NCBI GenBank assembly: GCA_021793235.1
Contig: JAJYTD010000039.1
Coordinates: 1-38,827, forward strand
DNA from: Actinomycetes bacterium
GTDB taxonomy: Bacteria > Actinomycetota > Actinomycetes > Streptosporangiales > Streptosporangiaceae
DNA: 38,827 nt
Reading direction: 5' to 3'
Shown here: positions 1 to 38,827 of the stretch, in pieces
How positions within the stretch are numbered: the stretch's first letter is position 1
Layout: each line of letters starts with the position of its first letter
Translations under genes and position numbers: made by a program
Notes under the pieces: generated by a model
What the model saw: only the letters and a program-made list of their open reading frames with translations
Database searches by the model: none
Told to the model about the DNA's origin: nothing

Positions 1-66
1 AGCACGGGACGATCGCCTCGCTGATCCACTCGACCGCGGGACCATCCCCGCGTGCGCGGGGAGCAC
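1..66 (-). CRISPR. Type I-E-like CRISPR array 1, leader-proximal end, continues off the left edge
   Basis: Read on the minus strand, 66-38 is a 29-nt repeat starting GTGCTCCCCGCGCAC and ending GATGGTCCC, the same as array 2 at 28.7 kb. Bases 37-6 are a 32-nt spacer and 5-1 (agcac on the plus strand) are the first five bases of the next repeat. The 29/32 geometry and repeat type fit subtype I-E of Actinomycetota. The leader lies at 67-145, so transcription runs leftward out of the window. The number of further spacers and any cas genes to the left cannot be seen. Confidence 0.93.
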
Positions 67-145
67 TCTGACTGACCTGCAGGTTTATCAGCCAGAAGCC
101 CCAGTTTCGAGCACTTCCAAGAATTCGGACATTTTCGGGCGCAAC
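67..145 (-). promoter_or_regulatory. Leader of CRISPR array 1
   Basis: The minus-strand sequence directly upstream of the first repeat is less GC-rich than the surroundings. It matches the leader of array 2 (28648-28721): both hold AAGTGCTC, then a segment reading GATAAACC-t/c-GCAGGTCAG immediately before the repeat, and a GTCCGAA/GTCGGAAT-like block further out. In I-E systems the leader carries the pre-crRNA promoter and the integration signals for new spacers. The conserved leader at two loci is seen directly; its function is inferred from the family. Confidence 0.8.
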
Positions 146-408
146 AAGAGGTCACTTCTGGTCGGTCGAATAGTCGCCCAGGCGACACTGCGCTTATCAC
201 CAGCGGAAATTCGTCCACCACCTCTGTGGACGTAATCGAGCACCGCCGCGTGTGAGATGGAAGAGGAGACCGGATGGAGGCCGGGCTCGATGCGCCCATT
301 CACGGTGGTGCCCCCGACATCGGGGATCATCGACACCCGCCACCACATCTTCTGGGCGGACGGAGCCATCAGGGCCGGCCCCGCGGCGTTGCCGCTGGCG
401 GCATCCAC
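88..408 (-). CDS. Possible small protein whose 3' end runs into the CRISPR leader
   Basis: A 106-residue minus-strand frame begins with GTG at 408, 26 nt after the 71-residue frame upstream. It lies in the same orientation as the metalloprotease gene, so it could be the third gene of that operon. The first ~60 codons have the strongly GC-biased third positions of real genes here. The last ~45 codons lose that bias and coincide with the AT-richer CRISPR leader, so the true gene may have been cut when the leader or array joined it. No domain was recognised and there is no convincing Shine-Dalgarno sequence. It may be a truncated gene or not a gene at all. Confidence 0.35.
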   Translation of the reverse strand: MDAASGNAAGPALMAPSAQKMWWRVSMIPDVGGTTVNGRIEPGLHPVSSSISHAAVLDYVHRGGGRISAGDKRSVAWATIRPTRSDLLLRPKMSEFLEVLETGASG

Positions 409-434
409 CTAGAGCCCGTGGCCGACACGGAGGT

Positions 435-647
435 TCATGCGCTGCGCCGGTCTTCCAGAGCCCACTTACGACGCCACCGTGCGGCGACGGACGCGTTCTC
501 CTCAGGCGTGCCGTTGAGGTCCTCATCCACCACCGCGTCGGCGCGCAGCACCTCGTAGCGGGGGTCCTCTGGGGAGATCTCAGAAGCGCCGCAGCCGACG
601 TCGTGCGGCAGCAGCAGCGTTCCGCCTTTCCACACGGCCTTGGCCAT
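435..647 (-). CDS. Small hypothetical protein coupled to the zincin protease
   Basis: A 70-residue acidic protein (many D and E residues, a basic WRRKW patch near the C-terminus) of unknown function. Its ATG at 647-645 overlaps the TGA of the metalloprotease gene; a GTG at 650 would add one residue. This overlap implies translational coupling, so both proteins are probably made together. Codon use is typical of the window, with strong GC bias in third positions. No signal peptide, membrane segment or known domain is visible. A partner, substrate or inhibitor of the adjacent protease is possible but is only inference from position. Confidence 0.6.
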   Translation of the reverse strand: MAKAVWKGGTLLLPHDVGCGASEISPEDPRYEVLRADAVVDEDLNGTPEENASVAARWRRKWALEDRRSA

Positions 648-1309
648 CACACCTCCAACCCGAAGTGCCTCACATAGTACCTGGCGACGATTTCGGCGAC
701 CGGCTCATGGCCGCCCAGGATCCGGATCAGCCGGGGCAACTGCCCGGTGATCACCAAGGCCCAGCCCTCGGCCCACCACTCCAGCGGATCCTGCCACCGT
801 TCGATCTGCAACAGCGGCCGGCACCGGAGCATGATCGTTTCCCACTCGGGCGACTCGGCCGCACGGCGGCGGCGTTCAATGACGTGCCCGATCTCGTGGT
901 CGACCAGGGAGGCCGAGACGTGCGCGCCTGTGCCGACCGCCATGGTGCGCGACTCCCAGTCGGTGACGCCGGGCACATCGTCCCACCGTACGGTCGAGCC
1001 GGCCCGGACCGGACGCCCGGCAAGATGCCCGAAGTGATCGAGGTTGGGGATGGGGCCGACTCCTACCCACAATCCGCCGGTGAGCACTTCGGCGATCTGG
1101 GTGGCGATCGGTCCCGGCAAGGACGCCAGCCGGTCGATGGCAGCGATGACCTCGGCGGGCGGAGCCCCTTCGGCCGGATCCCACTGGCGCCGCACCACGG
1201 CCTCCAGAACGCCCAGGTGCCGTCGGCCATCACGCGGAAGCAGGTCTACATCCGCCGGATGCGGATCGCACCAGTAAGGAACACGCCTGGGGCCGGAGGG
1301 GGAGGTCAT
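647..1309 (-). CDS. Putative zinc metalloprotease (HExxH zincin)
   Basis: The 220-residue protein carries a zincin signature, H138-E-I-G-H142, with glutamates about 40 residues on (EWWAEGWAL, E177 and E181), one of which could be the third zinc ligand, as in gluzincin-like and toxin-type zincins. The arrangement resembles the HExxH plus AEfA motif of anthrax-lethal-factor-like domains, but no named family could be assigned. There is no signal peptide or transmembrane segment, so a cytoplasmic role is likely. The reading frame is open 63 codons further upstream, but codon bias and composition favour the ATG at 1309 (or GTG at 1312); the ribosome-binding site is weak. It heads a minus-strand operon with one or two small proteins, next to a CRISPR leader. 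Substrate unknown. Confidence 0.65.
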   Translation of the reverse strand: MTSPSGPRRVPYWCDPHPADVDLLPRDGRRHLGVLEAVVRRQWDPAEGAPPAEVIAAIDRLASLPGPIATQIAEVLTGGLWVGVGPIPNLDHFGHLAGRPVRAGSTVRWDDVPGVTDWESRTMAVGTGAHVSASLVDHEIGHVIERRRRAAESPEWETIMLRCRPLLQIERWQDPLEWWAEGWALVITGQLPRLIRILGGHEPVAEIVARYYVRHFGLEV

Positions 1310-1631
1310 CACGCCATGCTGCCAGAACACAGACCATAAGACGCCCTGGTCACCGCGCCCTTCACGGTTCTGCCCCCGGGGGTTACCAACGTCGCGCGGA
1401 CTGTGGCTCTGGCAGACGCTTAGAAGAGTCGGCCACCGGCCCGGCCTTGCTGGTGGCCGTAAGCGCTCCTGGCCTGTCGTAACCGCTCGTTCGAGCACTA
1501 CATCGCCCTGAAACCTCTGCCCACATCACCACCGAGCACGACCCCACGGCACGTCGCCCCCCACTGAGGGCCGCCTCTTCTACCAGGTGCTACACCCTTT
1601 TCGGCTTACCTTGCTGCTACCAGGAGGTAGG
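1310..1631. other. Intergenic region, no gene recognised
   Basis: About 320 bp between two minus-strand genes. It should hold the promoter of the metalloprotease operon and the end of the 1632-2414 transcript. The open frame extending upstream of the protease start lacks coding-type third-position bias. No convincing terminator hairpin, tRNA or repeat was seen. Confidence 0.5.
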
Positions 1632-2414
1632 TCATTTGGCGCTGGTGCGGTATTCGTCGGTGAGGTCGGCGGCGGTGCGCACAGCGGGAATGGAACGGGC
1701 CTCAGCGCCGAGGGCCTGGCCGAGGAGGCGGAACTGCGCGAGCAGGGCGACGTGCTGGGTGTGGCTCGCCCGGTAGCCGTCCAGGGTGAGCTCGATGTCC
1801 TCCATCAGGTCGATGGCCGCGGCGTTGCCGGTTGCGTCAATGTCGGGGACGGCGCGTAGGAGGGCGGCCGCGGCAGCGCGGATGCGGTCACCGTTCGCAA
1901 GCGTCCATGCCCGTTCCTGCTCCTGCGGGTCGGCGTCGACCGCGGTGGCTCGGGACTGAGCCGCTGCGACGGCGGCACGGAGCCGATCGCGACGCTGGTC
2001 GGCGGCCTGCGGGCTGTTCAGCCCCAGGTCCTCGGCCAGGACGCTCCATGGCACCTGGTGGCGTCGGCACACCTCCAGCGCTCGCAGCTCCAGCGCATCG
2101 AGCTCGGCCCGCTGAGCACGGATCAGCAGCAACGCGTCCCGCGCGTCCCTCACCTGAACATCGCAGGGCACCGCCTGGTGCTGGAGGACGTAGGCCAGCG
2201 CCTCGGCCGGAGTATCGGACCAAAGGTGCAGGTCATCGTCCCCAGCGGCCACCCGTCGGGCGTAGATGTCGTCCACTGCCTGCCGTACCTGGGCAGGCGT
2301 GGGCGGCGGTGCCGAAGGATGTCGAGCGGCCATCGACCCAACCTTCCTGCTGAGGGCTTCAACATTATGTTGAAGTCGTGCGGGCGAGCCAGATCGTCCG
2401 TCCTCGGTTGTCAC
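1632..2414 (-). CDS. Hypothetical protein with a helix-turn-helix-like segment
   Basis: A 260-residue protein of unknown function. It begins with GTG at 2414, immediately after the TAG of the KfrA-like gene, so the two are one transcript and probably coupled. The middle part (CRRHQVPWSVLAEDLGL followed by an Arg-rich helix, around residues 115-145) looks like a sigma-4-type or MarR-like helix-turn-helix and suggests DNA binding. The rest is predicted helical, with an acidic, Ala-rich N-terminal half. It contains no membrane segment. Together with the KfrA-like gene it may serve plasmid maintenance or regulation, an inference from position and composition only. Confidence 0.65.
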   Translation of the reverse strand: MTTEDGRSGSPARLQHNVEALSRKVGSMAARHPSAPPPTPAQVRQAVDDIYARRVAAGDDDLHLWSDTPAEALAYVLQHQAVPCDVQVRDARDALLLIRAQRAELDALELRALEVCRRHQVPWSVLAEDLGLNSPQAADQRRDRLRAAVAAAQSRATAVDADPQEQERAWTLANGDRIRAAAAALLRAVPDIDATGNAAAIDLMEDIELTLDGYRASHTQHVALLAQFRLLGQALGAEARSIPAVRTAADLTDEYRTSAK

Positions 2415-3476
2415 CTATTTCTTCGATTGGCGGGACTCGGTCGGCTGGGCGCGGGCGTTCGCCAGTGCGGCCTCGGCGGTCTGGGCTTGCTGTTCGGCGC
2501 GGGCGGCGCGTTCGCGTTGTTCCTCGGTGGCGCGGCGGGCCTGGTCAAGTTCGGTTTCGGTGCGGGTGAGCAGGTGCCGTACGGCACTGGCCTCTCCTTG
2601 GGCGGCGGTCAAGTCGAGCCGGGCTTGCTCGGCGGCCTCGCGGGCCTCCAGCGCTCGACGCTCGGCGGCTTCGGCACGGGTGGTGGCCTGGGCGGCCTGG
2701 TGTTCGGCGGCGGCCAGCTGGGTCTCCAGCGCCTGAATGCGCTGCTGGGCGCGGGCTTCGGCCGCCTGCGCATCCGACCGGCTTTGGCTGAGCTCGTCGA
2801 CCCGGGCACGTAGCCGGTCGATGGTGTCTTCTGCGGCGCTCAGCCGGTCGGCGTGGTCGGCGGCGGCGGCCTCGGCCTGGTCGCGAGCGCGGACGGCGGC
2901 GTCGCGTTCGGCCTCGGCGGCGCTTCGTGCGCGTTCGTGCGCGGTGACCTGTTGCCATGCTTCCCGTTCGATCCGCTCAGCGTCCCGTCGGGTTTGGGCG
3001 GCGGTGCGTTCGGCAGCCTGCTTTGCCTGCCGGTCGGCCTTCGCCTGCCTGAAGGCCTCGGCTTCTCGCCGCTCGGCCTCGGCGGCGCGTTCCTCGGCTG
3101 CTTCAGCGGCCCGCTGGCCGGCGGCGGCCTCTTCCTCCGCCTGCTCGATGCGGGCGAGCGCCCCGGTCTCGGCGTTCTCCAGCTTCTGCAGGATCGCCGC
3201 CGCGGCGACGGCCAGGTCACGCAGCGGCGCCGCGTGCCGATCGGCCAGCGCGAGCGCATCGCGGAGCGCGTCCGACATCTCCTGCCGACCAGCCGAACGG
3301 CGTTTCACCGCCGCCTCGTCCTTGCACGGGCGATCGGGACAGTACTTGCGCGGGCGTCCCAGCCCCTTGGGTTCGGGCAGAGGCCGCTCGCAGTGCGCGC
3401 AGCGACCGTAGGGTGCCGGGTCGCCCGGTGCCGGCCGCCCCGCAGCCGATGGGAGGGGTACCTGATTCTCGGCCAT
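2415..3476 (-). CDS. KfrA-like long coiled-coil protein with N-terminal zinc-ribbon-like motif
   Basis: The 353-residue protein has two parts. Residues ~26-52 contain CAHC and a second YCPDRPC group separated by a basic stretch (RPRK), a possible four-cysteine zinc site. From about residue 85 to the end it is an almost uninterrupted Ala/Glu/Gln/Arg heptad coiled coil. This layout recalls KfrA and related plasmid partition or architecture proteins, in which a DNA-binding head precedes a coiled coil that mediates self-association. It differs in having a metal-binding head rather than the usual KfrA N-terminal domain. It is first in its operon and divergent from the recombinase operon across an AT-rich region with an imperfect palindrome, which could be its autoregulatory operator. 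Confidence 0.65.
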   Translation of the reverse strand: MAENQVPLPSAAGRPAPGDPAPYGRCAHCERPLPEPKGLGRPRKYCPDRPCKDEAAVKRRSAGRQEMSDALRDALALADRHAAPLRDLAVAAAAILQKLENAETGALARIEQAEEEAAAGQRAAEAAEERAAEAERREAEAFRQAKADRQAKQAAERTAAQTRRDAERIEREAWQQVTAHERARSAAEAERDAAVRARDQAEAAAADHADRLSAAEDTIDRLRARVDELSQSRSDAQAAEARAQQRIQALETQLAAAEHQAAQATTRAEAAERRALEAREAAEQARLDLTAAQGEASAVRHLLTRTETELDQARRATEEQRERAARAEQQAQTAEAALANARAQPTESRQSKK

Positions 3477-3604
3477 GGCCTGAGACTATCAATTTAACGC
3501 TAAAAATTTCGCGTTTCGCTAAATCAGTTGGCTGGACTGCATTACAATGTCTGTTATCATGTAGTCCCCGATGGTCCGGGGAACACCTGCGGAGGGACCC
3601 GCAC
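3477..3604. promoter_or_regulatory. AT-rich divergent promoter/operator region
   Basis: This is one of the few AT-rich stretches in the window. Bases 3496-3515 form an imperfect palindrome (8 of 10 pairs, AACGC and GCGTT arms). CGCTAAA occurs twice as a direct repeat (3498-3504 and 3517-3523). Rightward, TGGACT at 3533 and TATCAT at 3555 have a 16-bp spacing suited to a -35/-10 pair. A short hairpin (TCCCCG/CGGGGA arms, 3565-3582) and a Shine-Dalgarno GGAGGGA at 3591 precede the ATG at 3605. The layout fits a repressor-controlled divergent promoter; a replication origin is also conceivable but unsupported. Confidence 0.5.
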
Positions 3605-4183
3605 ATGACCACCACGACCGCGCTGCCGTTCCACGTCGGCCGCGACTATGACGCCGAGATGGCCAGCGACGGGCACAGCCGGTTCGGGCATTACGTCCGC
3701 GAGGCCGTGGCCGCCGACCGCGACCCCTGGGACTCCGACGACGGCCGCGCCGAGTGGGCCGCGCTGGTGTGGCGCGCCGCCACGCCCCCGGTCATGGCGC
3801 CCGGCTACGTCCGGTACCACCACCTGATCCAGGGCGCCCGGCTGTACCGCTCGCAGTGGGACGGCGCGCTGCTGGCGTCGGTGAGCATCGCCACGCCGCC
3901 CCCCGCGCCGCTGACCCGCCTGCGCGACTGGCACGGCTGGCCGACCGAGCTGTCCGGCGGCGAGTACGTCCCGGTCGACCCGTCCGAGCGGCAGGTGAGC
4001 GAGGCGCGCGGCGGGTTCCTGCTGACGGTGACCGAGCTGGCGTTCGCGCTGCCGGAGACCGTGCTGCCCGCGCTGCCCGCGACGCCGGACGCGCCCGGCC
4101 TGGCCCATGACGCCGCCGTGGCGGTCGGTGCCCTGGTGGGCGCGCTCAACGACGCCGTGTCGCCCGTGATCGAGGCCCTGTGA
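3605..4183 (+). CDS. Hypothetical protein upstream of and coupled to the tyrosine recombinase
   Basis: A 192-residue acidic protein with no recognised domain. ATG at 3605 is preceded by a good Shine-Dalgarno (GGAGGGA, ~8 nt spacing). The TGA at 4181-4183 overlaps the ATG of the recombinase gene, so the two are translationally coupled. Visible features are an aromatic-rich centre (YVRYHHLIQ, DWHGWPTEL) and a hydrophobic, Ala/Val-rich C-terminus that is not a clear transmembrane helix. A recombination accessory role is plausible from the coupling but nothing in the sequence proves it. Confidence 0.7.
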   Translation: MTTTTALPFHVGRDYDAEMASDGHSRFGHYVREAVAADRDPWDSDDGRAEWAALVWRAATPPVMAPGYVRYHHLIQGARLYRSQWDGALLASVSIATPPPAPLTRLRDWHGWPTELSGGEYVPVDPSERQVSEARGGFLLTVTELAFALPETVLPALPATPDAPGLAHDAAVAVGALVGALNDAVSPVIEAL

Positions 4184-5268
4184 TGGCCGACGCGCCCCCC
4201 GATGCCGAGCCCGGCGGCGCGCTGGTGGCGGCCGACGTGCCGCTGACCGGCCGTGCCCCGGCCCGCACCGCCCACGAGCTGGCCGACCTGATGCGCGCTC
4301 TGGCGCTGCCGGAGACCGTGCTGGCCCGCACGGCGGCGTGGCTGAGCGGGGAGCGGCGCGCCTCGCCCCGCACCCAGGCCGGGTACGTGCGCGACCTGTC
4401 GTGGTGGCTGGCGTACGCGGCGGCGCGCGGCCTGGACGTGGCCGCCGCCGACCCGGCCGAGGCCGACCTGTACGCCGCCGCGCTGCGTGACGCCGGGCTC
4501 GCCCCCGCCACCAGGGCGCGCCGCCTGTCGGCCGCATCGTCTTGGTACGCCTACCTGACCCGCACCGGCGCGGCCCGCCGCAACCCGTTCGGCGCGGGGA
4601 TGGAGCGGCCCTCGCCGGCGCGGGCCTCGGCGACCCGCGGCCTGTCGGAGGACGAGCTGGGGCGGCTGCTGGCCTATGCCTCGGTGTGGGAGACGCCCAG
4701 AACGTTCGCGCTGCTGGCGGTGATGATCGCCACCGGATGCCGCGTCTCCAGCGTGACCGGCACGACGATCGGGAGCATCGGGCACGACTCGGGGCACACC
4801 GTGATCGACCTGCCGGTCAAGGGCGGGCACACCAAGCGGTTCGTGCTGCCGCCGTTCGCCGCCGCCGCCCTCAACCGCTACCTCGCCGACCGCACTCAAG
4901 CCGGCCCAGTCGACGTCGCCGGCGGCGTTCTGGGGCTCGCACCGGATGCACCCTTGTTCGCCACCCGCACTGGCCGCCCGATCGATCAGCCCTATGTCTT
5001 CCGGCTGATCCGCCGGGTCGCCAAGGCAGCCGGGATCGCACACGCGGGCGTCCTGTCGCCGCACTCGCTGCGGCACTCGGTCGCCACCCTACTGCTCGGC
5101 GGTGGCCACCCACTGCACATCGTGCAGGACTTCCTCGGACACGCAGACCCGCGCACCACCCGCCGCTACGACGCGGGCCGCGAGTCCCTGGACCGGTCGC
5201 CCGCCTATGTCCTCGGCCAGACCCTCGCCGCCAGCGTCACCCGCCACGCTCACACGTACGCTCCTTGA
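4183..5268 (+). CDS. Tyrosine recombinase / integrase (XerC/D-like)
   Basis: The 361-residue protein has the phage-integrase fold: an N-terminal SAM-like core-binding domain (about residues 30-130, including TQAGYVRDLSWWLAYA) and a C-terminal catalytic domain. The full active-site set is visible: R187 (ATGCRVSS), a lysine in the beta-hairpin (VKGGHTKR, K213 or K218), H294-x-x-R297 (PHSLRH), H320 (LGH) and nucleophile Y329 (TTRRYD). It is therefore probably active. It would carry out site-specific strand exchange, either integrating or excising the element or resolving multimers. Unlike many actinomycete elements, no tRNA gene or obvious att core is visible beside it. A lone CRISPR repeat lies 52 bp after its stop. 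Start taken at the ATG overlapping the preceding stop. Confidence 0.9.
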   Translation: MADAPPDAEPGGALVAADVPLTGRAPARTAHELADLMRALALPETVLARTAAWLSGERRASPRTQAGYVRDLSWWLAYAAARGLDVAAADPAEADLYAAALRDAGLAPATRARRLSAASSWYAYLTRTGAARRNPFGAGMERPSPARASATRGLSEDELGRLLAYASVWETPRTFALLAVMIATGCRVSSVTGTTIGSIGHDSGHTVIDLPVKGGHTKRFVLPPFAAAALNRYLADRTQAGPVDVAGGVLGLAPDAPLFATRTGRPIDQPYVFRLIRRVAKAAGIAHAGVLSPHSLRHSVATLLLGGGHPLHIVQDFLGHADPRTTRRYDAGRESLDRSPAYVLGQTLAASVTRHAHTYAP

Positions 5269-5320
5269 GCCTTCCGCAACGGGTGGCCACTGCTGCTCCC
5301 GGCATGTTCTCGGTGACCCT

Positions 5321-5349
5321 GTGCTCCCCGCGCACGCGGGGATGGTTTC
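5321..5349 (+). CRISPR. Solitary CRISPR repeat
   Basis: A single 29-nt copy of the array repeat, identical over the first 26 bases and differing only in the last three (TTC instead of CCC). No second copy lies 61 bp away on either side and the sequence before it lacks the conserved leader motif. It is an orphan repeat, either the relic of a deleted array or a fragment carried by recombination. Confidence 0.85.
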
Positions 5350-5562
5350 CTGACCCGATTGGGCGCGCGAGATCCAGGGATGGGCTATGGGGCAGGCTTG
5401 GTCCCGATGCCAGCGATCCGGTGAATTGGCATCACAACCACCGTCGGAAGCGGTGTCGAGCACAGCCTCTGTCAGCGCATGCCAGGGCAGCAAGAGCAGC
5501 CGCGTGCGGCTGCCCGAATGCAGCAGCGGGAACCGTTGAGATGCCCCGGTCCCCGTGATCCC

Positions 5563-6117
5563 ATGGGGCCGATGGATATCGAGCACCTGGACGCTGAGGT
5601 CTCACGCGACCGGCTCGGCGAGATTGAGGCGGTGTATACCGAGGCGTTCCCCCACTACGACCTGGCCGACTACCGGGCTCGTATGCAGGGACTGCTCTCC
5701 TCGCCTGGGTTCGAGGCGGTCACCACGCGGCACGAACGCGCGCTGACCGGGTTCTGCTACGGCGCGCCGCTGGCCGCTGGGTCGCGCTGGTGGGACGGCC
5801 TGGTCCCCGCCCCACCTCCCGGCTTCACCACCGAGACCGGGAAACGGACATTCGCCGTGATCGACCTCGCCGTCCGCCCCGCGCATCGGGGCCGGGGCCT
5901 GGCGCGTCGCCTGCTGGACGGCCTGCTTGCGGGCCGAGCCGAGGAGCGGGCCACGTTGGCCGCCGCGCCGGACGAGCACCAGATCCAGGCGATGTATCAG
6001 CGGTGGGGATGGCGGTACGTCGGCCGCACGCCCGGCAACCCAGGAGAGACCGAAGACTGGTTCGACCTCTACGTGATCGCCCTGCGCCCGGCCCCCGAGG
6101 CCAGCAGTTCGGCGTAG
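5563..6117 (+). CDS. GNAT-family N-acetyltransferase
   Basis: A ~184-residue acetyltransferase of the GNAT superfamily. The acetyl-CoA pyrophosphate-binding motif A is clear (LAVRPAHRGRGLARRLL, the Q/R-x-x-G-x-G/A pattern), followed by the usual helix and the C-terminal MYQRWGWRYVG strand motif. It transfers an acetyl group from acetyl-CoA to an amine; the acceptor cannot be predicted. Start is uncertain: ATG at 5563 or ATG at 5572, each with weak ribosome-binding signals. The 3' end overlaps the convergent XRE regulator gene by 49 bp, so the two genes could affect each other's expression through antisense transcripts. Confidence 0.82.
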   Translation: MGPMDIEHLDAEVSRDRLGEIEAVYTEAFPHYDLADYRARMQGLLSSPGFEAVTTRHERALTGFCYGAPLAAGSRWWDGLVPAPPPGFTTETGKRTFAVIDLAVRPAHRGRGLARRLLDGLLAGRAEERATLAAAPDEHQIQAMYQRWGWRYVGRTPGNPGETEDWFDLYVIALRPAPEASSSA

Positions 6118-7367
6118 TCGGCGACGAGGGGTTCGGTGCGGTGGCGCGGCGGGACCGCCTGCTCGACCTGGTGGGCCAGGCTGGTCACCATCACTGTCCG
6201 GTGCTCGTCGGGCTGGGCCTTGTAGACGGCGTGGGCGTGCCGCACACCCTCGGTGGTGTCACCGGCCCGCACGTGCCCGGCGGCGCGCAGCAGCTCAAGC
6301 TGGGCACCGACGCGCGGGTCGTCCTCGGGCAGGACCTGCCTGGCGCGGACAACCGCGGCGTCCAGCGCGTCGCGTTCGGCGGTGTATGCGTGAACCCACG
6401 CTTCGGTGTAGCGCAGCCGGTCCTCGGCCCAGCCGGTAACCGATCGTGCTTCGCCGGTCACCGAGGCAGGCAGGCGTCCGAAGAGTCCCTCGCAGGCCTC
6501 AAGCTCGGCCGTCGCCTCCCGGGCCGCGCCCTCCAGCGCGAGCAACTGCGCGCGGACCGCGTGCACGTGCAGCAGCCCCCGCGACACCCCTTCGGGTGCG
6601 CGGCCGATCACCCGGTCGGCCTTGCGCAGCAGGACCACCGGCGGGCGGCCCTCGTACAGGCCGTGCACGAGCTGCTCGCCACGGACCCATAGAGCCAGGT
6701 CGGTGTCGCGTGAGGCGTCGGCGGCGTGCTGCGCAGTGGCCCACCATTCGCGCGCCAGCCGCGACTGCCCCAGGTTGCACAGCGTCTTGGCCATGAGTGC
6801 GGCCAGGCCGCCGATGACCCGACACCATGCGGGCGGCATCTGGCCTCCGGCACGGCGTCCGGTGACTAGCTGGAGGGTGACCAGGTCGGTGGCCAGATCC
6901 TGCAACAGCGCCTGCGGGGGCTCCAGCACGTAGCTGTAGCCGTACTCGGCCAGCGTCTCCTCCCATTCGTCCAGGTGGGAGGACTCGTCGCGCCCGACGG
7001 CGAAATCGACTCCTTCGCGGATGCGCTGAACGGCCTCGACCGCAGGGGCGGACGCGACGCCGAGCACGGTCAGAGCCTGCAGAAGCCTACGTCGCTGCAT
7101 CTCGTCGTCCTCACCGACAGGAAACACCGTGAAGTCCACGCTACTGGTCTGACCTGGCACTTCGGCCGTTGTCCGGGCGAGGTCAACAAGGCGGCCATCG
7201 GCGTTGAGAATGTCATCGAGCCGTAAGGCCATTTCCTGTGACGGGTTCTTGTGGCCGTGACAGAGCTTGGAGATGTGCCCGGCGTCGCAGGGCACCTGTC
7301 TGGCCAGCGCACGCACGCCGATCTCACGCTCGTTCATGAGCTGGGCCAGCATTTCGCCGAAGGCCAT
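6069..7367 (-). CDS. XRE-family transcriptional regulator with helical (TPR-like) sensor domain
   Basis: A 432-residue regulator. Residues 1-60 form an XRE/Cro-type helix-turn-helix (LARQVPCDAGHISKLCHGHK followed by an arginine/leucine helix). The rest is entirely helical with repeated Ala/Leu-rich hairpins, like the TPR-type sensor parts of large actinomycete XRE regulators. ATG at 7367 is chosen because of its Shine-Dalgarno GGGAAG; the frame is open 23 codons further. It is transcribed divergently from the 7579-13205 cluster, so it is the obvious candidate regulator of that cluster. Its ligand is unknown. The 3' end overlaps the convergent acetyltransferase gene. Confidence 0.85.
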   Translation of the reverse strand: MAFGEMLAQLMNEREIGVRALARQVPCDAGHISKLCHGHKNPSQEMALRLDDILNADGRLVDLARTTAEVPGQTSSVDFTVFPVGEDDEMQRRRLLQALTVLGVASAPAVEAVQRIREGVDFAVGRDESSHLDEWEETLAEYGYSYVLEPPQALLQDLATDLVTLQLVTGRRAGGQMPPAWCRVIGGLAALMAKTLCNLGQSRLAREWWATAQHAADASRDTDLALWVRGEQLVHGLYEGRPPVVLLRKADRVIGRAPEGVSRGLLHVHAVRAQLLALEGAAREATAELEACEGLFGRLPASVTGEARSVTGWAEDRLRYTEAWVHAYTAERDALDAAVVRARQVLPEDDPRVGAQLELLRAAGHVRAGDTTEGVRHAHAVYKAQPDEHRTVMVTSLAHQVEQAVPPRHRTEPLVADYAELLASGAGRRAIT

Positions 7368-7578
7368 CGCTTCCCACCGTTTCGCCCCGGTGCGGATCGT
7401 TATCGATGTTGACCGGGCCGGGCAGCCAACGGACAACGTCTTCCACGCTAACGCCGATTGCGATCAGGTGGAGTGCGAAAGGTGTCGCAGGACACAAGGA
7501 ACAGGCCACAAAGAACGGCCCCGGGCGGTGGGCGAACACCGTGATTCCGGGGCCTGACCGGAATGGAGAGAGCCGGCT
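7368..7578. promoter_or_regulatory. Divergent promoter region with a nested hairpin
   Basis: This 211-bp region separates the XRE regulator from the cluster. Close to the rightward gene there is a nested inverted repeat: outer arms GGCCCCGG (7517-7524) and CCGGGGCC (7547-7554), inner arms CGGTG (7526-7530) and CACCG (7537-7541). It ends about 24 nt before the ATG at 7579 and so would lie in the 5' untranslated RNA or serve as a binding site. A Shine-Dalgarno GGAGAGA precedes the ATG. A transcription attenuator or the XRE operator are both possible. Confidence 0.5.
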
Positions 7579-7914
7579 ATGAGGACCGTACCCGACCAGA
7601 CGCAGCCGCCCCCGGCCTTTGAGGCCCGCCAGGAATCGCAGGACCAGCAGGGCCGCGACCGGCTCGACGCGCTCGGTGCCCACCTGCGGGGCCGGCGTCT
7701 GGTGGTCGCTCTGAACGACGACGGCGGCCTGACCGTGACCGTGTCCGGCGGCGACGGTCACCCGGCGCAGAGCGTCGTCACCTGCCGGCGCCGTCCCTCC
7801 GACAGCGATCGGTACTGGTTCTGGGACGGGACGACGTCGATCACCGAGGCCACACCCGAGCACTTCCCCGATGCCGGCGCCCACATCGCCGCGAACCTGC
7901 ACCGTCTGTCGTGA
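7579..7914 (+). CDS. Small hypothetical protein, first gene of the XRE-linked cluster
   Basis: A 111-residue soluble protein. The central part (RRLVVALNDDGGLTVTV, then DRYWFWDGTTSI) predicts a small beta-rich domain. Such short proteins are common in actinomycetes beside XRE regulators and DUF574 methyltransferases, but the function is unknown. It has a good Shine-Dalgarno and overlaps the next gene by GTGA. The beta-rich pattern with a tryptophan (YRW/YWFWD) is shared in general style with the 9165-9497 product, so the two may be distant relatives. Confidence 0.7.
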   Translation: MRTVPDQTQPPPAFEARQESQDQQGRDRLDALGAHLRGRRLVVALNDDGGLTVTVSGGDGHPAQSVVTCRRRPSDSDRYWFWDGTTSITEATPEHFPDAGAHIAANLHRLS

Positions 7915-8129
7915 CCGGTCCCGCGTTCAGCCAGGAGGAAGAGCTCGCGCAGCTGGCCGCTGACTTCCCCGGATGGAAACTCGCGCGCTCCGGCGGCCGG
8001 CTGGTGGGGACTTGCCTTCCGCTGACCGGTGAGCGTCTGGACCCGCCGGACGGGCGGACCACGGTCACCGCGTCCACGATCCCCGAACTCCGTGCCGCAC
8101 TGGAGCAGGCCAGGAACCTTATCCGCTGA
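7911..8129 (+). CDS. Small hypothetical protein
   Basis: A 72-residue protein starting with GTG at 7911, overlapping the previous stop by 4 bp, so the pair is coupled. The sequence has the pattern FPGWKLARSGGRLVGT, a short beta-hairpin region, and an Ala/Leu helix at the end. Function is unknown. Coding bias is normal for the window. Confidence 0.65.
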   Translation: MTGPAFSQEEELAQLAADFPGWKLARSGGRLVGTCLPLTGERLDPPDGRTTVTASTIPELRAALEQARNLIR

Positions 8130-8202
8130 GACTGCCGAGCTCGCTAGGCCCCAGAGCCTAGCCACAACCGACCAGCGACAACACGCTAGGAACCCCTTTC
8201 CC

Positions 8203-9018
8203 ATGATCGAATCTGAAACCTCCGCCTCGGCGATCGACACCGAGCGCCCGCATGTGGCGCGTGTCTGGAACTACTTTCTGGGCGGCAAAGACCACTACGA
8301 GGTCGACCGCCGGGCCGGCGACGAAACGATGCAGAAGTTGCCCGAGGTCGTGGCGTTGGCACGCCAGTCCCGCGCGTTCCTGGTCCGCGCGGTGTCCTAC
8401 CTCGCAGGGGAGGCCGGGGTCGGCCAGTTCCTCGACATCGGCACCGGGCTGCCCACCCATGACAACACCCACCAGATCGCCCAGCGCGCCAACCCCGAGG
8501 CCCGGATCCTGTACGCCGACAACGACCCGCTGGTCCTGGCGCACGCCCGCGCGCTGCTGACCAGCACGCCCGAAGGCGCGTGCGACTACATCCACGCCGA
8601 CCTGCGCGACCCCGTGCACCTCATCCGGCAGGCCGAGGAGCTCTTGGACTTCTCCCGGCCGGTGGCGGTCACGCTGATGGGCATCCTGGAGTTCATCCCC
8701 GACCAGGCCCAGGCCGTCCAGATCGTGGACCACCTGCGGTCCCGGCTGTGCCCCGGCTCCTACATCGCGCTGTACGCCACCACCGACCACGTCAACGGGG
8801 AACGGGTGCGCCAGGCCGTGCAGCTGTGGAACCAGTCGGCCCCGGCACCGATGACGATCCGCACCATCGACCAGATCGCCGAGCTGCTGCGCGGACTGCG
8901 GCTGATCGAACCCGGCCTGGTCCCGATGCACCAGTGGCGCCCATTCCGCCCCGACGCGCTCGGACCACCGGTCGACGCCTACGCCGGCGTCGGCATCGTC
9001 CCCGCCCGCGGCTGCTAA
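8203..9018 (+). CDS. SAM-dependent methyltransferase, DUF574/Methyltransf_19 family
   Basis: A 271-residue protein with the family's N-terminal signature (ARVWNYFLGGKDHYEVDR) and SAM-binding motif I (FLDIGTGLPT), followed by an acidic loop after strand 2 (ILYADNDPLVLAHA) that would hold the ribose of SAM, and MGILEFIPD as motif IV. These are soluble class I methyltransferases very abundant in actinomycetes, often next to XRE regulators; substrates are mostly unknown. ATG at 8203 follows AGGAA by ~10 nt. Its place in the cluster suggests a methylation step on whatever product or nucleotide the kinase, NUDIX and radical SAM proteins act on. That is an inference. Confidence 0.88.
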   Translation: MIESETSASAIDTERPHVARVWNYFLGGKDHYEVDRRAGDETMQKLPEVVALARQSRAFLVRAVSYLAGEAGVGQFLDIGTGLPTHDNTHQIAQRANPEARILYADNDPLVLAHARALLTSTPEGACDYIHADLRDPVHLIRQAEELLDFSRPVAVTLMGILEFIPDQAQAVQIVDHLRSRLCPGSYIALYATTDHVNGERVRQAVQLWNQSAPAPMTIRTIDQIAELLRGLRLIEPGLVPMHQWRPFRPDALGPPVDAYAGVGIVPARGC

Positions 9019-9164
9019 CCCCTCTTCTTCTCCTAGACCTCGCCCGGCCGGGCTTCCCCCAGAAGCCACGGACCCCGCCCCCTGGACCGGCCTCCTCGGT
9101 TTCCCCTGCCCGGCCGGGCGAGCCCCTTCCGCCCGCCGACCCTACGAGCACAGAAAGACACTCC

Positions 9165-9497
9165 GTGTCCGGTTCTCCTCTTCCGCTGCGGCCTTACCGG
9201 TGGGGCCCGCTGGACGCCCTGCACAGCGCGTTGCGGCGCCGTCTCCCGCAGGTGCTGGTGAGTCACGTCCGGGCGGCGTCGCCTGCATACGTCCGCGTCA
9301 CCTACCGCGACGCCGGCCCCGCCGACCTGACCTACGACCCCGACATCGGCGAATACCGGTGGACCGCCGGCGCCGACCCGGACGCGCAGGTCGGCGGCCC
9401 CGACGACCTGGAGGAAGCCCTCCGCGTCATCGCCGAGCGCCTGGGCGCCACGCTGGCCCCGCCACCCACCGAGCACCCCCTTGGAGGAGACCGATGA
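9165..9497 (+). CDS. Small hypothetical protein
   Basis: A 110-residue protein starting with GTG at 9165. It has an Arg/Leu-rich N-terminal helix, a beta-rich middle (YVRVTYRD, TYDPDIGEYRW) and a C-terminal helix (EEALRVIAERLGATL). No domain assigned. A long open frame extends upstream through the methyltransferase but is a shadow of it. The stop overlaps the next start as ATGA, so translation is coupled. The beta plus terminal-helix layout resembles the other small proteins of this cluster. Confidence 0.65.
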   Translation: MSGSPLPLRPYRWGPLDALHSALRRRLPQVLVSHVRAASPAYVRVTYRDAGPADLTYDPDIGEYRWTAGADPDAQVGGPDDLEEALRVIAERLGATLAPPPTEHPLGGDR

Positions 9498-9744
9498 CCC
9501 AGAACCTGCGGTCTGTCGCACTGCACGCAATCGACCCCGATGGCCGCATGCGGACCGTCGAAGACGACCTGCCCCTGCCGGAAGTCCGCGCCCTGCGCAA
9601 GCAGGTCAGGGACGTCGAGACCGGTCCTCACCGCCTGGAGCCGGTGATCCCCCGGTTGGGCCGCAAGCCCGCATCGTCGGCCGGGCGGCCACCGAACGCG
9701 CCACCGCCGAGCTGCTGGAGGTGATCGGGGACTCCCTCGACTAG
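9494..9744 (+). pseudogene. Small protein gene interrupted by a frameshift
   Basis: Starting at ATG 9494 (ATGA overlap with the previous gene) the frame gives a plausible protein (MTQNLRSVALHAIDPDGRMR..., a LRKQVRDVET helix) up to about base 9640, then drifts into Pro/Ser-rich low-quality sequence and ends at 9724. In a second frame the sequence continues as ARIVGRAATERATAELLEV and ends at 9744, which looks properly coded. Adding one base in the C5 run near 9650 would join them into one ~83-residue protein. It is either a genuine one-base deletion or a sequencing error in a homopolymer. Function unknown; it is the last gene before a strong hairpin. Confidence 0.6.
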
Positions 9745-9767
9745 CGGCCCCGGCGTATCAGAGCCCC

Positions 9768-9801
9768 GCGGCCCAGGCCAGCAGGCGCGCGCCTGGGCCG
9801 C
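9768..9801 (+). terminator. GC-rich hairpin, likely terminator or attenuator
   Basis: A perfect 11-bp inverted repeat (GCGGCCCAGGC at 9768-9778, GCCTGGGCCGC at 9791-9801) with a 12-nt loop lies 23 bp after the frameshifted gene and about 60 bp before the glycosylase gene. There is no U-tract, as often in high-GC actinomycetes. It may split the cluster into two transcripts or only reduce read-through. Confidence 0.6.
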
Positions 9802-9860
9802 AGCACCAGACCTTGCGGTGAACCCACCCGCAAGCAGTCCCCGAGGGGAGGATGCTCCGC

Positions 9861-10634
9861 ATGACCTACGTGCTACGCGACAACCCCGGCTGGGACCGCA
9901 TCGGCGGCAGGTGGCTGCGCGCCACCGTCAGCAGCGGCGGCGACGGCCTCGTCGTCCTGACCGACGATGCCGAGGACCTGTCCGCCATGGACGTCTTCCA
10001 CGCCCCCGCCCAGTGGCCGGGCACCGTGCCGCCCGCCTTGGCGGACGCGTTGACCGGCGTCGGGACGGTGGCGCGGTTAGCCACTCCCAGCCTGTGGGAC
10101 GCGATCGCCACCGCGATCATCCGGCAGGTCATCCGCGCTGACCAGGCCCGCCTTCAGCACCAGCGGTTCCGCCGCCAGTACGGCCCCGCCGTCCAGACCA
10201 GCGCCGGCCCCCTGCACGCCCTCCCTTGCGCCGACACCGTCGCTGGTCTGCAGTGCGAGGACTTCCGCCGGCTCGGCATGGCGTTCAAAGCCGACGCGCT
10301 CCGCAACGCCGCCGTCGCCTACCTCGACCACCACACCAAATGGGCGGAACTGGCGCCCCGCCGCCTGGTGGAGGAGCTGCAGAACGTCCCGCGTATCGGG
10401 CCGTGGACCGCCGGCGCCGCTGTTGCCGACCACACCCACGACTGGTCGCTGTACCCGCACGGGGACCTGGCGGTCCGCACCTGGGCCAAGGCCGCTGCCC
10501 CTGATGTCGACTGGCCCACCACCGAACCGCAGTTCGCCGAGCGGTGGCGCACCATCACCGGCCCCTGCCTCGGCCTGGCCACCCTGTTCACTCTCGCCTG
10601 GGGAGCCCACCATGCAGAAAACGCCGACCCCTGA
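9861..10634 (+). CDS. HhH-GPD DNA glycosylase-like protein (AlkA-type)
   Basis: A 257-residue protein with hallmarks of the AlkA/HhH-GPD family. LWDAIATAIIRQVIRADQA matches the opening helix of the glycosylase core, NVPRIGPWTAG (about residues 175-185) is the helix-hairpin-helix, and YPHGDLAVRTW contains the aspartate (D202) in the position of the catalytic acid. Members excise alkylated or unusual bases from DNA. The N-terminal ~85 residues are a beta-rich domain (VLTDDAEDLSAMDVF). ATG at 9861 is preferred over 9852 because GGGGAGG is then 9 nt upstream. It overlaps the radical SAM gene by 23 bp. A broken copy of the first ~50 codons lies at 29488-29658. In this cluster it could act on a modified base rather than in general repair. 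Confidence 0.8.
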   Translation: MTYVLRDNPGWDRIGGRWLRATVSSGGDGLVVLTDDAEDLSAMDVFHAPAQWPGTVPPALADALTGVGTVARLATPSLWDAIATAIIRQVIRADQARLQHQRFRRQYGPAVQTSAGPLHALPCADTVAGLQCEDFRRLGMAFKADALRNAAVAYLDHHTKWAELAPRRLVEELQNVPRIGPWTAGAAVADHTHDWSLYPHGDLAVRTWAKAAAPDVDWPTTEPQFAERWRTITGPCLGLATLFTLAWGAHHAENADP

Positions 10635-12069
10635 CCTGCTGCAAGGGCACGACCCCGCCCACACCTTGGACGCGGTGTTCGTCAACGCGCCGCTGCGCGA
10701 CTACGCCGACCGGCCCCGCGTCAACGATTACACCCTGCCCACCCTCGGCATGGCCTACATCGCCACCGTCGCCCGCGCCGCCGGATTCAACGTCGCGGTC
10801 CTGGACGCCGAAGCGCACGGCCTGCCCGTCAGCGACGTCGTCACCGTCCTCAACACCGCCGCGCCCCGCTGGGTCGGGTTCAACCTGTTAGCCCCGACCT
10901 ACCGCATCTCCGCGCACATCGCCGACCGGCTCGACCACGCCATCAAGGTGATGGCCGGCGGGCACCAGGCCAAGGCGATGCCCACCCAGATCCTCACCGA
11001 CCCGCGGATGCGCCGCTGTCACGCGCTCGTGCTCGGCGAGGCCGAGACCCGTGTCGCCGCCCTGCTGGACGACCACCGGCGCCGTACCGAACTTCCCGGC
11101 GTGATGTGGATGGACCCCGTCCTGCACCGTCCCGTCACCGGCGGCGTCCCCGGCAGCGGTCACCACCTCGCCCCCGACATCGACGCCCTCCCGTTCGTGG
11201 ACAGGCGGTTCCTGGCCCAAGACCCCTACACCTCGGCGGGCCGGGTCGAGGCGAACATGGTCGGGGCCCGCGGCTGCCCCTACGACTGCTCATTCTGCGG
11301 CGCCGCGGTGTCGGCCAACCCCGACATCACGATCCGTACCCGCACCCCAGACAACATCATCGAAGAGATGACCCGGCTCTGGCAGCAGCAGGGCGTCACC
11401 GCGTTCCGGTTCGTCGACGACCTGTTCCTGGGCGCCCGCCGCATCATCGACCAGATGGCACGCGCGTTCACCGCCGCCGGCATCGGGTCGTGGGCCGTGT
11501 GGGACGCAACCGGACGCATCAACGTCCTGCACCGGCTTCCCGACACCACCTTGGACCAGCTCGCCGACAACGGCCTGCGCGAGGTCGCGCTCGGCATCGA
11601 ATCGGGCAGCGAACGCATCCTCGCCCACATCGACAAACGCATCACCCCCGCCATGGTCCGGTCGGTGGTGCGCCGCCTGACCGAACGCGGCATCGGCGTC
11701 AAGGGCTACTTCATCCTCGGACTGCCCACCGAGACCCACGCCGACCTCGCCCAAACGGTCGACCTGGTGCACCGGCTGTGGGACCTGACCGACCCGTTGC
11801 CGGGCCGGTTCCGCGCCAGCGTGTTCGAGTTCCGCCCCTACCCCGGCACCCCCGAATGGGACCGGCTGATGGCCACCGGCCGCTACAGCCCCGAACAGCT
11901 CATGGACTACACCGCCGTCGACCTGACCGACGCCGGCGAGGCGATGCGCAGCCGCGACGAGTTCAACTTCTCGGTCAACCTGCAGTTCGGCGAACCCACC
12001 CTCCCCCAGATCCGCGCCGCGCTGGTCGACCTGACCCACCAGCAGCACACCCGCGAGACCACCTCATGA
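10612..12069 (+). CDS. B12-binding-type radical SAM protein
   Basis: A 485-residue radical SAM enzyme. The N-terminal ~190 residues have the cobalamin-binding-like Rossmann arrangement common in class B radical SAM proteins (TLGMAYIATVARAAGF, AVLDAEAHGL, WVGFNLLAPTYR, VMAGGHQA). The catalytic domain carries the [4Fe-4S] motif C222-PYD-C226-SF-C229, followed by a TIM-barrel-like region (ALGIESGSERILAHIDK, GYFILGLPTET) typical of this class. Such enzymes use SAM to start radical chemistry such as C-methylation, methylthiolation or ring rearrangement. It shows no classical DxHxxG B12 motif, so cobalamin use is uncertain. It is coupled to the next gene by ATGA. The substrate is unknown; neighbours suggest a nucleotide or nucleoside. 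Confidence 0.88.
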   Translation: MQKTPTPDLLQGHDPAHTLDAVFVNAPLRDYADRPRVNDYTLPTLGMAYIATVARAAGFNVAVLDAEAHGLPVSDVVTVLNTAAPRWVGFNLLAPTYRISAHIADRLDHAIKVMAGGHQAKAMPTQILTDPRMRRCHALVLGEAETRVAALLDDHRRRTELPGVMWMDPVLHRPVTGGVPGSGHHLAPDIDALPFVDRRFLAQDPYTSAGRVEANMVGARGCPYDCSFCGAAVSANPDITIRTRTPDNIIEEMTRLWQQQGVTAFRFVDDLFLGARRIIDQMARAFTAAGIGSWAVWDATGRINVLHRLPDTTLDQLADNGLREVALGIESGSERILAHIDKRITPAMVRSVVRRLTERGIGVKGYFILGLPTETHADLAQTVDLVHRLWDLTDPLPGRFRASVFEFRPYPGTPEWDRLMATGRYSPEQLMDYTAVDLTDAGEAMRSRDEFNFSVNLQFGEPTLPQIRAALVDLTHQQHTRETTS

Positions 12070-12680
12070 ACCGCGGGCTGCTCATCACCCTGGACGGGCC
12101 CGGCGGCTCCGGTAAGAGCACGCTCGCCCGCGCGATCACCACCCGGCTCCTCCAGGCCGGGATCCCCGCCGAGCACACCGCACAACCCTCGCCCGGGCCG
12201 ATCGGCGCGCTGGCCCGCGCCGGCACCTACCACTTCCACGGGTACGCGCTGGCGTGCCTGGTCGCCGCCGACCGCTACCACCACCTCGACACCTTCATCC
12301 GGCCCGCCCTCGCGGCGGGAACCACCGTCATATGCGACCGGTACACGCCGTCCTCGCTGGTGTTCCAAGCCCTCGACGGCGTCGAGCAGTCCTTCATCAC
12401 CCACCTCAACTCCCGCGCCGAACCTCCCGACCTGGCGGTCTTCCTCACCTGCGATGAGGCCGAACTCCGCCGCCGGCTGGCGGCCCGCGGCTCACACGGA
12501 CGTTTCGAAGACGACCCCGCCATCTCCGCTGAAGAGACCACCCGTTACCGCGCCGTTTCCGCTCTGTACGCCCGCCAAGGAGTGCCCCTCCTGAAACTCG
12601 ACGCCACCACGACCAGTACCGATTCACTCGCACACCAAGTGGTCGCCGCCGCATCAGCGCTACCCTCAGCCCCGTTCTGA
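12066..12680 (+). CDS. Thymidylate kinase-like nucleotide kinase
   Basis: A 204-residue P-loop kinase. Residues 11-18 are the Walker A motif (GPGGSGKST). CDRYTPSSLVFQ is the DR(Y/F) motif with the following S and Q of dTMP kinases, and LAVFLTCDEAELRRRL matches the strand and helix before the lid. The lid (RGSHGRFEDD) is arginine-poor. This family phosphorylates dTMP with ATP, but since the chromosome must encode the housekeeping enzyme, this copy may act on a modified nucleoside monophosphate. ATG overlaps the previous stop. It sits between the radical SAM and NUDIX genes. Confidence 0.85.
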   Translation: MNRGLLITLDGPGGSGKSTLARAITTRLLQAGIPAEHTAQPSPGPIGALARAGTYHFHGYALACLVAADRYHHLDTFIRPALAAGTTVICDRYTPSSLVFQALDGVEQSFITHLNSRAEPPDLAVFLTCDEAELRRRLAARGSHGRFEDDPAISAEETTRYRAVSALYARQGVPLLKLDATTTSTDSLAHQVVAAASALPSAPF

Positions 12681-12710
12681 CCCGCACCCACGGGCCCGGA
12701 AAGGGGCGCA

Positions 12711-13205
12711 ATGGCCGACCGTTACCGATCCATCGTGGACGTCCACGTCATCCTCGAACGCGGCGACGAGATCCTGCTGCTGGAACGCCAGAGCACCGGC
12801 TACTGCGACGGCATGCTCCACTTGCCCTCCGGCCACCTGGATGAAGGCGAACCGGCCCACCACGGTGCCGCACGCGAAGCACGCGAGGAAGTCGGGGTCG
12901 ACATCGACCCCGGCGACCTGGTCCTGGCGACCGTCGTCCATCACCGCCAGAACACCGACCTCGCCCGGGTCGGGTTCTTCTTCGCCACGACCTGCTGGGC
13001 CGGAGAGCCCCGCAACGCCGAACCCCACAAGTGCAGCAAGCTCCAATGGTGCGACCCACGCGTCCTGCCGTCCAACACCATCGACTACCCCGCGACCGGT
13101 ATCCGCGCCTACCTGGCCGGCGTCCCGTTCACCGCCCACGGCTGGGACCACTACAGCGCAGGCCACGCTGTCCGGGCCCAGCCAACAGATCCGATGGGAA
13201 GGTGA
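12711..13205 (+). CDS. NUDIX hydrolase
   Basis: A 164-residue protein with a complete NUDIX box: GHLDEGE, then seven residues, then REAREEVGV (matching GX5EX7REUXEEXGU). The hydrophobic strands before it (VDVHVILERGDEILLLERQ) and the LPSGH entry are typical. NUDIX enzymes cleave nucleoside diphosphate-X bonds, and some act on modified nucleotide triphosphates. ATG at 12711 follows GGGGCG weakly; the frame is intact to 13205. Being the last gene of the cluster, it fits a role in removing or tailoring a modified nucleotide with the kinase upstream. The specificity is unknown. Confidence 0.9.
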   Translation: MADRYRSIVDVHVILERGDEILLLERQSTGYCDGMLHLPSGHLDEGEPAHHGAAREAREEVGVDIDPGDLVLATVVHHRQNTDLARVGFFFATTCWAGEPRNAEPHKCSKLQWCDPRVLPSNTIDYPATGIRAYLAGVPFTAHGWDHYSAGHAVRAQPTDPMGR

Positions 13206-13600
13206 AAGGCAGGACGACCGCGGGCGCCAGACCGAGCCACTCGGCCGGCCGCGCCATCATGTACAGCCGGGCGTACGTCCGCTGCTGGTCCTAACACCGA
13301 TCTGCTCACGCAGCTCAAACACCATACGAACCGCACGTCCCCACAGCTCAGTGGAGTACTTCCTCGGGGGTGCCATAGCCCCTCACCCTTCCAAGAGCCA
13401 GAACCTCCACCAAACACCACAAAGCACAACCTGCCCGCCACCGCTTGACAACACAGGAGCACCGGGGCGCTCCAGCCTCCTCGCTGCTTGGCGTGAGGTC
13501 AGCAAGAGTCGAGCAACGGCTCCAGCGTCGTCCGCTCCGCCGGCCGAGAGCATCCCGTACTCCCGGCGCTGCCCCCAACCAGATCCCGCAGCCACCGGAC

Positions 13601-13690
13601 CGGCAGCTGATGGCCTACGCACGGCACTTCACCCGCCCGCGGCCCTACATACGTCGCGACCCCGGCCATGCTGGCGGCATGGCCGCATCC
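13601..13690 (+). pseudogene. Fragment related to the 30424-30837 gene
   Basis: The bases from about 13601 to 13690 translate to LMAYARHFTRPRPYIRRDPGH then AGGMAAS, clearly related to LMAYARRFTRPRPYPLRDLGE/AGGMSAS of the intact gene at 30424-30837, and the DNA matches too. Only the middle ~30 codons survive; no start or stop in a sensible place. It is a relic of a second copy of that gene lying downstream of the intact nucleotide cluster. Confidence 0.7.
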
Positions 13691-13937
13691 TGGTGGGTCA
13701 GGCCGGTGGATCGGGCGCGATCCGGGGGCACGCTGCCCCCGGACCCCCTGCGGGCCGGAGGGCACGCCCGCGCGGATCTGTCTGTCACACCGTCTCACCG
13801 TTCGCGCGGGCGCACCCTCCGGAACGCGTGCGTGAAGATCACGCTTCTGCATGACCTTCCAACCTGGGCCGGTTCGCATCCGATGCGATACGACGTGGCC
13901 ATCGACAGGGGGCAGGGGGCAGGGGGGCAAGATAGGC

Positions 13938-14022
13938 GATCAGACGTCTGATCTCCGGAGGCGGCTGGCGCCTGGGTGATCACCTTCTCTAGCGTGGCGG
14001 TGATGTCCCCATGATCATGGGG
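13938..14022. other. Cluster of palindromes, candidate oriT or operator
   Basis: Within 85 bp just upstream of the mobilisation genes there are a perfect 16-bp palindrome GATCAGACGTCTGATC (13938-13953), a perfect 10-bp palindrome GGTGATCACC (13975-13984), an ATCACC/GGTGAT inverted repeat (13979-13984 and 13999-14004), and a second perfect 16-bp palindrome CCCCATGATCATGGGG (14007-14022). MOBP-type oriT regions usually lie next to the relaxase operon and have inverted repeats near the nick site, so this is the best oriT candidate in the window. It could instead be the operator of the mob operon. Confidence 0.5.
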
Positions 14023-14048
14023 GCGCTTCGCTGGAAGGGCGGTTGCCG

Positions 14049-14471
14049 GTGTCGGACGGGGAGGCGGAGTCGGGCGTGAAGGACGGCGGCCGCAGAGCCG
14101 CGCGGCAGCGGCGGCAGCCAGGTGGGCGTTCGTACAAGCACACCGTGCGGTTATCGGAGCAGGAGCAGTTGCACATTGCCGCGCGGGCGATGGGCGCGGG
14201 GGTGAGCGTGCCGCGGCTGCTGGTCGAGTCCGCGCTGGCCGGAGACGCCCAGACGGCGAGTGAGCGGCGGGCCCTGGTGGCCGAGTTTTTGGGGACGCGC
14301 CGGCTCTTGGCAGCGGTGAGCAACAACGTCAACCAGTTGGCTGCGGCGGCGAACGCGACAGGCGAGGTGCCGCCCGAACTGAATGCGACGCTGCATGCGG
14401 TCGCGCGGGTGACCGCGCGCCTGGACGCGGTGGTGGCCGACCTGACCGGCGTGCCGCAGAGGAAGCGGTGA
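14049..14471 (+). CDS. MobC-like relaxosome protein
   Basis: A ~140-residue basic protein with features of the MobC/relaxosome family: a basic N-terminus (RRAARQRRQPGGRSYKHTVRLSEQE), a ribbon-helix-helix-like segment, and the characteristic NNVNQLAAAANATGE near residue 95. MobC proteins bind oriT and help the relaxase open and nick it. The start is uncertain: GTG at 14049 or TTG at 14043, with GGAAGG upstream. The stop overlaps the relaxase start by 4 bp (GTGA), showing they are made together, as is usual for mobC and mobA pairs. Confidence 0.8.
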   Translation: MSDGEAESGVKDGGRRAARQRRQPGGRSYKHTVRLSEQEQLHIAARAMGAGVSVPRLLVESALAGDAQTASERRALVAEFLGTRRLLAAVSNNVNQLAAAANATGEVPPELNATLHAVARVTARLDAVVADLTGVPQRKR

Positions 14472-15934
14472 ACAACTTCATCGTCCCCAAGCGCGGGGAC
14501 AAGACGACCCCGCTCGTGCTGTACCTGTTCGGGCCGGGGCGAGCCAATGAGCACCGGGATCAGCGGGTCATCGCGGCGGACGGGACGCTTGGCATCGCCG
14601 ACGGAACCGAACTGGACATCAACGACCCGGGCGACCGCGCCGAGATCATGGCGTTGGCCGCGCAGATGGATGCGCACCGCAAGGCGATGGGCGTCCAGAT
14701 GCCCGGTGGTCATGTGTGGCATTGCGCGATCTCGCTTCCGCCCGGAGAGAAGCTGACCGATGCGCAGTGGGCTGAGGCAGCGCGGACGGCGATCTCCGCG
14801 ATGGGGTTCGACGACTCCTCCGGCCGGGCGCCGTGCCGGTGGCTCGCGGTCTACCACGGCCCGTCTCTCAAGGGGAACGAGCACATTCATCTCGCCGTGA
14901 ACCTCGTACGGGAGGACGGCACGTTCGCCACCATCTGGCGGGACCGCAAGACGATGAGCCGGGTGTGCGCGGAGCTGGAACGGCGGTTCGGGTTGAGCGT
15001 AGTCCACGGCCGAGCCGGCGCGGGCATGCCGGGACTGAGCCGGGCCGAGATCGAACGGGCGGCGCGGGAAGGAGCGGCCGAGCCTGACCGGATCCGCCTG
15101 GCGCGCATCGTTCGCGGGTGCGCCGCCGCGGCGAGGACCGAGGCCGATTTCGTCCAGCGGCTGCGACGCGCGGGAGTGATGGTCCGGCCTCGATACGCTC
15201 CGGGCGGACAGACGCGCGTGGTCGGGTACTCGGTGGCGTTGCGCGAACCCGCCGGCGCACCGGGCCGCAGCGGGACGCGTGTGTGGCTTGGAGGCGGACG
15301 GTTGGCCCGCGACCTGACGCTGACGCGGCTGCGTGAGCATTGGAAGACCTCGCCGCAGCTGGAAGCAGAAGCGGTTGCGGAGTGGTCGCGGCGTCGTGGT
15401 TCGCAGATGCCGCGCTCGGCGGCGTACCGGGCCAACAGCTGGGAGCAGGCCGCGGCCGTGGTCAACCGGGTTCGTCGCGAGCTGGCCGCGGTTCCGCCGG
15501 ACGCCGGCGCGGTGTGGGCGGGTGCGGCCAGGGAGGCCGCCGGTGTGCTCGCGGTGTGGTCGATGCGGTTGGAGGTGCACCGTCCCGGGCCGCTGGCGGC
15601 CGCCGCCGACGCGCTGGCACGGTCGGCGCAGACCCCCATCGGTGCGCCCCGGGCCTGCCGAACCGGACGGCTCCGGGACATGCGAGGTGTGGCGATGGTG
15701 GCGTCGGCGGCGGACGCCGGCGCGGGCGAGCGGATGCTGATGCGTCAGCTCATCCGGCTCATCGAGACGATCGCCGACATGCACCAGGCGCGAGGGCAGG
15801 CACGGCAGGCCGCCGCTCTTGCCGCCGCTGCCCGCACAGAGCTTGCGCGAGTCCAGATGTACCGCGCAGAGCCGATCACCGCAGGACCACCTCCCTTCAC
15901 CTCGCCCCGCCCAGATCGCGGCATCGGTCGCTGA
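14468..15934 (+). CDS. Relaxase / mobilisation protein (MOBP, MobA/VirD2-like)
   Basis: A 488-residue protein starting with GTG at 14468. The N-terminal half holds the relaxase core: a candidate catalytic tyrosine near residue 19 (LVLYLFGPGR), the WHCAISLPPGE strand, and the HxH metal motif in GNEHIHLAVNLV that coordinates the divalent ion. The C-terminal part (from ~residue 210) is helical and positively charged, probably for DNA or coupling-protein contacts. It nicks oriT, stays attached to the 5' end and is led to the VirD4/TraG protein (32769-34535) for transfer. Actinomycete relatives of this relaxase are common on plasmids and integrative elements. Start and length are normal for the family. 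Confidence 0.85.
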   Translation: MNNFIVPKRGDKTTPLVLYLFGPGRANEHRDQRVIAADGTLGIADGTELDINDPGDRAEIMALAAQMDAHRKAMGVQMPGGHVWHCAISLPPGEKLTDAQWAEAARTAISAMGFDDSSGRAPCRWLAVYHGPSLKGNEHIHLAVNLVREDGTFATIWRDRKTMSRVCAELERRFGLSVVHGRAGAGMPGLSRAEIERAAREGAAEPDRIRLARIVRGCAAAARTEADFVQRLRRAGVMVRPRYAPGGQTRVVGYSVALREPAGAPGRSGTRVWLGGGRLARDLTLTRLREHWKTSPQLEAEAVAEWSRRRGSQMPRSAAYRANSWEQAAAVVNRVRRELAAVPPDAGAVWAGAAREAAGVLAVWSMRLEVHRPGPLAAAADALARSAQTPIGAPRACRTGRLRDMRGVAMVASAADAGAGERMLMRQLIRLIETIADMHQARGQARQAAALAAAARTELARVQMYRAEPITAGPPPFTSPRPDRGIGR

Positions 15935-15969
15935 CCCCCGTCCGCCCCCTCCACAGAATCGAGAGCCCG

Positions 15970-17547
15970 ATGAGTGAGCCGAGCATTCTGGACTACGCCT
16001 CCCAGCCCAACGACACGCTGGCGGAGACGGGGCAGAAGCTGCAGACGCTGATCAGCACGGCCAACGAGTTAGCGATCGTGCTCGGGCAGCGGCGGGCGGA
16101 GCACGCCCGGGAAGCGGCCGCCCGGAGCGAGGCCGAGCGGCGGCAGGCCAAGGAACGGCAGGACGCCCTGTACGAGGCTGACCGGCTGGTGTGGCGACGC
16201 GTGTGGGACGACCGGTTCTGGAAGCGCGCGACACCTGAGCGGATCGTCGAAGCGTGGGAGGCCTGCGCGCCGTGGGCGGCGGAGGGGTTCCCCTCTGCCC
16301 GCACGACGATGGAGCACATGCACGCTGAGATCCGCGACCGGTACGGCATCGAGGTCGATCCGGTGGAGAGGCGCAGCGGCGACCTGGCACGTCTGTTCGG
16401 CCTCGACGCGGAGCAGGACGCCGAGGCGGACCGCGAAACGTCCACGTCTTCCAGGCAGGAAGACGGTCCCGCCCGGCTGGAGACGATCAGCTACCGCGTC
16501 CGCGACCTGGACGATGGCACCGTTGTCGCGTCCGATGTCGTCCATCTCGGACGCGGAGAGGGCGCCGGAACCGCCCGGCTGATTGCCGCCGAGGCCCTCA
16601 TCGAGCAAGAAGCCGCACATCCTGACCGGGAGCTGATCACCGAGGTCGTCCCCGGCGGCGACCCGCACGCCACCGGGACACCACTGCATTCACTGAACCT
16701 GGACGAGGCACGCACCGCCCTGCAGGGACAGCAGGAGGTGGTGGCGGCCGGCCGGGACGGCGACGTCCACGCTGTGAAAGCCGAGGGCGGCGCGGAGAAA
16801 GTGGCCGAGGCCCTGCGGTTCGAGCAGCGCAAGCTCCGCTCCCGCCTGCGGGAACAGGAACCCGGCATCGACGCCGAGGAGGTCCGGAGCAAGATCGCCG
16901 ACACCGGGCTGCGCCTGCGAGCAGTGGAGGCTGACCTGGACGGAGAGAACGGCGACTTGGTTGTGCAAGCGGCGGTGCTGCGCGCCGAACTGGACGAGCA
17001 GTGGTGGCAGAATGCCACACCGGCCGAGATCGGTGCGACGTGGAATCAGGTCAGCGCCTGGGGACCGGGCGCCGGGCGAGACGAAGCGCTCGAGCACCTG
17101 CGCGCCGGCGTCTACCGCCAGTACGGGAAGGATGTCCCACGCGATACGTCCTCGGACGCGCTATACGAGATGCTCACTGAGGTGATGCACCGCCGATCGC
17201 GCGGCGAGGAAGCCGAGGCATCCCGCGCGAACGAGACCAGTGAGCGGCTGGATCGCGGCGAGCCCAGCACCGCCCGAGCCGATGGCGAACGCAAGTGGGC
17301 GAACGCGCAGGCCGAGGCCGCTGAGCAGGATCGCGCCGCAGCGGCCGACTACGAGGAACTCGCGCGCAACGGGGAGTCCCAGGCGACCGAGGCCGCACGA
17401 ACGGTCTCCCAGGCCTACCCTGCGAAGCCGTCGGCGCGTCTTGACAGAGCCGCACAGAAGGGACGGCGTGGCGGTCTGGCCGGACGAGGACGTCCGGTTC
17501 AGCGCACGCCCCAACGGCAGGTCGATCAGCAAACACCGGGCCGATGA
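15970..17547 (+). CDS. Hypothetical protein with an internal domain duplication
   Basis: A 525-residue, highly charged, mostly helical protein. It contains two copies of one ~48-residue unit: residues ~80-131 (FWKRATPERIVEAWEAC... ending in YGIEV) and ~341-389 (WWQNATPAEIGATWNQV... ending in YGKDV). Both share a WW/FW-x-x-ATP-x-I-x-x-W core and an R-x-x-YG end. N- and C-terminal parts are coiled-coil-like. ATG at 15970 follows GAGAG. It sits right after the relaxase gene in the same direction, so it is probably part of the mobilisation unit. No known family was recognised. Confidence 0.7.
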   Translation: MSEPSILDYASQPNDTLAETGQKLQTLISTANELAIVLGQRRAEHAREAAARSEAERRQAKERQDALYEADRLVWRRVWDDRFWKRATPERIVEAWEACAPWAAEGFPSARTTMEHMHAEIRDRYGIEVDPVERRSGDLARLFGLDAEQDAEADRETSTSSRQEDGPARLETISYRVRDLDDGTVVASDVVHLGRGEGAGTARLIAAEALIEQEAAHPDRELITEVVPGGDPHATGTPLHSLNLDEARTALQGQQEVVAAGRDGDVHAVKAEGGAEKVAEALRFEQRKLRSRLREQEPGIDAEEVRSKIADTGLRLRAVEADLDGENGDLVVQAAVLRAELDEQWWQNATPAEIGATWNQVSAWGPGAGRDEALEHLRAGVYRQYGKDVPRDTSSDALYEMLTEVMHRRSRGEEAEASRANETSERLDRGEPSTARADGERKWANAQAEAAEQDRAAAADYEELARNGESQATEAARTVSQAYPAKPSARLDRAAQKGRRGGLAGRGRPVQRTPQRQVDQQTPGR

Positions 17548-17705
17548 CGCGGAGCGGGTGACAACCCCCCTCACAAGATGATCTTATTCTCGTCAAAGTG
17601 GGCGTCCGTGCGGCGCCCGGTGTCAGAGGACCGTGACGGACGTGCCCTGGCAGGGGGCGGAGACCAGTCGAAGTCAGACGGCCGGGCAGGGAGGGCAGAG
17701 CGGCG

Positions 17706-18002
17706 ATGAACCAGTACGGGCGCCGGGCGATGCGGCACTGGCAGGAATGGCTCCCGGAGAGGTTCCAGGAGCTGGAGGACCCTGAAGAGTTCTTCACCGA
17801 GCTCGGTGAGCAGGCCGCCGAAGAGATCGACAATCTCTCCGCCGAACTCGACGCGCAATACCCCGACCGGGACCAGGCCGGATATTCGGACCGGGTCGCC
17901 CAGCTGAGCACTTCCCGGCAGATGGCCGAGAACCAGGTCACGCGCGATCTGCTGCTGGTGGACCCGGAAGACGAGGAAAAGATCGCGCAGCTGATGGGCT
18001 GA
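17706..18002 (+). CDS. TnpV-like small protein
   Basis: A 98-residue protein with the pattern MNQYGRRAMRHWQEWLPERF...AAEEIDNLSAELDA... ending in a VTRDLLLVDPE segment, which resembles the TnpV family found on conjugative elements and near transposon genes. The similarity is by pattern only. It is acidic and helical. ATG at 17706 has a good Shine-Dalgarno (GGGAGGG). It ends 7 bp before the giant gene, so both are probably co-transcribed. A 158-bp gap upstream (17548-17705) with an AAGATGATCTT palindrome could carry the promoter for this transcript. Its role is not known; despite the family name there is no transposase nearby. Confidence 0.65.
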   Translation: MNQYGRRAMRHWQEWLPERFQELEDPEEFFTELGEQAAEEIDNLSAELDAQYPDRDQAGYSDRVAQLSTSRQMAENQVTRDLLLVDPEDEEKIAQLMG

Positions 18003-18009
18003 GCGCACC

Positions 18010-21000
18010 GTGACGGAGACACAGGACGCACGGTTCCGCCCTGAAGGGCAGGACGATCTCGCGCCGTCCGGGTCGCTGGCGCGTGTCCGGGCCAACCTGG
18101 AGGCGATCCGCCTCGTCCGCGCGCTCGACGAGGAGAAACGGCCAGCCACCAGGGCTGAGCAGCAGGTCTTGGCGCGCTGGTCGGGCTGGGGCGCCGTCCC
18201 TGCCGTGTTCGACGAGCGTGAGACCGTCGACGGACGCCCTGGGCCCGGTGTCCGTTACGAGTGGGCGCGTGAGGAGCTGCGGCGGCTCCTGTCCCCCGAC
18301 GAGTACGAGAGCGCCCGCGCCAACACCGTCAACGCCCACTTCACCGATGCCGGACTGGTCACCGCGATCTGGGACGGGCTCGGCGAGCTGGGGTTCGCCG
18401 GTGGCCGGGTGCTGGAGCCGGGGTGCGGGAGCGGCAACTTCATCGGCATGGCCCCGCCAGGCACCGACATGGTCGGCGTCGAGCTGGATCCCACCACGGC
18501 GGCGATCGCCTCGGCGCTGTACCCGCATGCGACGATCCGCAGCGAGAGCTTCGCCGCGACGCGGCTGTCCGAAGGATCGTTCGACGCGGTCATCGGCAAC
18601 GTCCCGTTCGGCTTCATTCAGCTGCGCGACCTGCGCTACAACCCTGGCCGCCGCCTGCCCATCCACACGCACTTCGTCCTGAAGTCCCTGCACCTGGTCG
18701 CACCAGGCGGCATGGTCGCGCTCATCACCTCGCGTTTCACCATGGACGGCACTACGGACGCTGCCGTGAGGGCCCGCGAACGGATGGCCGCGATGGCCGA
18801 TCTGGTCGCCGTCGTCCGGCTGCCCGATACCGCGCACCGTCGCGCCGCCGGCACGAGCGTGGTGACCGACCTGCTGATCCTGCGGCGGCGTGAGCCCGAC
18901 CGTGCACCGGACGGCGTGGCATGGGTCAACACCCCCGTCCGCCAGGTGGACGGCGAGGACATCGCGATCAACGAGTACTTCGATGCCCACCCGGAGATGG
19001 TGCTGGGCACCCTGGCGGCCAGCGGACGCCGAGAAGGGGAACTGAAGGTGGTCGGCGCCGCCGACGCGGCACCCGACCTCGTCCGGGCCCTCACCGGCGC
19101 CGCGGCGCAGGCGCGCGAGCGGAACCTGCTCATGGCGCCGTCCCCGGCCGCAGACCCCGCCACCGAACACCCCCCAGCGGTTCCAGCGGAGACTGGAGGC
19201 CGCCCCGAGTGGGTCGAGGGCTACATCGCCGCGAATGATGACGGCACCTTCACCCAGATCCAGGACGGCTTCATCGAGCCGTACGAGCCGCCCAGGATGT
19301 CGGCGGCCGAGGCCGAGGAGCTGCGGGCACTGTGCGGGCTGCGCGACACCACGCTGGCGCTGCTGGAGGCCGAAGCGCGCAACGACGAGCCGGAGATGGA
19401 CCGGCTCCGCGCCCAGCTCAACGAGCGATACGACCGCTACCTGGAGCGGTACGGGCCGGTCAACCGGGTCAGCCTGCACCCACGGATCCGCGACACCCCC
19501 GAAGGCCAAGCGCTGCGCGACCGGCTGCTGGCCGACGGCCACGCCCGCATCGCCGGCGGAACCTTCACCCTGACCGGAGACCCCGCCGAGGCCGCCGCCC
19601 TCCGTGCACGTCTCCTGAACGAGGGCCTGGCCGTCGAAGCCCCGAACGGTGAACTGCGGATGCGGCAGAGCCGCGCGGCCCGAGCCGAACGCGACCGCCT
19701 GGTGGCCGCCGGACGCGCCGAGGTCCACGGCGGCACCTTCAAGATGACGGACGAGGGCCAGACGATCGCGCTGGACGCAGGCCCCGCCGCGGTCTCGGTC
19801 ACCCGCCGCCGTCCCCGACAGGGCGGATTCCGCAGCGACCCGTTCGCGGTGCGAGTCCAAGGGCTGGAGCGATACTCGGCGCCGACTCAGACCGCCACCA
19901 AGACCGACATCTTCCGGCAGCCGGTCATGCCCGCGAGGTCGGTGCCGCGCTCTGCCGACACACCCGCTGACGCGCTGGCGATCTGCATGGACCAGCACGC
20001 CCAGGTCCGCCTGGACGTCATCGCCGGCCTCCTGGGAGTGGAGGAGCAGACCGCCCGCGAGCGGCTCGGCGACCTGGTGTTCCACGACCCCGAGCAGGAC
20101 CGGCTGGTACCCGCCGCCGAGTACCTGTCGGGCGATGTGCGGGCCAAGCTCAAACTGGCGACCGCGGCCGCCATCGACGACCCGGCCCTGCGTGCCAACG
20201 TCGATGCGCTCACCAAGGTGATCCCGGAGGACCTCGGGCCGGCCGAGATCGAGGTCCGGCTCGGCTCGGTGATCGTGGATGCCGACCACGTCCAGCAGTT
20301 CCTGCGCGAGACCCTGCAGGACGACACGATCCGCGTGTCACTGAGAGCCGACGGCGAGTGGAAGGTCCACGGCGGCCCACGCGGCGGTGTCCTGTCCACC
20401 TCCACATGGGGTACCGAGCAAGCCCCGGCGGTCTTCCTGGCCGAGCACCTGCTGAACCAGCGCGCCATCAAGGTCCACAAGAAGGTCGACAAGGCCACCG
20501 TGCTGGACGAGGAGGCCACCGAGGCCGCGCAGAGCAAGGCCGAAGAACTCAACGAGCGGTTCGGCGAATGGATCTGGGAAGACCTGGACCGCGCCGAGAA
20601 GATCGTCCGCCGCTACAACGACACCTTCAACTCGATCGTGCTGCGCAGCTACGACGACGTCGAGCTGTCACTGCCGGGCCTGAACCGCAACATCCGGCTG
20701 CACTGGTGGCAGAAGGCCGCCGTCGCCCGCATGATCGCCGAACCGGCGGTTGGGCTGTTCCACGACATGGGCGCCGGGAAGACCCTTGAGCAGATCATCG
20801 GCATGATGGAGCTGCGCCGGCTCGGCCTGATCAACAAGCCGGTCATGTGCGTGAAGAACCACATGCTCGAACAGGTCCGCGACGAGTTCATGTGGGCCTA
20901 CCCGTCCGCCCGGGTACTGTGCGCCGACAGCGACGAACTCGCCGGCGAGGGCAAGCGCCGCTTCATCGCCCGCTGCATGTCCGAGAATCCGGACGCGGTC

Positions 21001-24000
21001 ATCCTGACCCGCGGCGCGTTCGCCAGCATCAACCTCAGTCCCCAAGGCCACCGCGCCTACATCGACTACGCCGTCGACCTGTTCAGCGCCCACCAGGACG
21101 ACGACATCAGCGTCAAAGACCAGCAGACCTCGATGATGAACTTCCGGCAGAAGATCGAGGCGATCATCGAGGGCGACCCTGACGACGAAGACGACGAGGA
21201 CGACCCGGCCGCGAAGGAGCAGGGCTCCAAGAAGCGCCGGCGCCCGGGGATCGACAAGGACCCGGCACTGACCTGGGAGCACGCCGGATTCGACTACATC
21301 GTGGTCGACGAGTCGCAGGACTTCAACAACCTCTGGACACCGTCGAACGTCGAGGGAATGGACATCGGCTTCGTCCACCGGGCCATCGACCTGGAGATGA
21401 AACTGCACAGCACCCGGCAGAGATTCGGCGAGCGCGTCGTCACCTTCGCCACCGGCACACCGGTGACGAACCGGATCGTCCAGTTCCACGTCATGCAGCG
21501 ATACCTACGGCCCGACCGCCTGAAGGCCGCCGGGTTCCACTCCGCCGACTCGTGGCTGGCGACCTTCGCCGAGCAGGAGACCCGGCTGGAACTCAAGGGC
21601 GACAACACCTACGGGCCGGTGAACCGCACCAGCAAGCTCATCAACGTCCCCGAGCTGCTGCTGGACATCCACCAGTTCGGCGACTTCAAGACCGCCGACG
21701 ACATCGAACTGGAACGGCCCGCCATCACCGGCGGCAAACCCGAGGTCCGCGTCATCCCCGCCAGCCCAGAGCTGACCGACTTCCAGCAGGCCCTGTCGCA
21801 CCGGTACGCCGACGCCAGAAAGAGCCGCGGACGCAAGGGCGAGGACACCGTCGTCGCGGTCATCGGCGACGGGTTCCGCGCCGGCCAGGACCTGCGCCTG
21901 GTCAACCCCCGGCACGGCCCCCTCCCCGAGATGACCGACGAGCCGCAGAAGGTCGACGCGCTGGCCGCCGACCTGCTGGACGAATGGCGCAAGCACCGCG
22001 ACGACGTCTACCTCGACGCGGACGGCCACCCCGACCCCGTCCGCGGCAGCCTGTTCCTGGTATTCAGCAACGAGGGCGTCCCCTCCCCCGACTGGAACCT
22101 CTACGACGAGCTGCGCGAGCTGCTGGTCAAGGGCGGAATGCCTCGCAAGACGATCCGCTTCATCCACGAGACCGGCAGCGACCGCCGCAAGAAGAGCGAG
22201 CTCATGGCCGCGTGCAACGACGGGCACGTCGCGGTCCTGATCGGCTCGACAGAGAAGATGGGCGTCGGCACCAACTTTCAGCGCCGCGTCGCCGGCATCT
22301 ACAAGATGCACCCCCACTGGCGACCCGACTACGACGAACAGGAAGACGCGCGCGGCCGCCGCCCCGGCAACCAGAACTCCGAGATCTTCATCCGCAAGTT
22401 CATCACCGAGGGCTCGTACGACGTCATCCGCGCCCAGCGCTGCGAAATGAAAGCCAGTTTCCTCAGCACCCTCAAGCGCCGCGACCCCACCGTCCGGTCG
22501 ATCGAAGTCCCCGACGACGACACCCTCAGCTACGCCGAGGTCGCCGCCCTGGGCGCCGGCGACCTCCGCCTGGTGGAGAAGGCCTCGCTGGAGGCCGAGC
22601 TGAAGAAGCTCGTTCGTGCGCAGCGCAGCCACGGCCGCGAACAGACCGGACTGAAGATGACCATGCGGCAGGCAGAGCAGAGCATCCGCCAAGCCGAGAA
22701 CGCCATACGCAGCATCGACGAGGCCCTCCCCCGGCGCGTGCCCACGGCCGGCGACCGTTTCGCGATGACGATCGAAGGCACCCGACACACCAAACGCGCC
22801 GACGCTGCCACACACCTACGTACCGTGCTGCTGAAACTCTGGGACAGCACCGCACCGGACGTTCCCAAGACCGCGGACATCGGCGAGCTGGGCGGCTTCA
22901 CCATCCACGCCGACCTACGCCGCGAACGCCGTCCCGACACCGTCCTGCTGAACCTGCGGGGCGTCTACGACAGCGACGTCCTTCTCCCCCACAACAAGAT
23001 CCCGGCCGGGCACGGTCTGATCACCCGCTTGGAGAACCGGCTCGCCGACCTGGAACGCCGGCGGGAGGCGCTGGCCGCCCGCATCCCCGTCTTACGCCAG
23101 GAGATCGAGCACGCCGCCGGCAGGATCGGGCGGCCGTTCCCTGACGCGGAACGGCTCACGCAGACCCGCGCCAGGATCAGCGAACTGGAGCGAGCGCTCA
23201 CCGACGGCAGACCGCCCGAGCCGGGCCCTGACACCGATCAGAATCTGGTCGAGGACCTGGTCGACAGAGCCGTCACCGGCATCCTCGCCGAGCAGGAGCA
23301 GCCATCCCGGGAAGAGCCCGCCCCGGAAATGGTCGAGGCCGAAGAGAACGGCCACCTCGAGCAGACCCCACCAGCCGATCCGCTGCCCGCATCGACCGAG
23401 GAAGCGCCAGAAGCGTCCAGCCAGGAGAAGCCATCGCCTGCCCCGGCCGGCGGCGTTCCCGCACCGGAGCCCACACAGCCCGACACGGCCACCCCGGAAC
23501 CCACGGACCCACCGTCCCCACCGGGCATGACCCCCGAACGGCGCGCCGAACTGATCGAGGCCATGACGCTGTTGGCACCCGCCATGTTCCACGCGGGTGC
23601 CGGCGACCCCGCCCGATACGCCGTGGAGGGCATCGACAACACCCTCGCGCCCGGAGACTCGCCGGTGACGCGAGAGGAATGGGACTGGGCAGAGAGCTGG
23701 GCTCGACTCCATCATCCTGAACTCGCCGACGGTGACCGCAACGGCATCACCATCTTCCAAGAGCGGCGCCGCGAACGCATCGAGGCCGTACGGCAAGACC
23801 GCAGGGACGACGCCGCACGGATCTCCAGCCAGGCGCGAGAAGCATGGAAAAACGGAGACACCGACCAAGCGCTGCTGCTGATCGGCGAAGGGGAACGCCT
23901 CTACCCCGACGACCCGGTATGGGACAAGGCGCGCAACGCCATCCAGCGGGAACAGACCCCTTCGGAGGACAGTGCCGACGAGTTCGGTGCTGCCGGCGAC

Positions 24001-27000
24001 TCCCCTGCAGACCCGACGACCGCGGAAACCGGCGGCGACGGACAACCACCGGCGTCTGAACCCGAGCCTCTACCGGACACAGAACTCCAAGCCGTCCCGC
24101 CACAGGCCGACTCATCGACGCCGGTCCCCTCGGAATCAGCCGAACCGGCCGCCGACGATTCCCCGGCCGCCGAGGACACCACAGCGGCCGAACCTTCGCA
24201 GAACACGGCCGCGCCGGGCCCATCGGCGAGTGAATCGGCGCCCACCCCTGCCCACGATGCTGACGCTCAGGTCGGTGATGGAGGTCAGATGCCCCAACAG
24301 CCCGCGGACGCCGCCGGTCCCTGGGCCGCCCGGATCCGCATCGATGACTCCCTCGCACGGCCGACGGTGAGGGGCACCAGGTTCGAGGACACAGAGCTCA
24401 GAGAGGTGCTGCGGGACCATGGATTCCGTTGGCGCCGAGCGCGCGAACTCTGGGAGTACTCCGGGCCGCCGGGTGCGAAGGCCGCGGCGGCTCAAGCCGT
24501 CCGCGACAAGGTCGCCGAGCTGGACCGCGCCGAGTCCGCACAGGACGCCGCCGCACCGAAACGCTCGTACCCGCCGACCGCGCAACAGCAGGCCATCATC
24601 GACGCCGCGGTCACGCAGAAGCTCGACGTCGCCGTCCAGGCCCTCGCCGGCACCGGCAAGACCTCCACCCTGAACATGGTCGCCGAACGGGTCGCCGAAG
24701 CCTCGCCCGAGACACGCATCGTCTACATCGCGTTCAACGCCTCGATCGCCAAGGAGGCCCGAGAGACGTTCGGCTCGAACGTCACCTCGGTGACCGCGCA
24801 CGCCCTGGCACTGCGGAGCCTGCGCACCAGCCCGTTCGCCGACAAGACCGCGCAGATCGGCAAGGGCATCCGGCATCCCGGCGACATCGCCGACCTGCTG
24901 AACCTCGAAACGGTGGAGTACCTCGACTACGACGGTGAGCCCCAGGAACTGGCGCCGTCCGTCCGCGCGCAGCTCGCCATGGCGGTGGTGCGGAAGTTCC
25001 GAGAGTCCGCCGATCCCCAGATCACCCAGGCGCATCTGCCCGATGCGCTGATGGCATTCCCCGCTACCGACTCGACCGTCCTGGACACGGCCCGACGGAT
25101 CTGGAACGACATTGCCGACCCATCCAACGCCCGCCTACTGGAGGGCGACCGACCGCGCGCCATCCTGTTCGACCACGACGACTACCTGAAGCTATGGGCG
25201 CTGTCCCGGCCGCGGATCGACGCCGACCTGATCTTCTTCGACGAAGCACAGGACATCAACGGCGTGCTGCGCCAAGTCGTCCAGGACCAGCCGACCCAGA
25301 CGATCGTCGTGGGCGATACCTACCAGTCGATCTATGGCTTTCGTGGCGCCGAGGACGCCTTGGCGGACTGGCCCGCCGACGTCACCCTTCCCCTCACCCA
25401 ATCCTGGCGCTTCGGGCCCCGGATCGCCGGACGCGGTGACGACTTCCTACGCCTTCTCAACGCGCCCTACGAACTCACCGGCAACCCCGCCCTTGACTCC
25501 ACCGTCGGCCAGATCACCGACCCCGACGCGATCCTGTGCCGGACGAACGTCGGCGTGGTGAGCGAGGTCTTCCGAGCCTTCGACGCTGGCAAGCGCGTTG
25601 CGCTCGTCGGAGGTGGGGGCGAGATCTCCAAGCTGGCCCGAGCGGCCAAGGACCTTAAAGCAGGGCGCGGCACCAAGCATCCCGAGCTGTCGCGCTTCGC
25701 CACGTGGGCGGACGTCGAAGAGGCCGCCCGGGAGGAGCGGGCCCTGCAACCGTTCGTCCGGCTCATCGACCAGCATGGACCTGACGAACTGCTCCGCATG
25801 GTCGACAACCTGGCGGACGAGGGAGCCACCGGCGCCGCAGCGCCCGATGTGGTGGTGTCGACCGCGCACAAGGCCAAGGGGCGCGAATGGGACCGGGTCC
25901 GCATCGCCGACGACTTCTACAGGCCCAAGTATCACGAATCCGGATCGATTGAGTCGCTGCCGCCGGCCGAGGAGCTGCGCTTGTCCTATGTGGCTGTGAC
26001 CCGGGGGCGCCAGGCCGTCGACCTTGGATCCTTGGATTGGATTGAGGACGTCGCCCCCGGCATCGCCACGGCTCCGGCCTTGGACGACCGGCAGGCCACA
26101 GAAACCGCCATTCAGGAGGCTCCCCCTCGCGAACCCGAACCGGTCAGGGACCCGGTGCCCGAGCCCTCTCCCGCACCCGTGCCTGCGGCGGCCGACGTGC
26201 CGCTCGTCCCGCCGCAAGCCGAGGCCCCCGCGGCAGAGGAGGTCATCTCTGAACCGGTGAACGAGCAGTCCGCCCCCACACCGCCGGCAAAGCCCGCAAC
26301 GACACCGCGAGTCGCCGCATCCCACCGCTCCGAAGAGAACAAACGGCAACCGGCTCAGGAGCCGGCCGGCCAGATCGACCTCTTCGCCGAAGTCGAGCCC
26401 ACCGTTCCCGACGCCACGGACGAGGCGACTCCAGAGCCAGACCTCCCCGCACCCGAAGATGGGCCGGACGGACCCGACGTGTCGACCGCGCCGAGCTCTT
26501 TCACGTCCGCCGACCCGGCACCCGCCACAAAATTCCCCGCCGCAACGAGTTCCGCTGTCCAAGAGCCGGACGGCCCAGGCAACACGCCGCCGCATCTGTC
26601 TGGCTTGGACGATGCGCTCACGGCACTGGCCGAAGCCCATTTCGAATCCCTCTCAGAACCGGCGGCCGACGATGAGACCTCGCCCCCGCCCGAGGCGGAG
26701 AACGACCCACCGAGCCCTACCGCCGATGAGCAACTGAGCCCGGCAACGACATCCGAACCTCCGCTCCCACCCATCCCGGACGTGGTGGAAAGAGATGACA
26801 CGGCCGCGGCCTCGTTCGGCGACATCCACGCCGCGTTCGAGTCGATCAAACGCGCCCTGGAAGACCCGGACATGAGCATCGACATCACCGAGGCGATCGC
26901 GGCTGTACACGGGGCCAGCATTCCTCCGCAGGCCGATCCGCGGGGAGAAGAACGTCCTGTGTCCCCCGTGCCACCCGCAGGAGTCGATGACGCTCTTACC

Positions 27001-28410
27001 GCGCAGCTGCGCGAGGCGAACACGCATCTCGGCGAGCACACCGGCTCCCAGGAGTGGCAGCGGATCGCCGAGATCGTCGTGGCGTCCCGGGAACTGAAGC
27101 GCACCATCCTGGGCGCGGCCGGCAGCTACCGGCGCGAAGTCGCGAACGACCTGCGGATTCAGGGATTCTGGCGGACGGTGACCGCCCGATGCGCCCGGAC
27201 GATCGCCACCGCCGCCTACGGGCTGGCCGGGCGCATCGAAAGCGGCGCCTCCCGCACCGTCCGGGCCCTGCGCGCTCTGGCCCGCCACGCCGCCGACTAC
27301 GCCGACCGCCTCACCGGCACCCTGCCCGCCGGACGCACACTCCGCAGCAAACGCGACCTCGTACAAGGCTGGACCGACCTGGAAACTTTGCTGGACGGAC
27401 CTGCCAAGCCACGCATGGGAGGACCCGCCTGGACGGGGGAGGTACTGCGCGCCGGCGTCACCGCGATGCGGCAGGCATGGGACACCGCAACAGGCACCGT
27501 GGGAACCGCGATCACGTCCACACCGGCCTGGCAGCGGATGTCCGCACTCTGGGACGGCGCACGCTCCGTCCTGGACAAGGTCCACCAGGGGGTCCTGGCC
27601 TTCGAGCGCGATGCCTACTCGATGGGCCTGTTCGCCGCGGTGTGGTCACGGACATGCGAGACGCTGGCCTGGGGAACCCGCCAAGCCTTGGAACACCTGC
27701 ATGCCAAGGGAACCCGCGCTGGCGCGGGCTGGCAGGCACTACGGCTCCTTCACCACACGGCCGAGGAGACCATCGCCCACCTGCGCGGACGACTCCCCCG
27801 CGGCGAACACTCCGAACTGGGCACCTACGACCCGCCAGCCCTCCGGCAAACCGCCCAAACCATGTCCGCCACCCGGCCGGTCACCTTCACCCCGGCCACA
27901 GAGTCCGTGGCAACACCCGCCTCACCGGCCACAGCCGACCGCGACGCCGTTTACCAAGAACTCATCGGGGTCCTGGATGCCATCGACTACGCTCGGCAGC
28001 AGGGCGAACTCACCGGCGTGTTCGCCCAGGTCGGGAAACTAGCCGAACAGTCAGCCGCCCGTCTCGGTCTGTCCCGCATCGGCGCTGAACAGGAGACATT
28101 CGATCCGACACAGCACGAGGCCCTGGGCGTCATCGACGGCGTCAGCGCCCCTACCGACGTCCCGATCGTCGGGCAGGTCGTACGGTCCGGCTACATGGCC
28201 GAAGGCCGAGTGGTCCGACCTGTTGCGGTCATGGTCGCTCAACCTGGCCAAGTTGACGCCGACGCCGCACAGGCCCGGCGGGCCGCCGTAGCTTCGAACC
28301 AACTCACAGACAACCCTTCGGGATTGTCCAGCACCGACAAACTTCTTGTGGCCAGCCGGGCACCAGCGGCCAAGACCTTCGAGCCATCCACCCCGGAAAC
28401 CGAACGCTGA
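18010..28410 (+). CDS. Giant methyltransferase/SF2 helicase/UvrD helicase/GrpE-like fusion protein
   Basis: A 3466-residue protein starting GTG at 18010. Seen domains: residues ~20-70, the RPATRAEQ...WSGWGAVP start typical of element-borne methylase-helicases; ~134-144, SAM motif I (LEPGCGSGNF) and NVPF at 197-200 in the place of the N6-adenine NPP(Y/F) motif; SF2 helicase with Walker A GAGKT (921-925), DESQ (1100-1103), GVGTNFQ (~1418) and EDARGRRPGNQ (~1445); a coiled coil to ~1760; a small helical domain (~1840-1985) between acidic Pro-rich linkers; ~2107-2165, FRWRRARELWEYSG; SF1A/UvrD helicase with AGTGKT (2213-2218), DEAQ (2411-2414), GDTYQSIYGFRG (2435-2446), HKAKGREWD (2620) and YVAVTRGR; a long Pro/Ala/Glu linker; a helical region ~3000-3310; a GrpE-like domain 3314-3413. 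Similar phage proteins (DarB-like) protect incoming DNA. Whether the methylase is active with NVPF is open. Confidence 0.88.
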   Translation: MTETQDARFRPEGQDDLAPSGSLARVRANLEAIRLVRALDEEKRPATRAEQQVLARWSGWGAVPAVFDERETVDGRPGPGVRYEWAREELRRLLSPDEYESARANTVNAHFTDAGLVTAIWDGLGELGFAGGRVLEPGCGSGNFIGMAPPGTDMVGVELDPTTAAIASALYPHATIRSESFAATRLSEGSFDAVIGNVPFGFIQLRDLRYNPGRRLPIHTHFVLKSLHLVAPGGMVALITSRFTMDGTTDAAVRARERMAAMADLVAVVRLPDTAHRRAAGTSVVTDLLILRRREPDRAPDGVAWVNTPVRQVDGEDIAINEYFDAHPEMVLGTLAASGRREGELKVVGAADAAPDLVRALTGAAAQARERNLLMAPSPAADPATEHPPAVPAETGGRPEWVEGYIAANDDGTFTQIQDGFIEPYEPPRMSAAEAEELRALCGLRDTTLALLEAEARNDEPEMDRLRAQLNERYDRYLERYGPVNRVSLHPRIRDTPEGQALRDRLLADGHARIAGGTFTLTGDPAEAAALRARLLNEGLAVEAPNGELRMRQSRAARAERDRLVAAGRAEVHGGTFKMTDEGQTIALDAGPAAVSVTRRRPRQGGFRSDPFAVRVQGLERYSAPTQTATKTDIFRQPVMPARSVPRSADTPADALAICMDQHAQVRLDVIAGLLGVEEQTARERLGDLVFHDPEQDRLVPAAEYLSGDVRAKLKLATAAAIDDPALRANVDALTKVIPEDLGPAEIEVRLGSVIVDADHVQQFLRETLQDDTIRVSLRADGEWKVHGGPRGGVLSTSTWGTEQAPAVFLAEHLLNQRAIKVHKKVDKATVLDEEATEAAQSKAEELNERFGEWIWEDLDRAEKIVRRYNDTFNSIVLRSYDDVELSLPGLNRNIRLHWWQKAAVARMIAEPAVGLFHDMGAGKTLEQIIGMMELRRLGLINKPVMCVKNHMLEQVRDEFMWAYPSARVLCADSDELAGEGKRRFIARCMSENPDAVILTRGAFASINLSPQGHRAYIDYAVDLFSAHQDDDISVKDQQTSMMNFRQKIEAIIEGDPDDEDDEDDPAAKEQGSKKRRRPGIDKDPALTWEHAGFDYIVVDESQDFNNLWTPSNVEGMDIGFVHRAIDLEMKLHSTRQRFGERVVTFATGTPVTNRIVQFHVMQRYLRPDRLKAAGFHSADSWLATFAEQETRLELKGDNTYGPVNRTSKLINVPELLLDIHQFGDFKTADDIELERPAITGGKPEVRVIPASPELTDFQQALSHRYADARKSRGRKGEDTVVAVIGDGFRAGQDLRLVNPRHGPLPEMTDEPQKVDALAADLLDEWRKHRDDVYLDADGHPDPVRGSLFLVFSNEGVPSPDWNLYDELRELLVKGGMPRKTIRFIHETGSDRRKKSELMAACNDGHVAVLIGSTEKMGVGTNFQRRVAGIYKMHPHWRPDYDEQEDARGRRPGNQNSEIFIRKFITEGSYDVIRAQRCEMKASFLSTLKRRDPTVRSIEVPDDDTLSYAEVAALGAGDLRLVEKASLEAELKKLVRAQRSHGREQTGLKMTMRQAEQSIRQAENAIRSIDEALPRRVPTAGDRFAMTIEGTRHTKRADAATHLRTVLLKLWDSTAPDVPKTADIGELGGFTIHADLRRERRPDTVLLNLRGVYDSDVLLPHNKIPAGHGLITRLENRLADLERRREALAARIPVLRQEIEHAAGRIGRPFPDAERLTQTRARISELERALTDGRPPEPGPDTDQNLVEDLVDRAVTGILAEQEQPSREEPAPEMVEAEENGHLEQTPPADPLPASTEEAPEASSQEKPSPAPAGGVPAPEPTQPDTATPEPTDPPSPPGMTPERRAELIEAMTLLAPAMFHAGAGDPARYAVEGIDNTLAPGDSPVTREEWDWAESWARLHHPELADGDRNGITIFQERRRERIEAVRQDRRDDAARISSQAREAWKNGDTDQALLLIGEGERLYPDDPVWDKARNAIQREQTPSEDSADEFGAAGDSPADPTTAETGGDGQPPASEPEPLPDTELQAVPPQADSSTPVPSESAEPAADDSPAAEDTTAAEPSQNTAAPGPSASESAPTPAHDADAQVGDGGQMPQQPADAAGPWAARIRIDDSLARPTVRGTRFEDTELREVLRDHGFRWRRARELWEYSGPPGAKAAAAQAVRDKVAELDRAESAQDAAAPKRSYPPTAQQQAIIDAAVTQKLDVAVQALAGTGKTSTLNMVAERVAEASPETRIVYIAFNASIAKEARETFGSNVTSVTAHALALRSLRTSPFADKTAQIGKGIRHPGDIADLLNLETVEYLDYDGEPQELAPSVRAQLAMAVVRKFRESADPQITQAHLPDALMAFPATDSTVLDTARRIWNDIADPSNARLLEGDRPRAILFDHDDYLKLWALSRPRIDADLIFFDEAQDINGVLRQVVQDQPTQTIVVGDTYQSIYGFRGAEDALADWPADVTLPLTQSWRFGPRIAGRGDDFLRLLNAPYELTGNPALDSTVGQITDPDAILCRTNVGVVSEVFRAFDAGKRVALVGGGGEISKLARAAKDLKAGRGTKHPELSRFATWADVEEAAREERALQPFVRLIDQHGPDELLRMVDNLADEGATGAAAPDVVVSTAHKAKGREWDRVRIADDFYRPKYHESGSIESLPPAEELRLSYVAVTRGRQAVDLGSLDWIEDVAPGIATAPALDDRQATETAIQEAPPREPEPVRDPVPEPSPAPVPAAADVPLVPPQAEAPAAEEVISEPVNEQSAPTPPAKPATTPRVAASHRSEENKRQPAQEPAGQIDLFAEVEPTVPDATDEATPEPDLPAPEDGPDGPDVSTAPSSFTSADPAPATKFPAATSSAVQEPDGPGNTPPHLSGLDDALTALAEAHFESLSEPAADDETSPPPEAENDPPSPTADEQLSPATTSEPPLPPIPDVVERDDTAAASFGDIHAAFESIKRALEDPDMSIDITEAIAAVHGASIPPQADPRGEERPVSPVPPAGVDDALTAQLREANTHLGEHTGSQEWQRIAEIVVASRELKRTILGAAGSYRREVANDLRIQGFWRTVTARCARTIATAAYGLAGRIESGASRTVRALRALARHAADYADRLTGTLPAGRTLRSKRDLVQGWTDLETLLDGPAKPRMGGPAWTGEVLRAGVTAMRQAWDTATGTVGTAITSTPAWQRMSALWDGARSVLDKVHQGVLAFERDAYSMGLFAAVWSRTCETLAWGTRQALEHLHAKGTRAGAGWQALRLLHHTAEETIAHLRGRLPRGEHSELGTYDPPALRQTAQTMSATRPVTFTPATESVATPASPATADRDAVYQELIGVLDAIDYARQQGELTGVFAQVGKLAEQSAARLGLSRIGAEQETFDPTQHEALGVIDGVSAPTDVPIVGQVVRSGYMAEGRVVRPVAVMVAQPGQVDADAAQARRAAVASNQLTDNPSGLSSTDKLLVASRAPAAKTFEPSTPETER

Positions 28411-28512
28411 AAACACGACCGATTCCACCTGGGCCAGTGAAGCTGGAACAGCTTCTCAACCAACCTCTTGATCGTGGCGGACCCAGCCTCGGTTTCGAGC
28501 ACTACCTGCTGG

Positions 28513-28602
28513 TGAATCATCCCTGTGTATACGGGGAGCACGCCCCGTCATCTCGCAGTCGATCCAGACCAGCGGAATCATCCCCGCGTGCACGGGGAGC
28601 GC
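28513..28602 (-). CRISPR. Degenerate inverted mini-array: two repeats and one spacer
   Basis: Two diverged 29-nt repeats on the minus strand (28602-28574 and 28541-28513), related to the array repeat but with ATGATT in place of ATGGTC and other changes, flank a 32-nt spacer (28542-28573). The 61-bp spacing is exactly that of the arrays. The leader-proximal repeat is better preserved than the distal one. No third repeat follows at 28452. It runs away from array 2, so both would share the DNA between them as leader. Confidence 0.85.
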
Positions 28603-28721
28603 CTTGCCTGAAAACCGCACAGACCCCCGTTAGGCAAGCGCTAACCTGGAGTCCGAAATGTCGGAATCTCACAAAGTGCTCCAAAACAAGGCTCCTCGCC
28701 GATAAACCCGCAGGTCAGCCA
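28603..28721 (+). promoter_or_regulatory. Leader of CRISPR array 2 (possibly bidirectional)
   Basis: The part from about 28648 to 28721 matches the leader of array 1: AAGTGCTCCAAA, then CGATAAACCCGCAGGTCAG directly before the first repeat. Lying between divergent repeat sets, it may drive both. The giant gene stops at 28410; the bases from 28411 to 28512 show no gene or clear terminator. Confidence 0.8.
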
Positions 28722-29482
28722 GTGCTCCCCGCGCACGCGGGGATGGTCCCACCGGACGCGACACGGGGCGCGTCATGAGCGAGTGCTCCCCGCGCACGCG
28801 GGGATGGTCCCTGCCAGGAGTGGCCGTGACGCCTCGCTGCTCGGTGCTCCCCGCGCACGCGGGGATGGTCCCCGGGCGTTGCAGACGACCCACCGGGTCG
28901 TGGAGTGCTCCCCGCGCACGCGGGGATGGTCCCTACTTCTACCTCTGCGTCACGGGCATGAGGGCGTGCTCCCCGCGCACGCGGGGATGGTCCCGGACCG
29001 CGCACCCGAGGACGTGCACCTCCAGAGTGCTCCCCGCGCACGCGGGGATGGTCCCGCTCTAGAGTGGCCCGTAGGCTCGCCAGACATGTGCTCCCCGCGC
29101 ACGCGGGGATGGTCCCCTACCGCCTCTACCCATCTGCAGCGGAGGACGGTGCTCCCCGCGCACGCGGGGATGGTCCCGCCATCGTGACGCCCTCACGGGT
29201 GATCTGCTGGTGCTCCCCGCGCACGCGGGGATGGTCCCGCGAGGGTTCCGAACGTTCTACGGGCTGTGGAGTGCTCCCCGCGCACGCGGGGATGGTCCCG
29301 CATCAACCGGCTACACGGTGCGGTGGGGCCTGTGCTCCCCGCGCACGCGGGGATGGTCCCCGGGCCCGCTCGGTCGCGGTGCGCTCAGTCTCGTGCTCCC
29401 CGCGCACGCGGGGATGGTCCCCACCAGTCGCGTGGCAGGAACGCGATTTGCCGGTGCTCCCCGCGCATGCGGGGATGGTCTC
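28722..29482 (+). CRISPR. CRISPR array 2: 13 repeats, 12 spacers, type I-E-like
   Basis: Thirteen 29-nt repeats begin at 28722 and every 61 bp after (28783, 28844, ... 29454), separated by twelve 32-nt spacers with no length variation. Repeats start GTGCTCCCCGCGCACG and end GATGGTCCC, with a short palindrome able to form the I-E crRNA stem. Repeats 1-12 are identical; repeat 13 (29454-29482) has two changes (CAT and CTC), as expected of the oldest, leader-distal repeat, so transcription is rightward. The spacers are all different. Sense translations of this region (LPAHAGMV repeats) are artefacts. No cas1, cas2, cas3 or Cascade genes are in the window. Confidence 0.98.
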
Positions 29483-29487
29483 GCCGC

Positions 29488-29658
29488 GAACCCCGCCAGC
29501 AGTCTCCAGGGGAGGATGCTCCGCATGACTTATGTGATACGCGACAACCTCGGCTGGGTCCGCCTCGGCGGCAAGTAGCTGCACGCGACCACCACCAGCA
29601 GCGGCGAAGACATCGTCGTCCTGACCGACGATGCTGAGCACCTGTCCGCCATGGACGT
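29488..29658 (+). pseudogene. Truncated copy of the HhH-GPD glycosylase gene
   Basis: This stretch matches the start of the intact glycosylase gene including its upstream GGGGAGG ribosome-binding site and ATG (29525). Codon 18, a TGG in the intact gene, is TAG here (29576-29578). Resemblance continues in frame (VVLTDDAEHLSAMDV) to 29658, then stops abruptly. The copy begins 6 bp after the last CRISPR repeat. The gene is dead, and the remaining ~200 codons are missing. Confidence 0.9.
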
Positions 29659-29767
29659 GGGGACATGTGACCGGCCACTGTCCGTCCAGGGGCTGAGGGG
29701 CCATCTCATCTCTACACACCGGCCCGGGTACGACGAGGGCGCCCTGGTCCCATGTCCTACCTCAACG

Positions 29768-30310
29768 TCAACGTTCGTGTCGCCCAGAGGTGATCTGCTG
29801 GTTCAGCCACCGCCGGGTTTGCCGTGGTGATCGGAAGCGCAGCACGCGAACTCCCGAGGCGGCGGTCTGCTCGATCTGCTTGCGGTACTTGTTCCGGTTG
29901 CGCAGGTACTTGCGCAGGGCGTTGGCAAAGATGCTGCGCCGGCTGAAGAAAGCGGCGCTCCAGGTCAGAGGTCTGGTGGCGCTCTCCCTCCCGGACAGGC
30001 GCCGCAGGTTGCGCTGGGTGACCCTCTTGAGGGTGACGGGAAGCCGGTAGTCCAGCCAGATCACCAGTTCAGAACGGTCCCAGGTGACGTCCCGGAGCTT
30101 GCTGTAATTGCCCTCCACGATCCATGCCGGCGCGGTGGTCAGTGAGCCGACGGCCGCCCGGAACTCGGGGAGCGGCAGGGCCCCGTCCTTGGTGAACAGC
30201 ACATCGTCCAGCTCGTGCACGGGAAGCCTCCACAGCTCGCCGAGCCGGTGGGCGAGCGTTGTCTTGCCTGTCCCCGGGAGCCCGAACACTGTGATTCGGG
30301 AGGGGGCCAT
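29768..30310 (-). CDS. FlaR/adenylate-kinase-like P-loop kinase
   Basis: A 180-residue P-loop protein. Walker A is GLPGTGKTTLAHRLGELW near the N-terminus, then PVHELDDVLF (the LD of the family), WIVEGNYSKLRDVTWDRSELVIWLD (the typical E-GNY and Walker-B-like stretch) and an arginine-rich segment (RVTQRNLRRLSGRES) for nucleotide binding. These are traits of small nucleotide kinases called topology-modulation/FlaR-type or AAA kinases. The substrate is unknown. ATG at 30310 gives the family's normal N-terminus; ATG at 30358 has a stronger Shine-Dalgarno (GGGGTGAG) and would add 16 residues. It is divergent from the 30424 gene and lies where the missing middle of a cargo cassette would be. Confidence 0.8.
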   Translation of the reverse strand: MAPSRITVFGLPGTGKTTLAHRLGELWRLPVHELDDVLFTKDGALPLPEFRAAVGSLTTAPAWIVEGNYSKLRDVTWDRSELVIWLDYRLPVTLKRVTQRNLRRLSGRESATRPLTWSAAFFSRRSIFANALRKYLRNRNKYRKQIEQTAASGVRVLRFRSPRQTRRWLNQQITSGRHER

Positions 30311-30423
30311 CGTGGTGTTCTCTTCAACCGTCTGGTGTGGACGTCGGACGGTGCTCATCAACTCACCCCTGTGCATTCTCCGCATACTTGTTCAATTTTT
30401 GCACAAAGTATAGGATGTTGCAC
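30311..30423. promoter_or_regulatory. Divergent promoter region with AT-rich core
   Basis: An AT-rich core at about 30382-30413 contains ATACTTG and CAAAGTAT arms (imperfect inverted repeat), TATAGGAT resembling a -10, and an AGGATG ribosome-binding site before the ATG at 30424. It could be a shared operator for the two divergent genes. Confidence 0.4.
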
Positions 30424-30837
30424 ATGGTTGAGAGTTTCGACACCTGCGACGAGATCGCCGCGCTCCTGCACCCCTACCCGACCCGCGCCGGTCTGGACGG
30501 GGACGCCTACAGCAGGGCCGTGGCCACCGTCCACGAACACCGTGTTGCACTCGCCGAAGAGTTGCGGCGATCGCTCCAGGGAGGCGAGCAGGATCCGTTG
30601 CTGCACGCAGTGCAGGAGGCCCGCCGACGCACGGAGGAAGCACAGGCCGATATGCGCCGGCTGATGGCCTACGCGCGGCGCTTCACCCGGCCGCGTCCCT
30701 ACCCGCTGCGCGACCTTGGCGAGGCCGGTGGCATGTCCGCGTCCTCGGTCCGCACCTTCTACGGCCCTCAGGATGTTGAGGAGGTCGCCCAGCTGCTGAG
30801 CCGCAACCCCGTGGCCCACGGTACGGCGGACGACTGA
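30424..30837 (+). CDS. Hypothetical protein with conserved basic C-terminal motif
   Basis: A 137-residue protein with no known domain assigned. The N-terminal part is acidic and helical, then LMAYARRFTRPRPYPLRDLGE and AGGMSASSVRTFYG form a basic, conserved section resembling a helix-turn-helix (last part ASSVRTFYGPQDVEEVAQLL). It may bind DNA or RNA. ATG at 30424 is chosen for its AGGATG sequence; ATG 30415 is also in frame. A fragment of a second copy is at 13601-13690. Convergent with the unknown protein of the transfer operon, separated by a strong hairpin. Confidence 0.7.
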   Translation: MVESFDTCDEIAALLHPYPTRAGLDGDAYSRAVATVHEHRVALAEELRRSLQGGEQDPLLHAVQEARRRTEEAQADMRRLMAYARRFTRPRPYPLRDLGEAGGMSASSVRTFYGPQDVEEVAQLLSRNPVAHGTADD

Positions 30838-30857
30838 GTCCCCAGGCCCACGCGCGA

Positions 30858-30889
30858 CCCGGGCCGCCGGTCGAGGCCGGCGGCCCGGG
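30858..30889. terminator. Bidirectional hairpin terminator
   Basis: A perfect 13-bp stem (CCCGGGCCGCCGG, 30858-30870, and CCGGCGGCCCGGG, 30877-30889) with a 6-nt loop lies between two convergent genes ending at 30837 and 30903. No U-tract follows. Its place and strength make a bidirectional terminator the best reading. Confidence 0.8.
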
Positions 30890-30902
30890 AAAGCCCGGCT
30901 GA

Positions 30903-32342
30903 TCAGCGCTCGATATCCGGACGCTGACCGGCCGAAGGCCGGGGAACGACACCGCCGGTTCCAGGACCGGACGGCGGGCTGGGTGTCGGCTGCGTTGGGG
31001 ACGCGCCGCCGCGTGACTGCCGAAGCACGTTCATCGCCCCACCGACCTCCGCCGCTGCATCCCGGCCAGACCGGGGAAGCTCGCGGGCCAGGTGCCCTTG
31101 CAGCGCTCGAGGAGCTCGGGCGCTGGAAGGGCCGGCAGGAGCCAGCGGGAACAACGCCTGCGCCCCCCGAGGATGAAGGCGGACCACGTCGAGGAACTCC
31201 CGCTGAAACTCGACGCGCTGGGCCTCCTCCTGCGGCGTCATGATGTGCTCTCCCTTACGGGTTTTCACCACGGTCCCGTCCAGGACCGACATACCCGCAC
31301 CACCAAGGTCGGAGAACACGTTGACACGGACATGCGCGTACAGCTCCTCCTGATGGGAGGAGAAGCAGACCGAATAGGCGAGATCGGCGAGTGGGTATAC
31401 GTGGGTGGTCCAATCGCGATTAGCGGGATCACGCAGCCGGGCGGTGTCATTGAGGAGCGCGGGACGCATGCCTTGCAGATAATGGCCGAGTGCCTCGCGT
31501 GATCTGGCACTCAGCGGCAGATCAACGGCGCCGACACCGTCAGGATCGACACCAGGACGCTGCCACGGTCCCGACTCGCCGATGAAGCAGGCCCTGGCGA
31601 CGCTGTCATAGATCCTCCGCAGCGTCGCATGGACCGTGCGAAGGTCCTGGAACAGGTCCGGGTCGGCCAACGCCGCCCAGCCATCGCGCACACGTAGCTG
31701 AATGGTCGCGGTGGCCGCCGGGCTGCTCAGCGGGGGAACCGGCTCCAACGCTCGAAGTTCGCTCGGATCCAGGCAATCGGCAGCAAGGACGCTGGCCAGT
31801 ACAGAAGACTCTTCCACGATACGGCGCTGCCGTACCGCCGGGCTCTGCGCGACCGGGGCGGCCTGCTGTCGGACGGCATCGATCTCCTCTGCCGTCCGAC
31901 CGATAAAATGCGTATGGAGCCGCTTTTCTCCCTGGATCGATTCGCGGTCGACTGTGACCGGGTCATAGCTCCACGAGACCACCGGTGAGAGCCGCCAGGA
32001 GTCGCAATGCTCGGCGAAGACAGCGGCCATGGCCCCCAGGGACTTCTCGAACACCGGCGAGTGATCATGCAGGCCAGGCAGGATGCTCTCACCCGAGGAC
32101 ATGATCATGAGTTCGTGCAGTGCGTGCGGGAAGGTCTTGTCAGCGGCAACCCATGCTTCGTCTGGACCGAGTCCGATGTGGGCGAGCACGCCGGAACGCG
32201 TATAGATGTTCTCCAGCGAACGCAGTGTACGGACGTTGTTAGGCGCCCGGGGAGTCGCATATCCCGGTGCTGGAAGCGAATCAACGATCGGAATCGTGGC
32301 GCGTGCGGCCTCCAACTCGGGCGGCAGCAAGGGGCTTGCCAA
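30903..32342 (-). CDS. Hypothetical protein at the end of the transfer operon
   Basis: A 479-residue protein of unknown function. The N-terminal ~170 residues contain GLHDHSPVF, and GEKRLHTHFIGRT, whose H-x-H pattern is similar in style to HIT/GalT-type nucleotidyltransferase centres but is not enough to assign that family. A middle region is helical and basic; the last ~60 residues are Pro/Gly/Ser-rich and disordered. The start is TTG at 32342, supported by AGGAGG five bases upstream. It follows the DUF4913 gene by 14 bp on the same strand, making it the last gene of the transfer operon. No signal peptide or membrane segment is seen, so it may be a cytosolic transfer or cargo protein. Confidence 0.7.
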   Translation of the reverse strand: MASPLLPPELEAARATIPIVDSLPAPGYATPRAPNNVRTLRSLENIYTRSGVLAHIGLGPDEAWVAADKTFPHALHELMIMSSGESILPGLHDHSPVFEKSLGAMAAVFAEHCDSWRLSPVVSWSYDPVTVDRESIQGEKRLHTHFIGRTAEEIDAVRQQAAPVAQSPAVRQRRIVEESSVLASVLAADCLDPSELRALEPVPPLSSPAATATIQLRVRDGWAALADPDLFQDLRTVHATLRRIYDSVARACFIGESGPWQRPGVDPDGVGAVDLPLSARSREALGHYLQGMRPALLNDTARLRDPANRDWTTHVYPLADLAYSVCFSSHQEELYAHVRVNVFSDLGGAGMSVLDGTVVKTRKGEHIMTPQEEAQRVEFQREFLDVVRLHPRGAQALFPLAPAGPSSARAPRALQGHLARELPRSGRDAAAEVGGAMNVLRQSRGGASPTQPTPSPPSGPGTGGVVPRPSAGQRPDIER

Positions 32343-32356
32343 TGGATCCTCCTAGA

Positions 32357-32779
32357 TCAATGCGGGTCGCTGAAGGCCGCCATTGCCCACATTCCCGGCG
32401 GCGCTGGTGCAGAAGGCAGCGGGTCGAGCTGGGTGTGGCGGTCGGGCTTGCAGGCTGCGAACGGACCGCTGTCCTTGGACAGCAGGACGGCCAGGTGCGG
32501 GTCGGCGTGGTGGAGAAGCCAGGTCGACATGCCAAGTGCGCCCTCGTGGCGGAAATGCTCCCAGGTCTCCCACAGGGCGGTGATGCGCAGCAGCCCCTCG
32601 GCGTGCTTCCACCACTCGGCGCACCAGGTATAGGAACCGCCCAGGCGCCGGCGGATGAGCGGGGACAGGAAGTTCACCATGAACTCTTCGGGATTGGAGA
32701 ACAGCGGGGTCCGGTCGTCGTCCGGCGAGTCGGCTGGCTCGGGGACCCAGTCGTCCAGGTCGTCGAGGTCATCGGTCAT
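32357..32779 (-). CDS. DUF4913 domain protein
   Basis: A 140-residue protein with the DUF4913 signature: acidic N-terminus, then YTWCAEWWKHAEGLLRI, LWETWEHFRHEG, and GMSTWLLHHADPHL. This family occurs in actinomycete conjugative plasmids beside transfer genes; its role is unknown. ATG at 32779 overlaps the end of the coupling protein gene by 11 bp, so they are translated together. An upstream in-frame extension is a shadow of that gene. Confidence 0.85.
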   Translation of the reverse strand: MTDDLDDLDDWVPEPADSPDDDRTPLFSNPEEFMVNFLSPLIRRRLGGSYTWCAEWWKHAEGLLRITALWETWEHFRHEGALGMSTWLLHHADPHLAVLLSKDSGPFAACKPDRHTQLDPLPSAPAPPGMWAMAAFSDPH

Positions 32780-34535
32780 GGTCGGGCTTCTTTGCTGTAG
32801 ACACCGGGGTATCGGATGGGGCGTAGCGGTCCAGGGAGGCTTTGACCGCGGCGGCGTGGGGGCCGCTCTGCCAGGGCAGCGTCTGGACGAGAACCGGTGG
32901 CGCACCGGACGGCAGGACCAGGGCCCGGCCGCGCGGTAGAGCGAAGAGATCGGCGACGTCCAGGATCTTCTCTTGGCGGGTGGAGGCGCTGGTGGAGCGG
33001 GAGTGCTGGCCGCGGCCGGACTGGACGGTGGTGGAGTAGGTGGTCGGCTCGTATTCGCCGATGAACTGGACCAGGTCGCCCAGGAACTTGGAATCGGAGA
33101 CGCCGCCGCCGTAGACGCGGATGTTCGCGCTCGACCACAGCTTGGCGATGCCGTGCTCGCCCCATACCTCCACGCCCTGGGCCCAGGACTGCAGGATCGT
33201 CATCAGCACGATGCCGCGTGAGCCGTAGTGGGAGTACAGGTCGGGCAGGTCTTTCCAACGGCACACGTTGGCGGCTTCGTCCAGCACGCCGATCATCGGG
33301 ACGGGGAGGCGGCCGGCCGGGGAGGCGGTGGCGTACGCTTCGGCGGCCTCGATGGTGGCGACGGTCAGACCGGTGACCAGTGGTCCGGCGGTCCCGCGGC
33401 CCTCGCGGGACAGCGAGTACAGGGTGCCGCCTTCGCGGACGAACGCGGCGGGGTCGAACTGCGGCCGGTCGGGACGCTTGGGGTCGGGCGTGACCCACTG
33501 CGTCACCTGCGGGTTGACCAGGCAGCCGACGGACTTGCGGGCCGTGCCGTAGATGCCGCCGCGCTGCTTGTCGGGGTAGTTGATGACGCCCTGGACGTGC
33601 TCGGCGGGCAGCTCGTGCCCGGCATCGCGCAGCAGGTCGACGGGGGTTGCGTCGGTGACGTCCGACAGCCACCGGTACACCGTGGTGATGGGCTCATTGC
33701 CCTCGGCAGCGGCCAGCAGCATCCACGCCAGCAGGGCCTCGCCCTCGGGCTCGAAGTAGGCGTCGCTCTTGGCGCCGGGGTCGCGTCCGTAGGCGGCGAA
33801 CACCGCGGCCAGGCGGGTGGCGGTGTCGACGTCCACGACGTAGCTCAGCGGATTCCACCACCAGCCGGGTTGCTCGTCGACGACGCGCTGGGGGTCGAAC
33901 ACCCATACCGCACCGGCCTGCTCGCGTGGCAGCCGGGTGGCGTCCACGACGTCGCGTTTGTTGGAGGTCACCAGGACGGCTCCGGGGGCCTCCAGGATCG
34001 CGGGGATGGCCCGCGAGGTCGTCTTTCCCGTGCGGGGTCCCCAGATGTCGATGTGCATGTCCTCGTACGAGCCGTACAGAGGTTGCCCGGTGTTGACGGT
34101 TCGGCCGACCAGCACGCCAGGCGCGCTGGCTTTGGCGCCGAGGCGCTGGGCGGTGGCCGTCACGCCGGCGTGGCTGTAGGCATGCAGATCGTCCCGCTTG
34201 GCCATGTGCCGGGCGGCGACGTCGACGCTCTTGCGGTCGCCGTGGCGGCGACGCCACCGCCAGGCTCCGGCCGCACCGCCGACGAGGGCCGCAAGCTCCG
34301 CGACCAGGACGGTAACGGCGACGCCGTCAGGGCGGGACGTCTGGCCGGTGACGACCTCGATGAGGTAGGTGACCGGGTTGGCCGAGGACGGAGCGGGAAC
34401 GCTGCCGTCGATCTTGTGGGCGGTCCAACTGGCCATCCACAACGACCCGGCGACCGCGACCAGCGCGCCCATCCCGGCCAGCACGAGATACGGGGCGATG
34501 TCAGGTGGTCCGCCGCGGCGGCGGGGCGCGCTCAC
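32769..34535 (-). CDS. VirD4/TraG-type coupling protein
   Basis: A 588-residue membrane ATPase. Two hydrophobic segments near the N-terminus (about residues 14-36 and 71-92) anchor it, then residues 166-173 form Walker A (GPRTGKTT) and D419-E420 sit in the Walker B motif (MIGVLDEAAN). Further family traits are FDPQRVVD, WWNPL and the ILQSWAQG segment near the end. Coupling proteins dock the relaxase-DNA complex to the secretion channel and power its entry. The start is GTG at 34535, overlapping the VirB4-like gene stop by 4 bp. The same-strand order VirB4, VirD4, DUF4913 is typical of actinomycete transfer regions with a T4SS-like apparatus. Confidence 0.9.
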   Translation of the reverse strand: MSAPRRRGGPPDIAPYLVLAGMGALVAVAGSLWMASWTAHKIDGSVPAPSSANPVTYLIEVVTGQTSRPDGVAVTVLVAELAALVGGAAGAWRWRRRHGDRKSVDVAARHMAKRDDLHAYSHAGVTATAQRLGAKASAPGVLVGRTVNTGQPLYGSYEDMHIDIWGPRTGKTTSRAIPAILEAPGAVLVTSNKRDVVDATRLPREQAGAVWVFDPQRVVDEQPGWWWNPLSYVVDVDTATRLAAVFAAYGRDPGAKSDAYFEPEGEALLAWMLLAAAEGNEPITTVYRWLSDVTDATPVDLLRDAGHELPAEHVQGVINYPDKQRGGIYGTARKSVGCLVNPQVTQWVTPDPKRPDRPQFDPAAFVREGGTLYSLSREGRGTAGPLVTGLTVATIEAAEAYATASPAGRLPVPMIGVLDEAANVCRWKDLPDLYSHYGSRGIVLMTILQSWAQGVEVWGEHGIAKLWSSANIRVYGGGVSDSKFLGDLVQFIGEYEPTTYSTTVQSGRGQHSRSTSASTRQEKILDVADLFALPRGRALVLPSGAPPVLVQTLPWQSGPHAAAVKASLDRYAPSDTPVSTAKKPDHDR

Positions 34536-36181
34536 CGGGGCACCGGCCCGTCGGCCGACGTTGGTCGAGTGGTGGAGTGCAGCCACCGTTTGTTGGTGTC
34601 GTTGACGGCGCGTTCGGCCGGGGTGAACTCGACCCGGAACGGGATGCCGGGCCTGCCACCGACCTTGACCAAGAACTTCCCGCGGCCGGGTGGTTCGCCG
34701 TCCTTGTTGAGGTTGTGGTCCCAGGACGGCGGGGTGGACCAGTCGACGATCATGTCCTCCTCCGCCCGAGACAGGCGGACGACCTCGTTGAGCGGGCCCA
34801 TCTCCGCCTGCGGGAGCCCCCCGACGATGACCATGCCGGAACGTTCGGCGAAGCCCTTGGCCTTCATCCGGTCGGCCTCGTCCGGCAATGCCAGCAGGTC
34901 GGCCATGGTGTGAGTGATCATCGCCTGGCCGAGGCCGCGCTGGCGGTTGAGGCGGGTCAGGGCGTCGACGCGGTCGACCAGGCCGCGGCCGGCGCGCAGA
35001 ACTCGCCACAGCTCGTCCAGCACGACGAAGAAGTGTCGCTGCGGGCCCATCCCTTCATCGGCGAGGGCATGTGAGGCTTCGACCGCCCCGAACCCGTCGC
35101 TCCAGCATGCCAGCAGCACGGCGGCTTGGAGCTCGGCGTCGGCGTCGTCGATCCCAGAGATGTCGATGCACACCCCGCCGGGAGCGTCCAGACGGATGGG
35201 GGTTGTGGTGTGGCGGGCGAACGTCTCGCCCATCGGGCCGTCTAGGAGCCCGAGCAGCGACGCGTGCAGCGGGTCGACCGCTGCACGGTAGCGTTCCTCG
35301 CTGCCGCGGGCCAGGGTGACCGCGCGGACTGCGTCGGGACCCTCATCGATGACACGGATCAGATCGGGCAGGATCGGGACGCCCTCGTGGCGATCATCCA
35401 GCACCCGCAGGGCGGCGTTGAGGACGGTGCGCTCGGTGTCGGCGATCGGTGCGCCGCGCAACACCGTGACCAGTGCCGCGACCATGTTGAGGCGGCGGCC
35501 GTGGGCGTCGGCGGCGAGTTTGTCGCGGGCCCGGCCAGTCAGCCGGGCGGCGGCCGCAGCGGTCTCCCCTGGGTCCAGGACGTTCAGCGATCCGAGCCCT
35601 CGGCCGAGCTTGATGACCTGGCCGCCCATGGCGGTGATCAGGTCGACGTAGTCGGGCTTGAGGTCCCCCAGGATCATCGGGTAGGTCCCGTAAGCGGTCA
35701 GACCGAGCACCATCCGGCGGATCAGGCTGGATTTGCCCAGGCCAGGCTTGCCCAGCACCAGGCAGGAGGGGTTGTGGATCAGCCCGGCACGTTGGAACCA
35801 GGAGATCGGGTCGCAGCACAGCGTCGCGCCGCCCGACAGCTCCCTGCCGACCGGGACACCGACCATCGGGGTACCCGACCCGGCGCTGAACGGCCACAGA
35901 CCACAGACCTGAACGGTGGTGCCACGCCATTCGGGGGGCGCCTCCACATAGGAGACGCGGCCGCCGCCGGCGCCGCTGAACCCGCGTGGGCCGGGACGGG
36001 TGCCTCGGGTGGCGCGGTTCTCGCGGCGTTGGGCCCTGAGCTCGTCCTGCCGGGCGGTGCGCTGTTGGCGAGCGGCGGACTTGGCCGCCTTCTTTCGGGC
36101 CTTGGCGCTGAGGGGCTCGCGCCTCAGCGAGGTGCCGTGGGGAGCGTTCGTTGCCTCACTGGTCGGCGGGTTGATGGTCAT
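34532..36181 (-). CDS. VirB4/TraC-like conjugation ATPase
   Basis: A 549-residue ATPase. The first ~75 residues are basic and disordered. Walker A is residues 144-151 (GKPGLGKS), followed by ILGDLKPDYVDLI, an N-L-N-like GLGSLNVLDP motif, and Walker B FFVVLDELWR (D389-E390). This matches the VirB4/TrbE/TraC family that energises type IV secretion, in the shorter form seen in Gram-positive elements, lacking the long N-terminal domain. It is coupled by ATGA to the SCO6880-like gene and overlaps the coupling protein gene. No membrane span, so it would associate with the channel at the inner face of the membrane. Confidence 0.88.
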   Translation of the reverse strand: MTINPPTSEATNAPHGTSLRREPLSAKARKKAAKSAARQQRTARQDELRAQRRENRATRGTRPGPRGFSGAGGGRVSYVEAPPEWRGTTVQVCGLWPFSAGSGTPMVGVPVGRELSGGATLCCDPISWFQRAGLIHNPSCLVLGKPGLGKSSLIRRMVLGLTAYGTYPMILGDLKPDYVDLITAMGGQVIKLGRGLGSLNVLDPGETAAAAARLTGRARDKLAADAHGRRLNMVAALVTVLRGAPIADTERTVLNAALRVLDDRHEGVPILPDLIRVIDEGPDAVRAVTLARGSEERYRAAVDPLHASLLGLLDGPMGETFARHTTTPIRLDAPGGVCIDISGIDDADAELQAAVLLACWSDGFGAVEASHALADEGMGPQRHFFVVLDELWRVLRAGRGLVDRVDALTRLNRQRGLGQAMITHTMADLLALPDEADRMKAKGFAERSGMVIVGGLPQAEMGPLNEVVRLSRAEEDMIVDWSTPPSWDHNLNKDGEPPGRGKFLVKVGGRPGIPFRVEFTPAERAVNDTNKRWLHSTTRPTSADGPVPR

Positions 36182-37668
36182 AGTGCCTCCCGAATCACCG
36201 CGGGCACCTGGAGATGGTCGGGCAGCACGACGCCCAGCGGCAGCGCAGCGGTGAAGGCCGCCGCCTGAGAGCCGTACATGCGGCGTAGCTGCACCCGTGC
36301 CGCTGGGGCGAGGGTGTCGATCGCCGCGGCGGCTGCGGGCAACGCATCGGCCGAGCGCACCGTGGCCGTCACCAGCATCGAGAACCGGACCAGCCCCGCG
36401 CCCTTGGCTTCCTCCCGGGCGGTCTGGTCGGCTGCGGCGACCGCAATGGCGTCGCGGGCGGCGGTGCGGTCACCGGTGATGCGGAACCGGGCATCCTTGC
36501 GGTCGCGTTCGACGAGCGTGGCGGCCGTCCCAGGGTCGTAGGGACGGTACAGCAAGGTCACGCGCTTGCGGGAGATGTCGGCGTGCGGGGAGACCAGCCC
36601 GGCCAGGACGTTGGAGAGCACCTCGCCCCGGGGCGCCTCCGACATCCCCCAGGTGATGGAGACGCCGGAGTCGTGGATGTACCGGTCCCAGTGCTCTTGG
36701 GTGGCGACCGGACCGGCGTCGCTCCAGTCGAGGGTCTCCCCGTGGGAGGCGTCCAGCAGCGCCTGCGCGGCCGGGTCGAAGGCGACGCGCACCGCCTCGG
36801 CGATCTGCTGGGCGGTCATCGCTCGGGCCGTGCCAGCTCCCGTCATGGCCAGGTTCCGGGACAGCCCCGGGAGCCGAGCGCCGATCTCGCGGGCCATCTC
36901 CGGCGTTGACCGGCGCTTGGCCCCAGGCCGGGCCGCGGCAGCGTAGGTGAGCGCGATCCGCGTGGACACCTGCGCGGACCCGGCCGGATAGTGCTCGACG
37001 ATCTCCTCCAGCACCTGCCGAGCCAGGTCCGGGGCGTCCGGGTCGAGGTTGGCGTTCACTTCACTGTGCAGCCGATGCCCCAAGTCGGGAGCTGTCTCGA
37101 TGGTCACCGACGCGGCCACCAAGCCCGGCTCGACCGATAGCGCGGCCAGCCACTGCCCCCAGTGGGCGACCCAGGTGTCGATCTGGTCGCTGTCGACCAA
37201 GGAGGCGCCGTCCGCGCCGCACTCCAGCACCACGGTGTAATGACCGACCTGCGGCAGAATCACCATGCCGAACGGCTGGCCGTAGGAGTCGTTGGCGTCA
37301 ACCGCCTGCGATGCCGCCAACAGGCCGGGCAGCCGACAGCTGCCCCGCGCCTTGATTCCCAGCGGCCCCGACCGGTACAGGTGCTGCCCGGCCGAGCGGC
37401 CTCGCCACCAGGCGATGCGGGCCGTGGCCGCCTGCAGCGCTGTGCGGCCGTGCCGGTCCTGAATCAGCAGCGGCGTGAGCACCGCCGCCACGACCGCCGC
37501 CACCACAAAGGCTGCGAGCGGCCCAAAGAACATCATCGACATGATGGTGGCGACCATGCCGCCCATCAGGATCAGCGTGCCCAGCAGGCCCAGCTTGCCG
37601 ATACCGGGTGTGCGGGGTTTGCGCCAGTTGCCGTACGTCCGCTCCACCTGTTCACCTGCTGCTGCCAC
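36178..37668 (-). CDS. SCO6880-like transfer membrane protein
   Basis: A 496-residue protein with two adjacent transmembrane segments near the N-terminus (GLLGTLILMGGMVATIMSMM and FFGPLAAFVVAAVVAAVLTP, residues ~25-65) and a large cytosolic part. This arrangement and the RTYGNW-x-KPRTPG start resemble the SCO6880 family encoded beside VirB4-type ATPases in actinomycete transfer loci; it may replace the N-terminal half of VirB4, or PrgI/VirB3-like proteins. The start is GTG at 37668 behind a perfect AGGAGGGA. It overlaps the TrbL-like gene by 17 bp and the VirB4-like gene by 4 bp. A longer open frame upstream is a shadow of the TrbL-like gene. Confidence 0.85.
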   Translation of the reverse strand: MAAAGEQVERTYGNWRKPRTPGIGKLGLLGTLILMGGMVATIMSMMFFGPLAAFVVAAVVAAVLTPLLIQDRHGRTALQAATARIAWWRGRSAGQHLYRSGPLGIKARGSCRLPGLLAASQAVDANDSYGQPFGMVILPQVGHYTVVLECGADGASLVDSDQIDTWVAHWGQWLAALSVEPGLVAASVTIETAPDLGHRLHSEVNANLDPDAPDLARQVLEEIVEHYPAGSAQVSTRIALTYAAAARPGAKRRSTPEMAREIGARLPGLSRNLAMTGAGTARAMTAQQIAEAVRVAFDPAAQALLDASHGETLDWSDAGPVATQEHWDRYIHDSGVSITWGMSEAPRGEVLSNVLAGLVSPHADISRKRVTLLYRPYDPGTAATLVERDRKDARFRITGDRTAARDAIAVAAADQTAREEAKGAGLVRFSMLVTATVRSADALPAAAAAIDTLAPAARVQLRRMYGSQAAAFTAALPLGVVLPDHLQVPAVIREAL

Positions 37669-38827
37669 GTGGTCCCTCCTCATCGCGCGATGCGCCACTT
37701 GCGACGTCATGGGCACCGCGGCGCACCGCTTGCGCGCGATTGGCCGCAGCGCCAGCAACTGCCCCCCACGGACCACCAGCTGCGCCAGCGGCAGCGCCAC
37801 CCCCAGCAGCGCCACCAGCAGCGCCGCCGGCGGTGGAGCTGGTGCCGACTGGAGCACGACCGGCCCCGGATCCGCTGGGCTGCTGCGTACCTCCCTGGCC
37901 TTGTCGACCCTGGTGTTGTCCTGGCTGGCCACTGCCACCGCTACGGCCTGGGGAGCCTTGACCGCCGGGCTGGCCGCTACCAGCAGGACCGCGCGAACTG
38001 TCCGATCCGCGCGGTGCGGGACTGCTGCTGCTGCTGCCGCCGCTGCTCTGGCCTCCGCCGAACGTGGGCACCATCCGCGCGCCCGTCGCGAGCGCAGGGG
38101 AAAGGGCCGCCACAGCGCTACCACCGCCGCCGCCCACCGCGCCCACCATCGGCGTGATAAACCTCATCAGGGCGGGCAGTACGGCCACGGCCAGGACCGA
38201 CAGCACGATGCCCTGTACCTGGGCGATGGAGTCACCCATCAGCGCCTTGAACGCCACCGCGTACACGGTCGCCGCGACCGGCTTGTAAAGGATGAACGCG
38301 ATCAACCAGCCGGCCATCTTGCGGTATCCGCTGCGGCCGTCAGAAGTGATGCTCGCCGCGGCCGCCAACGGCAAGGCGCCTACGAGCAGAACCAGCATCG
38401 CGCCGCGCACGAGCATCAGCGCCAGCTGCACCACGCCCGACAGAATGGCCAGCAGCGACACGATCAGGACCAGGCCCGCCCCCATGCCGGCTCCGCCGCC
38501 CCACAACGTCGCTCCGACCTTGCCGACGTTGCCCTTGACGTCGCCGGAGGTGGAGGCGTCGATGATCCAGGTGGAGTATGCGTCACCGGCCGCGAGCGCG
38601 AGGTTCACCGCCTGAGTGACCGCAAACACGACCACCACCAGGGTGACCATTCCTGACATGGCCTCGCGGAACGGCTCCCCGCGCCGCTGCCAGGCCATCC
38701 GCCCTGCTGCTAGCAGGAGCCCCAGTACCGCCACCCACGTCACCAGCCACCCGGTGTGGTAGGCCAGGAAATAGGTCGGATCGTCGCTGTTGTCGCTGAT
38801 GCGGGGACTGAACAGGCGCCCGAAATC
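37652..38827 (-). CDS. TrbL/VirB6-like channel protein, partial at right edge
   Basis: The visible 391 codons have no start; the frame is open to the window edge (first visible residues DFGRLFSPR). At least five hydrophobic segments are seen (for example WVAVLGLLLAAGRMAW, VTLVVVVFAVTQAVNLALAA, GLVLIVSLLAILSGVVQ, LVRGAMLVLLVGALPLAAAA, IVLSVLAVAVLPALMRF), then a long Gly/Ser/Gln/Pro-rich cytosolic tail. This matches TrbL/VirB6-type polytopic proteins that form part of the transfer pore. It is the most upstream visible gene of the transfer operon; the gene start and promoter lie beyond 38827. Confidence 0.85.
   Translation of the reverse strand, partial: DFGRLFSPRISDNSDDPTYFLAYHTGWLVTWVAVLGLLLAAGRMAWQRRGEPFREAMSGMVTLVVVVFAVTQAVNLALAAGDAYSTWIIDASTSGDVKGNVGKVGATLWGGGAGMGAGLVLIVSLLAILSGVVQLALMLVRGAMLVLLVGALPLAAAASITSDGRSGYRKMAGWLIAFILYKPVAATVYAVAFKALMGDSIAQVQGIVLSVLAVAVLPALMRFITPMVGAVGGGGGSAVAALSPALATGARMVPTFGGGQSSGGSSSSSPAPRGSDSSRGPAGSGQPGGQGSPGRSGGSGQPGQHQGRQGQGGTQQPSGSGAGRAPVGTSSTAGGAAGGAAGGGAAAGAAGGPWGAVAGAAANRAQAVRRGAHDVASGASRDEEGPRGSSR

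What the first reader, a model, noticed from the sequence alone, without database searches (positions are those of the whole stretch)
6069..13205. Uncharacterised nucleotide-type gene cluster under a divergent XRE regulator
In one direction lie: two small proteins, SAM methyltransferase, two more small proteins, HhH-GPD glycosylase, radical SAM protein, thymidylate-kinase-like enzyme and NUDIX hydrolase, most with overlapping starts and stops. Methyl transfer, radical chemistry, monophosphate kinase, pyrophosphate cleavage and base excision together would suit making and policing a modified nucleotide: a modified DNA base, a nucleotide analogue acting as a defence molecule (as viperins produce), or a nucleoside natural product. 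The glycosylase could give self-protection by removing the base from host DNA.
Basis: inference. Interest (0 to 1): 0.85.

Follow-up and report, generated by a model that had tools for sequence, protein, structure and literature searches.

The report
Mobile radical-SAM and DNA-glycosylase cassette
A compact set of four overlapping genes (a DNA-base-removing enzyme, a vitamin-B12 radical enzyme, a thymidylate-kinase relative and a nucleotide-cleaving enzyme) travels as one unit between phages, plasmids and chromosomes of soil actinobacteria, and probably makes and controls an unusual nucleotide, perhaps as a weapon against invading DNA.

Summary
The unit is four genes at 9852-13205: AlkA/OGG1-type HhH-GPD glycosylase, B12-binding radical SAM, dTMP-kinase-like enzyme, NUDIX. 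In 38 loci examined (window, second copy in its genome, other genomes, plasmids, phages), the glycosylase gene lies directly before the radical SAM gene in all 35 where the latter's start is present. Kinase: 33 of 38. Window-type NUDIX: 24 of 38. Key residues are kept (glycosylase Asp 34/34, CxxxCxxC 33/33, P-loop 32/32). Phage, plasmid and chromosomal copies intermix in the tree. In four (pro)phages the cassette sits between lysis genes and integrase, a usual place of accessory genes. The upstream small genes had no homologue in the other 37 loci; divergent HTH/TPR regulators recur. My searches of open papers and PADLOC found no description of it. Best reading (about 0.45): radical SAM plus kinase make a nucleotide analogue, NUDIX and glycosylase keep it from harming the host, and the trait serves conflict with other genetic elements. 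The function is untested. An intact kinase is missing in five loci, so glycosylase plus radical SAM is the core.

The parts
9852..10634 (+). HhH-GPD DNA glycosylase-like protein (260 aa), AlkA-type active site: GPWTA with W185 and catalytic Asp205; core of the cassette
   Evidence: D205 and W185 in 34 of 34 sequences, phage SF3 counted twice
10612..12069 (+). B12-binding radical SAM enzyme (485 aa); core of the cassette; overlaps the glycosylase gene by 23 nt
   Evidence: CxxxCxxC in 33 of 33, phage SF3 counted twice
12066..12680 (+). dTMP-kinase-like nucleotide kinase (204 aa), substrate pocket changed from housekeeping TMK (V66, F100, D10)
12711..13205 (+). NUDIX hydrolase (164 aa), MutT-like
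   Evidence: NUDIX box pattern in 21 of 23 sequences
6069..7367 (-). divergent HTH_31 regulator with similarity to the NsdA family below its cut-off (likely regulator of the operon; other HTH/TPR proteins stand in this place in other loci)
7579..7914 (+). small ORF, not conserved with the cassette
7911..8129 (+). small ORF, not conserved with the cassette
8203..9018 (+). S-adenosyl methyltransferase PF04672 (one of 12 matches in this genome), probably a neighbour only
9156..9497 (+). small ORF, not conserved with the cassette
9494..9724 (+). small ORF, not conserved with the cassette
29492..29658 (+). 87% identical remnant of the cassette's 5' flank and first 48 codons of the glycosylase gene (in-frame TAG), directly after a CRISPR-type array
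4180..5268 (+). tyrosine integrase of the mobile element that carries the cassette (context)
14043..15934 (+). NikA/MobC-like protein and MobA/VirD2-type relaxase (mobile-element context)

Best explanation
The last four genes form one mobile functional unit (shown by conservation). Proposed mechanism (inferred): the B12 radical SAM enzyme rebuilds a nucleotide or nucleoside (methylation or sugar/base rearrangement), the altered dTMP-kinase-like enzyme raises the product to the diphosphate, host NDK makes the triphosphate, and the product poisons DNA synthesis of invading phages or other elements. The NUDIX enzyme (or a MazG-like, CYTH or other NUDIX enzyme nearby) cuts surplus triphosphate, and the glycosylase removes the base if it enters host DNA. 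The divergent HTH/TPR regulator holds the unit in check. Steps shown: gene linkage, overlap, purifying selection, intact active-site motifs, carriage by phages, plasmids and a mobile element. Steps inferred: substrate, product, role of each enzyme, regulation, defence function.
For: Linkage: HhH directly upstream of rSAM in 35 of 35 loci where the rSAM 5' end is present, of 38 loci examined (in L084 only the last 15 codons of HhH are on the contig). Sequence distances of the four proteins correlate (r 0.70-0.88; 0 of 999 permutations reach it in each of six pairs). Catalytic residues kept. Kinase pocket: the position that is Tyr in the own housekeeping TMK is Val in 30 of 31 cassette TMKs, and the second Tyr is Leu/Met/Val/Phe in 31 of 31 (SF3 counted twice); by recalled TMK structures these contact base and deoxyribose, so the substrate is probably not plain dTMP. 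A pyrophosphohydrolase-type gene accompanies many loci but its identity changes: NUDIX (24 of 38), MazG-like, CYTH in nine and a second NUDIX in five chromosomal loci. Mobility: phage SF3 and eight further viral contigs, 13 plasmid records, intermixed tree. In SF3, L080, L077 and L085 the cassette lies between lysis-type genes and an integrase, a usual place of prophage accessory genes (recalled). Precedent: B12 radical SAM enzymes OxsB and AlsB turn deoxynucleotides into nucleoside analogues (PMC13331322, PMC7074753, passages).
Against: No activity or phenotype is known. An intact kinase is missing in 5 of 38 loci: L038 and L040 keep only a remnant with the middle gone, none was detected in L043, L048 and L076; in G198 and G324 no cassette-type kinase was found elsewhere at E<=1e-15, while HhH and rSAM there stay under purifying selection (L038/L040 dN/dS 0.17-0.18): a scheme that needs the kinase is weakened. 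Window-type NUDIX is absent in 14 of 38 (in L049 the contig ends before it). L083 has the cassette beside a portal-protein gene, and no integrase was identified near L078, L081 or L083, so the place by the integrase is not universal. PADLOC matches are weak or generic. In the chromosomal f17 genomes the rSAM gene is present in 11 of 35 sampled, which also fits a metabolic or repair trait. OxsB was not among PDB sequence matches at E<=0.1, so nucleotide chemistry is by analogy only.
Confidence: 0.45

Rival explanations
1. Lesion-repair and pool-cleaning cassette: the glycosylase excises one defined damaged base (for example from a DNA-alkylating antibiotic), NUDIX cleans the damaged nucleotide, kinase refills, and the radical SAM enzyme reverses or processes the lesion. 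It spreads as a resistance trait.
For: AlkA-type glycosylase and MutT-like NUDIX are repair and sanitation families; plasmid and phage carriage suits a resistance trait.
Against: No B12 radical SAM enzyme is known to me (recalled) in DNA repair; the kinase pocket differs from the housekeeping dTMP kinase; among 394 genomes the strong HhH matches were never without the radical SAM gene or its remains (14 genomes), although a repair glycosylase alone should be useful.
Confidence: 0.22
2. DNA modification: the cassette makes a modified base for DNA of the element itself, to escape restriction; the HhH protein acts at the DNA level in the modification.
For: Carried by phages and plasmids; phage thymidine-hypermodification systems combine a kinase with glycosylase-fold proteins (recalled, not supported by a positive match here). 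In L083 the cassette lies by a portal-protein gene rather than an integrase.
Against: In four (pro)phages it lies by the integrase, not with replication genes; the glycosylase active site is intact; the only Pfam matches of the 17 HhH proteins at E<=0.1 were HhH-GPD (5 members) and two one-member weak hits; I saw no conserved gene that would remove the normal base from the pool.
Confidence: 0.13
3. Small biosynthetic cluster for a secreted nucleoside antibiotic with its resistance gene, of the oxetanocin or albucidin type.
For: Oxetanocin uses a B12 radical SAM enzyme plus a phosphohydrolase, and its genes are reported on a plasmid (PMC7074753 passage and a cited title, PMC13331322 passages); actinomycete hosts; ABC transporter genes lie some kilobases away in L038, L041, L042 and L047 and after the NUDIX gene in L053.
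Against: No transporter is conserved directly beside the four genes; carriage by phages; no OxsB in the PDB profile search at E<=0.1.
Confidence: 0.1
4. The glycosylase is a restriction-type weapon by itself (base-excision restriction), and the other genes mark or protect host DNA.
For: Base-excision restriction enzymes exist (PMC10273834, start of abstract and passages); the glycosylase is present in 35 of 35 loci with an rSAM start.
Against: That paper's main text has no occurrence of AlkA, HhH or helix-hairpin-helix; the conserved partner is a radical SAM enzyme, not a DNA methyltransferase.
Confidence: 0.07

Closest known systems
Prokaryotic viperins with associated nucleotide kinases (recalled)
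   Same: radical SAM enzyme next to a nucleotide kinase; small-molecule nucleotide idea
   Different: this enzyme has a B12-binding domain, its only PADLOC match at E<=0.01 was PDC-M51A, and it is paired with a DNA glycosylase
OxsB/OxsA (oxetanocin A) and AlsB/AlsA (albucidin)
   Same: B12 radical SAM enzyme with a phosphate-handling or second radical partner; deoxynucleotide substrate reported for OxsB and AlsB (passages)
   Different: no OxsB in the PDB profile search at E<=0.1; glycosylase, kinase and NUDIX instead of an HD phosphohydrolase
AlkA / OGG1 DNA glycosylases
   Same: full fold (Z about 20), HhH, catalytic Asp
   Different: 13-18% identity in the structural alignments shown; linked to a radical SAM gene in every locus examined that holds it
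Bacterial dTMP kinase (TIGR00041)
   Same: over the family cut-off, 90.3 against 83.25 bits
   Different: pocket residues and the Glu at position 10 changed family-wide; the genome has its own housekeeping TMK
PADLOC candidate system PDC-M51
   Same: TMK and rSAM give weak matches to PDC-M51B and PDC-M51A (6.2e-12, 1.3e-6)
   Different: own genome has no match to PDC-M51A at E<=1e-40; the one such match among 246 genomes shows no TMK-like ORF among those of 120 aa or more in its 4.1-kb locus

Membership tests
HhH-GPD DNA glycosylase (AlkA/OGG1 superfamily) | helix-hairpin-helix with catalytic Asp | tested here: met
   D205, G183, W185 in 34 of 34 sequences (phage SF3 counted twice); aligned with the AlkA-type Asp segment; which Asp is catalytic is recalled
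HhH-GPD DNA glycosylase (AlkA/OGG1 superfamily) | three-domain fold | tested here: met
   model pLDDT 88.4; Z 19-20.5 over 241-252 residues
HhH-GPD DNA glycosylase (AlkA/OGG1 superfamily) | base excision activity | not testable with these tools
   needs enzyme assay
B12-binding radical SAM enzyme | B12-binding and Radical_SAM domains, CxxxCxxC | tested here: met
   PF02310 and PF04055 over cut-off; CxxxCxxC 33 of 33
Viperin | viperin-type radical SAM without B12 domain (definition recalled) | tested here: not met
   B12 domain present; only PDC-M51A among PADLOC matches at E<=0.01
OxsB/AlsB | sequence similarity to OxsB | tested here: inconclusive
   OxsB not listed at E<=0.1 in the PDB profile search; four-domain layout not tested
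dTMP kinase | family model over curated cut-off | tested here: met
   90.3 against 83.25 bits
dTMP kinase | pocket residues as in the own housekeeping TMK | tested here: not met
   V66 in 30 of 31, L/M/V/F100 in 31 of 31, where the housekeeping enzyme has Tyr; role of these residues recalled
NUDIX hydrolase | NUDIX box | tested here: met
   PF00293 56.4 bits; strict box pattern in 21 of 23
PDC-M51 (PADLOC candidate) | full-length match to PDC-M51A | tested here: not met
   25.5 bits over the rSAM core only; 0 matches in own genome at E<=1e-40
Phage thymidine hypermodification (HMUDK, aGPT-PPlase; names recalled) | match to such Pfam families | tested here: not met
   17 HhH proteins: only HhH-GPD (5) and two weak one-member hits at E<=0.1; window TMK hits Thymidylate_kin best
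Antiphage defence system | protects cells from phage | not testable with these tools
   needs a phage challenge

The most novel reading that the evidence does not exclude
A 'poison and excise' immunity: the radical SAM enzyme and kinase feed an unnatural nucleotide into fast-replicating invader DNA, and the partner glycosylase then strips that base out, turning the invader's DNA into abasic, breaking DNA, while the NUDIX enzyme keeps the pool harmless in uninfected cells. The obligatory glycosylase-radical SAM pair would then be the weapon, not weapon plus shield, and the trade in this cassette among temperate phages, plasmids and integrative elements would be one between rivals.
Probability: 0.18. 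Interest if true: 0.93.

Novelty: new variant of a known kind. Interest (0 to 1): 0.75.

Why it matters
Two large enzyme families that are not known (to me) to act together, B12 radical SAM and base-excision glycosylases, are here obligate partners, in one overlapping operon small enough to be cloned in one piece, with a natural phage-borne version (SF3 gp35-gp38). That makes it directly testable whether a DNA glycosylase serves as immunity or as weapon for a made-to-order nucleotide. If the product is a new nucleoside analogue it is of interest as an antiviral lead, as viperin products and oxetanocin are.

Tried and rejected
Viperin membership: rejected (B12 domain). PDC-M51 membership: rejected. 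XRE protein, methyltransferase and small ORFs as pathway parts: rejected as not conserved with the cassette (among the other 37 loci: XRE and the four small ORFs 0, methyltransferase 2, GNAT neighbour 2); PF04672 has 12 matches in this genome. First structure run of the HhH protein with 3 sequences failed (pLDDT 49.7) and was not used. A scan of viral contigs with the single window radical SAM protein found nothing; the same scan with an alignment found 62 loci. Nine are close relatives: eight have all four genes, the ninth (L084) begins inside the glycosylase gene. Of the 53 remote ones, none showed two of the four families at E<=1e-5. tRNA search for an attachment site: none in the window. 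A first count took L084 as lacking the glycosylase and L038 and L040 as lacking any trace of the kinase; searches corrected this. Paper searches: 'PDC-M51' 0 papers; radical SAM/thymidylate kinase/NUDIX/glycosylase/phage, at least 4 of 5: 7 papers, seen as a listing, with passages read in PMC7159879 only, none of them on such a cassette as far as seen; viperin with B12 or kinase terms 0 and 0; PADLOC/PDC terms 16 papers, listing only; glycosylase/anti-phage/radical SAM/defense/Streptomyces 10 papers, listing, with passages read in PMC10273834 only; viperin/kinase/anti-phage/operon/chain terminator 5 papers, listing only; 'dTMP kinase'/radical SAM/NUDIX/DNA glycosylase/actinomycetes 0; phage SF3 one paper, whose single mention concerns its TerL (passages). 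The library holds open-licence papers only, so absence there is weak evidence. In loci counts, L079 (the same phage as L052) was dropped; L081/L082 and L041/L042 are near duplicates and are counted as separate loci. Three of 13 plasmid hits (H5, H11, H12) were not fetched. In residue counts SF3 is counted twice (L052, L079) and L082 and L084 are left out. For the distance correlation L079, L042 and L082 and short proteins were dropped.
Full report
WHAT IS THERE. The nearest named relative of the radical SAM protein among three found is in Actinomadura rubrisoli (84%), so the host is probably a related actinomycete (inference). The surroundings are those of a mobile element: tyrosine integrase 4180-5268, NikA/MobC-like protein and relaxase 14043-15934, a 3466-residue methylase-helicase 18010-28410 and a TraG/VirD4-type coupling protein at 32769-35009.

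THE UNIT. Of the nine genes in one direction, the last four form a unit: HhH-GPD glycosylase (9852-10634), B12-binding radical SAM (10612-12069), dTMP-kinase-like (12066-12680) and NUDIX (12711-13205). A second complete copy lies on contig C80 of the same genome (proteins 47, 71, 55 and 76% identical; 72% nucleotide identity over 2.5 kb). In a sample of 394 genomes of the class, strong HhH matches (E below 1e-40) occur in 14 genomes and radical SAM matches (E below 1e-60) in 14; 13 genomes are shared. The two exceptions are G363, where the HhH gene stands before a broken radical SAM gene (L048), and G276, where the radical SAM gene runs into the contig end (L076).

HOW WIDE. In all I examined 38 loci: the window, its second copy (L035), 14 from other sampled genomes (L036-L048, L076), 3 from genome contigs (L049-L051), phage SF3 (L052), 10 of 13 plasmid hits (L053-L062) and 8 further viral contigs (L077, L078, L080-L085). 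The glycosylase gene lies directly upstream of the radical SAM gene in 35 of 38: 34 by tblastn, and L084, whose contig starts with its last 15 codons. In the other three the 5' end of the radical SAM gene is missing: L076 by the contig end, L051 and L062 because only a 3' part of the gene is there. A kinase is present in 33 of 38 (in L049 cut by the contig end, in L044 displaced next to a fragment, in L050 placed first). L038 and L040 keep only a kinase remnant with the middle gone, and none was detected in L043, L048 and L076. In genomes G198 and G324 (L038, L040) a whole-genome search found no cassette-type kinase at E<=1e-15; G088 (L043) has only a weaker match, 92 bits, at another place. 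A window-type NUDIX is present in 24 of 38. Plasmid pSITFR-21c has a MazG-like gene in its place (PRA-PH 3e-4). In the chromosomal f17 loci a CYTH-type protein lies convergently in nine loci and another NUDIX beside the regulator in five (clusters c4 and c9; one of each checked by Pfam). The radical SAM gene occurs in 11 of 35 sampled f17 genomes.

EVOLUTION. Pairwise distances of the four proteins correlate (r 0.70 to 0.88, 20 to 31 loci per pair, 0 of 999 permutations reach the observed value in each of the six pairs), which fits transfer as one unit; relatedness of hosts contributes too. The radical SAM tree mixes phages L080 and L081 with plasmid L056, prophage-like L077 and L085 with Nocardia abscessus, and viral L078 with the group of the window's second copy. 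dN/dS lies between 0.10 and 0.74 in all ten pairs of loci tested, including 0.17 and 0.18 for glycosylase and radical SAM in L038/L040 where the kinase is broken; the kinase gave the highest values in several pairs, up to 0.74. Radical SAM and kinase genes overlap by 4 nt in 27 of 32 rows, and glycosylase and radical SAM genes overlap by 17 to 47 nt or are 0 to 12 nt apart (start codons chosen by script).

PROTEINS. The glycosylase: the family profile matches AlkA-type enzymes in the PDB (best 1.6e-8); the AlphaFold model (10 sequences, pLDDT 88.4) matches OGG1, MBOgg1 and Archaeoglobus AlkA over 241-252 residues at Z 19-20.5. Asp205, Trp185 and Gly183 are present in 34 of 34 sequences; the lysine of bifunctional enzymes is replaced by Trp185 (position of that lysine recalled), so a monofunctional glycosylase is expected. 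The radical SAM protein has B12-binding and Radical_SAM domains, CxxxCxxC in 33 of 33, 59-84% identity to the window protein in the 14-member alignment, and only matches far below the cut-offs of named B12 families (best ApyD 106 against 750 bits). In the PDB it matches 9ccb and AprD4 (E 3e-15) and TokK (1e-5); OxsB is not listed at E up to 0.1. The kinase exceeds the dTMP-kinase cut-off, while the genome has a housekeeping TMK on contig C88. Compared with that enzyme, cassette kinases carry Asp for Glu at position 10 (31 of 31), Val for Tyr at 66 (30 of 31; L044 has Tyr) and Leu/Met/Val/Phe for Tyr at 100 (31 of 31). From recalled TMK structures these last two positions touch the base and deoxyribose, which suggests a changed substrate (inference).

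PLACE IN PHAGES. In SF3 the four genes are gp35-gp38, next to the integrase gp39 and after lysis genes gp22-gp23 and regulators. In L080 an amidase lies upstream and a tyrosine integrase downstream; in L077 and L085 a tyrosine and a serine integrase lie upstream and a GH25 lysozyme downstream. Such places usually hold accessory genes of prophages (recalled). This speaks for a trait expressed by the lysogen and against modification of the phage's own DNA during lytic growth, without excluding it. It is not universal: in L083 the next large gene is a portal-protein gene, and near L078 and L081 I identified no integrase (part of the output was cut).

REGULATION. Divergent HTH and/or TPR proteins stand upstream in ten loci checked by Pfam (L036, L037, L039, L040, L041, L043, L054, L061, L077, L085; most matches are below Pfam's cut-off, L037 and L043 show TPR only), as the HTH_31 protein does in the window. 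None of them is a close homologue of the window's regulator (no tblastn match at E<=1e-4).

MECHANISM AND RIVALS. The conserved core is glycosylase plus radical SAM; kinase and pyrophosphohydrolase are frequent partners that can be lost or exchanged. I read the set as making and controlling a nucleotide analogue, with conflict between mobile elements and phages as the likely use (0.45). Rivals are lesion repair (0.22), DNA modification (0.13), a secreted antibiotic (0.10) and restriction-type excision (0.07). The loss of the kinase in five loci counts against schemes in which it is essential; host kinases could stand in (inference). B12 radical SAM enzymes that act on deoxynucleotides exist: OxsB and AlsB (PMC13331322 and PMC7074753, passages).

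KNOWN OR NEW. PADLOC gives only weak or partial matches to PDC-M51A/B, VakA, mad8 and PDC-S07; a strict PDC-M51A search hits 1 of 246 genomes and not this one. PHROGs gave no match for the HhH protein. In the annotated phage and plasmid records fetched the glycosylase is called 'hypothetical protein'. Paper searches showed none describing the cassette in what I saw, mostly listings; the library is limited to open-licence papers. I call it a new variant of a known kind (nucleotide-analogue systems); if the glycosylase proves to be the weapon it would be categorically new.

Noticed in passing
window 28698-29482: CRISPR-type array of 13 copies of GTGCTCCCCGCGCACGCGGGGATGGTCCC at 61-base spacing on the mobile element (the last copy differs slightly); matching repeat units also at 1-134 (opposite strand) and one at 5318-5349. 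No cas gene was looked for systematically.
   Followed up: partly
window 29492-29658: Directly after the array lies an 87% copy of 9827-9994, the cassette's 5' flank and first codons of the glycosylase gene, with an in-frame TAG: a cassette copy probably once lay beside the array.
   Followed up: partly
window 18010-28410: A 3466-residue protein with a methyltransferase-like N-terminal part and UvrD-type helicase motifs; partial matches to GajB and mad2 models.
   Followed up: no
window 13606-13691 and 30660-30745: 86-base repeat of 80% identity on either side of the relaxase and methylase-helicase genes.
   Followed up: no
L041 12209-12820 (and loci L037-L040, L042, L044-L046): CYTH-type protein gene lies convergently beside the cassette in nine f17 loci, overlapping the kinase gene's end in several of them.
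   Followed up: partly
PMC7074753 table: The albucidin clone table lists a thymidylate kinase gene a few genes away from the two radical SAM genes albA and albB; whether it belongs to that pathway is not known to me.
   Followed up: no
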